Shown here one piece after another: positions 1 to 64,000 of a stretch of 64,000 nt of DNA; the stretch's first letter is position 1; each line of letters opens with the position of its first letter. A model generated the notes under the pieces. It worked only from the letters and a program-made list of their open reading frames with translations, was not told the origin of the DNA and did no database searches. Position numbers and translations under genes: made by a program. Source of the DNA: Antedon mediterranea (Eukaryota > Echinodermata > Crinoidea > Comatulida > Antedonidae); assembly GCF_964355755.1 (NCBI RefSeq), contig NC_092670.1, positions 37,745,795 through 37,809,794 on the forward strand, read 5' to 3'.

Positions 1-154
1 CGAGGTTATTATATTTGACCAAAGTATCGTGCGATATAATTATGACGTTGCAATGAACACGTGTATAGGTATTATGTGGTCAAGTATTTAAAAAAGAAGT
101 CAATAAAATGAATAAATTGGGGAAATCCATGGAATACCATTATAGTCATTAGGA

Positions 155-155
<1 letters not shown>

Positions 156-193
<38 letters not shown>
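156..193. repeat. (AAT)n microsatellite
   Basis: About twelve ATA/AAT triplets. An equivalent array at about 5631-5680 marks the second copy of the duplication. Confidence 0.9.
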
Positions 194-194
<1 letters not shown>

Positions 195-585
195 TACATT
201 CCCCCTTTATCACCAGCTGCGGTTGCTTCTTTATTTAGAAATTGTATAAGACGACAATATAACAATGACATAATATATACTATAAATGTAATGACACCGA
301 CTATACCACCCACTTTCTTTCCTATACCCATAGTACCGTCCTAGTCTCCTTTATTAAGTAGATGATTATGTCACCAATAATAATACTTAATGGATTAATT
401 AAGCCAGTTTAGTCATCATGAAAATAAGTTTTTGTGTGTGAATAGGTTTAACGACCTTGTACTTTTTCCCCCAAATTCTTAATGTTTTACCTGTTTTGAC
501 CAGAAAATTATCTTATGACCGTTTCTGTATTTTATTTTATTGATTTAAACTTTATGGTGAATTCGACATCGCACAAGGTAGGCCT

Positions 586-771
586 ACAATGACGTAACGG
601 CTATGAGCGCTCACTAGCTAAACGCATGGGCCACGGAGCTTATGAAGGCTCAGGGGAAGAGTCAATTGAGAGGGGAAAAACAGGCATTTTGTAATAATTA
701 TGTCGAAAAGGCTAAAACGGCCCACAGCGTTGGAGGGCCACTTAGGGTTCCTAAACCTGGAGCCTCAAGCG
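586..771. repeat. Family E short repeat, copy 1 (hAT-like MITE candidate)
   Basis: A GC-richer block of about 190 bp running from 'gtaacggctatgagcgctca' through 'ccacttagggttcctaaacc' to 'gcgttatgccactg'. Related copies lie at about 6054, 14851 (inverted), 21348 and 49013. The best-preserved ends read CAGTGGCGTAAC and its complement, which suggests a non-autonomous hAT-type element; the class is inferred. Confidence 0.7.
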
Positions 772-945
772 TTATGCCACTGGCACAAGGATGAGTTTAA
801 CGCTTTGTTCCCCAGCAGAGCAACAACGTAAGGCCAATTTACACAGACGAGCGGTAACGGTAAGTGGAGAAAATCGCGTAGCGTGTCCAATGTAGAATCT
901 GTATCTATCCTGCTGATCTATCATCGCGTTGTGTGTAAATGGTCA

Positions 946-1182
946 TAAAGCGTGGTTCCCACCTAGAACCCAACGCAGCGACGTATTGTGACGCAAAGTG
1001 ACGTATTGTGACGCAAAATGATGTATTGCGTAATCACAAGTGGGAACCAACGACGCAACAATGCTGCAAAAATCGCAGGTTTGATTTCACGCAGGCGGGG
1101 GGCAAACACAATTATTGGAAGGATATTTTCTGACGTTGTGTAGGTTGCGTTAGGTTGCGTCGCTAGTGGGAATCAAGCTTTA
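946..1182. mobile_element. Family B MITE, copy B1
   Basis: Begins taaagcgtggttcccac and ends with the complementary ctagtgggaatcaagcttta. The interior has ACGCAA/TTGCGT motifs and 'gatttcacgcaggcgggg'. It represents a longer subfamily also seen at 6322 and 57375. Confidence 0.8.
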
Positions 1183-1318
1183 GGAATAACATAGATTCTA
1201 TATTTTTATTACCGTTACTTACCGCTCGTCTGTGTAAATTCGCCTTTAGGCACAACGCAATTGAAGTTGACCAGTGATTGTGATTTAAATTCCTAGACGC
1301 AACGCAATGATGTACATG

Positions 1319-1429
1319 GTAAAGCTTGGTTCCCACTAGAACGTAACGCAAGGACGTAAACTGATTGGTCAATTCACTTGCGTTGTGTTACGTCCTTGTG
1401 TTGCGTCGCTAGTGGGAACCACGCTTTAA
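1319..1429. mobile_element. Family B MITE, copy B2 (short)
   Basis: Terminal inverted repeats aaagcttggttcccactaga and cgctagtgggaaccacgctt enclose only about 70 bp. Confidence 0.8.
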
Positions 1430-1875
1430 AATGATCATGGTACCGTAAAATGTTAATACAGTGTCATTTACTCTCAATAGATGCGGGTCACATGTATTGT
1501 TTCATTCTGTGGATTAGATGAAGAGGATAACTGCAGGCAATGTACGGACACTGCCATTACTGGTAACACTGAAGAGAGAGGTCGCAGAAGCATCCCTGGG
1601 GATGGCTTCAGAGGTCACAGAAGCATCCCTGGGGATGACGTCAGAGGTCGCAGAGGCAGCCAAAGACTTGCAAAAGTCTACTTAAATATTTAATTTACAA
1701 GTAGATTTTAATGAATATCGAATTATGTTAATATTATTCGTATAGCCTTAAACGTATTAGCAGGGATGTATACCTCCTCCCTGATATTAGAATACTAGAC
1801 GCGATGGATTATTTGAACTGTCACTTGTCATTGGTCAACACGCTTGCATTGCGTTTACGTCCTTGCGTTACGTCC

Positions 1876-2060
1876 TAAAGCGTGGTTCCCACTAGCAACG
1901 CAACGCAAGGACGTAACGCAACGCAAGTGAATTGACCAATCACAAGCGATGGCTTATTCGCTTGTGATTGCTAACTGTCTATAACTTCGCTTGTCATTGG
2001 TTAAAACGCTTGCGTTGCCTTTACGTCCTTGCGTTACGTTCTAGTGGGTACCAGGCTTTT
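1876..2060. mobile_element. Family B MITE, copy B3
   Basis: Palindromic element with ends aaagcgtggttcccactagc and ctagtgggtaccaggctttt. It is centred on the inverted core caatcacaagcgatgg / gcttgtgattg. Confidence 0.85.
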
Positions 2061-2204
2061 GTGAGTAGGATGCAAAATAGACTGTAACACATTAAATCAC
2101 CGGTGGATTGAAGTGTCAGTATGCCTATAAGTGAATTACCTATCTCGAGGATCATCAGTCGCCCCCACACCACCAAATGCTAATATTTATTGATGATATC
2201 ATTA

Positions 2205-2290
2205 TATCTCTTTATTGATTGATTGATTATTGATTATTGATTGATTGTTGTTGATTATATCTCTTTATTGATTGATTGTTATTAATTGAT
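2205..2290. repeat. TGAT/TTGAT low-complexity tract
   Basis: Irregular ttgattgattgattattgat tandem motif. The unique sequence to its right resumes the duplicated segment. Confidence 0.7.
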
Positions 2291-2856
2291 ATTATATGAT
2301 ATCTGTTTATGTAGCATCTCTCTTTTCGCCCTCAAAATCGTAACCCAACTACCGACTAGTTAGCACGTAAACGGAACAGCAGCAAGCTAAGTGTAAACTT
2401 TTTTATTAATACAAAATCAGTTTAATATGCACTATAATGTTATATATAGGCCTACAATTGATTGGACAAAGTATCAGTTCAATCAAATTGATTCTTTGCA
2501 ATATTATAATTATTAACAAAAAGGTTATTTTCCATAAAAATGAACATAGGCCATTTTTTTAAATAGTTATGTCCACATGTATTTCAGTTGGTTGAAAACT
2601 AGGCGACCTCTTGTTGATGTGATGATGATCCATTGTCAGTAGGCCATCTACAACGAAATAATGATGATACAAGTTCATATAATTATTAAATCAATAATAA
2701 AAAACAATACAGGTTCATGTATATATTATTTGTGTAGGCCTCCAGTAAATCTTATTTATTTATTTTATTATTTTATTTATTCAATTGTTGCCATATACAA
2801 TACAAAGAAAAAGTCAAACGAAATATAAAAGGCAAGAAAAGACCAAACACGTGCTA

Positions 2857-3072
2857 AACACCTATGCTAGTTGATAAACCCAGAACGGTGCTATAACACC
2901 TATGCTAGTTGATAAACCCAGAACGGTGCTATAACACCTATGCTAGTTGATAAACCCAGATCGGTGCTATAACACCTATGCTAGTTGATAAACCCAGAAC
3001 GGTGCTATAACACCTATGCTAGTTGATCAACCCAGAACGGTGCTATAACACCTATGCTAGTTGATCAACTAA
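2857..3072. repeat. 38-bp minisatellite, about 6 units
   Basis: Unit contains acacctatgctagttgataa followed by acccagaacggtgctata. The same array with about 10 units lies at 7138-7514, at the same relative place in the second copy of the duplication. Unit number therefore changed after duplication. Confidence 0.95.
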
Positions 3073-3410
3073 ATAAACAAAATATGCATTCTACCTCCAA
3101 TGAGTGTATACAATTTAATAAGTATACTAAATCTGTTACGATGGGATGTAACTTTAGTACCTAAAATCTCAAGAAGAATAGACCAATGAAAACGTCGGAA
3201 ATCACTGCGCGTGGTTACCGACCAATCACGGAGCTTCCTCGATTAGACATCATCTGAATGGATGGTTGTGTGCCTCTATATACAGTAGTAGGCTATTTTC
3301 CTGTCGACGTTAGTCAACGATATCATCGTTAATCGTTAAAAGTTCAACGACGATCGTTTGAAATCGATCAAGTTGAAATGATAACGATAGCGATCGAGTA
3401 CCTTTTCCTG

Positions 3411-3990
3411 TAAAGCTTGGTTCCCACTAGCGACGCAACGTAACGCAATCTACGCAACGTAATTGAATGCCCTTCCAATAAATGTGTTTGCACCCCGCCT
3501 GCGTGAAATCAAACGATTTGTGCAGCATTGTTGCGTCGTCGGTTCTCAACATCCAACTTTTAAAATGGCTAAATACTATGGAAAATGTGTGTTTTATCAC
3601 TATTATTTTAAGGTAAATGAAATCAAAAAGATTGATTATGTATTACAGTAGAATCCCCATAAATTATACACTTCGATAAGGGTTTCCGTTTACACGGGAA
3701 GTACCGGTATGGTGTACCCTAAATAGAGGTGTCAGATGAAGGGGATTCTGCTGTAATTTTGTTTCTTTTCAATTTCAATTTTTTCGTTTCTGTCGTATTT
3801 ATATGGTATTGATTTTTTTTTTGTAATACAGTATCACTAAAAAACAATCAATATTGATTGAACGAGTTGTACTGCACATCAGTCTCGTGTCTAAATAAAG
3901 TTTATATATATAATCGTGATAACGCAATACAGCATGCACTTTGCGTCAATACGTCGTTGCGTTGCGTCTCTAGTGGGAACCACGCTTTAA
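3411..3990. mobile_element. Family B element, longer copy B4
   Basis: Starts taaagcttggttcccactag and ends ctctagtgggaaccacgctt, 580 bp overall with the 'cgcctgcgtgaaatcaaac' subfamily motif near its left end. Short open frames inside lack homology or a start context and are not called genes. Confidence 0.65.
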
Positions 3991-5374
3991 TCAACATAAC
4001 ATTTCAATGTTTACGTAGAAGGTCGCCGATTATTGTTAACGATAACATCGAATAACGTCAAAAGGAAAACAGGCTTATTACATCTGTACTTTTCTTAATG
4101 ACATTTAAACGTTTCTTTTTAAAATTAAAAAATAATCCCACGCACGAGGATTATGCATTGAGGTGAGGTATTGCAGGTTATTAGATCCTGGTTTAATAAG
4201 AAAATATGCAAAATTTAACAGGTTGCTCGTGGTTTTATGAAAAAATAACATCGCTTGCGTGACACAATTAATTTCTTGACATCAACAGGGAGGAGGACAA
4301 AACATGTTTACAGTCGCTTATTTTAAGATCTGGTCTGACCTTTTTGAAAGTATTGATAGTGAAGGGTGTATTAGGGTGGGGTCTGCCACGTGAGAAGGCC
4401 TCAGAGCTGAGACAACAATTCGAATTTGCATTGTCGTTTCAGCATGACTTATGATGACGTATTTACACTTAAAAGAAAATGCAGGATTTTACACATTGCG
4501 ATCGAAAATTAGTGGCACTTAAAAATCCGCCCTTTTATTTATTTATAATGTACACGACACAATTTTTCACATCCGAATATCAATTGGGTTCGATATGTTT
4601 ACGAACATTTTTTGGCCAGATGTTAAAATAAAGGCGTTCACGTAGCTTAAATATCGTTTTTGGTTTTATTCATCAAGCTACCGGCCCAAATTGTACCGTA
4701 GTTTGCGGAACGTTGATTTAAGTGTATAAACACTGTCTAGTCTCAGTTTTCAGAAAACATTTTTGAGCGAGGTCCAAATTCACGTACAGGGCCTAAAGAA
4801 AACTTTATTAGAGAGATGAGACCATAATAATATTTGATAATAAAATCGTAAAACATGCGCACCCTTCGAAATTTATAAAATTTATTTATTGCCCAACTAT
4901 TAATGAGTACCTCTAAAAACGATGAGTCTTCCGCTGGACTATGTCTATATATATGGTGACAATGTTGCCAAATCCGTTGAGTAGTTTTGACGTAATCTTG
5001 CTAATTAGACACATACTACAGATACACTAACAAACAGAAGTAGCACAAAAGTAGGCCTAATTATGCCTTGTGTAGTATACAATGAGGCTAATTTCGTAGG
5101 CATAACATAAACGGAGAAAAATACAACAGTACTTTAAGAGATACAATAATTAGCCTAATATGACATCATTTTCTCTTTCTGTTGTGATTGTGGTTGAACA
5201 TTCATATTTTATTCATGGGAAAAATGGCAAAATCAGCACTGTGGTCATTTTACAAGAGTTGTCAAAACAATATAGATTAACTAATAAAACTCCTAGATAG
5301 TAAGAAACCTTTGACCATTTTCCTCCTGACTGATTTAGAAAAACTTGTAATTCCGTAATTATGTAATGAAATTA
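3991..5374. other. Intergenic, nothing recognised
   Basis: AT-rich sequence between the two duplicated segments. No coding homology, structural RNA or clear repeat was recognised. Confidence 0.6.
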
Positions 5375-5637
5375 AAATGTGAGGTTATTATATTTAACAA
5401 AAGTATCGTGCGATATAATTATGACGTTGCAATGAACACGTGTATAGGTATTATGTGGTCAAGTATTTTTAAAAAAGAAGTAGGCGTAAATACAATAAAT
5501 AAATTGGCGAAATCCATGAATATCGTGCAAAATAGTTATGCCTCATTTGAACACGTGTGTATAAGTTGTGATGTGGTCAAATATTTAAAAAATACCATAG
5601 TCATTAGGGAATAATATATATAATAATAACACTAACC

Positions 5638-5679
<42 letters not shown>

Positions 5680-6053
5680 TAGGCCAACAATTTCCGTTCC
5701 CCCTTAATCAACTGCGGTTATTTCTTTATTTTGAAATCGTATAAGACGACAATAACAATGACATAATAATATACTATAAATGTAATGACACCGACTATAC
5801 CACCCACTTTCTTTCCTATACCCATAGTACCGTCCTAGTCTCCTTTATTAAGTAGATGATTATGTCACCAATAATAATACTTAATGGATTAACCCAGTTT
5901 AGTCATCATGAGAATATGTTTTTGTGTGTGAATAGGTGAGTCGATAACAACTTGGTACTTTTCCCCAAAAATTCTTAATGTTTTACCTGTTTTTAGCAGA
6001 AAATTATCTTACCTTATGACCGTTTCTGTATTTATTTGATTGATTTAAACTTG

Positions 6054-6213
6054 GCGTGACGATTATGAGCGCTTACTGGCTAAGCCCATGGGCTTATGAG
6101 GGCCCCTGAGCAGAGTCAATTCATAGGGAAAAAACAGGCATCGTAATATGTCGAAAAAGCTAAAAACGACCTACAGCGTTGGAGGGCCACTTAGGGTTCC
6201 TAAACCAAGAGTC
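6054..6213. repeat. Family E short repeat, copy 2
   Basis: Copy of the 586-771 repeat, present at the same position in both duplicated segments, so it predates the duplication. Confidence 0.7.
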
Positions 6214-6321
6214 TTCGGATGAGTTTATTTCTTTCCTGATATTATATGATATCTGTTTATGTAGCATAATATCTCTTTTCGCCCTCAAAATCATGACCCA
6301 ACTATCGACTTAGTTCAAACT

Positions 6322-6659
6322 CAAGCGTGGTTCCCACTAGAACGCAGCGCAGTATCGACGTAAAGTACTGTTTTGCGTAATCACAAGTGGGAACCGAGGT
6401 TTGATTTCACGCAGGCGGGGAAAAACATAATTATAAAGCTTGGTTCCCACTAGAACGTAACGCAAGGACGTAAACGCAACGCAAGCGTTTTAACCAATGA
6501 CAAGCGAAGTTATAGACAGTTAGCAATCACAAGCGAATAAGTCATCGCTTGTGATTGGTCAATTCACTTGCGTTGCGTTACGTCCTTGTGTTGCGTCGCT
6601 AGTGGGAACCACGCTGTAGGTAGCGTTACGTTGCGTCGCTAGTGGGAACCACGCTTTAA
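6322..6659. mobile_element. Family B MITE (B5) with a second copy (B6) nested inside
   Basis: The outer element starts caagcgtggttcccactaga and ends gctagtgggaaccacgcttt. Inside it, 6433-6617 is a complete second family B element that interrupts the outer one after 'aaaaacataatta'. Uninterrupted relatives of the outer element are at 946 and 57375. Confidence 0.75.
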
Positions 6660-7137
6660 ACGGAACAACAGCAAGTAAAAAATGTAAACTTCTTTTCTTT
6701 TTACAAAATCAGTTTAATATGCACTATAATGTTATATATACAATTGATTGGACAAAGTGTCAGTTCATTCAAATTGATTCTTTTCAATATTATAATTATC
6801 AACAAAACGATTATTTTCCATAAAAATGAACATAGGCCACTTTAAAAATAGTTATGTCCACATGTATTTCAGTTGGTTGAAAACTAGGCGACCTCTTGTT
6901 GATGTGATGATGATCCATTGTCAGTAGGCCATCTACAACGAAATAATGATACAAGTTTATATAATTATTAAATCAATAATAAAAAACAATACAGGGTCAT
7001 GTATATTATTTGTGTAGACCTCCAGGAAATCTTATTTATTTATTTAATTATTTTATTGATTCAATTGTTGCCATATACAATACAAAGAAAAAGTCAAAAC
7101 GAAATATAAAAGGCAAGAAAAGACCAAACACGTGCTA

Positions 7138-7514
7138 AACACCTATGCTAGTTGATAAACCCAGAACGGTGCTATAACACCTATGCTAGTTGATAAACCC
7201 AGAACGGTGCTAAACACCTATGCTAGTTGATAAACCCAGAACGGTGCTATAACACCTATGCTAGTTGATAAACCCAGAACGGTGCTATAACACCTATGCT
7301 AGTTGATAAACCCAGAACGGTGCTATAACACCTATGCTAGTTGATAAACCCAGAACGGTGCTATAACACCTATGCTAGTTGATAAACCCAGAACGGTGCT
7401 ATAACACCTATGCTAGTTGATAAACCCAGAACGGTGCTATAACACCTATGCTAGTTGATAAACCCAGAACGGTGCTATAACACCTATGCTAGTTGATAAA
7501 CCCAGAACGGTGCA
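7138..7514. repeat. 38-bp minisatellite, about 10 units
   Basis: Same unit as 2857-3072, expanded. Units are nearly identical, some lacking a TA dinucleotide. Confidence 0.95.
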
Positions 7515-8060
7515 CAGAAATAAACAAAAACACATTCTATACAATTAAAGCATCTAGAAAGCGACTAATACATTTTACTATTTTATTGACTATTTCATAT
7601 ATTTTTGGGATTCTCTTCCAAACTGCATTAAAGATGCACAGTCGGTGGCTCTCTTAAGACATACTTTTTAAATAAAACATATTAACCCCTCTTTTTTTCT
7701 CCTTTACCATGCCACCTAGATTGTTTTAGATCCGGGATGACCGACTTTAGATCTAGTATAAGCGACGAAGGCGTATCTCCTTACTTCGGTCTGGGTTTAT
7801 TTTTGGGCATTGTTGGTATTCCTTTTATCGTATTATGTACAGTGCTTAGATGTTCACAACATTAGGCGCTATATAAATCATAAATACAGGATATTTTTAA
7901 TATTATTTGTAACTTAACTTTCAAAAGAACTGAATCATCTATTGTTTCACTTACAAAAAAAATAAAAAATAAATAAATACACACTACATACGTCAACAGA
8001 CACGGGTGTATTTTTACATTTTTACAAAAAAAAGCTGAACGTACTTAAACTGTCGTTCAT
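7515..8060. other. Intergenic, nothing recognised
   Basis: AT-rich with short homopolymers; no coding or RNA signal seen. Confidence 0.6.
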
Positions 8061-8340
8061 TTTAAAGCTTGGTTCCCTCTAGGACGTAAACGTAACGCAA
8101 GCGTTTTGACCAATGACAAGCGACATTTCGAATAATTAATCGCTTGTAATTGGTTAAAGCTTGGTTCCCACTAGAACGTAACGCAAGGACGTAAACGCAA
8201 CGCAAGCGTTTTAACCAATGACAAGCGAAGTTATAGACAGTTAGCAATCACAAGCGAATAAGTCATCGCTTGTGATTGGTCAATTCACTTGCGTTGCGTT
8301 ACGTCCTTGTGTTGCGTCTCGTGTGGGAACAAAGCATTAA
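8061..8340. mobile_element. Family B MITEs, partial B7 plus nested B8
   Basis: 8154-8340 is a full palindromic element nearly identical to 6433-6617, suggesting recent activity. It sits inside or against an older partial copy starting at 8061. Confidence 0.8.
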
Positions 8341-9370
8341 TAAACGGTACGAGATGCGTAATTGGTTAATTAATCACTTTATTTTAGAACAAATTCAAAA
8401 CGGCAAATCACACTGAAATACGAATTTTAGTGAAGAGATTTGAACATCAAAACACACAGTGGTGTATCCAGGATTTTGAAGTCTGGGGGCCAGGAAATTG
8501 CCAATTTGCCGCCAAATTACCTGTACATACACCTGATCAATATATGTTCTAGGATTGCATAGTCATGTTGTCTTATAGGGATAACGATGCAAAATTAAAC
8601 ATTATCTGTTAGTATGTTGTATTAATATTACAATAAAGAAAGAATTACGGAAATCTGACTTGTAGTTTTCGAAATATAGGGTCTAAAACATCGCCGAAAA
8701 TGATCGTTTTTAGCCACGAAAGAAGTAAAACAATTTGCAGCCTCAGTCGACAATTCTATTAACTAGTACGCCATTTTTGGTTAAAATAATTACATATAAT
8801 TACGTTTTTTAGTAATTTATTTTATATATAACCATTGGAAATATCAATAAAACATGTTATTAAATGTTTATAAAATATATAAAGTTGTTTACTTAACGGA
8901 ATTCTAACAAATTTATTGCTCTAAATGTGTAGAGACTTCATGGTACACGTTATGCGCGAGGGAAAACATTCCGCTGTTGCGGGTGATTCGCATCCACCAA
9001 TCAAATCAAATCAACCAGAATCCAAAATCATTCAAACGTGAGCAAAGCCGATCGCGGGAAAGCTCAAATTTGATTGGCTTACGATGACATCATATCACAA
9101 AATTCTGTTCAAAAAATGAAGTACATGGATACATTATTTTTTATGATATGTGTGCTTTTTCTTTAAAAAATTTGAATATAAAAGGCCTCATATCGAGAAA
9201 AAACTTGTGGCAGGTAGCCAGTTAAGAAATTGTAATCATATTGGAGTTTAAACAAACAGAAACAAAACAAGACAAACAAACATGTAAAGCAAGACAACGA
9301 CAAATTAATAATAATAAAATACTATGGAAGCACAGAAAACCCAGAATAAACTTGTTGTTTTATTATTATT
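8341..9370. other. Intergenic, AT-rich
   Basis: No gene recognised. A 'cagtggtgtatccaggatttt' type motif at about 8458 resembles a hAT-type terminal repeat, but I could not find its partner. The right end (about 9290-9370) holds AT-rich triplets that form the 3' tail of the LINE. Confidence 0.5.
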
Positions 9371-9374
9371 AGTT

Positions 9375-10495
9375 ATTTATGGAGTAGAATTTTTTTAAGT
9401 TTAAAAGAAAATGTATTTTTTGAAGGTGCCAATTTAATTTCGTCGGGGAGATCATTAAATAATTTGGTGCCACTATAACGGATATTATGTTGCATTAATG
9501 TTAATTTGGTAAGGGGAGGGTGGAGATTACAGGAGGATCTAGTTTTATGGGTATGAATGCTATTATTTTTCATAAAGCTGCAAGAAAGTTTGGTCGGAAG
9601 TAGACAGTTGACATGTTCATAGACGAAGGTGCATTGTTGGAGGATATTGATGTTTTGGACAGTTAATAATTTAAGGTCAGAGAAAAGCTCACTAGTGTGA
9701 TCTAGGCATGACGCACCAGAGATGAGGCGAATAGCTTTTTTTTGGAGAATAACAATTTTGTTGAGGTTTCAAACATAGTTGTTTGCCCAGACAATATTAC
9801 AGTAAGAAATAAAAGGTAAAACAAGTGAACAATAAATCATGCGAAGGACTTCTTTGGGCAAGTAAAATGACAGACGATATAAAATTCCAATATTTTTCGA
9901 AATTTTAGTTTCGATTTCTTTAATGTGATGTTTGAAGTTTAGTTCTTCGTCTATTTCTACTCCAAGAAATTTAGTATGCTTAAGAGGAATTTTGTGGGCA
10001 GCAAGGTAAACATTATGAGTGTCGTTAATCAAATCTTGGTGTCGAAAACCAAAAAGCATAAAATGGCATTTGTTAATATTTATTGAAAGTTTGTTTGCAT
10101 TGAAATAATCGTTCACGTTCTTCAATTCCCTATTAAAAGTATTGAAAATGAAAGCAAAATTAGTGTGTGAATAAAAAATGGTTGTGTCATCAGCATAAAG
10201 ATAAAAAGAAAGGATGTCAGATGCATTAATCATTGATATACAATAAAAAAAAGAAGAGGGCCTAATAGAGACCCTTGAGGAACACCACAAACAATAGATT
10301 TAAAATAGGAAGAAACATTGTTGATATAGGTGCATTGAAGTCGATTGGAGAGATAATCTTTAAAAAGGTCAAGAGTAATGCCACGGATACCATAGTTAAA
10401 GAGTTTTGAAAGTAAAATAGTGTGATCAATGGTATCGAATGCCTTAGAAAGATCTATGAATAGGTCAGACGAAAACAACTTACACTCACTCACTA
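9375..10495 (-). pseudogene. Decayed non-LTR retrotransposon (LINE) reverse transcriptase, 5'-truncated
   Basis: Reading the minus strand, the C-terminal half of a LINE polymerase can be followed across three frames. 10493 to about 10230 carries the AFDTIDH finger motif and GVPQGS-LGP. 10290-9769 carries the catalytic YADD box, then a KFLG thumb region and the SYCNIVW motif. 9573-9373 carries the C-terminal segment with SSCNLHPP and IRYSGTKLFNDLP. At least two frameshifts and the missing N-terminal endonuclease mean it is dead. The overall pattern fits CR1/Jockey-group elements; the exact clade is not resolved. The 3' side ends in AAT-type triplets on the minus strand, typical of such elements. 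Confidence 0.85.
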
Positions 10496-11036
10496 TCTCA
10501 ACTCTTAATCTAAAACCACAGACGCACGTACGTACAGTTTTTTTTAATGTGGTTACATCTTAATATACAGCAGTACAGATTAACAAATTAGATTGCAGGA
10601 AAACAAACAAATGTGATATATACCACCAAAAAAGAGAGATTTCTCTTCTCCTTCTAAAAAATGACGACAGATCACCAAAAGCGTAAATAAACACTGTCAA
10701 GTGGCTCTCTCGGCAAAGAGTGACACATTAACCAATTTTTTAATTTTTTAATTTTATTAAAATGATTAAAACAACATAGTAAATAAAAAAGTTCAGTAAT
10801 CCAATTTACGCTGATAATTATACATCATAAATATCTACTAGACACTTTTGTGTGTCGGAACTTGTATGTAGGCCTACTTACTTTTGAGGCGGGGGCGTGG
10901 GTAACGGCAAAATGCCCATTTCATCAATTTCTGTTTCCTCGTCTGGTTCGACAATCTGCGATTCTATTTCAAACAAATTACATACGTTAGGCTTATCATT
11001 AATAATAAGTTAATGTAAACTTCACCTTAAACATAT
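10496..11036. other. Intergenic, nothing recognised
   Basis: AT-rich sequence beyond the truncated LINE end; no feature recognised. Confidence 0.5.
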
Positions 11037-11209
11037 ATAAGCTTGGCATGGTAGAATGAATGTATAGAATCTATAGCAAGGACGTGATGCAACGTAAAGA
11101 GATTTGAGCAATCTCAAGCGATGGATTCGAACAGTCGTGTGTGATTGGTCAACTCGCTTGCGTTGCATCTACGTCCTTGTGTTGCGTTCTAGTGGGAACC
11201 AAGCTTAAA
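11037..11209. mobile_element. Family B MITE, copy B9
   Basis: Degenerate left end (aagcttggcatgg) and well-preserved right end (ctagtgggaaccaagctta), with the gcttgcgttgc and acgtccttgtgttgcg motifs inside. Confidence 0.7.
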
Positions 11210-12085
11210 GGAGAGTCAATTCGGAATATTGGAATCGGTATTGGAACAGATTTGGACACACAATTTGAAAATTATTTAAATTTCTTTTTTATAATTATCA
11301 ACTACGTACTACTTTTTTTATATGGTAAGATTATAAACCAGTTGTAACATAATTGTGTTTACAAATGAGACAATACAGTATTCTTGATACAGATCAATGC
11401 ATTCACTTTGAGGGAGGGGTGGGTTATGGTCAGCTGGGGGAGGGGTGGGTGGATGCATAATACTGATTTAGTTCATACCTCCAGTTGAAAAGAAGTCAAC
11501 ACCTCTATTAGGCGGGGGCGACATCGTGAATGGAGTCGTAGTGTCTCTTACAACATTACCACCGTGTCGACCAATTCCTGGCTAGTACAAAAAAAAGATG
11601 TTAGAATTAAATTCAAAATTATACTAGGCCTATAATACGTTGCAAGTGACTAAAATGACTTGTTAAAATTTGCTGTTTTATGGTACGTGGGCCTAATAAT
11701 ATTATTGTATTGTAATTGCTGATAAAAATGACTTCCTATGGTTATATACAGTAATGTGTCGGACACTACGCATTAATCATTTCTGGTGGTTAATACTTTT
11801 ATGGTATTAGTTATTTATATTTTTGCAAAAAAAAAAAGATTGTATAAAATTAGTAGGGACTTTCTTGCATTAAAAAGGGTGTATTCATTCTTTTTATTCA
11901 AATGTTTCATTACAATATGTAATACTTACCAGGGGGTATGATGGGGCTTTCATGGGGCTGTTTGGTGGAAGCTGTGGGGCTGGGACAATACCCATGTGTG
12001 TGTCAGACTATATTTTAAAAAGATAGACAAAAACTTAGTTTTTATATCAAATAAAAAAGTAAATACTGGTAAAAATATAAAACAA
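11210..12085. other. Intergenic, nothing recognised
   Basis: AT-rich, with a short duplicated 'gggaggggtgggt' at about 11410-11450. No gene recognised. Confidence 0.5.
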
Positions 12086-12304
12086 GAAGAAGATTCACTT
12101 ACTCTATCACAGGATGTGGATAGTTTCCTTGTATCATTATATTATTTCCATTATGTGGATTAAAAGTGGGAAACAATTTTATCTCACTTGTAAAAAGTAG
12201 GTTATTCGTAAAAAGTGAGTTTATCGTTTAATTCACATAATGGAAATAATATAATGATACAAGGAAACTATTCACATCCTGTGATAGAGTAGTGAATCTT
12301 CTTT
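12086..12304. mobile_element. Long palindrome, MITE-like, plus third half-copy
   Basis: Arms of about 75 bp: 12086-12162 (agaagattcact ... ttatgtggatta) and 12229-12304 (taattcacataatgg ... agtgaatcttctt) are near-perfect reverse complements around a spacer of about 65 bp. 12325-12400 is another copy of the left arm with part of the spacer. No coding capacity. It abuts the large minisatellite. Confidence 0.85.
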
Positions 12305-12429
12305 TTGAATCTTTTTCTTGGTAAAATGCAAAACAAGAAGAATTACACTATCCGGATGTGGATAGTTTCCTTGTATCATTACAAGTGAGATAAGATTGTT
12401 TCCCACTTTTCCCTTCCTGGACCGGACAC

Positions 12430-14365
12430 ACACCCTTTCTACTCTTCACTCTGGCTTTCCTCAAATTCTAGATTCACTCTGGCTTTGCTCCCTTTCTGGA
12501 CACACCCCCTTGCCCCCTTGCTCCCATCCTGGGAACACACCCCTTTTGCCCTTTTTGGATTCACCCTGGCTTTGATCCCTTCCTGGACACACCCCCTTGC
12601 TCCCTTCTTGGATACAATCCCCCTTGCTCCCATCCTGGGAACACACCCCTTTTGTCCTTTTTGGATTCACCCTGGCTTTGCTCCCTGGCTTTGATCCCTT
12701 CCTGGACACACCCCCTTGCTCCCTTCTTGGATACAATCCCCCTTGCTCCCATCCTGGGAACACACCCCTTTTGTCCTTTTTGGATTCACCCTGGCTTTGC
12801 TCCCTGGCTTGCTCCCTTCCTGGATACACTCCCCCTTGCTCCCATCCTGGGAACACACCCCTTTTGCCCTTTTTGGATTCACCCTGGCTTTGATCCCTTC
12901 CTGGACACACCCCCTTGCTCCCTTCTTGGATACAATCCCCCTTGCTCCCATCCTGGGAACACACCCCTTTTGTCCTTTTTGGATTCACCCTGGCTTTGCT
13001 CCCTGGCTTGCTCCCTTCCTGGATACACTCCCCCTTGCTCCCATCCTGGATACAATCCCCCTTGCTCCCTTCCTGGATACACTCCCCCTTGCTCCCATCC
13101 TGGGAACACACCCCTTTTGTCCTTTTTGGATTCACCCTGGCTTTGCTCCCTGGCTTGCTCCCTTCCTGGATACACTCCCCCTTGCTCCCATCCTGGATAC
13201 ACTCCCCCTTGCTCCCTTCCTGGATACACTCCCCCTTGCTCCCTTCCTGGATACACTCCCCCTTGCTCCCTTCCTGGATACACTCCCCCTTGCTCCCTTC
13301 CTGGATACACTCCCCCTTGCTCCCTTCCTGGATACACTCCCCCTTGCTCCCTTCCTGGATACACTCCCCCTTGCTCCCATCCTGGATACACTCCCCCTTG
13401 CTCCCTTCCTGGATACACTCCCCCTTGCTCCCTTCCTGGATACACTCCCCCTTGCTCCCATCCTGGATACACTCCCCCTTGCTCCCTTCCTGGATACACT
13501 CCCCCTTGCTCCCTTCCTGGATACACTCCCCCTTGCTCCCTTCCTGGATACACTCCCCCTTGCTCCCATCCTGGATACACTCCCCCTTGCTCCCTTCCTG
13601 GATACACTCCCCCTTGCTCCCTTCCTGGATACACTCCCCCTTGCTCCCATCCTGGATACACTCCCCCTTGCTCCCTTCCTGGATACACTCCCCCTTGCTC
13701 CCATCCTGGATACACTCCCCCTTGCTCCCTTCCTGGATACACTCCCCCTTGCTCCCATCCTGGATACACTCCCCCTTGCTCCCTTCCTGGATACACTCCC
13801 CCTTGCTCCCATCCTGGATACACTCCCCCTTGCTCCCTTCCTGGATACACTCCCCCTTGCTCCCATCCTGGATACACTCCCCCTTGCTCCCTTCCTGGAT
13901 ACACTCCCCCTTGCTCCCATCCTGGATACACTCCCCCTTGCTCCCTTCCTGGATACACTCCCCCTTGCTCCCATCCTGGATACACTCCCCCTTGCTCCCT
14001 TCCTGGATACACTCCCCCTTGCTCCCTTCCTGGATACACTCCCCCTTGCTCCCATCCTGGATACACTCCCCCTTGCTCCCTTCCTGGATACACTCCCCCT
14101 TGCTCCCTTCCTGGATACACTCCCCCTTGCTCCCTTCCTGGATACACTCCCCCTTGCTCCCATCCTGGATACACTCCCCCTTGCTCCCTTCCTGGATACA
14201 CTCCCCCTTGCTCCCTTCCTGGATACACTCCCCCTTGCTCCCTTCCTGGATACACTCCCCCTTGCTCCCTTCCTGGATACACTCCCCCTTGCTCCCTTCC
14301 TGGATACACTCCCCCTTGCTCCCTTCCTGGATACACTCCCCCTTGCTCCCATCCTGGGGCACACA
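12430..14365. repeat. 27-bp minisatellite, over 60 units, with a higher-order left part
   Basis: The core unit is cttgctcccttcctggatac plus actcccc, 27 bp, with T/A alternation (cccttcc versus cccatcc). From about 12480 to 13150 units are grouped into longer blocks that include gggaacacacccctttt and ggattcaccctggcttt. Because 27 is divisible by three, several frames stay open on both strands for over 1 kb. These frames are a by-product of the repeat period, not evidence of a protein. Confidence 0.97.
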
Positions 14366-14404
14366 CTCCTTGAGCCCTTTTTTTAGATTCACCCTGGCTT
14401 TGCT

Positions 14405-14580
14405 CCCTTCCCTTGCTCTATTTTTGGACACACACCCCTTGCTCTATTTTTGGACACACACCCCTTGCTCTATTTTTGGACACACACCCCTTGCTCTATT
14501 TTTGGACACACACCCCTTGCTCTATTTTTGGACACACACCCCTTGCTCTATTTTTGGACACACACCCCTTGCTCCCGTCC
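14405..14580. repeat. Diverged 27-bp minisatellite, about 7 units
   Basis: Unit cttgctctatttttggacac plus acacccc. It shares the cttgct start and period with the larger array, so it is a diverged and separately amplified derivative. Confidence 0.9.
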
Positions 14581-14850
14581 TGGGGGCACACACTCCTGGT
14601 GCCCTTCCTGAACACACCCCCTTTGCTCCCTTCCTCCTGGATACATTTCTACTTGTTCCCTTCCTGGACAACACCCCTAATCCTATTCTGGAATTAAACA
14701 GTGCACAGTATTACCGAGTATTGAACTGAAGCATGGTGAAGAGTTGCTGCTTGCTTCTGGAGAGTCTGCCTCAGATAGCTCTCATCTTTAATAGCGTACA
14801 TACTGAATTAAAAAAAAGATATGTGGTTAAAATAGGTACCAGTGACATAA

Positions 14851-15021
14851 AACACAGAGGCCCGAGGCCCCCTGGTTTAGGAACCCTAAGTGGCCCTCCA
14901 ACGCTGGAGGCCTTGGGCGTTTTTAGCCCCTTTCGACATATTTTAATGTCATTTTTCCTCTGGGCACTGGGCCCCATAAGCTCCGGGGTTCAGCCAGTGA
15001 GCGCTCATAGCCGTTACAACA
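14851..15021. repeat. Family E short repeat, copy 3 (inverted)
   Basis: Contains taggaaccctaagtggccct and, at its right end, gagcgctcatagccgttac, i.e. opposite orientation to 586-771. Confidence 0.75.
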
Positions 15022-15184
15022 CTGACATGTAGGGCATTATAATAAAAGACGTAATTGTGCAACTTTAATATCTAATATGACTGCATATATAATGTTACTA
15101 CTGAAATAAAAACATGAAGTTGAATAAAAACACTAAAATCGCTAATTATTATATTATTACCTACATATTCATCTGATATTTATT

Positions 15185-17194
15185 AGGTATCCCAATGAAA
15201 AAATTCAGATTAATTTTTTTACATTTTCTTTCAGTTAACCATAAAGAACTTAATGTAATTAGCATTTTGCGATTTAAATGATTGAAATCCGATTACCCGT
15301 TCTAAAGTTATGGTTATTTAAAGTGGTAAAAAAATATACGATTTTTTGCCTAAAAATGGTGTTTTTTGCAGTTGAAATTGGAAGCATTTTTAAAAGGTTA
15401 TAACTTTTACAATAATTAGTTAAAAGTTTTGAATTTTGTTAAACCTATAGATATCACAGAGTTGTACAACTCTATTTTTTTTGGAGCCTCAACGAAACCT
15501 ATTTTTTAAATTATTGGTCCGCAAAGTGGTAGGAAAGCATTTAACGCCCATTTTTGCTGGAATTCCCTAAAAAATGAAAAAACTGCAATTTTTCAATGAT
15601 CTGTAACTTTTGAACTACTGTACTAATTCATTTAATTTTTTTTGTACTTGTTAGAATGTAGTGTATATTTCATTAATAAATATATTTTAGATGTGTATAT
15701 GAAAAAAAAAAAATTTTTTAATGGTGAAATTTAAAATTATAAAAAGAAAAAATGAAAAAGTATGTTAAAAACGGTGTGTACTGTTTCCTTTCTTTTACAC
15801 TAATTTTCGGTAAGTACAATTATTAGAATATTTTAATATACTTTATATTTATAATTTCAATCATAAATACTATTATATATAACTTTTGAATACGTAAAAC
15901 AAGATTTTAGGCCCATATGATTATGACACCAAATCTAAGCCGGGCTGCTAAGTAAGATATGCTCTTTGGCAAACGCACAATATGGGTCAAAATAAACTCA
16001 TTTAAAATAATCAATGTTAATTAAAACAATTAATTGTTTACCTGAATAGTATATATAACATTATAAAAATTGTTTTCTTTTCGTATTATTACGTTATTAA
16101 ATTGAAATACGGAGCTAAAGTTTAGGCCAAGTCACGGCTTACTCGCGATCAGTAGTCGCTCCGTTAAAGTATTTCGGTCGCAGTTAATGACTTTCGGCCG
16201 CCGTATACAGAGTCAAATGTAACGTTGGTAAATTAGGTTAATAAATTTCCTCGGTACATTTTAACCTAACGCATTTGCATTGTATACTTGCATAATAAAT
16301 CTTCCGCACATTACATCAATTTTAAGTTGTTAAATTAATGTGTAAAACCAGATATTCTACGACGGAAAAGGACATGTCAATCTCCGACATCGCTGCTGTC
16401 ACACATCTCGCGTCGAGCCGGTCGAACTCGAGCGAGGAAAACTAAACAACGTGTTCAAAATATGGAACGTACCATTCGCTGATAGGGTGCATTAATGTAT
16501 TTAACGGAAAACGCCACAACAAACACGCGCGTATTTTAGAGTACAATATTTTACTCACTACAATATTCACCGGATTATAATGGTTGGATCTTTAAAATTT
16601 TGAACGGGATTTACGCCTCATGCACCATTTTAAAATGTAGTTCGCTCAATTACCATGCACAATACGTTTGTAAACTATGTTTTATCGATTTCAATGTAGA
16701 TTTAGCTATAATTTAATACCAAAATCCATAATATTTTTCCATAAACGGTGAATCAAAATTGGATTTTTGTCACAAAAATTGACTTTTCGTTACGAAAAAC
16801 CTATTTATAGAAGACGATTTTCGTATCAAATTAAAGCTTATTTAAAGCCTGATAACATACAACAAAAATTAATCCGCTAGCTCCAATGGTAATCGTGCGA
16901 TCGTGTTTTGAAAACTGATGGGGATTTTCCGATGAGGTTTTCAACGCGCGGAAATCGGCTCGACGGGATTTTAGAACCGTTTTAAAATCGCATTTTCTCG
17001 GCAACTAATTCATTAATTTTAATTATAAACACACTTATACATAGATTAAAACAAGTACTTTCAAACAATATAAATTTTGTAAGTATTAATTAAGATTGAA
17101 TACGATTTATTTAACATCAAAGTCATACTACTTTTTCGAATTTCGTCAATATTTCAAAAGTGATACCCCTCTGTGCGCTTTCATTGGGATACCT
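15185..17194. mobile_element. 2,010-bp non-autonomous TIR element with 9-bp target duplication
   Basis: The left end AGGTATCCCAATGAAA (15185-15200) is the exact reverse complement of the right end (17179-17194). Both sides are flanked by the identical 9-mer ATATTTATT (15176-15184 and 17195-17203), a target-site duplication. The interior is AT-rich, has no open frame of note and no transposase motif, so it must depend on a helper. A 9-bp duplication is usual for Mutator-like transposases and possible for a few other superfamilies. The superfamily is therefore inferred, not shown. Confidence 0.88.
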
Positions 17195-17503
17195 ATATTT
17201 ATTTGGTCACACCGTTTATTTTTCATAATTAAAAAAAAAAACCTATCTATAACATTTCTGTAAAAAAATATGTTTCTAGATAATTTTTTTTTTTTAATAA
17301 TGAAAAATAGCTTGGTTATTATTGGAATGTATGATCAATAGAAATGTGTTGATTCCATGTACCTGGCCTTTTATATCTGAAAGGTCTACATAGAGGGAGA
17401 TAATTATTATTTGTTGTTTTTATTATTACTAAATTCAAAGTATTGATTTACAGAAGTAACAGTGTTAATTGTTAATTGTTTGACCAATCATCGTTATTAA
17501 GTT
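17195..17503. other. Intergenic, nothing recognised
   Basis: AT-rich sequence with poly-T/poly-A runs at 17235-17300 flanking a weak inverted repeat (tttttcataattaaaaaa / tttttttaataatgaaaaat). Confidence 0.5.
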
Positions 17504-17653
17504 AAGCCTCGTCTTCATCAAACTGAACAAGCCCATATATGGACATGATGATGTCATATCACTACCATATTTGGGCATATCACTACCATATTTGGGCATA
17601 TCACTACTATATTTTTGTTATCAAAGTAGTTTGATAGTGTAGACAGACCTTTA
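17504..17653. mobile_element. Family A MITE, copy A1
   Basis: Right end tttgatagtgtagacagacc is well preserved and the left end diverged. The interior has three tandem catatttgggcatatcacta-type units. Confidence 0.8.
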
Positions 17654-17776
17654 AACCTTACAAACCTTTTCTGTAAAATTGTAAATTTTTTCTCCCAGCT
17701 TTTAATAGACCTTGATAGTTCTCGCTGTAGCCTGTAAAAAAATAAAATCCGCTTTATGCCAGTAATAGTAATAATA

Positions 17777-17965
17777 ATAGTTTAAAGCACCTTGATTGGT
17801 CCTAACATTGATCAAGGGCTTCTCTCGTCCAGTGTCCACCTTGACCAGAGGAAAGGCATGAGCCAATACGTCTGAGCCAGATACTAGATGCAGGGGCTGC
17901 CATAAGAGTCAGCAATGCTGATTTCAAATGGCTAACGGGACCCCAGCTCCATATACAACAAACAC
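17777..17965 (-). mobile_element. SINE body (5S-derived family), 5'-truncated
   Basis: Nearly the same sequence as 58463-58627 (aaagcaccttgattg, aacattgatcaagggcttct, ccagatactagatgcaggg, gaccccagctccat) but without the 5S-like head. The 3' end of the SINE is at the left, followed by ATT-type triplets. Confidence 0.75.
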
Positions 17966-18133
17966 TATTTCATTTCTTTTGTACCTATTTACTTGTGTTG
18001 ATTCACCATGCTTTCACCATTAAACATTTTCATTACTAATTACATTACCTGTCAATTTTATCTAATGGCTAGGTATTTTGTTGCGTTCCGCTTCCTGGGT
18101 GATAATTATTGAATTATTATCTATAATGATATC

Positions 18134-18868
18134 TTGAAAGAATTTCATTTAGCTTCGATTTTGTATAGATGACAAATTTCGTTTTTGTAAAAGCACAAGT
18201 TAACGGAGTACTTACTCGAACGTTTCGATCTCTATCAGAGATCCTTCTCAACTGACTGCGGAGTGTTAATGCAGCTTGGTCATTCTTGACGTCATCTGTT
18301 GATGACGTTGTACGCCTCCGGTTGTAGGTTGGAGGTTGCAACTGTCCACAAGTTTACATTGGGGAAACAGGGAGGGCATTACAAACACGAATTAATGATC
18401 ACAAAAAAGATGTTACAACAAACACGGGGGGAGTAATGACTAGGGCCTCCAGAACATCCACATCTTCGATCATACACAAATCTGCCATTACAGAACATGT
18501 CATAAAACACAATCATGTACCGAACTGGGAGGCTACCATCTTAACCAAAGAGCCTAAACGCAAAGACAGACAGATTAGAGAATCATTACATATAAGGAGA
18601 AATAAAGAGAAGACCATGAACCGGGACACTGGAGCCCACGAACTCTCGCATTTGTACAATGATTTGATAGACACATCACCTGGCCGAGCCCCGCACAACC
18701 TCCAACCTACAACCGGAGGCGTACAACGTCATCAACAGATGACGTCAAGAATGACCAAGCTGCATTAACACTCCGCAGTCAGTTGAGAAGGATCTCTGAT
18801 AGAGATCGAAACGTTCGAGTAAGTACTCCGTTAACTTGTGCTTTTACAAAAACGAAATTTGTCATCTA
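18134..18868 (+). mobile_element. Penelope-like element fragment with inverted terminal copies and 12-bp target duplication
   Basis: The central frame (18343-18768) has a C-terminal GIY-YIG endonuclease: CPQVYIGETGRALQTRINDH, then HVIKHNH, then RKDRQIRESLHIRR and the tail MNRDTGAHELS, as in Penelope-like elements. The reverse-transcriptase part is missing, so the copy is 5'-truncated and inert. About 200 bp at the left (ending about 18340) is the reverse complement of the right terminal part (from about 18696). This is the inverted terminal arrangement known for this class, with an extra tail on the left arm. The 12-mer TATAATGATATC flanks both sides (18122-18133 and 18869-18880). The insertion lies just past the stop codon of the minus-strand coiled-coil gene. 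Confidence 0.9.
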
Positions 18869-18922
18869 TATAATGATATCATTCATAAGTTACTAGAAAA
18901 TATTATGAATCAATCAATATTA

Positions 18923-21900
18923 TTACCGTCCAATTTCATTCTCATGAAATTTTTTCAATCTTTTAAGTTTGCTAATTTCATCCGTGGATTCTTGTGTACT
19001 TTTTGTCTGTTCTACTTCCTATAAGAAAATGATACAATTCATTTTCACTCTCTTAATGGTAATGGATTAGGACTAGGTTGACGGGGGCTTTGGTTCAGAC
19101 CTGTCTGTGTCCTTTAATGGTAATGGATTGGGACTAGGTTGACAGAGGCTTTGGTTCAGACCTGTCTGTGTCCTTCGGCAAGATACTCTCATTTCCTTCG
19201 GATCCAGGAACATACATCTCACGTGCACACCATTTAGAAAAAGTAGAGGATCATCTAGTCTCCCGGTGTGCTGGTCATGATTCTATTGGGCCCTCTGGGA
19301 GAACATTAAAGAGGTCACCCAATAAAAAAATAATCTTTAGGCAAGCTAAACAAGATACCTTTTGGATAAGTATTTCCGATGTTTTTCTGTGGGCCGATTT
19401 GAGCCTGTTCTTTTCTTCTTCCAATTTCTGTTGTTCGTTCGCATGTTTCCGTGCCAATTGTAATAGCTGTCGGTTTACAAAATAATACAGTTTACAAGAA
19501 AAATAAACCTGCATTACAATATTAAAGATGTATTGTCCCTTTGACTAATTCCAAAAAAAAAAAAGATTTAAAAAAAAAGTGTCATTTTGAAGTATCATAA
19601 TAGCTATTAACTTTCACTAAAAATTTGTCGAAAAAAAAAATCATTTAACTGAAATACGTTTTTTGGATCAAAACATATCTCATAATGCAACGTGCTTGTT
19701 TGGCTACTCTGTATGCATAATCATAAAACTTCCTCGCGATCTGTGTGAAAACACCTTCTCAACCGTGGCGTGCTGTAAACAATCCTAATTAGCATTGCGC
19801 ATAATGAATACTCATGGATTGAAATCTTTGTTTACGTTTGCTAGCGACGATTTTCCACAAGAAATGTAATAAAATTAATTTACCTGTTAATTACGTAAAC
19901 TTGTTTTTGGCTCGAATTTTCGACTTAAAGTGAATAACTTTAATATTCCTTTGATATGGCCAATTTAAATTTAGAATATGTTGACCTTCATTTTTTGTGT
20001 TTCAAGGGACAATACATCTTTAATAAAGGATATAATGTTTCTTCTGAAATAAAATGTTATTACCATTGTGTTATATTCTTTACATTATTATCAATTGTTA
20101 AAAATGTTATTGATAAAATTCTTTACATTTTTATTGCTAACATTGTTATTCTTTTGCTAAAATTCCTGAATGGAACCAGTAAGACCGGAACATTAGAACT
20201 GCACCAAATATTGCCACTTTTAAAGACCAACTGAACACTATTGACATCGAAAGTAATTTCTCAAAAGCACACTTTGCTATAAATTAATATTTTTGCATAT
20301 GACTCTAACCAACGTACGCAATAACCAGAGATGGTGTTTGTATGTTACGGATACAGATTACGTTATCCTTATGTTAACATTATAATTGATTGACATTATT
20401 ATTGTTAACATTGTTATTGTTAACATTCTTTACATCTTCTTTATTACATTATCTTTATTATTGATTGTTAATGTTTTCTTAATGCATACCTCATCTCGTC
20501 CAGATTGCATCTTTTCTTGAAGTTCTTTCTCTAAATTTTGCCTCTGTTTTTCTGCCTAGTAAAATAATAGATCAAACAGGCATGAGATTGATATCACAGA
20601 AAATGCAGAGAACCACAGACTGCAGAGAACAGGCTTTTGCCAGATGCGTTGTATGTTATTTATACATCTGACAGATTTTTATATCTATTGTGTTTAAAAT
20701 ATTTTAAAGTATTTCAGCTCTTTGAAAGGGGTTTCAGAGATAATAAGTGAGATCAGTGTGACGTAACCTTTCCATCAGAGAGCTATAAGCTTATAGGCTA
20801 TGCCTCTATCCCAGAACTTGGCATTTTGGTTCTGCCGGACACAAGTAAAACAAGCCTGAGGCTAACATAGATTCTTACATTTTTTTTTAGATATGATAAC
20901 TCAGCATTTGCGGAAGACTTTGCTTGTTCCAACTCCGCAGATAACTGTTCCACTTTTACTCGTTCTTTTTCCAATGCCCTCGATAGATTATCAATCTCTT
21001 TATCTGATTAAAAATAACAGAAATATTTTATACTACCTTATGGCAGAACAAACAACTATAACAACATACAGAATTCTGAATACTAAAGAAAATTACTTTG
21101 TTCATCTGAGTTTTCATCTTTGGTATCAAGAGCATTTTCAAGATTCAGTATTTTTTTGCGGAGTTTTGCGTTATCTTCTTTCAGACCTTCAACCTCGTAA
21201 ACAGCAGCAGGAGTCACGACCTCTGGTCTCTGAGAATCCTACAATGACAACCATTACAACACACATGAATTAAACATATCAAATATCTAATCTCTAAAAT
21301 TGAAACATTGAAGAGCTAAAATTGAAACACCTGATACCATCAGCAGTGGCATAACAGCTATGAGCGCTCACTGGCTAAACCCAGGGGCCCGGAAGCTTAT
21401 AGGGGCCCCTGAGTAATGCCCGGAGGAAAAAAACAGGCAATAAAATATGTTGAAAAAGGTTAAAAATGTGCTAGGCCTCCAGCGTTGGAGATCCACTTAG
21501 GGTTCCTAAACCAGGGCCTCAGGCCTCTGCATTACTCTTCTGACCATCAGATCATCTCTACACAGGTGGAGCCTTACCTCAGAAGCTTGTTGGAGCTGCA
21601 TCTTCAGCATGTCAATCACTCCTTCCTGTTGGATTATTTGATACTGTAATTGTTTGTATTCCTCTTCGATCTTATTGGCCTTTGACACCTGACTGCTGGC
21701 AGCCTGCTCCATTTTTAATCCATAGTGTTTCTAAATAAAATAACAAATGTATTTACTACAGCGAAATTCCGGTTCCCATTGACTGGAGAAGACACCTGCA
21801 GGCATAATACTACTATACCTTACAGATCAACAAAAGAAGAACTAAGTTTTAAAATATACTATTATTCAATTGGATTTTATTGCAAGAATGTTGTATTTCT

Positions 21901-23472
21901 TCACTGCATTGTAAAGATTGTGCCTTGAATCTCCACACATAACACAACTTGTCAAGTAAGATATGCTAACTTTAAGTGCTTTTTTATTAAGATATGTGAA
22001 ACACTAAATGAAACAGTATTTTTAATTAAAATTAAATTCATCCACATCATGGCAGATTCCATGGTGTGAATGTGACGTGCAGGGAGAATAAATTAGTCCT
22101 AACTTATTTTTTCATGATTATACTATTTGATTATGTTTATGGAAATCTAAAATAGACTTATTTTATTGTCTTGGTAAAAATTAATATAATACTGTACCTT
22201 CCACTCATTGTTAATTTTAACGATAGCATTTAGAAGTTGTTGCTTGAAACTTCTTCGAATAATTGCCAGTCTCTGTTTCAAAGAAAAATACATTTAATGT
22301 TAATTAAATAAGTTTAGTTTTATTTTATTTCCATAAACAAACATGTAAACAAAAACATAGGTCCATCAACATAATTAGCAATAATAAACAAATAAATAAA
22401 ATATTCACAAAAATTATTTATTATAAGCTGTCACCAACCATTTCTACTGCTCTTTTGTGCCAGCTCATACAAAAGCAAAACATCGCCATTTTCAGGATGG
22501 ATAAACTATATTATAATTTATTGTTCTTATAAACTAAGTCTCATTTGAGGCTTAGGGAGTGGAGTTGAAAGAGTTGTGAGTTACAACCCTGGTTCTACTG
22601 TAGGTCAAGATTGAACCCCGGACCTTGGGATTGAAAGGCAAGAGAACGTTAACCACTAATTTACCTCATCTTGATTTTTCTCCAGTTCAGTTACTCGGTC
22701 ATTGACTCTACAATATAACTCTAGTGTCTTTTCTTGAAGTCTGCTCTCATAATCAGCTTGCATCACATGCTTGGTTAAATTCAGGTCTCTCTTCAACGAT
22801 CCTGCATCCTGGATAAAACAAACAACAAAGTTATATCATATGACTCCGTACATGACAGGTGAGATAATTATAAAACATATTTATATCTAGCATTATTATA
22901 ATCAACTATATACTGTAGTACAGGAAATGAAAAAGCTCTGAAAAGAGTTCAGCATGAGAGGAAAATGTCTTACTTCGACCAGTTGTTGAATCACTGACGT
23001 CATTTCTTTAAGTGCAACGATTTCAGAATCTGATGTTTGTGTTGCTCGATCCTGACGAAAAAATCCAACCTTTTGCTGGTCCGCAATTGATGGCCTATTT
23101 TATTTAATGGTTTTTTAATGCAATTGAGAAGAATATAATTATTAATTATTAATATTAGCCAATTTAATCATTAAATAGTTATTTATTAAATATTGGTGAT
23201 GATTTATCTTCAGAAAAAATAACTGTGAAGTGAAATATGTAGGCCCTTCCAGGCCTACCCTAGCTAGATAGGCTATCGTTCTAGAGTAGTACAGGCTCTC
23301 TCTCTAGTCTTACTAATACTACTAGGCCTAGGCCTATATTTAGGCCTAGGCCTAGGGCCCAGGCCTAGTAGGCCTAGTCTTTAAATGAATGATTTAACTA
23401 CCTCACATCATCTAAATAATCTTCTTCGTTATCATCGCTTGATGATGATAAAACAATTCGTGCATCGGCCAT
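18923..23472 (-). CDS. Coiled-coil protein of uncertain identity, 10 coding exons, about 366 aa
   Basis: Exons (minus strand, in transcript order): 23472-23402, 23094-22974, 22808-22665, 22272-22198, 21730-21578, 21238-21097, 21003-20879, 20555-20490, 19466-19359, 19018-18923 (TAA). All junctions have AG/GT sites and the phase closes. The N-terminus MADARIVLSSSSDDNEED is acidic and disordered. From about residue 45 the protein is almost entirely heptad-like coiled coil rich in E, K, Q and L, for example HVMQADYESRLQEKTLELY and RLAIIRRSFKQQLLNAI. No signal peptide, membrane segment or enzyme motif is visible. The ADYESRLQEKTLELY...NDRVTELE stretch reminds me of the uncharacterised human C10orf67 (DUF4709-type) proteins. 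That is memory-based and tentative. It is divergent from KDM1B, and a Penelope-like insertion sits in its likely 3' UTR. Confidence 0.8.
19055..19320. repeat. 61-bp tandem duplication and SINE-like tail
   Basis: Two copies of a unit containing taatggtaatggatt, ggactaggttgac and ggttcagacctgtctgtgtc, followed by SINE-like sequence ending in gggccctctgggaga. The last motif is shared with 30860 and, inverted, with 26275. Confidence 0.6.
19522..20023. mobile_element. Family D element, copy D1
   Basis: Starts ttaaagatgtattgtccc and ends gggacaatacatctttaa, exact inverted ends within an intron of the coiled-coil gene. It is longer than the 309-bp copy at 32528, so probably carries an internal insertion. 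Confidence 0.75.
21345..21538. repeat. Family E short repeat, copy 4
   Basis: Starts cagcagtggcataacagcta, contains ccacttagggttcctaaacc, ends near cctctgcattac. Lies between coiled-coil gene exons 5 and 6. Confidence 0.75.
22558..22664 (-). mobile_element. tRNA-like SINE head next to a splice donor
   Basis: On the minus strand the sequence directly after exon 3 of the coiled-coil gene reads gtaaattagtggttaacg (A-box-like) and later ccggggttcaatc (B-box-like), spaced as in tRNA-derived SINEs. The element's first bases coincide with the GT of the 5' splice site. Confidence 0.55.
23300..23395. repeat. AGGCCTA-rich low-complexity tract
   Basis: Dense repeats of the self-complementary word AGGCCT/TAGGCCTA in intron 1 of the coiled-coil gene. 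The same word is scattered over the window (for example 42790-42820, 23875). Confidence 0.8.
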
Positions 23473-24228
23473 ATCGAATTTAATGTTTCTCTTCTTGATC
23501 TTCCAGACTTTTAACTTGTTTGTCAAACTTTTTCACATACGAATTAAAGGATATAATTTTGTGTATTGCTACTAAGTTACGAGTTGCCACGATGTTTGCA
23601 GGAAATGCCGCCCAATTATTATCGATTAGTATACTGAAATTTATTTACAAATTTCATTTGATTTAATGATATTCTGATACTAAATAATTTTGATTATTGT
23701 ATTTTCATTTTTTTAAATTTTCAATCCAATTTATATTCATAATGATTAAATTTATTTGATTAACAAAATGTATAAAGTGATGACACAAGCGGCGTTCCAT
23801 AACTGAAAGGACTCGCTCGAGTTCGTTTACAGCTGCAGTAGTAGCATTGTTCTCTCATTTTCACTTTCTTTTAAGTTTTTAGGCCTAGGCTAGACCTAAG
23901 TGCAACTTTTTCGGTATTCATGAACTGAAGTAAAACAAGAAAAGGTAAATACAAATAATATAGATTTGTTTTAATGATTTAATTATTTAAATGATTGTAA
24001 TTAACTAACCTAGAGTAGTAAGTAGGCTAGGCCACCTCTGCTGGACTGCCTTTCCTTCTTCGGGGTGAAGAAGAGACGTTCGGCTTCCAGCCTATCCGGC
24101 CTAGCCATTAATTTAACTTGTTTTTTTGTTTGTTTTTTACATTAGGCCTATAAACTATAATCAAATTCCTAGTTTAAGGCCTACGTAGACTACAATTTGC
24201 CTTTCCTTTTACTTTGTTTTTGAAAGAA
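23473..24228. promoter_or_regulatory. Putative bidirectional promoter of the coiled-coil gene and KDM1B
   Basis: The two start codons face away from each other across 756 bp. No TATA box in a convincing position and no large repeat is present. It is inferred from gene orientation only; transcription starts are not visible in sequence. Confidence 0.5.
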
Positions 24229-27200
24229 ATGTCTGCAAGACGGAGAAAAAGCACAACAAAGGGAACGGAAGACGAACAACCAGCCTCACCACCATCTTCT
24301 CGGAAAGGAAAACATAAATCAACCGGTCAAGAAGGAGCTGGGGGTAAACGCCCATTCAGAAGTTGTGAGAAAGCACGGTGCCCAGCCAAGAAGCCTATCT
24401 GCTTTGCAGGCTCAGAAAGGTAGTTGGTTAAAAAAATTACTAAATTAAATACAGATATATACAATGCTTCTTGTTTGGTATTACTATTATGCAAATGCTA
24501 TGTGAATGTATAGATAAAGTATGTTTCTTAAATATTTGTTTGTTTGTCTGTCCGCAGGTGTGCAGGGGACGGATACACCTCAAGGTGGTACCATTTATCA
24601 GCCGGAGAACACTTCTGTAATGAGTGTTTTGATTACTATTATAGAAGGTACCTAAAGCTCATATTTGGGCATATCACTACCATATTTGGGCATATCACTA
24701 CCATATTTGGGCATATCACTACCATATTTGGGCATTTCACTAACATAATTGGGCACATCACACTTTTTTTGTCAAACTAGTTTGATAGTGTAGACAGAGT
24801 TTTACAGAGGAAAGTGCCATGAAGGACTTTATAAAGTCTGTTATTTTTAAAAGTAAAAACATCATTACTATAGATTCATTTGACTTTTTGTTTCAGCCAT
24901 CGAGATGGCTATAAGCTTATGTCCGCCTGGAAAAGAGAATGGAGTTCGTACGGAAAAACCGAAGCCAATCTGAAAATGTACATGGTGGATGAGGTGATGC
25001 CATACTGGGTTCAGTGTACAGTGTCAGGATGTCTAAAGTGGAGAATGTTGCCAAACGATGTCCAATTGTCAAGGGAACTGATTCAGAAATATTGCTGTGG
25101 AATGGTGCAAGTAGGAAAACAGGTATTGTAGGATTAAAGAGGTAGCATAAAAAAAAAATGTACATACATTACATATCTATCTCTCAAATAACAACATAAT
25201 ACTAAATCAGCTACACAGTCTCCTCAGGATATAATAGGGAACTTTCAACTTTAACCTACGACCTATTAAGAAGGTCGACTAATATGTTTGATAATATAAA
25301 AAAAAATTGAAGATATAGAACAGCCAATAAGATTCTATACTTTGCACAAATAAAGGAAAAGAATATTATGTTCGTAACTGTAACAAAAATATACCAAAAC
25401 TATGTTGAGTAATCGGATAAGGAAACATCCTGGTGTTCGTCCGACAAAGAGGATAAATTACCCCATTAAACCATACCCAACCCTAATCACTGAACCTATA
25501 GCTTTACTCACCATTTTCCTAGAGGGATGTTTGTTTTTAGGTTTTGGCGACCGAAGACCAGATCTCCTCAATAAGGTGATTGTTGTAATCATGTAGGCAT
25601 ATGATACGGTTCATTGGGGTAGTTTATCGAAGCTGGTTTATTGTGGTTCGTTATTGGGGTTATGTCTGGTTTGATGTATGTCATTCGTTAGACCCCTTGT
25701 ATTTGTCCTTGCATATACCAATGAATTCACAGGATACAGTAGGTCATCTGAAATCCAAACCATCCTTGCAATTTTTTTTGTTTCATAATTTGTTTATAGT
25801 CAATAAATAACGATGCATGTAATCAAGAGGAGGACCATCGTGTAGAACAGACGAATGATGAAAACTGGCTGACTCTACTAATGAATCCTCCATTATTAAA
25901 GAACTCGCCAGCCGCTCCATACCTGCAGGAATATTACCCAGACGGTGTCGGACTTAGCGCAACTTGTAAAGTTGCTACTATGGGCGTCAGAGGAGGTAAT
26001 ATAATTTAGCATCTTTATCATGATTCAACCATAAAAGAATCATAGTTTATTTATTTATTCAGGAAAATAAGGTATATTTACAAAATATAGAACAAAACAT
26101 AAGACAAACAAAAAGCTAAAGTTGCTTCTATGGGTGTCTTTCTCATTATCCAACCATAGAAGCATCATAGTATATATATTTATTCAGGCAAATAAGATAA
26201 ATTTACAAAATATAGAACTACAATTTATTATTCTTTATACCGGGTAGCCTCATCAGTCAAAAACTTTTCTCCCAGAGGGCCCAGTGTGTAGTACTATGAT
26301 GAGTTTGTGATAAAACAAAAATCTAAGGAAAAATCATTGCCACTAGCTGCCAAGAAAGTACTATACAGCAGTATTTCCTAGAAAGTACTATACAGCAGTA
26401 CTTCCTAGAAAGTACTATACAGCAGTACTTCCTAGAAAGTACTATACAGCAGTACTTCCTAGAAAGTACTATACAGCAGTACTTCCTAGAAAGTACTATA
26501 CAGCAGTACTTCCTAGAAAGTACTATACAGCAGTACTTCCTAGAAAGTACTATACAGCAGTACTTCCTAGAAAGTACTATACAGCAGTACTTCCCTAGAA
26601 AGTACTATACAGCAGTACTTCCCTAGAAAGTACTATACAGCAGTACTTCCCTAGAAAGTACTATACAGCAGTACTTCCTAGAAAGTACTATACAGCAGTA
26701 CTTCCCTAGAAAGTACTATACAGCAGTACTTCCCTAGAAAGTACTATACAGCAGTACTTCCTAGAAAGTACTATACAGCAGTACTTCCTAGAAAGTACTA
26801 TACAGCATTACTTCCTAGAAAGTACTATACAGCAGTACTTCCTAGAAAGTACTATACAGCAGTACTTCCTAGAAAGTACTATACAGCAGTACTTCCCTAG
26901 AAAGTACTATACAGCAGTACTTCCCTAGAAAGTACTATACAGCAGTACTTCCCTAGAAAGTACTATACAGCAGTACTTCCTTGAAAGTACTATACAGCAG
27001 TACTTCCTAGAAAGTACTATACAGCAGTACTTCCTAGAAAGTACTATACAGCAATACTTCCCTAGAAAGTACTATACAGCAGTACTTCCCAGAAAGTACT
27101 ATACAGCAGTACTTCCTAGAAAGTACTATACAGCAGTACTTCATAGAAAGTACTATACAGCAGTACTTCCTAGAAAGTACTATACAGCAGTACTTCCTAG

Positions 27201-30200
27201 AAAGTACTGTACAGCAGTACTTCCTAGAAAGTACTATACAGCAGTACTTCCTAGAAAGTACTATACAGCAGTACTTCCCTAGAAAGTACTATACAGCAGT
27301 ACTTCCTAGAAAGTACTATACAGCAGTACTTCCTAGAAAGTACTATACAGCAGTACTTCCTAGAAAGTACTATACAGCAGTACTTCCTAGAAAGTACTAT
27401 ACAGCAGTACTTCATAGAAAGTACTATACAGCAGTACTTCCTAGAAAGTACTATACAGCAGTACTTCCTAGAAAGTACTATACAGCAGTACTTCCTAGAA
27501 AGTACTATACAGCAGTACTTCCCTAGAAAGTACTATACAGCAGTACTTCCCTAGAAAGTACTATACAGCAGTACTTCCTAGAAAGTACTATACAGCAGTA
27601 CTTCCTAGAAAGTACTATACAGCAGTATTTCCTAGAAAGTACTATACAGCAGTATTTCCTAGAAAGTACTATACAGCAGTACTTCCCTAGAAAGTACTAT
27701 ACAGCAGTACTTCCCTAGAAAGTACTATACAGCAGTACTTCCTAGAAAGTACTATACAGCAGTACTTCCCTAGAAAGTACTATACAGCAGTACTTCCCTA
27801 GAAAGTACTATACAGCAGTACTTCCTAGAAAGTACTATACAGCAGTACTTCCTAGAAAGTACTATACAGCAGTACTTCCTAGAAAGTACTATACAGCAGT
27901 ACTTCCTAGAAAGTACTATACAGCAGTACTTCCTAGAAAGTACTATACAGCAGTACTTCCTAGAAAGTACTATACAGCAGTACTTCCTAGAAAGTACTAT
28001 ACAGCAGTATTTCCTAGAAAGTACTATACAGCAGTACTTCCCTAGAAAGTACTATACAGCAGTACTTCCCTAGAAAGTACTATACAGCAGTACTTCCTAG
28101 AAAGTACTATACAGCAGTACTTCCCTAGAAAGTACTATACAGCAGTACTTCCCTAGAAAGTACTATACAGCAGTACTTCCCTAGAAAGTACTATACAGCA
28201 GTACTTCCTAGAAAGTACTATACAGCAGTACTTCCTAGAAAGTACTATACAGCAGTACTTCCTAGAAAGTACTATACAGCAATACTTCCTATGTGTTTTC
28301 ATTTTGATTGTCTTTTGTTTATTCGTGTGTTGTACTTTTAAAAATAATATACTGTAATTAAAATTTCTCAAGTTTATATTCACAGCGCAACAAAACTTCC
28401 CCTAAAATACCCATAAATAAAAATATTAATGAAATATTTTTTATTACCTTACTGTATAATATATAATTACCATAAATAAAAATATTAATAAAATATATTT
28501 TATTGCCTTACTGTATATCCTGTGTTATTGGATGTGAACTGACTTCCTTTCGTTATTTTCATTTTTGTTCCCTTTATTTTAGGTCTATCGGATGAACACA
28601 GTGAAGGTATAGTATTGTTTCTGATATCATATCCTCTAATTGCACAATTAAAATTGTTTAATTAGCAAAATTGATAATATACTTGTATATTAGTCTTGTT
28701 TATTTTATTTCATTTATATGTAATTTTACTTTTTATGGACCAGAGATTCCGAAATAAAAGATTGAATGAATGAATTAAACTCTGTCTACACTATCAAACT
28801 AAACAAAAAATATGGTAGGGATTATGCCCAAATATGGTAGTGATATGACATCATCATGTTCATATATGGGCACGTCACTTTTTTTTTGTCACATAAAGTT
28901 TGATAGTGTAGGCAAAGCTTTAGGGTTGTTTATTTTACCTAATGTACCATTTACTGTTGAGTCAAAAAGTCATTCTTTACACACTCATGCTTATATGAGC
29001 ATGCATAATCACATGACACTGGAAAACAAAAGGTCGCTAAAATATGCGCTCAGTTTAAGACTTCAGTATTGTACTTTTGTCTTTGCTTGTAAAATAATAC
29101 AATTTCTGTTTGTAGATCTGCATCCATATTTTCAACCGTTTTACCAGCCAGAAGAAAATGGCAAAGCATTGTGTGTACGACCAGATGTTATGGAGTACGA
29201 TGAAGTTCAGGAATTTCCAGAATTTGCACGTGAACAACAAATGTACCTTGGACTTAGAAACCTTGCCCTAGCCTTATGGAATACAAACTATAAGGTTGGT
29301 TGGGTGTTCGGTGAAGAAATTTAGTATCAAAACGACACGGATTGTACTGAGAAGGTTTTAAACTATTTGGTTGGGTGTTCGGTGAAGAAATTTAGTATCA
29401 AAACGACACAGATTGTACTGAGAAGGTTTTAAACTATTTGATTGGGTGTTCGACGGAGAAATTCAATATCAAAATGACCTGAATTCTACTGGGAAGGTTT
29501 TAAACTATTTGGTTGGGTGTTCGACGGAGAAATTTAGTATCAAAATGACTTGAATTGTACTGGAAAGGTTTTAAACTATTTGGTTGGGTGTTCGGCGGAG
29601 AAATTTAGTATAAGAATGACTTGAATTGTACTGAGAAGGTTTTAACTATTTGGTTGGGTGTTCGACGGAGAAATTTAGTATCAAAATGAATTGAATTGTA
29701 CTGGAAAGGTTTTAAACTATTTGGTTGGGTGTTCGGCGGAGAAATTTAGTATAAGAATGACTTGAATTGTACTGGGAAGGTTTTAACTATTTGATTGGGT
29801 GTTCGACGGAGAAATTTAGTATCAAAATGACTTGAATTGTATTGGAAAGGTTTTAAACTATTTGGTTGGGTGTTCGGCGGAGAAATTTAGTATAAGAATG
29901 ACTTGAATTGTACTGAGAAGGTTTTAACTATTTGGTTGGGTGTTCGACGGAGAAATTTAGTATCAAAATGACTTGAATTGTACTGGAAAGGTTTTAAACT
30001 ATTTGGTTGGGTGTTCGGCGGAGAAATTTAGTATAAGAATGACTTGAATTGTACTGGGAAGGTTTTAACTATTTGGTTGGGTGTTTCGGCAGAGAAATTT
30101 AGTATCAAAATGACCTGAATTGTACTGGAAAGGTTTTAAACTATTTGGTTTGGGTATTCGGCGGAGAAATTTAGTATAACAATGACTTGAATTGTACTGG

Positions 30201-33200
30201 GAAGGTTTTAAACTGCATTTGAAAAAACCACCAGGAGGGGTTGTGTGAGGTATCAACATGAGTGTACTGAGAAGGTTTTAAACTACTTGACTGGTTTCTA
30301 CTCTGGGTCAGGTTTTTCTTCTAGAGATATTATATCTACTTCTAATCTATTATTTATTGTTTTTTTACAGAAAGTTGTTACAGTAGAAATGTGTGTTGAG
30401 CATTTGATTGTGCGTGGTCTTGTACGAATAGTATGCTCTAGATACCTCAAAGTCTTCCTAGCATTCTTAACCAAGAAAGGTTTGGTGAACTCGGGACTAA
30501 TGCAGAACCCTCATCTCATTAAAGACATTATAGCAGAAAACTCTAAGCCTGTAAGACTCTTATTACTGTAATATTTTTAAGAATAATCGTTTCATGATAT
30601 GAATATGGTATGAGTGGTCGGGTGGTTAAGACAGTGGAACCGTAATTACGTAGCCATAACATCAATAAGGGTTTAAGGCTCACTCACTCCATGGTTCTGA
30701 TAGTAGAACAAGTCTTCTTGGACAAGGACTGTAAACCATAGGTCCAGTGTACACATCTAGCTCATGTGCGTTTTAAAGAACCTAGTACATCTTTTGAGAC
30801 GAGTAGGGTGTTACCCCGATGTACTAGTACACACACAGCCACTGATCATATCTGGGCCCTCTGGGAGACCAGTCTTTGATGAGAGCGCATTGTCTTGTAG
30901 TAATTTATAGTCAGTAAAGTTTATTTTTTTTAAGTTTGTACATAATTTTATAGTACAGTACTGTTGTTTGGAATTTGTACTAATTTTTTATATTTTATTT
31001 CAGGATTCTGTGATAATAATTGGCGCAGGACCATCGGGCCTGGCAGCTGGAAGGCAACTTCAGAACTTTGGGGCAAATGTCACTATGCTCGAATCTAGAA
31101 ATCGCATCGGGGGCAGAATATGGGATGATAAAAGTTTAGGGGTGTGTGTTGGGAAAGGTGCTCAGATAGTCAATGGGTGCATTAATAACCCTATTGCACT
31201 GATGTGTGAACAGGTATTTGTAATTCTCTTATTTAAAATATTAATAAATAAATGATATATATATAAAAGGCAGCTCAATCCATTTATTTTATATATAATA
31301 ATAAAACATTAAACAATTTGCTCATAATGGGTCTAAAGCTCTGCCTGCACTATAAACTAGTTTGTAGTGTTAAATGTGCCTAAATATGGTAGTGATATGC
31401 TCAAATATGGTAATGATATGATCATCATGTCCATATATGGGCACAACACATTTTGTTGTCACATAAAATTTGATAGTATAGACAGAGCTTTACAAGGCAT
31501 TGCCTGAATTAGCTACCCTACCCCAAAAACTATATACACATTCCCTCAATAATTTATGGAAGTCCAGCAGAAACAAACATACCAGTCTTTGTGTTTATGT
31601 AACAACATTCTGAGTGAATTGTTATAACTTACTTGTAAATCATGTACAGGTGGTATAGGTTTTTTATATTTACACACCGGCGCCTCACAGGGTGGTCTCC
31701 CTTCCGATACAATTTATATTTATTTATTATTGTTTCTATTAGTTTCTTTGCTGTTTTTAAACCCCAAATAAGTATATACACTTTCCTCAATGATTCATGG
31801 AATGAAGGAAGTCCAGCAGAAACAAACATAGTAGTGTTATGTATAAATTATTATAACATGCTTGTAAATCATGTATAGTGTTCAATATTTTAGACAGAGG
31901 CGAAAAGGTGAAACCACCTTGTGAGGCACCTCTGATACAATTTATTGATCTTTCTATTAGTTTCTCTGCAGAAACATCAATCAAATCTTCCAGAATTTAA
32001 CATGAAATAGTTTTACATAATAAAACAATAAAGCATTTTCACTATTGGAAAGAAAATCAATCAAAAAATAAAAATTACACTTAAAAATTTGGCTAAGATA
32101 TCCTCAATAATTGAGTTAGCGTTTATAAGTAGAACATCTCTTGAACCATAAATTACTGAAATAAAAACTTGTAGTAAAAGAATTTATATAATATTTTGTA
32201 TCAAAAGAGCATTTCCTAAAATATTTGATCAATTAATATTACATAAGTTCTGAAGATAATATGTGCTATACTGTGTTGTACGCAAATGAGTGTAAGCATA
32301 TAGCCAAGTAAATGTAGTGTATTGTTTTTATAGGCTGGTATTAAAATGCGAAAGATGCATATAAGATGCGACCTCGTAGAAGAGGATGGATCTGTGACCG
32401 ATACGACCGTTGATAAACGTGTTGATTTCCATTTTAACGCAATGCTTGATGCTATTGCAGAGTGGCGGAGAGACAATGAAAATAAACTAGATGACTTATC
32501 TCTCGCTAGTAAGAATTATAAGAGTCATTAAAGATGTATTGTCCCATAAAAAATTAATTTTTTACATTTTTGTTGTTGAATATGCCATTTTATTATCGCA
32601 TCATAGTTATCTACTTTAAAAAAAATTGAATTGAAAAAAAATTTATTTAAAAAAACTGTAATTTATAGCAAAAAATAGTCAAATTAGCTGCCATCCAATG
32701 GGTTTTTGGTTGAATTTTACCATTTATTTATATGGGAAAACATTTTTGCAGAAGGTATTAACTTTATTAAAACTTCAAAATGGTCTGATTTTATTAATCT
32801 TCATTTTTCATGTTTTGGGGGACAATACATCTTTAATAAATTAAAACTAAAAAAAAATTCCTGACCTTGGGACAGCACCAATAAAATAAAGTCTTAAATA
32901 GCTACTGCTAACCAAGCTTGATTTATTGAGAGATTTCGATTTGCGATCACCAACTATTTACCAAGGTCAGGTCAATCGGTGCATTGTTGGTCATTGTGTG
33001 GGGTATGAGGAAACGCGTCCCAATATCCCCGTTTGCGCATAGTTGAATTAACATGACATAGTTTGGTCGAAAGCTCATTATTATCAATTGATTGCTGTAA
33101 GCCCTCAACACCTACCTGACCAACAAACCCACCTCAATCCCATAAGTTGCTTCTGCCTTCTTGCAACTTTAACATGACTATGTGTTTTGATTTTTTAAAT

Positions 33201-36200
33201 TCTATGTTGTAGAAAAATTACAAGAAATGCATGAAACATTTATTGAAGAAACTAGTTTGAAATTCACAGCAAAGGAGGAGCGCTTGTTCCAATTCCACAT
33301 AAGTAATTTAGAGTATGCATGCGGATGTGATCTATCAAAGGTAAACAAGCATCTTAAAAGTAGAACCTATTATAAATTGTCCCCTTAATAGGGGTGTCCC
33401 ATAAATAGAGTTTGAGTATTTAGTCCTTAAACAAAATACTATTGCTCCTTGTTCATTGGAAAAGTGACCCCCCCCCCCCCCCCCAAAGCCTGGTTTCCAT
33501 TAAAATCGCTACAGCGTTTCCATTAAAATCGCTACACGCGCAAATGTCGTCGACGCAATCGGGAAGGCTCCCCGATTCATCTCAGTCAAATCGGCAAAGT
33601 TCAACCATGTTCAACTTTGTCGGCGATGAATCGTATACGCGTACCAAAGAATATTTAGCACTCGCGTACTAGATCCCCGATAAATTCTAGCGTTTCCATA
33701 GAATCGCTAGGCTCTGTCGTGTAGCGATTTTATGTAAACCAGGCTTTAGGGATTTTCCAAAGGATGTGTTTAAAGCTATGTCTACACTATCAAACTAATT
33801 TGACAAAAATGTGTGATGTGGCCAAATATAGTAGTGACATGCCCAAATATGGTACTGATATGACATTATGTCCATATATTGGCAAATCACATTAAGTTTG
33901 ATAGTGTAGACAGAGCTTTACTGTATGTGATGTACTGTTCAATAACGTTTGTGCCCTAATGGCTTTTAACATGCAGTTCATACATTGTATACAGATCTCC
34001 AGTATATCATTTAATTAATTGGTACATTGTTATTGTTATTGATGTTTTTTATTTATGTGGATATTTTTCTAGGTTTCATCTCTGTACTGGGATCAAAATG
34101 AGAACTTTGCCCAGTTTGCAGGTGACCACACCCTTATTGAAGATGGTTATATGGCTGTTATCAATAAATTAGGTGATGGCCTCGATGTAAGACTTAATAC
34201 AGCGGTAAAGTCCATTGACTATACAGGAAAGGATGTCATAGTACAGACGGATGATGGGAAGACGTTTAAAGCACAGAAGGTAAGCATCTTAAGCTCTGTC
34301 TATACTATTGAACTGGTTTGACAAAAAAAGTGTGATGTGCCAAAATATGGTGGTGATGTGACATCATTATGTCCATATATGGGCACACAAGTTTGATAGT
34401 GTAGACAGAGCTTTAGGCCTTAAAAAATTATTAAGTTGCCTGACCGACCCAAATTTTGATCAAATCTAGAAAAAATGAGAAGTAATTTTTGAAACTTGAA
34501 ATTGCATGTATGAGTGAGTTTTATTTTTTAAATAATTAAAAAAAAAAAATTTTAAACAATGTTTTACGAGGGTGGTCCATCCAGCTGAAGCTGATCATTA
34601 GGGACCCTAAAGAAAAACAATATAACATTACATTTTCTAGGAATTATTTATATCATTACCACAAATTCAGCAAAAAAAAGGGTGGCCTACTGGCCTGTTT
34701 ATTCTTTCTTTTTTGGTCAGATTAACGCAAACTTAAGAATTTAAGAAAGGTGAAGAGAATCTCATTTAAGAATTCTTGGTTAAAATTATCTGAAAATAAC
34801 GTTTGCTTATTTCTGTTTATTAGAAAACAACATTTCTTAAAAAATAATAATTGCATATCAATTGCATTTCATAGGTTCTTGTTACCGTTCCACTGTCGAT
34901 ACTTAAAAGGAATCTAATCAGTTTTAAACCAGCTCTACCAACTCGAAAGCAAGAAGCTATTAATTGCCTAGGTGCTGGAATTATTGAAAAGGTAAAAGAA
35001 AAACGAATTTAAAAGATGGCTAAATTATTTTTGTGATGTATTTTGTGTTGATAAAATTAGTTGAGGTGAGAATATGGTGATAAGAATGGATGTTGCTATG
35101 CTAACAGTAATATAAATTTGACTAGTCTGTTAAAAATTAACTTAAGCTCTGCCTACACTATCAAAATAGTTTGAAAAAAAAAGTATGATGTGCCCAAATA
35201 AATGACATTGATATGCCAACAAGTGATATGACATCATCATGTCCATATATGGGCACATCAAATTTTTCATAAAGTTTGGTAGTGTAGACAGAGCTTTAGA
35301 GTAAAAATGTTTTTTAGACGGTTTTTAACTATGACGTTTTTTCTTCTTCGAGATTTTATGTTACAAACTTGTTTTGTTTCTTATTGCTTCATTTAGATTG
35401 GGCTTCAATTTCCATCACGTTTTTGGAGTAAAAAAGTAATCGCAACAGATTACTTTGGGCACATTCCGCCAGCAGTTGATAAAAGAGGAATGTTTTCTGT
35501 TTTTTATGACATGACACCACCGGTAAGATATCTAGATTATTGTTTAAAATGTATTTTAATTTCCCTTTTTATTTTATGAACTGAAATATCTGATATCATA
35601 GACTATTTTTTTTCGTTTTTCTTTGGGTATTATTTCAATAAAGATAGAATTCGTACGGCAGTCTTAAGAGACAAATCATTAGAAATTTTAACATTAAGAT
35701 CGTTACAAACAAATAAACCAAGACCACTTCCAATTTCAGTTTGTCTATTTTTATGAAGAAAAGAATAATTATTTAAAAATGTTTTTTGCATTGTATTGTT
35801 TAACCACGTCTCAGACAACCCAATAATAGAGGTGTATTCAAAGAACTTTTAAGTTTAAGTTTTTTTTAAAAAGTATTCAAGGGAGGAATCAAATAAAGAA
35901 AGACTTACAAGGACATGTAGACACTAACACAATAACAAACAATCCTGCCATAAACAGACAAAAATGTGGAAACATTGTGGAAAGCGTAATGTCGGAAGAC
36001 CGAAAACGTTAAGAAGAAGAAGAAGAGTTCATTAGGCAAGCTTCGAACGTTGAGATGGAAGAGTGAAAGTTTATTACTAAAAGATGTAAAATTGATCAAT
36101 ATTAAAATATGAACAGTCATCTAGCATACATGATAAAGCTGATAAAGATAGAGATAATTGATAATGATCTGTGTAATCATTTATAATGCTCCGTGTATTA

Positions 36201-37446
36201 TATAGAGTAAAAGTTTGAAATTAAACAATATTTTGTTTGATGTTAGAGGAGCTTTGAGAATGAGCATGTGTTGATGACGGTAGTTAGCGGCGAAGCTGTA
36301 CAACTAGTACAATCAAAGACTGACCAAGAGGTTATAGATGAATGTCTAAGGTGCTTACGAAACATGTTCCCAGATGAGGTATGTAGGCAAACCACTGATC
36401 TAGGCTAACCAATATGTTGTCGACAAAACAATATGATAAAAAAAATTGAAAAAAATAAAAAAACCTTTTTGTTTTGTTTGGGCCAGTGAGTATGCATGTA
36501 GCGCAGTGTGTTGGAAGTTGGATTACTGATCATGAGTTACTTATATCCTAAGGCAGGACACTTACGTTTGCCTCTCTCCACCCAGGTGTATAATGGGTAG
36601 AACAAGACACATTTTGCGCTGATTACTAGGTGCATTATGGCAGTATAATATTTCCATACGTGTTTGATCCAATGGTCAGGATAATAATTTGAAGCGCTTA
36701 GAAGCAATAAGCGTTATATAGGAACGAAAATTATTATTGTTATCAATGCAAAGGAGCCAATCCATTTTGATGTTCATTGATGGCAGAAAAGAGCTAATGC
36801 CATTTTAGTAGTAGATGATAATTAATTCAAGCTTGTTTTTATTTTTAGTAATAAGAGAGAATGAATGTTTTTAACCTCGACATGTTATGGTTGCCCCATT
36901 AATGGCTGAGGATGTCTCTTTTTTAGGATGTTCCAAACCCAACAAATTTCTTTGTAACCCATTGGCATAAGGATCCTCATGCTTTGATGGCGTACAGCTA
37001 CATTGGTATAGGAGCTAGTGGAGAAGCCTACGAGATCATTGCAGAATCCATAAACAATAAGGTGTTCTTTGCTGGAGAGGTAAGCACCAATTTATTTTAT
37101 TATTGATGTCACCTGTATGCAAATTATTTTTTGATAATAACTTTGTTTATCCTTGTAGGCAACTAACCAGCATTTTCCACATCAACTTATTCTATTATTA
37201 TTTTAAGTCACCTGTATGCAAATTATTTTATTCTAATAAACTTGTTTATCTTTGTAGGCAACTAACCAGCATTTTCCACATCAACTTATTCTATAATTAT
37301 TATTATTATTTGAAGTCACCTGTATGCAAATTATTTTATTCTAATAAACTTGTTTATCTTTGTAGGCAACTAATCGGCATTTTCCACAGACAGTAACAGG
37401 TGCGTATCTGAGTGGCATCAGAGAAGCAGCGAAAATCTGTACTTGA
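24229..37446 (+). CDS. KDM1B: Lysine-specific histone demethylase 1B (LSD2), 16 coding exons, 804 aa
   Basis: Removes mono- and dimethyl groups from histone H3 lysine 4 by FAD-dependent amine oxidation in the nucleus. Exons: 24229-24419, 24558-24647, 24897-25122, 25800-25995, 28583-28606, 29116-29294, 30371-30550, 31004-31213, 32334-32508, 33213-33340, 34073-34279, 34875-34991, 35397-35522, 36247-36378, 36927-37079, 37366-37446; junction phases close without a break. Basic N-terminus, then a Cys/His zinc finger ending [12 protein letters not shown] (about 45-93), a CW zinc finger ([13 protein letters not shown]; about 129-170), a SWIRM region (PYFQPFYQP to LVNSGL; about 243-345), and the amine oxidase with Rossmann motif GAGPSG (369-374). 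Lys641 in GAGIIEK corresponds to the conserved catalytic lysine of the family. The C-terminus [16 protein letters not shown] binds flavin. Human KDM1B is 822 aa. Exon 5 is a 24-bp microexon. Start chosen at the first ATG in frame; no upstream ATG in frame is seen. Confidence 0.96.
24653..24803. mobile_element. Family A MITE, copy A2, with internal tandem units
   Basis: Five tandem units of catatttgggcatatcacta type, then the normal right end gtttgatagtgtagacagag. The left end is reduced to taaagctc and begins 5 bp past the KDM1B exon 2 donor. Confidence 0.85.
26340..28290. repeat. 27-bp minisatellite, about 70 units, KDM1B intron 4
   Basis: Unit tagaaagtactatacagcag plus tacttcc (27 bp; a 28-bp variant has one extra C). 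Each unit contains the inverted pair AAGTACT ... AGTACTT around a 7-base loop, so either strand can form a chain of small hairpins. Sits between exon 4 and microexon 5. Confidence 0.98.
28774..28921. mobile_element. Family A MITE, copy A3
   Basis: Full length: left end actctgtctacactatcaaa, right end gtttgatagtgtaggcaaag. The inner arms atgcccaaatatgg and catatatgggcac are also inverted. KDM1B intron 5. Confidence 0.9.
29295..30215. repeat. 71-bp minisatellite, about 13 units, starting at a splice donor
   Basis: Unit: ggttgggtgttcggcggaga, aatttagtat, aagaatgacttgaattgtac, tgggaaggttttaaactatt. First unit starts 3 bp after the KDM1B exon 6 donor; the donor GGTTGGTTGGG is therefore part of the repeat. 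Two alternating subtypes (cggcgg..taagaatg and cgacgg..tcaaaatg) suggest amplification as dimers. Confidence 0.95.
30605..30865 (+). mobile_element. tRNA-derived SINE, copy 1
   Basis: Head gagtggtcgggtggttaaga (A box) followed by a degenerate B box. The body contains catggttctgatagtagaac and gtccagtgtacacatctagc. The same body is at 46555-46725 in reverse. KDM1B intron 7. Confidence 0.75.
31334..31491. mobile_element. Family A MITE, copy A4
   Basis: Ends taaagctctgcctgcactat and ttgatagtatagacagagct. KDM1B intron 8. Confidence 0.85.
31537..31975. repeat. Diverged tandem duplication of about 235 bp
   Basis: aagtccagcagaaacaaaca, cttgtaaatcatgta, gatacaattta and ctattagtttct occur in the same order twice in KDM1B intron 8. 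Confidence 0.7.
32528..32836. mobile_element. Family D MITE, copy D2 (best-preserved)
   Basis: 309 bp, ends ttaaagatgtattgtccc and gggacaatacatctttaa. It starts 20 bp after the KDM1B exon 9 donor. The interior is AT-rich without coding capacity. Relatives lie at 19522, 47142, 49596, 50240 and 61008. Confidence 0.85.
33467..33484. repeat. Poly-C tract (18 C)
   Basis: A run of 18 cytosines directly before the family C element. Confidence 0.9.
33485..33748. mobile_element. Family C MITE
   Basis: 264 bp with ends aaagcctggtttccattaaa and tatgtaaaccaggcttta, and inner inverted motifs atcgctaca / tgtagcgat. It is the only clear copy of this family in the window. KDM1B intron 10. Confidence 0.85.
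33770..33920. mobile_element. Family A MITE, copy A5
   Basis: Ends taaagctatgtctacactat and atagtgtagacagagcttta. KDM1B intron 10, 22 bp from the family C element. Confidence 0.88.
34289..34414. mobile_element. Family A MITE, copy A6
   Basis: Begins ttaagctctgtctatactat only 10 bp after the KDM1B exon 11 donor; right end gatagtgtagacagagcttt. Confidence 0.88.
35142..35298. mobile_element. Family A MITE, copy A7
   Basis: Ends ttaagctctgcctacactat and ggtagtgtagacagagcttt. KDM1B intron 12. Confidence 0.88.
35626..36115 (-). pseudogene. LINE endonuclease fragments, interrupted
   Basis: Minus strand: about 36075-36020 encodes [13 protein letters not shown], the start of an apurinic-type LINE endonuclease. 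About 35830-35650 encodes [10 protein letters not shown] ... [10 protein letters not shown] from the same domain. The stretch between is out of frame and not homologous, and the polymerase is absent. Lies in KDM1B intron 13, antisense. Confidence 0.75.
36485..36740 (+). mobile_element. SINE-like repeat
   Basis: Contains gtgtataatgggtagaac, ctaggtgcattatggcagta and the tail gaagcgcttagaagcaataa, gcgttatataggaac, then ATT triplets. Typical SINE organisation; the head is too diverged to assign to a tRNA. KDM1B intron 14. Confidence 0.6.
37109..37390 (+). repeat. Triplicated acceptor and start of KDM1B last exon
   Basis: Units start with tcacctgtatgcaaattatt at 37109, 37208 and 37316. Each contains a polypyrimidine-like tract, ttgtag and gcaacta, the beginning of the last exon. 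Copies 1 and 2 keep usable AG acceptors (after 37158 and 37257) but then run into stop codons. Copy 3 is the real terminal exon. Confidence 0.92.
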
Positions 37447-37483
37447 AATTTTGTGAGTGTCATAAAATATGGTAAACAACTCA

Positions 37484-38118
37484 AATAAATATATCTGGTA
37501 TATAAATTGAGACAAGATTTCAATATGGCTGGCCATTTTTTCTTTCCAAAATGCAATTGTTTCTATGATAGATTTCTTGGTGGATTTAACTCGATTCCTA
37601 ACTTCAAATTTCTTGGTAGATTAAAATTGGTTTCTTGTAAAATTAAATAGACTTGAATAAGTCAATTTTGGGGTCTTTCAAAATTTATAAACTCTAAAAT
37701 TGTTCAAATTATGTACAAAATAAATTTGAGATTCATTTCTCATATCTTTTCCCTTCCCATTGTACTTTTAATAAAGAAATTGTTTTTTTCAATGAATTTT
37801 GTTTTATATTTAATAATCAATCTAACATATTTAATATTTTTTTTAGCAATGTATTATTTTTAATTTTTTTGAACATCATTTCTATTTTTCGAATTAATTT
37901 GGTTTTTAATGAAGTTTTGCGTAAAATTAGTTAAAAATGTTGAAATAATAACAGTTATTTAGCTTTGAATAGGAGTACAGTATTATATATTTTTATCAAT
38001 TTTTAAATGTAACTGTAGGTAAAAAATGTTGTTAATTTAATATTTACATACTACACTGTACTGTAGTAGCCATTAAATTGTATTAAATGAAATGAACAAT
38101 TGTTAAAGGCAAAATAAA
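37484..38118 (+). terminator. KDM1B: KDM1B 3' UTR with candidate poly(A) signals
   Basis: AATAAA words occur at 37484-37489 and 38113-38118 after the stop codon, with others between. Which one is used cannot be told from sequence. Confidence 0.45.
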
Positions 38119-38497
38119 ATATTGTTTTAGAATTTCCTCAATCTTGGTCAGTCAAAGCAACATTGGCTGTGGATGTATGCAACCTCCAATCTAAAATGCT
38201 TGAATTGCCTTGTGTATGTAATTGAATTCACTGTCTTTACTATGTAAATAATTTATGTAAATGTTGTATAGTTAGTGGTAGTGTTTGTATGGTGTGGTTT
38301 GCCGCTGATAATATAGTTGCTTAATTTAATAACAGTAATAAGTTATTTTCAATTTCATTATTCAATTTTTATTTATTTTACTGCAGTAACTACTGTGACA
38401 AATTTACTTTATGAAGCAGATACAGCAATATCTGTTTGAATACCCACTCCCCACCAAAAAAAAGAGGCCTCGTCCTACTGTACTTCGCAAATTCTAT

Positions 38498-38590
38498 AGC
38501 TCTGTGTACACTATTAAACTAGTTTGAAAAAAAAATGGGCACATCACATTTTTTGATCACATAACGTTTGATAGTGTAGACAGAGCTTAA
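38498..38590. mobile_element. Family A MITE, copy A8 (internally deleted)
   Basis: Ends agctctgtgtacactattaa and gatagtgtagacagagctta enclose only the central atgggcacatcac arm. Confidence 0.85.
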
Positions 38591-38814
38591 GTTTATGTTC
38601 TCGTTTATCAAGTCACATTTAGCTATCCATTTTGGTATGTTCTTCTTTTCCAATCTATGGAACGCAATTGCTGAATAAAATTTGCATTGCATGTTGATGG
38701 TAATACTGGTAATCAAAAAGTAGATTAGTTACTGCAGTAAAACCATTTTGACACCATCCTTTACAACTGAGATACTTCAGAAAACAAGCAATATGTATTA
38801 ATATATTTTAAGAG

Positions 38815-39062
38815 TTGGGTAGCCGAGTGGTTAGGACACTTGACTGTCATACAGAGAGACCCGGGTTCAATTCCTAACAACTCCCAGTCCACTCAGCTGT
38901 AAATGAGTACTTGGTTGAAAATACTAGGGAGAAAAAGGCGGCATGGATAGGAACTGGCCACCCTACCACATAATGCCATGGCTTAGTACAATGAACTCCT
39001 AACAGCTCATTCCCCTACGTTCTGAATAACATGGGACTTGCCTTTATATATTATTATTACCT
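38815..39062 (+). mobile_element. tRNA-derived SINE, copy 2
   Basis: Head gggtagccgagtggttagga (A box), gggttcaattcc (B box), then a body of about 170 bp and ATT triplets at the 3' end. The tRNA-like head lacks a full cloverleaf with paired acceptor, so it is not called a tRNA gene. Confidence 0.8.
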
Positions 39063-39427
39063 TTATCTTAAATAGGGCATTAACATTCCTTCAATGTCCT
39101 AGGTTTTAATTAAAATATCCGGCAATAATAGTTGGGACTGAAATTCGTTTGCCTTTTCTACCTCCAGCTATATCGTGTATAGTTTTCTATCGTACATGTA
39201 TATTACCGTATATGTTTTGTGAGTATTATACTATTGTTTAGAGTTTTTTTTATTAAAGAAAAAAAAACAAATCATTGCTAGATCAAATAGTAAATTTTTA
39301 TTAAAATTGAGAAAAAGACAAATTCGTTTACACAATTTTCTTTTTGGTGAATTACTTGAATCATTGCATTTTATTCTTTATTGTGTAAAATAACTATGCT
39401 TAATATATAAATATATATAGATTTGTT

Positions 39428-39570
39428 CCTGCACGGCGCAACACAAGGATGTAAGCGGTCACCAGTAATTTAACCAATCACGATGCGATGGATCGTCCAC
39501 ATTTTTGCTTGTGATTGGTCAACCCTTGCATTGCACCTACAATGTTGCATTCAAGTGGTAACAAAGTTTA
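39428..39570. mobile_element. Family B MITE, degenerate copy B10
   Basis: Contains caatcacgatgcgatgga, gcttgtgattggtcaac and a decayed right end agtggtaacaaagttta. Immediately left of the BLOC1S5 poly(A) signal. Confidence 0.6.
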
Positions 39571-39595
39571 AAAACACAGTTAATAATAATATAGT

Positions 39596-39601
39596 TTTAT
39601 T
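39596..39601 (-). terminator. BLOC1S5: Candidate BLOC1S5 poly(A) signal AATAAA
   Basis: TTTATT on the plus strand, 78 bp beyond the minus-strand stop codon. Confidence 0.5.
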
Positions 39602-39678
39602 TATTTATATTATTGCAAAGTGGCCCATTCTTACAGCATCAAGCCCGGCCAGGCAAATGTCATATCAATTTTTCCAGT

Positions 39679-41835
39679 TCATTTATTTATCAGAATTTTC
39701 ATTTTACTGTACTGTTCTTCGAGATCGTGTACTCGTGTTTGGTGATTAGTATCAATATCCGCTTGTTCCTCAGACAATCTTTCGGTAAATGCTTTCCATT
39801 CATTTTCCCGCTGGATTCGATTTTCCTTTAATGGGTCGTCCTTCGAAAGAAAATTTAAGTAGATTAGGATAAGCAAATAATGAGCAAGTTATGGTTATAT
39901 AAAGAGCTGTTCTGCTTTCGCAAACAAAATGGGAAAATTGGGGCTTATTAAAGTTCTGTCCACACTATCAAACTTTGTGACAAAATGTGATGTACCCATA
40001 ATATGGACATGTCATATCACTACCATATTTGGGTACATCACAATTTTTTGTCAACTAGTTTGATAAGTGTAGACAGAGACTTTAATAATCGGTAAAAAAC
40101 ATTTGCATTTCCATTGTGTAGACGACAATACTTTACCTGCATGTGTTGTTCCTCAGTTGCAGCAATTTTCTCACAGATCTTAATAGTTCCAAGCACTGAA
40201 AATACATTTGATTTCATTATATCTATTTATGTTGTTTTCCTGCTAGACATTGATTTGGCTTATTATATTGGTTTAAGCAAACATTTTGGCACACATGGCA
40301 TGTCATACCTATACTTGAGCTGGAATTTTTTTGAGAGCAATATCAAAACGTTATGATCTGCTGGTAGCACTCGTAATGAATATTAACAACATGAAAAAGA
40401 CAATTAATAGCTTGGGATAGGTCTATTCTCCTGTGTGATGTGTTATGGCTAGTGATGCTATTTCAGTATGATAATTAATATATAAAGATATGAAATGTAC
40501 TGTAAATAAAATGGAATCATTTCAGAATGTTACATTACTGGTATTTCATTATATTATGCACTGCAGTAACTGCTGTAACAATAAGAGTGAATAAAGCTCT
40601 GTCTACACTATTAAACTAGTTTGACAAAAAAGGTGTGATGTGCCTAAATATGGTAGTGATATGACATCATCATGTCAATACTGTATATGGGCACATCACA
40701 TTTTGATGCACCTCTCCTGGGGGTTGTATAGTGGGTCATACAATTGACAAGTGCATTATTTTGTTATTTGATTTCGAAAAAGTAATATTTGCAACAAGTA
40801 ATGTTCTTTACAAGTTTCTTGAATGGTCTTTAAGTGTGTCTCCATGAAATCCTCACACTGTGGAAGTATTCGATCGTTTAATTCATTTGTGTGTTCTTGA
40901 ATCTTTCTTAATTTTTTCATTTCTCGGTTACTGCGTCTACCTTCAAACTCCTTGACAAAATAGCGAATTTCACCTTGAATTACTGGTCTATGATCCAGTA
41001 ATCTAGCCTGAATTTCACCAATATCTGAAAAAACAATTAGTACTTATGAATCAATGTCACAGAGAGGCATATGAACGTTTAATTTTTAATATAATTTAAT
41101 ATATCTAAACATCATGAATACACACGAGGGTTATGCTGGTTTTATATTTAATTTTGTGTTCTTTATTTAGATATCGACACTCCATACAAAATACTGCGGG
41201 TGCTATTGTTGATTTTGGTCCTTGTTGTACCAAAAGTTGATTTTATCGCCACCAAAATAACCGCGACCGAATAGTTTCAAACGCGACCGATATAATCGTA
41301 AACCATACTACTAGCCCTACGTTTAGATCCTTTTGTTACAGCTCCTGTAGCCAAATTGCACTGCAATCGAGTGCCCGGGTAGGTGCTATTGTTGATTTTG
41401 GTCCTTGTTGTACCAAAAGTTGATTTTATCGCCACCAAAATAACCGCGAACGAATAGTTTCAAACGCGACCGATATAATCGTAAACCATACTACTAGCTA
41501 GCCCTACGTTTAGATCCTTTTGTTACAGCTCCTGTAGCCAAATTGCACTGCAATCGAGTGCCCGGGTGCTATTGTTGATTTTGGTCCTTGTTGTACCAAA
41601 AGTTGATTTTATCGCCACCAAAATAACCGCGACCGAATAATTTCAAACGCGACCGATATCGTAAACCATACTAGCCCTACGTTTAGATCCTTTTGTTACA
41701 GCTCCTGTACGTAGCCAAACCTGGCTTGTTCCAAGTATACAATACTTTTATATTTAGATAGGTATTCAATGCGATTCGTCATGTTACATAGTTATTATTG
41801 GTTGAACATTAGTTACCTTTCAATGTGTTTTCCAT
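39679..41835 (-). CDS. BLOC1S5: BLOC-1 complex subunit 5 (Muted), 4 coding exons, 150 aa
   Basis: Subunit of the octameric BLOC-1 complex, which acts on endosomes in biogenesis of lysosome-related organelles. Exons in transcript order: 41835-41817, 41024-40812, 40195-40137, 39840-39679 (TGA). Phases close and all introns are GT-AG. The start MENTLK leads into the diagnostic family segment DIGEIQARLLDHRPVIQGEI, then RYFVKEFEGRRSNRE and coiled coil to the end. Human BLOC1S5 is 187 aa; the difference is mainly a short N-terminus here, since the human leader is poorly conserved. A first exon further upstream cannot be excluded. Divergent from PDIA6, with start codons 848 bp apart. Confidence 0.93.
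39948..40084. mobile_element. Family A MITE, copy A9
   Basis: Ends ttaaagttctgtccacacta and gataagtgtagacagagact. BLOC1S5 intron 3. Confidence 0.85.
40592..40706. mobile_element. Family A MITE, copy A10, right end lost
   Basis: Left end taaagctctgtctacactat present; homology stops after gggcacatcacattt. Confidence 0.8.
41199..41720. repeat. Three tandem copies of a 180-190 bp unit, BLOC1S5 intron 1
   Basis: Each unit runs ggtgctattgttgattttgg, ccttgttgtaccaaaagttg, ataaccgcga, cgcgaccgatat, ctacgtttagatccttttgt, caaattgcactgcaatcgag. A short fourth piece lies at 42090-42140, upstream of the gene. Confidence 0.95.
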
Positions 41836-42683
41836 TATTATTGTTAAAAAGAAAAACAGAATGAAGTCCTAGCAGATCCGCAGACTTGGATGGATAACTC
41901 TTACAAAATCAGGTAGGTACTTTTTTCCGTTTTGGTACTTTTGTATGTTCTTATTTTCCAATCTATGGAACGCGCGTGCTGAATAAAATTATGATTGAAA
42001 ACAACAACGGCAGTTTACACTACAATGCATATATGAGGTCTCAAATCATGAGCTCTGATTGGTCGGATGTTGTTACATAACGTATGGTAAAATTGCACTG
42101 CAATCGAGTGCCCGGGTGTTGATTTTGGTCCTTGTTGTATTGTCTTCAAGGTTTCAACATGATATGATGTTTATCAGCAACTTAATATTACTACTATCTT
42201 AGCAGACGATCACTCGTAATATATTAGAGTATGTTTCCTTTTTTTTCATCTTCGTCGACGTGTAGTGACACCATGGATGGTGACACATTTCGGGCTTTAT
42301 AGTGATTTTGTTCATGCATGGAGAAGTTTCAGTAGTTAAAAATATAATCAGTTGTAAATAATTATTACAGTATAAATGACTATGTATACATTGAATGAAT
42401 GAAACCACGTACCTATAAGTTAGATTTCATGATGAAAATCGAACTTATGAGTGGAAATAAATTGAATTGAATTCTAAGAGGTCTAAATATTTAGATCAGA
42501 TCCACTGAGAGAACTTTTTGTATGTGTGGCGCGCGCATACTTATTTATGTATTAACCAATCAAAATTAGACACGGTCGGGGTGTATAAAAAAAGTCAACA
42601 AACAACGTTAGTACACGTGGAAATAGTAGGCTAGCCCCGGTTAATCGGTTCTTGCTCGTCATTTAGTGTCTAAAGAAGAGCTG
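41836..42683. promoter_or_regulatory. Putative bidirectional promoter of BLOC1S5 and PDIA6
   Basis: 848 bp between diverging start codons. It includes a partial intron-1 repeat unit and a 'gtgtataaaaaaag' motif at about 42581 that could serve as a TATA-like element about 100 bp ahead of the PDIA6 start. Inferred from layout. Confidence 0.5.
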
Positions 42684-45600
42684 ATGTTGCTGAACTTCAA
42701 TATGTGGAAGTCATATAGTAAGAACTTAAATTCTGTCAATATTAAATATGCATAGGCATGGCTGGAATATAATGTAATCTAGGACAGTGTGTGTAGGCCC
42801 TAGGCCTATATATAGGCCTTCCTTTTTTTGTTTATTTTAGGCTAACCTTCATCAGGTAGTTAGGCTAGAGAGGAGGAAATGAAGGCGGTCGCCTATCCGG
42901 GCGGACAAGTGGTGTATGTCGGTTTAAATTGAATTTTTGGGAGGCTCGGGTCAGTTGTGGTGTGACCTAGGCTATCAACATACCTTGCATTTTAGAACAA
43001 CTCTCAATAATATTTTAAAACATGTGTTAATTATTTATATACTTTAAAATTTAAAATAAAGACACTTCTTTCTGAGTTATGTCATGCAAAAAAGGTGTTT
43101 AAAGTGAAATTAATAATAATATGGACAATTCCTTTTAATTTGATTAACACCACTTTTGAATAGGTGTAGTTTTGGTTGTGGTAGCAGTGGAATATTGCTG
43201 TGCTCTCTACAGCAAGACGTCTGATGTCGTTGAGCTAACCGCTGCTAATTTCCAAGATAAAGTTGTCAATAGTGATGAACCATGGCTTGTAGAATTTTAT
43301 GCACCATGGTAAGTAGTAATAATTGAGAACATTTAACGGATTATATTCAGAAAATAAAAAGATCCACATTCCCGAAACCCTTATTCTCAAACCTCCGAAA
43401 CAAGTTTTTGTGACATACAATTTTTTTCTGATTAAGTGATACAAATAGACATGAAGATAAATTGTTAAAAATAATTTGGTTTTTTTAAGGTGTGGTCACT
43501 GTAAAAGTTTGGTACCAGAATGGAACAAGGCAGCCACTGCCCTCAAGGTAGTACAATAGTTTGGAATAAAAAGTATTTATAATCCTATATCTATATACTA
43601 TAATAATAATAATAAATGTCACACTTACTTGGCTGCAATTGCTGCAGTTACTGCAGTTACTGTATATATTCTCGAGAATAGTATAATAATATTTCTTTAT
43701 TTCAACTTATTTATTATAACTGATAATAATTCTATGTAGTTAAGTTCTTCTGGGCCCCAGACATATCATGTTATGGTGACTCTGGGGTCCCAGGATATTT
43801 TTGATGTCGAATAAATGAAGAAAAATAAAATCAACTGCAGTAATCATTCTGTGGTTATAAATACTGCAGCATTGTATCCGGTTTAGGCACTTCACAAGAT
43901 AAAGCCATATGTAGGCATGAGATTAGAGCATGTTCAATGGATTTGGTCTTATTTGAAGATTATTCATTTTTAATCTGCTACCTTTGGAATATCCCCTCAA
44001 ATTTAAACCAATGAAGGACATTTTATCAGTGGTCATTTATGAGAGCTTGATTTATTCTTATACAAGTCTTGTATAAGAATAAATCAAGCTCTCAGAAATG
44101 ACCACTAATAAAGTATTACCTAATTTAATTGCAGAGTAGATTCCCAATACAACCCTCATTAAACAAAAGCTCTGTCTACACTATCAAACTGACAAAAAAT
44201 GTGTAATGTTCCCAAATATGGTAGTGATATGACATCATCATGTCCATATATGGGCACATCACATTTTGTTGTCACATACAGTTTGATATTGTAGACAGAG
44301 CTTAAGTACCATTTCTTACTGTAAGCTGTTATAATAATATAATATAATAATTTCTAAAAACTGGGTTATTAATTAATGATTGTTGTAATTGGATTATTCC
44401 ATTTTAGGGCATCGTTAATGTAGGTGCAGTTGACATGACTGCCCACCAAGCTGTAGGCCAACCATACAACGTCCGTGGATTTCCAACAATCAAAGTGTTT
44501 GGTGCAAATAAGAAAAAGCCCACAGACTACCAAGGTTAGGCTCTTCTACAAATGACAGCATGCGCTTGTTTTACTTTAACTATTGAATTTATTTTAATAG
44601 CTACAAGAGTTTTTAAAAAGTGACGCAAAGAATTTAAAAAAAAACGTGTTTTGATAAATAATGACACAATTATAATTGATTCAATTTTTTATTTAAACTA
44701 ATTGTATATAAAAATCAAAGAGTAAATACAGAAATAAACGAATAAATGATAATTGAACTTTAAAGGTGGAGAGAGAGTGTCCTACCTTTTCTTCAGTTTA
44801 AACTGAAGAGTCAATTGCCATTTTCGATTTGGAACTTTAATTGTCAACTTAAAGATTCGTTAAGTACTTTTTGTATTCAAATGGTAAATTCTAAACAGAT
44901 TGTACGCGACAGAATTCATTTGAATAGAAAACGTTAACAGCGCAAGCTTTTTTGTTAGGAACAATCTCAACGCTCAAAATACTCTGCTAAATAAGTACTC
45001 AGCGGAAAAACTATACTCAACGGTAAAACTCCCAATCGAATACGACAAATGAGAATACTCTTTTTGCTGTAGTAGAACACTGACGTAGAAACAATAAGTA
45101 ATCAGTCACTTATTTATGACTTTAGTAATATGATGTAACAACCTTAAAATCAACAAATTATTTGTTTGTTTTATAGCTGCAAGAACAGCTGATGCTATCA
45201 CAGCAGAAGCACTAAAAGCAGCTACACAGATTGTTCAAGAAAGATTAGGAGGAAAGAAATCTGGAGGAGGAGGGGGAGGAAGCAAGTCAAGTGGCGGCTC
45301 AGGTGGTGGTGGACAGGTAAATAATGATCCATTCTATGAGCCTCCATATTTTTCCCATAAAGAGCGAGTGAGTGGCCAAGCCGTTAAGACAGTGGAACCA
45401 TGATACAATACAACTTTATTATCTCAAACTCCGGGGAAAATTCATTTGGTTGGTATAGTACAATTTCATAAAAACGTTTAAAAAGTACACAAAAGGCAAG
45501 CACAATCACAACTATTAATCTAAAATATGTTTAAAAAAAACAAATAAAATCAGGTTCATATTGCATAGTTTTTCCATTATCCATTTAGATGAGTAGGGGT

Positions 45601-48507
45601 TTACCCCCTATCTAGGGAGTCGCACATCCATCAGCCGACAGTGGGTTTCCTGCTATTGTGACTCCTTGGCCAAATAAATAAAGGTATTTAAAAAAGGAAT
45701 TTAATTATTTCTTCACAGAAAAAAGGCAGTGGAAAAGACGTCGTAGAATTGACAGACGCCAACTTTGATGAGTTAGTTTTGGGCAGTGAGGACCACTGGC
45801 TTGTGGAGTTCTTTGCACCATGGTGTGGTCACTGCAAGAATTTAGCCCCTGAATGGGAAAGCGCTGCCACCGAGCTTAAAGGAAAGGTCAAGCTTGGAGC
45901 ACTTGATTCTACCGTCCACACAATAGTGGCTGGAAAGTATGGAGTAAGTACAACAACAGATGTACAATTTATAAGTCTTATTACTGTATTATTATTAAGC
46001 TCTGTGATGTGCCCATATATGGACATGATGATGTCATATCACTACCCATACTTGGTCATATCACTACCATATTTGGGCACATCACATTTTTTTTGTCAAA
46101 CTAGTTTAATAGTGAAGACATAGCTTTAGAGATATTGTAGAGATAATAGCACTAAAGGTTGGTTGTTAACATCCTTGCTTACTAATTCCAGGGTCATTTG
46201 TTCAAATCCTCGGTATGGTATTTTTAGATTCTTAAAACAAACTACCCATAATCTATATACAGTAATAAGCATTAACACCTATTTTTGGAGAAGTTTCTTC
46301 ATTACCAAAACTTTTATCCAATTATTCTTTGAATTTAAGTCATAAATAGTAATTTTTTTTTTCTTATAATTAATAGATACGTGGATATCCCACTATTAAG
46401 TATTTCGCTCATGGCAGAAAGAATGGTGAAGCAGAGGACTTCACAGGAGGTCGTACTTCTGGTGACATTGTCAACTGGGCTATGGATAAATTTGCAGAGA
46501 CTATGCCACCTCCAGAACTTTTAGAGGTAAGGAGATGACTACAGTTTCTGGTTTATGGTGTCTCTTTCGGGCTAGAGCTAGATGTGTACACTGGACCTAC
46601 GGTTTATAGTCCTTATCCGAGAAGACTCGTTCTACCACCAGAACCATGGACCGAGTGAGCATCGAACCACTGCCGATGTTATGGATCCGTAATTACGGTT
46701 TTACTGTCTTAACCGCTCGGTCAATCTGTCTCCCCCTCTCCCTTCTTCAATTTTAGAAATTAAAATGCAGAAGAAAGGACATTAGCTCAAGTTCAGCACT
46801 TGTACCAAAAGTTTATTATCCTATTTGAAATCTGAATCTGCCACTGGTTTTGTGCTATGATCAGCACACTGGGAAAACACATCCAGCCTAAAAGCCGATC
46901 TGAAATTATATTTTTATAACTGTTTTTGTGTTTCTTTAGATTACCAGCCAAGAAGTTATGGACAAGGCCACAGCCAACCCTCTGTGCGTGATTTCCGTCC
47001 TGCCCGACATCTTGGACACCGGAGCAGCCGGAAGAAATAAGTATTTGGATATCTTAAGAGACGTGGCTGATCAATATAAAAAGAAAGGATGGGGGTACGG
47101 TTTGATATTATCTTTCTTTAGTCTTATCAAATATTTATTCATTAAAGATATATTGTCCCCATAAAACCTGAAAAATGAAGATTAATAAAATCAGAATTGG
47201 AATAGGTCATTTTGAGGTTGTAATAAAGTTATTCACTTCTGTAGGAAAAAATTTTTTTTATTTATAAAAAGACAAAAGAAATGGTTGATATTTGTATCAG
47301 TGAATTATTATTATCTGTGAAATGAATGTCTCTTGTCTCTTACAGGTGGGTGTGGACCTCTCCAGGCCAGCAGACAGCTTTAGAAGACTCGTTGGGTATG
47401 GGAGGCTTCGGTTACCCAGCTCTGGCTATTGTTAATGTTCGCAAACAAAAATTCTCAATTTTCAAAGGATCATTTGATAGAGATGGAATATATGACTTTT
47501 TAAGGTAAAAACTCTTTCTTTTTTAGTATTTTAATTTGTTATTGTATACGTTGGAACCCCTGTAAAGGTATACAAATCAAAATGTTTTTACTGCAATATA
47601 TAAATAATATGATTTTTAATTCAAAGTAGAAGCTTATGAGTCTATGATTACTAAAAATAACACATTTAAAAAAATCAACAATTTTTTAAAGCAAAATTCA
47701 AAAGTGTGGTTTTAGTTTTCATCTTCATTTTGTCGAATCAAAATTATTCCACTGCAGTTACTGCAGTAACTACATGTTTTTACTGCAATATCATATCTTT
47801 TTTATTCAATGTAGAATTTTATGAGTATGATTACTCAAAAACTCTCAACAATAAATAATTGTCTAAAGAGTAAACAAATTGTTGTTGTGGTCCTTTTAAA
47901 AATCAACGTATTGTTTATATCTATTATGTATTAACAAGTATTTGTTTATGTTTTGTTATTGCAGATCTATTTCAATGGGTAGAGGATCTACTGATAGTCT
48001 ACGTAAATTAGCAGATATTAAAGCTAGAGATCCATGGGATGGCAAAGATGGAGAAGTAAGTATTTGCCCAAATATGGTAGTGATACTGTATCCCCAAATA
48101 TGGTAGTGATATGCCCAATTATGATAGTGATATGCCCAAGTATAGTATTGATATACCCAAATATGATAGTGATATGCCCAATTATGATAGTGATATGCCC
48201 AAATATGGTAGTGATATGCTCAAATATGGTAGTGATATGACATCATGTCCATATATGGGCACATCACATTTTTTTTGTCACAAAGTTTAATCGTGTAGAC
48301 AGAGCTTTACAGTAGCTACCACCAGGGTGTGGTTGAGTTTGGTGTTTTATATTTTTATTACTGTAGTGAACAAATTTGATTTGAAATGCGGATTTATTAA
48401 GTTTTGTAATTAAAATCTTTTAAAAATTGTTTCCATAGTTACCGGAAGAAGAGGATATTGACCTTAGCGATTTTGACATGGATGACGAGGGGAAGGATGA
48501 GTTGTAA
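42684..48507 (+). CDS. PDIA6: Protein disulfide-isomerase A6 (P5), 11 coding exons, 450 aa
   Basis: ER-lumen thiol-disulfide oxidoreductase that forms and rearranges disulfides in secretory proteins. Exons: 42684-42717, 43164-43308, 43490-43547, 44408-44534, 45177-45316, 45719-45943, 46377-46526, 46940-47094, 47346-47504, 47965-48055, 48439-48507; phases close. A hydrophobic signal segment VVLVVVA lies near residues 13-19. Two thioredoxin domains carry WCGHC active sites at 60-64 and 203-207. A glycine-serine linker (about 150-168) separates them. A non-catalytic b-type domain follows, then an acidic tail with [21 protein letters not shown] at the end is the ER-retrieval signal. Human PDIA6 is 440 aa with the same domain order. 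An alternative in-frame ATG at 42702 would still leave the signal segment. TXNDC5 is excluded because only two active-site domains are present. Confidence 0.97.
44018..44113. repeat. Near-perfect 46-bp-arm hairpin, PDIA6 intron 3
   Basis: Arms centred on a single T at about 44067. The inner 26 bp (gagagcttgatttattcttat and on to acaag) are perfectly complementary, the outer 20 bp nearly so. Confidence 0.9.
44167..44305. mobile_element. Family A MITE, copy A11
   Basis: Ends aagctctgtctacactatca and gatattgtagacagagctta; close to consensus. PDIA6 intron 3. Confidence 0.9.
45362..45412 (+). mobile_element. tRNA-derived SINE head fragment
   Basis: gagtggccaagccgttaaga then cagtggaacca, the head of the SINE at 30605, broken off by other sequence. 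PDIA6 intron 5. Confidence 0.55.
45995..46128. mobile_element. Family A MITE, copy A12
   Basis: Begins ttaagctctgtgatgtgccc (outer left arm shortened), ends aatagtgaagacatagcttt. Starts about 50 bp after the PDIA6 exon 6 donor. Confidence 0.85.
46555..46725 (-). mobile_element. tRNA-derived SINE, copy 3
   Basis: Minus strand head accgagcggttaagacagta, B box tggttcgatgctc, and the same body as 30605-30865. Best-preserved head of the family. PDIA6 intron 7. Confidence 0.8.
47142..47300. mobile_element. Family D MITE, copy D3 (partial)
   Basis: Left end attaaagatatattgtcccc followed by gaaaaatgaagattaataaa; right end not found. PDIA6 intron 8, close after the donor. Confidence 0.7.
48059..48309. 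mobile_element. Family A MITE, copy A13, with about 9 internal 21-bp units
   Basis: Tandem gatatgcccaaatatggtag units with point variants replace the left half; the right end tcgtgtagacagagctttac is normal. The array begins directly at the PDIA6 exon 10 donor (gtaagtatttgcccaaatat). Confidence 0.9.
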
Positions 48508-48960
48508 AAGTAGCGCTATGCATATTAAGAGTCTGGACGGACTGGTGGCGGTGTTTATTTACGATATTTGGACATTCCTTTAGAAGGGGTTGGGATGGGT
48601 AATTTGTCCACAAGGGATGGGTTATATCTTATTTGTTATGTCATAATGTTTTAAAAGAAAATATTTTATGTGTGATAATATCATAGTGAAATATGCTTTG
48701 GCCTTTTATTGATAATATGGTAGTAATTTGACAATATTGTACTATGTATACGTTTTTACATTTTCTTAATTTGCAATTTAGGAGACTATTTGATAATATT
48801 CCTAACAGTTGGACTCTAATTATTTTCTTCTTCTATTTATTATCTTCTATACTGTATATTATTAATGTTCTCTAAATAACTTTAAAAAATAACGAACACA
48901 ATATTGTTTTATATTCTTTAGTTATGGCATTGTAGGCTTATCTTCTGTTGTGTACTTAAT

Positions 48961-48966
48961 AATAAA
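48961..48966 (+). terminator. PDIA6: Candidate PDIA6 poly(A) signal AATAAA
   Basis: AATAAA 454 bp after the stop codon, preceded by an AT-rich 3' UTR. Confidence 0.55.
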
Positions 48967-49012
48967 TCTTCCTCCAATTAATGACAACTTGTAACTAAAG
49001 ACCATCAGCAGT

Positions 49013-49157
49013 GGCGTAACAGATATGAGTGCTCGCTGGCTATAAAACCCAAGGGCCCACAGCTTATGGGGGCCCTGTGCAGTGCCCTGTGCAGTGCCCA
49101 GAAGAGGGCCACTTAGGATTCCTAAACCAGGAGCCTCAGGGCTCGCCTCTGCGTTAC
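49013..49157. repeat. Family E short repeat, copy 5
   Basis: Starts cagtggcgtaacagatatga and ends gcgttacaccactcg, the clearest inverted ends of the family. Lies just downstream of PDIA6. Confidence 0.75.
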
Positions 49158-49595
49158 ACCACTCGCTTGATCACATTTACCACTAAAGATATGTGGAATA
49201 ATTTTCTTAATTTACCTAATAATTATTGACACCATTAAAGGTTATGTTTCAAAATGGATTTTTAATATGAAACTTGAACATATTATATTCATGGTTTGGC
49301 CGGTTTCCCTCTTTCCATAAAAATCCATATCAACATTAATATAATAATATAATTATTTGTATACCGTAGGTGTCTCACAATTTTAAACGTTTCCATTATT
49401 TTGTTCGTTTGAGCGGTGTGACTTTAGTTGGAGCGATACTGGTATTTTCTTTATTCATGTAATTGTTCATGGTGTAGAATACAATACTGTAATGAAATGA
49501 TAGTATTAGTATTATCTACACAGTTCTCAGAAGTTTTGATGAAAACAAAACAATAAAAATAACATTTTCACAAATATTGCTATGCTTGTTTATTA

Positions 49596-49862
49596 TTAAA
49601 GATACATTTTTGTTGTTGAATATGCCATTTTAATAGTTATTCACTTTGACAAAAAATTGGCTCGAAAAAATTATAAAAAAAAAAAAAATGTAATTTAAAG
49701 CAAAAAATAGTCAAATTGTCTTTGTCGACATTTATTTTGAAATCATTATTTGTTTTCATGGAAGTGAATAAGTTAATTGAAACTGCAAAATAGTGTATTC
49801 AATGTCTGATTAGGCCTATATAAATCTTTATTTTTATTGATTATTGGGGACAACATCTTTAA
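49596..49862. mobile_element. Family D MITE, copy D4
   Basis: Starts ttaaagatacatttttgttg and ends ggggacaacatctttaaa; interior resembles 32528-32836. Confidence 0.75.
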
Positions 49863-50239
49863 ATTTATGAGTGAGCGCCTCACATGGTATAGGACTACAT
49901 TGCGCTTTTTGGTAGTAGTCACTCTCATACTGTAGGCCTACATTTAAAAGTAACACATCCAAATGCCAACTTCAAGTCAATGGCTACCAGATGTCTCTGT
50001 GAGACGGTTATTTGAACCAGTACCAGTGCACGTATACTGAAAACTTCGGGAAGTTGATGTTTGCAATTTCAAAATTAAAGCATTCTCGTAGAGGATGATG
50101 TCCCGACATACCTATTAGTTTTGTAAATAATGTAATCGTCACAAATTTCATGTTATCCAATTTCCTGCCTCCTCCTTTTTGTGACAGAAATGTATCGTTT
50201 ATGTCACAAACTATAATATTCATTTTGTTTTTATATGTA

Positions 50240-50480
50240 TTGATGTATTGTCCCCCTGAAAAATTTTTTTTTTTTTTTTCAAATTGGCTGCCAGTTTGGT
50301 TGAATTTAACCGTTTTTTTATTTTGTCATTTTATAACTGAAAACCTTATCTTTTCTGGTTTTTTTCTACGGAAGTGATTAACTTAGTTAAAACTCAAAAA
50401 TTGCCTATTCAAAGTCTGATTTTAATAATCTTCAGTTTTCATGGTTTTTGGGGGGACAATCGGGGGGACAACATCTTTAA
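50240..50480. mobile_element. Family D MITE, copy D5
   Basis: Starts ttgatgtattgtccccctg and ends gggggacaacatctttaa. Confidence 0.75.
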
Positions 50481-50789
50481 TCTTATAAAAACGATATTTT
50501 ACACTGAACGTTAAATTTATTCAGAAAGTTTGTTTCTTTTCATGATTTGTTTGTAATAAATATTATGTAATACAGTACATGAATGTGTTTTTATATCTAA
50601 TTGGAAATATTATCGAAAAAGGTAATCAACTACCGTTATGATGGTACTTGAATGACACGCGAACGGCACACGTGTAATAACCTTGAACCATCTTTTCAGG
50701 TTGTTTTTATAACGGATCCACTCTGAGGTAATACTAAATCTCCCGGATGTGCGATCTTTCAACCCGCGAGGATCGGAATACCGGTAGAA

Positions 50790-53700
50790 ATGGCGAAAGG
50801 TACGTAAAATAGTCTGGTTATATTTATGTTTATTGCTTGCGCTTTGCATCTAAAGCAGTGTAGAAGCATGCATAATGTAAATTGTCTTATTTTTAACTGG
50901 TTTATAGATTTGCTGAGTTTATAAATAGCATTTTATTGTATGTAACAAAAAGCTAGGCCTGCAGTTTTCGGGTTTTGTGTGTTTTCCTTGTTTGATGCCA
51001 CGTGTGACAAACGAGAGAGGGCGGGTTGTACCCACTGTGGTCCCTGTGTCTTCCTGGCAGCCAGGCCTAAGTAAAGCAAGGACTGTACACAGTATACTGT
51101 ACCATCGTCCTTCACAATGTTTGTTATCAGTTAGTACATTTAAGTAATTGATTTATGTTCTGGGACTATTAAATAATTATATAGGCCTAAATAATATTAA
51201 TAATAGTTTAATTAATAGCATGATCTAGTTTGCTGCAGAATCCTGGACCTGTATTTTTTTTTTTACGAAACAGGCTGTTCAATCTAGCTAGGCTAGCTAG
51301 CAGGCATACTGTAACCTCAGCTAGCAGTAGCAGGCATAACAATTTGTTCTATAAAATTAAAGGCTTAAATAATATTAATATACAGGTGATATACTAGGCT
51401 ACAGGACAGCAGTCTACCGATTGTTTATTTTAAACCTAAAATGATGGATGTGTTTGTTGTATGTATTATTTATTTTAGGAATTGGTTTGTTACTGCTACT
51501 AGCATTTGCCATAACTGGGCATGCTCTACGACCTATTTCAACTTTGACCTTAGAAGATCAAGCAAGACTTAGAGCAGTTTTTGAGCAGGCTCAACCCTTT
51601 ACGGACCTGGCACATGCTCACTATTCAATCCTTGGGCTTACGTTGCTCAGTGCTCCTGCTCCAAAGGTATTAACATTGATTTTAATGCTGTGCCTGTGTA
51701 TAGGATTTTGGCAGAATGAACGCAATTGATTGTTCAATTAAAAATCGGTCATGCATCCACATTTTTATTAACGCGTGTAAAAATTTTAACACCGATATTT
51801 TCGTTTAGTTAGCTGGCTTTAGTGGTGTGGTCATTTGCCTAGAGGAATGTTTTTTGGATTATACCACATCATCATCATAAAGCACTGGGCTTTGACCGTA
51901 TTATTAGAGAAATTTCCACTTTTCAAAATGTAATTAATGTGTGTTATATATGTTCATATACATTGTTATCATCCTACAGCATCATAATAGGAAGTAATTG
52001 TTGAAAAATAAGAATCTTACAATTTGCTCATTGGAAAAATGCCGGCGTAACTTTTGTTTCTTTTTTAATTGACAGGATGCTTGCACTTTTTTGAAAGCTA
52101 AAGTTGATGTTAGTAATGTACAGTCCTTGTATCATGCAACATCTGCAGCGAAAGCACTAGGTAACTGCCAGGTGAGTCACTAAACACATTCTAGAAGTTT
52201 TTTATATAATTTATTTAGCCAAATTGTCAAAGATTTCCACCAGCAAAGTCAAAAGTGGAGTTATTTTATCTTGAGAGAACAAAATTCCTGACACCACACA
52301 GGATTTGGAACTAAACTCTTGAATTGGTCGCCAAGTATCTCAACCACCAAGCTACAATGATTTACAAACTCCTTCACCCCTTGTAAAAACCTTGAATAAT
52401 TGTTTCGTTTTTTTTTTATTTCATCATATAAGACATTACAAAGGAAAATATAATAATAATAATAATAATAAGACTTAAACAGCGCACATATCCACAAAAG
52501 TGCTTTGGCACTTGTGAAAACCATGAAACATATTAAACTTAAACCTAAATACTACTGATAATTTTGACAAAAACCGAAATAAAAACAAAACCAATTGAAC
52601 CCACATCACTGCTTCCATTTACCAGCAATTTAAGGTGCATTGACCAGCCAGTATAAAACTCACAGGCGTTCTCAGTGATGTGGATATCTAGCTAAACAAA
52701 TTAAAAGCTTACAAATTGCCAAAAGCAGCCGACAGCAGATGTGTCTTTAAGCGAACTCTTGAAGACATCAGTGGACTTGCTTGAACAAAAACAACATAGA
52801 CATCCATCTCCTTATAAATTAACCTTGCATATTAATGTATGTAATGGAATAATAATTTATTTTTTCTTTGTTGTTGATAGTTAAATGCTGCCAAAGCTAA
52901 GCAAACTTTAAATACTGCCCTGAATGAGAGTGCGGATGTTCCAACACTCTTTTATGCAGTATCTGCTCTTGATAGTTTGAAATTTCCAAGTAAGTAACAT
53001 TTTCAGTATTTTAAATTTGATAACAATATTTCCAGTTTAAAACGAACAGTTCAATTCCTTGAATGGTTTTTCGAAAAAGGCCACTGGGTAAAATATTATA
53101 AATAGGGTGAATTACTATTATATTTAGAATACATTTTTACATATAAATTATTTCTTTTTTTGTTGTAGTTAATTCAGCAGATGTAGCTAAGTTTCTGAAA
53201 GCAGCATTGAAAAAAGATGATAGCCTTTTAAGGTAAGATTCTTAGAGTGAACGGAAAAGATTATATCATCACTAAGGTGTTCTTCTACGAGGCTGCGATC
53301 ATTTTAATACATTACTAAGTTTAAAATAACAAAAGAGAAAACAATACAGAAATTACATTTAAGGGTACAAAATAAAATTACACCAATAATTTTGTTAAAG
53401 TATTTAAATTTTGCATTAGTTAGAGTATTCCATAATCTAAGTTATGAAAAGTTTTTATATATTCTGTTTTGGGTTTATCCAATTTTAATACATCCTTTGA
53501 TCTTGTATGTATCTATTTTTTATATCTTATCATTCCCCTTTCTGTTCTCAAAATTCTATCTTCATCTTCATTCTTTTTAGTCAAATATATGGTCTTTATA
53601 TTGCATCTAAGTTGTCTGCAGAGACAGATGTAACAGAATATTTGAATTCGGTTGAAGATATTGCTGCACAAGCAGATGAAATAGATGATCTTTATTTACA

Positions 53701-56700
53701 GGTAACGTATTTATTTTTTATTTTGGCCGAGGGTTGGTTGCAAAAATGATAATTTAATTTATTTTTCAACAATTTAAAATGTACTGATGTTCTTTCAAAT
53801 TGTTTTTAGTTTGAAGGCGGTATCCTACCATCGGCTATGTTCATTGATGGAAGTGTTAAGATCTCAGAAAAGACAAACAAGAAACCAGCTCTGACTGAGG
53901 TGAGTACATTTAAATTCAACCATTGACTTCCAAAACAAGAAACTATAGGAATTTTGCTTAAGTCAAGATGATTAAGAAGTGTAAAACTTTATTTATCATA
54001 GCAGTTCTTTCTATCCTATCTAAAGCTCTTTGTACACTATCAAACTAGTTTGACAAAAAAATGGGATGTGCCCTTATATGGGAGTGGTATGCCCAAATAT
54101 GGTAGTGATATGACATCTCCATATATGGGCACATCAAACTTTTTTGTTACAGAGTTTGATAGTGTAGACAAGGCTTAAAGGACTTAAAGCTCTGTCTACA
54201 CTATCAAACAATGTGAGAAAAAATGAAATGAAATGCCCATATATGTACATGATGTCATATCACCACCATATTTGTGCATATCATGCCCATATAAGGGCAC
54301 ATCACACTTTTTTTTCAGACTAGTTTGATAGTGTAAGCAGAGCTTAAGATAATTTTTGCTAAGCATGTTTGATAAGCATGATACCTATTCTTTAGAAAAT
54401 CTGGTTATTATTTTATACATATTTTTTTTTAAATTTAGGAACAAGTTGTGATGGCTGGTAACTATATTCTGAGCCGAAAGACCACACAGAACGTGCGCAA
54501 TGCTTACTTGGTTGTTCTTGCCACCAAAGCCCTCTCCATTAACAAAGTAAGTGACGTAAACAAAATCTACATTTGAACTCCATCACCTTGATGAATTAGG
54601 TGAATTACGCAAACAAGAACATCTTTGAGAGGTGTTGCATATAAATATAATGTATAAATCCAAAGGCAAATTACTGAAAAAATCTCAATAGAGATACAAA
54701 TAAAATAAGCACAAAGCTAAATCAAAACAATAAAGTAAAACGGCCAGAAAAATTAGCAGAGATTTTGTGCAACACTAGCCTTTCATCAGTGCAAGTGAGA
54801 GTACTTAGGACAAGTAGAGAGTAAATATAATATACATACATATATATATTAACACATTAGGCAAAGAACATTAATTCTAAACCGCCCGGTGATATACTGA
54901 AATTTAATTAATTAATTTGAAACCATAAAGATGAGGAAATCTGTGAGAATGAGAAAAAGTCGTCCCAACATATATACATATATATATCTGTCAATCTGAC
55001 AATTAACAATATTTTCTGACCATATGTTTTCGATCACTGCTACCACTGCCAGCAAAAAAAAGTAGAAAGAAAGAAGAATAAAGAAAAGTACAAAATGAAT
55101 TTAAAGTAATTTATTGTGAATCATTTCTGTTCTTATTTGTAGTTCTTCGTTCCAGTGGGCTTTAGCCTCGCAAGCAGCATAACAGTTTCCCCAGCACAGC
55201 CTAAGATTATAGTAAGTGTTCATTTCTGAATATTTAGCCTTCATTTTGTCCTAGTTTTTCCCCTTTTTTATTCTAACTGGCTTAAAACTACTTTTATTTA
55301 TGTATATACTATCAAAGTTTATGTGACAAAAAAATGATGTGCCCATATATGGACATGATGATGTCATATCACTACCATATTTGAGCATATCACTACCATA
55401 TTTGGGCATATCACACTTTTTTTTGTCAAACTAGTGTAGACCGAGCTTAATAAGTTACGTCATTTGAATCCTGTTATCGAGAGAAAGATTTTTTTTGCCT
55501 ATGAGGAAGATTTGACCTATATGATTAATTCTTACAGGTACAAGTTACTGACCTTATGACTGGATCTATTGGCCAGCTGTCCGTTTCAACCAAATCAGCT
55601 GTTCGCAAATCGGACAGGTCTAAGCTGTTCACTGAGAAGAAACTTGCAGGAACAGCTGATAAGTAAGAAGCATTTTATTTTTTATTTTTGGGGTTGGGGT
55701 AAAATATTGTATTGTTTGATTTTGTGTAGCCACAAAACTGCTCATTGTCTTTAAGTTGTCTCGGAAGCAGATTTTGAATGCTTAAACATGATTTTATTTT
55801 TTAAATAGAACAAAGTTTGACTTGAACTTCCTGGAAAGCAAACCCGCCCCTGGCTTTTATGATGTCACATTGGTTGGTAAACTTGCAAAGCCAGACAGCA
55901 AATTCATTGGGTTAGCAGATGGCAGCATTACTGTTAAGGTTGTGACAGAGGTCATAGTTGAAGGGGTGGAGCTTCTTGTGATTGACAGGGATCAGAGTAT
56001 TGCAACCAAGACTGTGAAGTAATTTTAATATTTAATTTTGTTTAACAGTACAGTAGTTGTACTTTATAATTTCCATACATTGGTTTGCCATTTGTGCAAC
56101 ACACAGGTAATTTTTCATAAAGATAGCAGTCGACAATTTGGAAGAATAATGTTATTCTTATTCTTTATTGCCAAAAACATAAAAAAACAACAACTATAAA
56201 GTTAGGAAGTTTAGTGTTACCCTAAATCCCTATGGCTAAGAGCCAGTGTCACCATTAATCCCTATGACTCAGAGCAAGTGTTACCCTTTATCCCTATTGC
56301 TAAGAACCAGTGTTACCCTTAATCCGTATGGCTTAGAGCCAGTGTTACCCTTAATCCGTATGGCTTAGAGCCAGTGTCACCCTTAATCCATATGACTCTG
56401 AGTCAGTGTTACCATTAATCTCTATTGCTAAGAGCCAGTTACCCTTTATCCCTATTGCTAAGAGCCAGTGTTACCCTTAATCCGTATGGCTTAGAGCCAG
56501 TGTCACCCTTAATCCATATGACTCGGAGCCAGTTAATCTTTTGATTAATTTTAAATATATAACTGTTTTTTCGCAGTGTACAGCACCCAAGGAAGGTGGC
56601 ATCCCCTATAGATGCTGATTACCATCAGAACGTCATGCTTAAGTTCGTTCTCAAAGACAAAGCAACCAACAAACCAATGCCAGTCCATCAGGTAAAAATC

Positions 56701-59700
56701 TGTTTCTAATTGTCTGTTTTTGTATAAAGCGTCTGTTCCAGCACGGGTCCGGTTCAGCAAAATAATTTTCTAAGTTTAATATTTCCATATCAATTCATGC
56801 ATAGCCACGTGGAGCGTCATGAAAACAAAATATTGTCGGGTGTGAAAGACCCTTAAGAGCGGAGAATAACAGACATATGTATGATGATAATAATAATATC
56901 CTAATGTTGTGAAACCTCTAAGCGCTGAACAGTATTACCTCAGTACTGATTTGCAAAATTCCATTAATTTACAACCTATCCTAGTGAAGGAAAAAAGGTC
57001 AAGTTTGGTGTTTGACCTTTGCCTTTTGAATAAAGTGTAGTGGGCAAGCTTAATATATATCCTTTTGCATATAAATTGATCAAAATTTGAGATAAATTTA
57101 TTTTTTTATATATATCACTGCGATAGTTAACAAGAAATGAAACATTTGTTGTTTATTTTGCAGGCTTTTATTCGAATGGCAAATCTAAAGACTAAACAGG
57201 AAGTGATCTTTACCTCGGATCGAACTGACACGCTACAATACTCTTTCAAATTGGACGTTGCTGAGAGTGGTCGAGACCACTTCAACGCCCTCTCTGGAAA
57301 ATACTCAATGGAATTGATTATTGGAGACGCGTCTATTCAGAACCCATTCCTCTGGCATGTTGTAAGTATTTTTGGTTAAGCGTGGTTCCCACTAGCGACA
57401 GAATGCAACAATGTATTGAAGCAAAGTGCTGTATTGCGTAATCGCAAGTGGGAACCGACTGCGCAACAATGCTGCAAACATGGCAGGTTTGATTTCACAC
57501 ATATGGGTGGGTGGGGGGGGGAGAAGCACAATTATTGGAAGGAATGTCCATTTGATGCAGTAGAACCTCTATCTACCTTCAGTACCCAAAAATGTGTCCC
57601 CTTAATGGTGGTTGAGCCTGAATATTGGTTCTCTGTTAAAACATATATCACCTGTCTTTCCTTTTACTTGAAAGTGTCTGTCCCCTCAATGGGGGTCCCA
57701 AAATAGGGGTTCTACTATGTTTAAAATTCAGGTAACATTGTCTATATTTTTCGGAAAAATTTAGGATTTTATTATCAACACCAGTTCTTAAGCTCTGTCT
57801 ACACTAGTACTAGTTTGATGTGTCTAAATATGGTAGTGATATGCCCAAATATGGTAGTGATATCACATCATCATGGCTGAATATGGGCACATAAATTTTG
57901 ATAGTGTAGACAAGCCACTTGCAAGGTTTTAATCAAATTTTCCATGCAATACCTGCTTAAACTTTGTTATACAATATCTTATAAAAATAATTTATTCACA
58001 TCATGAACAAATCTACTTAAATTACACTAATAAATTCATTATAATGACGAAAACGAGAAAAATGTTAATAGGAAGAGCATCTACAGATAACGTACTCTAC
58101 AGGTAGGCTATCACTTATTTTCGGCTGCTAAAAAATCATATATTTGAACCCCATTTATTCTGTTTCCGTAGGCTGATGTGAACTTGAAGTTTTATGAGGA
58201 TCCAAGTAAGAAAGCCCCAGAAGTGGCATCAAGCCCATATGAGCCTAAGCCGGTCATTGATCACATGTTCCGTGTGCCAGAGAAGCGTCCTTCTAAAACC
58301 GTGTCGAGCCTCTTCACTGGGCTTATCGCAGTACCTTTGCTTGTCCTCTTAGCTTTGGTACGTTCTCCATTTTGCAGTATCTATCGTAGGCATTCAACAT
58401 GTTTAGGCCAACGTCTGTCATTTACATTTCATCTGAATGATGGATGAAACTAAACCTTTTAAACTGTTTAAAGCACCTTGATTGATCCTAACATTGATCA
58501 AGGGCTTCTCTCGTCCAGTTCCTACATTGACCAGAGGAAAGGCATGATCCAATGCGTCTGAGGCAGATACTAGATGCAGGGATACCATAAAATGCTTATT
58601 TCACATGCCTAATAGGACCCCAGCTCCATTACACCACTCGATATATCCAGATGGTTTCCCATCCAAACTCTAACCAGGCCCAACGTTGCTTAACTTCGGT
58701 GATCTGACGAAACTGATGTTTCAACGTGGTAAAGCTGTATATATTTAACATGAAATACTTTACATATGTATATTAATACCATATACAGTATTTTATGGAC
58801 CTGTTTTGTTTGAAAGGACTGCAATATATATTGCCTCATTTATGTCTATTCGAGTGTGCACTACAAAATACTGTAAAAAGGTTATACCTATTTGCATTAC
58901 TGCTTTTTAAAAATATAAAATATTTTGTATTATTTTCTTTTGCAGTGGGCTAAGCTTGGGGTGAACCTAAGCAACTTTCCCATGTCTCTGAGTGCTGTCG
59001 GATTCCATGTTGGTTTAGGAGGTGAGTGTTGCTATGTCATCTCAGTTAACTGTCCATGATTACGGAAATGTGTTAATAATAATTTATAAAGCGCACGTAT
59101 CCACTAGAAGTGCTCAAGGCGCTACCAAAGTTGACCGTGATGATGGATTAAATAGCCAGAACACATAGGTTGATAATAATTTATTTTGACCGAAACATCA
59201 ATTTTTCTGTTGTATATTGTTCTAGATACATTAACTGTAGCCAGCATGAGGCATACGAGGCGTTCACTTGGTCTGAAATGTTCAATTTTCACTATCCACC
59301 CCCATTTCCCCAGCAAAGACATTTCATATTAATAGTAATATTTTTAGCATCTTTGCCTCGTCTATTTTTAACCTTTTGCTACAGCCTTGATTAGTTGTAT
59401 TCTTCTACTGGTCACTCGCAAACACCTCGCAGTGATCACTCGCAAACACCTCGCAGTGATCACTCGCAAACACCTCGCAGTGATCACTCGCAAACACCTC
59501 GCAGTGATCACTCGCAAACACCTCGCAGTGATCACTCGCAAACACCTCGCAGTGATCACTCGCAAACACCTCGCAGTGATCACTCGCAAACACCTCGCAG
59601 TGATCTACTGCCATTGCTCGCATAAAAAACAGCAATTAATTTAAGGAGCTATATCTGCTGACAATCTCTATCATACATATCTTCATCATGTGTAGTTCAA

Positions 59701-60681
59701 ACACTATAATTTAAATATAATTATTGTTTTTTTCCAGCTATTTTTGGTCTTTTCTACTGCTACTGGGCATACCTAAATATGTTTCAAACTATTCGTTACT
59801 TAACAATAATAAGCATTGTTACTTTTATTTGTGGTAACCGTCTACTTGGAAGTATTGCAGCGAGAAAGTGAGTACACTACCCTTTACCTCTCACCCTTAA
59901 GGCTTTAAAGGGGTATATATTTTTTTATTAAGATATTGTAAACCTTTCCAACAACATTGATAAAAACCCCAATTTTTTTAAGCAGAGAAAAAAGGCCCTT
60001 TTTAAAAAAAAGTGGACTTTTTCATATTATAAAATAAAAATGTTACTAATTTTCAATGACTTCTTATCATTTATTGGGTAACTATGTATACTATTATAAA
60101 ATAGTATTTATGTAAAATTTATTTTTCTTTTAGTGAATTTCCTATCTTATAGTATTAAGAAAAAGTCTGTTTTTAGCAGCACTTATTCATTGGAAGAACT
60201 TTTTGAATCATATACCCAATAATTAATAGAAATCCTGAATATAATTAAATGTTAGTATTTGCTGGAAATGTGCTCATTTCAACTGAATGAACTGCTAAAT
60301 AATATTGTATGTATTTACGTATATAAACACAACAGACACTGAACATGCATTCATTTATTTTGTCATTGTTTTAACTTTACAATTTCAGTATGCAATTGAT
60401 ACACTGCATAAAGATTCTGTTTTTGCAGGACCCTTTAACATACATTTTTATAAAATAAAACATAAATAAAATAAAAATGAAAAAGAAATTCCAAACTGCC
60501 TGGTGATATCATATATGAAATGTAGATTCTTCCAGCTATATCTTTGAATGTTCTATGTGTTTTAAAATGTTGAATCTTGTTTCATTCTTCTTGTTGCTAT
60601 CAATGTCTTAGGTTAGCTCGGTCATCACGTTATAAGGTACATGTTACAAAACGCAATTTTTGTTGTGTTTCGGTTTCATGA
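50790..60681 (+). CDS. RPN2: Ribophorin II, oligosaccharyltransferase subunit 2, 16-17 coding exons, about 632 aa
   Basis: Non-catalytic ER-membrane subunit of the complex that transfers N-glycans to nascent proteins. Exons: 50790-50799, 51479-51666, 52076-52171, 52881-52989, 53169-53232, 53581-53701, 53810-53899, 54439-54546, 55143-55211, 55538-55662, 55809-56018, 56577-56691, 57164-57361, 58172-58357, 58946-59021, 59738 on. The start MAKGIGLLLLLAFAITGHAL is a signal peptide. The lumenal part has family motifs DQSIATKT, IIGDASIQNP and FREPEKRP-like FRVPEKRPSKT. Three C-terminal membrane segments follow, ending YLNMFQTIRYL and CGNRLLGSIAARK. Reading on from exon 16 stops at 59871 (632 aa; human 631). 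A GT donor at 59868 joined to 60612-60681 would instead add LARSSRYKVHVTK and further residues. Which end is used is open. Confidence 0.95.
54021..54178. mobile_element. Family A MITE, copy A14
   Basis: Ends taaagctctttgtacactat and gatagtgtagacaaggctta. RPN2 intron 7. Confidence 0.88.
54184..54347. mobile_element. Family A MITE, copy A15, back-to-back with A14
   Basis: Ends ttaaagctctgtctacacta and gatagtgtaagcagagctta, separated from A14 by only 5 bp. Confidence 0.88.
55303..55450. mobile_element. Family A MITE, copy A16
   Basis: Eroded left end (tatactatcaaagtttatg), internal duplicated catatttgggcatatcac unit, right end tagtgtagaccgagctta. RPN2 intron 9. Confidence 0.8.
56213..56535. 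repeat. 32-33 bp minisatellite, about 10 units, RPN2 intron 11
   Basis: Unit agccagtgttacccttaatc plus cgtatggcttag with variants; ends about 40 bp before the exon 12 acceptor. Confidence 0.95.
57375..57555. mobile_element. Family B MITE, copy B11, right end lost
   Basis: Starts ttaagcgtggttcccactag 14 bp after the RPN2 exon 13 donor, contains gcgtaatcgcaagtgggaac and gatttcacacatatgggtgg, matching 946-1182. Confidence 0.75.
57788..57916. mobile_element. Family A MITE, copy A17
   Basis: Left end ttaagctctgtctacactag, right end ttgatagtgtagacaagcc. RPN2 intron 13. Confidence 0.83.
58463..58735 (-). mobile_element. SINE with a 5S rRNA-derived head (SINE3-like)
   Basis: On the minus strand, 58735 to about 58628 reads as a 5S rRNA relative: accacgttgaaac, gatcaccgaagttaagcaac, gttgggcctggtta, gtttggatgggaaacc. 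The body to 58463 matches 17777-17965. The head contains the internal promoter region of 5S genes; several substitutions and the attached body show it is a SINE, not a 5S gene. RPN2 intron 14. Confidence 0.88.
59403..59604. repeat. 24-bp minisatellite, 8 units, RPN2 intron 15
   Basis: Near-perfect units of gatcactcgcaaacacctcg plus cagt. Period divisible by three keeps several frames open on both strands; no protein is implied. Confidence 0.97.
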
Positions 60682-61483
60682 TGATATTCGTTTTATGGTT
60701 TCATTTATATATGAAGTTCAGCATGCAAAATATTATTTTCAGTTCAACTGGTTGTTTTTTAAACGGGATTCTTTTAAACACAAAGATATTAACATTGTCA
60801 TTAAATAATTTAGTGCATGTTTTAAATTCAAGTTAAGGTATTTATAAATATCATAAATGATGTTTACCTGTTTATATCCATTCATTGCCTTTGCATCAAA
60901 TTCTTGGTAATAGGATTAAAGCTGTCAGGTGACACAATTTTGTTCCTAGTTACGCTTCAATTGTTTTGTAGTCATGCTCGATTGGTTGTCCTGATCTATT
61001 GATGTACTTAAAGAGGTATTATCCTGCAAAAACATGAAAAATGAAGGTTAATAAAATAAAAAGATCATTTGAATAGGTCATTTTGCAGTTTGAAGTCACT
61101 TAAATTGTAAAAAAAAAATATGTTTGTCACTTATGAAAAAACAGTAATGTTTAATGTGTAATGTTTTTGTGAGAATGTCATTTTTGTTTTTAGTTAATTG
61201 TGATTATTTTTGTTAATTAGTGCATGGTGTTACAGGTGTTTAATTTAATTAAATATAAATATTCAAGACACCCTTTTCAAGGGATAACCCAAGTAAGGGG
61301 ATACCCCTATACTTTCCTTTGAAACAAATGTTGGGTAATTTATATTAACACTTTGTTGGGTCTCAAAAGTGTCTCATTAATATGAGTTTCTAATGCATTT
61401 CCTTTAGAAATCCAAGTAATTTTGCATTTTCTAATAAAACAGTTCACTACAAATATTAGACAATCTTTGAATATAGGGCCCTA
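60682..61483. other. RPN2 downstream region with family D fragment
   Basis: AT-rich. From 61008 (ttaaagaggtattatcctgc, gaaaaatgaaggttaataaa) to about 61120 is a decayed family D copy. Nothing else recognised. Confidence 0.55.
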
Positions 61484-61644
61484 TTAAGCTCTGTCTATAC
61501 TATCAAACTTTATGTGATAAGAAAATGTGATGTGCCCATATATGAACATGATGTCATATCACTACCATATTTGGGTATATCACTACCATATTTGGGTATA
61601 TAACTACCATATTTAGCCACATCACTAGTGTAGAGAGAGCTTTA
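61484..61644. mobile_element. Family A MITE, copy A18
   Basis: Left end ttaagctctgtctatactat, three tandem taccatatttgggtatatca-type units, shortened right end agtgtagagagagcttta. Confidence 0.85.
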
Positions 61645-62847
61645 GACAAGTACCATAAGCACTGAGGTGTAGCTCCACTAACTTCCAAAATCACTTTTTT
61701 ATTTTTTCAGGGGTTAAGGTGAAGGAAGGAGGTTTTCAACTTTTACTAGATAGTTTTTCACAAATTCATTAAAAAAAAACACAGATACAGTAGTTAACGC
61801 AATTGTCATTGGACTGACAAACACCTGTGGATTCAACATAAACACATTGTAATTTATGTATTTTGTATTGAAATATTGAAATATGTCAGATGCTGTTAAA
61901 TAAGGGATGCATATTCCCAGCGTATTATTGACAACACCCATTCAAGCTGATTACTGTATAATATTTTCTGGAACTTTTGAAATCCATGTTAAACGAAAAT
62001 CTACCTGATTCTCTGTACTGTATATCTCCACACATGTGTCATTGAAATTTAGGATGAGGTTTGTGTTAGCTATGATACAGGCATCACATGTGATTCACAT
62101 CAGATGCTGTATTACAGAATTTGCCTGGACAATTTTAATAATTGAAAAAAAAAAGAATACAATTACTTTAGCATTCTGTTTGCCATTCTAGATTCTCTGA
62201 TATGCATATCAACCGGACACAAACTTTTGTCCATTTAAAAAAAAAATCAAAAATTTAAAACAGCAAATACAGTCATTCTAGGTCCTGTACTACCAAATGA
62301 AATTGTAAAACTTTTACTTATTTTTCTTGTTAATTTTCTTTTATTTGTATGTTTATTTTCGCTTTAAATTACTGCAGAAGTTTTATCGTGTCTTGTTTTA
62401 GTATTTCTATGTACTAAATTGAAATTAAATCATTGGTTAAATTGAAACAAAGATCTTTTAATAGACTCTATATTTTAATGTTAATTGGGGGATATTATTA
62501 ATTAGTACTTAAAGCTTTCATTTATATTCTGTTTCATTTCCGGACATTTTTAATACAGTGGGATATTTATAGGTTTTGGAATCTTCCAACCTGTGAATTT
62601 CTGAACATGCTTACTAAACCAAAATGAACCTTTTGGTTTTCCTCGTAGTATAAGTTACCCTATTGTGCAAACATCTGTGTTAACATCACGATGCCTTTGG
62701 TTGGCTGTTTGTACCAACTATATATTGGAAAATAAATGTTTAATGAAAGAATGTACATTTGTTACGTCAATGAATTTAAATAAATTAAAGGTTGCCCACG
62801 TAATTTCTAATATTGTTTTTTTTATGACTTTCTCATTCAGTTTAAAC
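61645..62847. other. Intergenic, nothing recognised
   Basis: AT-rich sequence with no coding homology or repeat that I recognise. Confidence 0.5.
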
Positions 62848-62968
62848 AAAAGCATTGTCTACACTATCAAACTTCATATGGCAAAAATATGATATGCCCA
62901 TATATGTACACGATGATGACATATCACTACCATAATATTTGGGCACATCACACCTTTTTTTGTCAACT
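62848..62968. mobile_element. Family A MITE, copy A19, right end lost
   Basis: Left end aaagcattgtctacactatc; homology stops after acctttttttgtcaac. Confidence 0.8.
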
Positions 62969-64000
62969 GACGCCATTTGCACACTGCGATAACCAATAGC
63001 ATAATATATATTATATATGCAGGAAAGATAAAATACAAATTTCACGTAGTCCGTCCGATGAACTGCGTGTAGAATAAAAAATCAAGCGAACCGTTGTATT
63101 TGCAACGATTTATGCAATAACTTTACATTAGAATTGATTTGTATAATTTCTAAAGTTATTGCCATCGTAGATTGCTTAGCTCAGCAAAACTTTTACTTTC
63201 ACAGCGGCGTTGTGTATTTATTTTATTCAGCGTTTAGTAATGGCATTGTTTACAAGATATTTTTTATTGTAAACATATGTTTTTTTTAGAATAAAATGTA
63301 TGACATCTCATTATATTTATGGATCGTATACATACACCCGAAGTACAGTACGTTCATTAGCATGTGGACATCTGGCTATAAAATAAGGCGTCATCTACGC
63401 GTCTGGAAACTTGCAACCCAAACGCGTCTGTTCAATGCAGAACCTCATTAACGATCTTATGAATATTCATGAGCTACCCAATCGCGGCGAAGACGCGTCT
63501 GTGTGATTGAAACCCATAGTAGCCATTTCTGGCATTATTATGGTTTTTGGCATTATTTGGAGGCCCACGGCATCTGGCATAATGCCACTGCATTATTTAG
63601 CCGTTTTTAGCATAATATGGCATAATTTTGTGTTTTTTAAACAAGCAAAAAAATAATATAGGCTACCGCAGAACAAGAATAATATTTTGTTTAATCTTGC
63701 AATTTCGTACATATCACCTTACATTATGTGTTTTTAAGACTGTTCTCGGTTGTATATTATATTTATGTCTTTTTTTATTGGGTAATTTTAAATTTCCTCT
63801 ATCCTTTCCTTTCGGACTCAATCCACACTTGGGATAGGAAGGCTGCTGACAAACTACCGTGTGTGCGATAGGCAGCACAACGAAACCGACGAGGCTAGCC
63901 GCGATTGGCCAATTGCTCTAATCATGGACCTATCTAATTTTATAGGTCCATGCTCTAATCATGCAGGTTATTGGATCCCAGATGTAGAGACAATTGAACG
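62969..64000. other. Intergenic, short irregular repeats
   Basis: 63530-63625 has repeated 'tggcattatt / ggcataat' words. 63925-63955 has a small inverted repeat (catggacctat / ataggtccatg). No gene recognised before the window ends. Confidence 0.5.

Follow-up and report, generated by a model that had tools for sequence, protein, structure and literature searches.

The last 3' splice site of a KDM1B (LSD2) gene, together with the start of its terminal exon, is present in three tandem copies in the 64,000-nucleotide stretch of Antedon mediterranea DNA that we analysed (the window). The pattern of the copies suggests, with a probability of about 0.8, a two-step and effectively neutral tandem duplication over the last acceptor of a working gene, of which the most distal acceptor would be the productive one. 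As KDM1B biology the array is probably ordinary. It shows, however, how minisatellite-like duplication could give decoy terminal exons, and it represents a clean natural experiment on splice choice among near-identical acceptors in series.

The KDM1B gene and its product

The original prediction identified the gene as KDM1B, which is borne out by the domains of the product and by its match to LSD2. If the third acceptor is used, the reading frame is unbroken from ATG to TGA, and all introns of the 15-exon model are GT-AG. The product matches LSD2 of PDB 4fwe over residues 28-791 (E 6.5e-293, 977 bits) and contains a stretch of 17 residues that is identical in LSD2. Four LSD2 sequences score 967-977 bits, compared to 270 bits for the best LSD1. 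Pfam detects zf-CW, SWIRM (29.2 bits, just above the cut-off of 28.6) and Amino_oxidase, the latter extending through residue 790. The presence of zf-CW, SWIRM and amine-oxidase domains and the near end-to-end similarity thus assign the protein to LSD2 rather than LSD1, and apart from the array the predicted gene is intact. Its relevant features are:

24229..37446, plus strand: KDM1B (LSD2) coding region, 15 exons, 792 aa (exon model and translation, PDB 4fwe match, Pfam)
36927..37079, plus strand: exon 14, the penultimate exon, ending ...VFFAGE at the donor GAG/gtaagc (exon model, PDB LSD2 match)
37366..37446, plus strand: coding part of the true last exon, 26 residues and then the stop (LSD2 match)
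37484..37489, plus strand: AATAAA 3' of the true stop, likely the poly(A) signal of the normal mRNA, as judged from its sequence

Anatomy of the array

Within 37080-37446, the 3' part of the last intron occurs three times head to tail, each time with a TTGTAG acceptor and 23 bases of coding sequence. The array is hence a tandem duplication that spans a splice acceptor. A triplication with periods of 99 and 108 bp had been proposed, and both TRF (score 428, threshold 30) and the alignment of the copies agree with it, the spacing at the acceptor being 99 and 108 bases. Given the length and the identity of the repeats, the triplication itself is beyond chance. Three units can be delimited:

37085..37179, plus strand: unit 1, with intron copy 1, whose acceptor ends at 37158; 37159-37181 is exon-start copy 1, including a CA common to unit 2
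37180..37278, plus strand: unit 2, with the junction CA, an intron-start relic, intron copy 2 and an acceptor ending at 37257; exon-start copy 2 is 37258-37280, including a CA common to unit 3
37279..37386, plus strand: unit 3, with the junction CA, the third intron copy, longer by 9 bases, an acceptor ending at 37365 and the true last-exon start

The intron-start sequence at 37085 is seen again at 37180 (17/20) and 37279 (16/20), and each unit therefore corresponds to the intron minus its first 5 bases, followed by 23 exon bases. Measured at the unit joints (37085, 37180, 37279 and then the CA at 37387), the spacing is 95, 99 and 108. The joint sits on a CA that the start of the intron (gtaagCACC) has in common with the exon (TTTCCACAG), so that each of the first two stubs is continued by an intron-start relic (CATCAACTTATTCTATTATT vs CACCAATTTATTTTATTATT, 17/20). 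Since the sequence past a stub is this relic, the P-H change originally described is a duplication junction and no point substitution in the exon. The repeated coding part amounts to 23 bases rather than about 28. The N-R to N-Q change is a true substitution (CGG to CAG): the real exon has the arginine of PDB 4fwe LSD2 and the stubs have glutamine, as would be expected if the third copy is under selection. Overall, the last intron, about 79 bases long if counted from the donor to acceptor 1, has grown to 286 bases as counted to acceptor 3, and the conserved KDM1B tail is reached from the third copy only.

Exons after acceptors 1, 2 and 3 start at 37159, 37258 and 37366, and each is in phase 0 relative to the donor after 37079. 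The exon model is thus in line with the upstream same-phase TTGTAG acceptors of the original prediction (coding from 37159 and 37258), and translation upholds its early stops and loss of the tail. From acceptor 3 the stop is reached at 37444-37446 after 26 codons. The upstream copies show the following features:

37204..37206, plus strand: in-frame TAA from acceptor 1, after 15 codons; predicted product 781 aa (translation)
37235..37240, plus strand: AATAAA in intron copy 2, 29 bases past the first stop; possible poly(A) signal
37294..37296, plus strand: in-frame TAA from acceptor 2, after 12 codons; predicted product 778 aa (translation)
37343..37348, plus strand: AATAAA in intron copy 3, 47 bases past the second stop

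Both predicted shorter products are without the conserved TVTGAYLSG tail which, from the amine-oxidase family, we take to be flavin-contacting.

Duplication history

Intron copies 2 and 3 agree in 77 of 78 aligned bases and differ by one 9-base indel. Between the first and second intron copies, 64 of the 73 aligned bases are identical, leaving aside 6 gap columns, which corresponds to a divergence of 12%. The exon starts pair in another way, with 23/23 identical bases between copies 1 and 2 and 21/23 between copies 2 and 3. Intron 2 consequently groups with intron 3 but exon-start 2 with exon-start 1, which points to two ordered duplications. Such a two-step origin is the simplest account of the copy pattern, part of which gene conversion could mimic.

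In a first step, a tandem duplication would have started at intron base 6 and reached about base 23 of the exon, with the 2-base CA match at the joint; a decoy acceptor followed by a 23-base exon stub would thus have come to lie upstream of the real acceptor. Exon stub 1, the junction and intron 2 would have been duplicated later, perhaps by unequal exchange or slippage, to yield three acceptors. The function of KDM1B would have been kept by enough transcripts joining the donor at 37079 to acceptor 3 and the exon from 37366; acceptor 3 alone would lead into genuine exon sequence and on to the regular 3' end.

The placement of the array at a splice site is plausible by chance because such arrays are dense here. 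A base-rate sample of 112 kb, made up of sixteen 7-kb stretches on 11 contigs and representing unannotated DNA and not exon boundaries, contains 12 arrays with periods of 50-400. This is roughly one every 9 kb, and together the arrays take up 8,607 bases. Of the 16 stretches, 9 carry such arrays, with three in one stretch, and the other 7 carry none. The window contains 6 arrays of this period range, two of them inside the 13.2-kb KDM1B gene. A random 299-bp array in KDM1B covers at least one of the 28 splice sites with a probability of 0.47, although purifying selection on broken exons should lower this chance in practice. A duplication that spares the last acceptor and its exon can be tolerable.

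Strength and choice of the acceptors

Acceptors were scored with a weight matrix derived from only the 13 other acceptors of KDM1B, which allows a coarse ranking. Acceptor 1 scores 5.0 and exceeds 5 of these 13, while acceptors 2 and 3 score 7.3 each and exceed 6. The window has 3,371 AGs on the plus strand; 5.3% of them reach the score of acceptor 1 and 2.5% that of acceptors 2 and 3. A plain AAG at 37206-37207 (exon start 37208) also scores 3.7 on this coarse matrix. As their scores lie within the range of the KDM1B acceptors, the upstream acceptors look usable. The first two acceptors may be spliced at some level, and the 781- and 778-aa proteins without the tail would result. Use of the stubs as cassette exons is unlikely: the best GT after the stubs (37214 and 37322) lies beyond the in-frame stop and scores 5.1, compared to 6.0-11.4 for the 14 KDM1B donors, on a matrix trained on the same 14 donors.

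Acceptors 2 and 3 are identical across 61 bases, 53 upstream and 8 downstream. Any preference between them must therefore be set farther off, for example by the distance to the donor or by the exon past base 8. The sequence past acceptor 3 has 47% GC, is purine-rich and contains four GAR motifs, compared to 12-19% GC and no such motif past the stubs; we infer that this context could be the cue for splice choice. The dependence of a distal preference on such a cue counts against the neutral reading.

An alternative is that the decoys are leaky and noticeably lower the output of functional KDM1B, which would make the duplication mildly harmful or expression-tuning. This possibility overlaps with the neutral two-step account, as it shares the same origin and differs only in the extent to which the upstream acceptors are used. 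It draws on the identity of acceptors 2 and 3 and on acceptor 1 being in the normal range. Moreover, Reed and Maniatis reportedly observed in 1986 that duplicated 3' splice sites compete in vitro and that exon sequence and proximity decide. However, the first duplication is old, and the 12% divergence between introns 1 and 2 implies that it has been tolerated for long. We regard substantial leakage as possible but as falling short of an even chance.

Possible function of the extra copies

The upstream copies each hold an acceptor, an in-frame stop and a possible poly(A) signal, which is a weak criterion given how frequent AATAAA is by chance. Because each of the two stops (37206 and 37296) is followed by AATAAA, a mini terminal exon can be envisaged, and in-frame stops with AATAAA, which also fit short terminal exons, count against the neutral reading as well. 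The array could accordingly be a regulated three-way switch of the last exon, in which mini terminal exons consisting of acceptor, stub, stop and AATAAA yield KDM1B without its flavin-site tail as an off-switch or a dominant negative. If this were true, splicing would turn a histone demethylase off. In-phase acceptors that score within the KDM1B range, stops after 15 and 12 codons and AATAAA 29 and 47 bases beyond them would agree with this idea, and a stop in the last exon would escape exon-junction-dependent decay. On the other hand, AATAAA is present in 11% of 80-nt pieces of the KDM1B introns, intron copies 2 and 3 probably have theirs in common by descent, the stubs show no sign of constraint and the fold is unremarkable. 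We therefore consider a regulated switch unlikely.

Within the array, the copies differ in 2 of 23 exonic and 9 of 73 intronic bases (Fisher p = 1.0), and this comparison, which is of low power, gives no indication that the extra copies are under selection. The fold of 37070-37450, computed for one sequence, is no better than that of its shuffles (z = 0.60), 73 out of 100 of which do equally well, and this leaves an RNA structure that hides the decoys unsupported. Acceptor 1 still has both its AG and its pyrimidine tract despite a divergence of about 12%. The lasting of all three acceptors is expected without selection, yet it is compatible with use. Of the original reading as a decoy-acceptor or alternative terminal exon array, the decoy anatomy stands, with scores in the range of the gene's acceptors, whereas a function as alternative terminal exon array appears to have no positive support.

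Copies elsewhere and the assembly

A DNA search of the 354-Mb assembly, which skips simple repeats and sees withheld stretches as N, found the whole stretch once. One other match beyond the locus, 70 bases with 78% identity on C4, apparently lies in AT-rich DNA around an AAT/TAATA repeat, and a dispersed repeat as source of the unit is thus unsupported. Although a single assembly was examined, an assembly or haplotype artefact is very improbable because the copies differ by substitutions and the 9-base indel, in a pattern suggesting two ordered events, and because the whole stretch is found once.

KDM1B itself was also found once. The genome search with its tail gave 11 matches, two of which are its own exons. 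The match at C7:10763045 (48%), which runs unbroken across the intron position, is presumably the tail of KDM1A, and the remaining eight are weaker. Neither the DNA search nor the tail search of the assembly found a retrocopy recording the used junction, a missing match being no proof of absence. In a viral collection, one of 27 pattern-matching stretches encoded a relative: positions 3001-3225 of L019 (IMGVR_UViG_3300021341_000078, 63.6 kb) encode a 75-aa stretch that is 51% identical to the KDM1B tail. This contig may be viral or misassigned cellular DNA, and the relative is too distant to bear on the array.

Comparison with known systems

A literature search on duplicated acceptors found little. 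According to the accessible part of PMC3443670, tandem genomic duplication of exonic AGGT can create a new intron. In both cases a short segment within a gene is duplicated in tandem and extra splice sites result, but here an existing 3' splice site and exon start are duplicated and no intron is gained. The available portion of PMC1876488 describes exons with alternative 3' splice sites that arise from constitutive exons, the new sites being formed by mutation; no word beginning with 'duplicat' was found in the main text as far as it was available. As in the present array, the ancestral acceptor faces competition from a new one, whereas the competing sites here are near-identical copies. Arrays of mutually exclusive exons, as outlined in the accessible part of PMC6071210, arise from tandem duplication of whole exons, often with competing RNA structures. 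The duplication likewise takes in exon and adjacent intron, but here it copies only 23 bases of a terminal exon rather than a whole internal exon, and the fold is not notable.

Other repeats in the window

A second array at a KDM1B splice site is found at 29296-30214, where 13 units of 71 bp start from base 2 of intron 5 (exon 5 ends at 29294). The sequence at the end of exon 5 reads AAACTATAAG/GTTGGTTGGG. Directly before TTGG/TTGA, 8 of the 12 units after the first carry AAACTAT and 4 carry TAACTAT. Intron 4 of KDM1B contains a satellite of 71 units of 27 bp (26353-28291), both strands of which have long open frames.

A 21-bp unit (CATATCACTACCATATTTGGG, also reversed) forms short arrays at 17555-17614, 24660-24761, 48065-48239, 55365-55414 and 61556-61614. 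Sequence related to this unit also occurs near 33780-33920 between the inverted ends CTATCAAACT...AGTTTGATAG, resembling a small transposable element. Other large tandem arrays of this repeat-rich region are located at 12518-14628 (27/54/81-bp family) and 41197-41709 (183-bp x 2.9).
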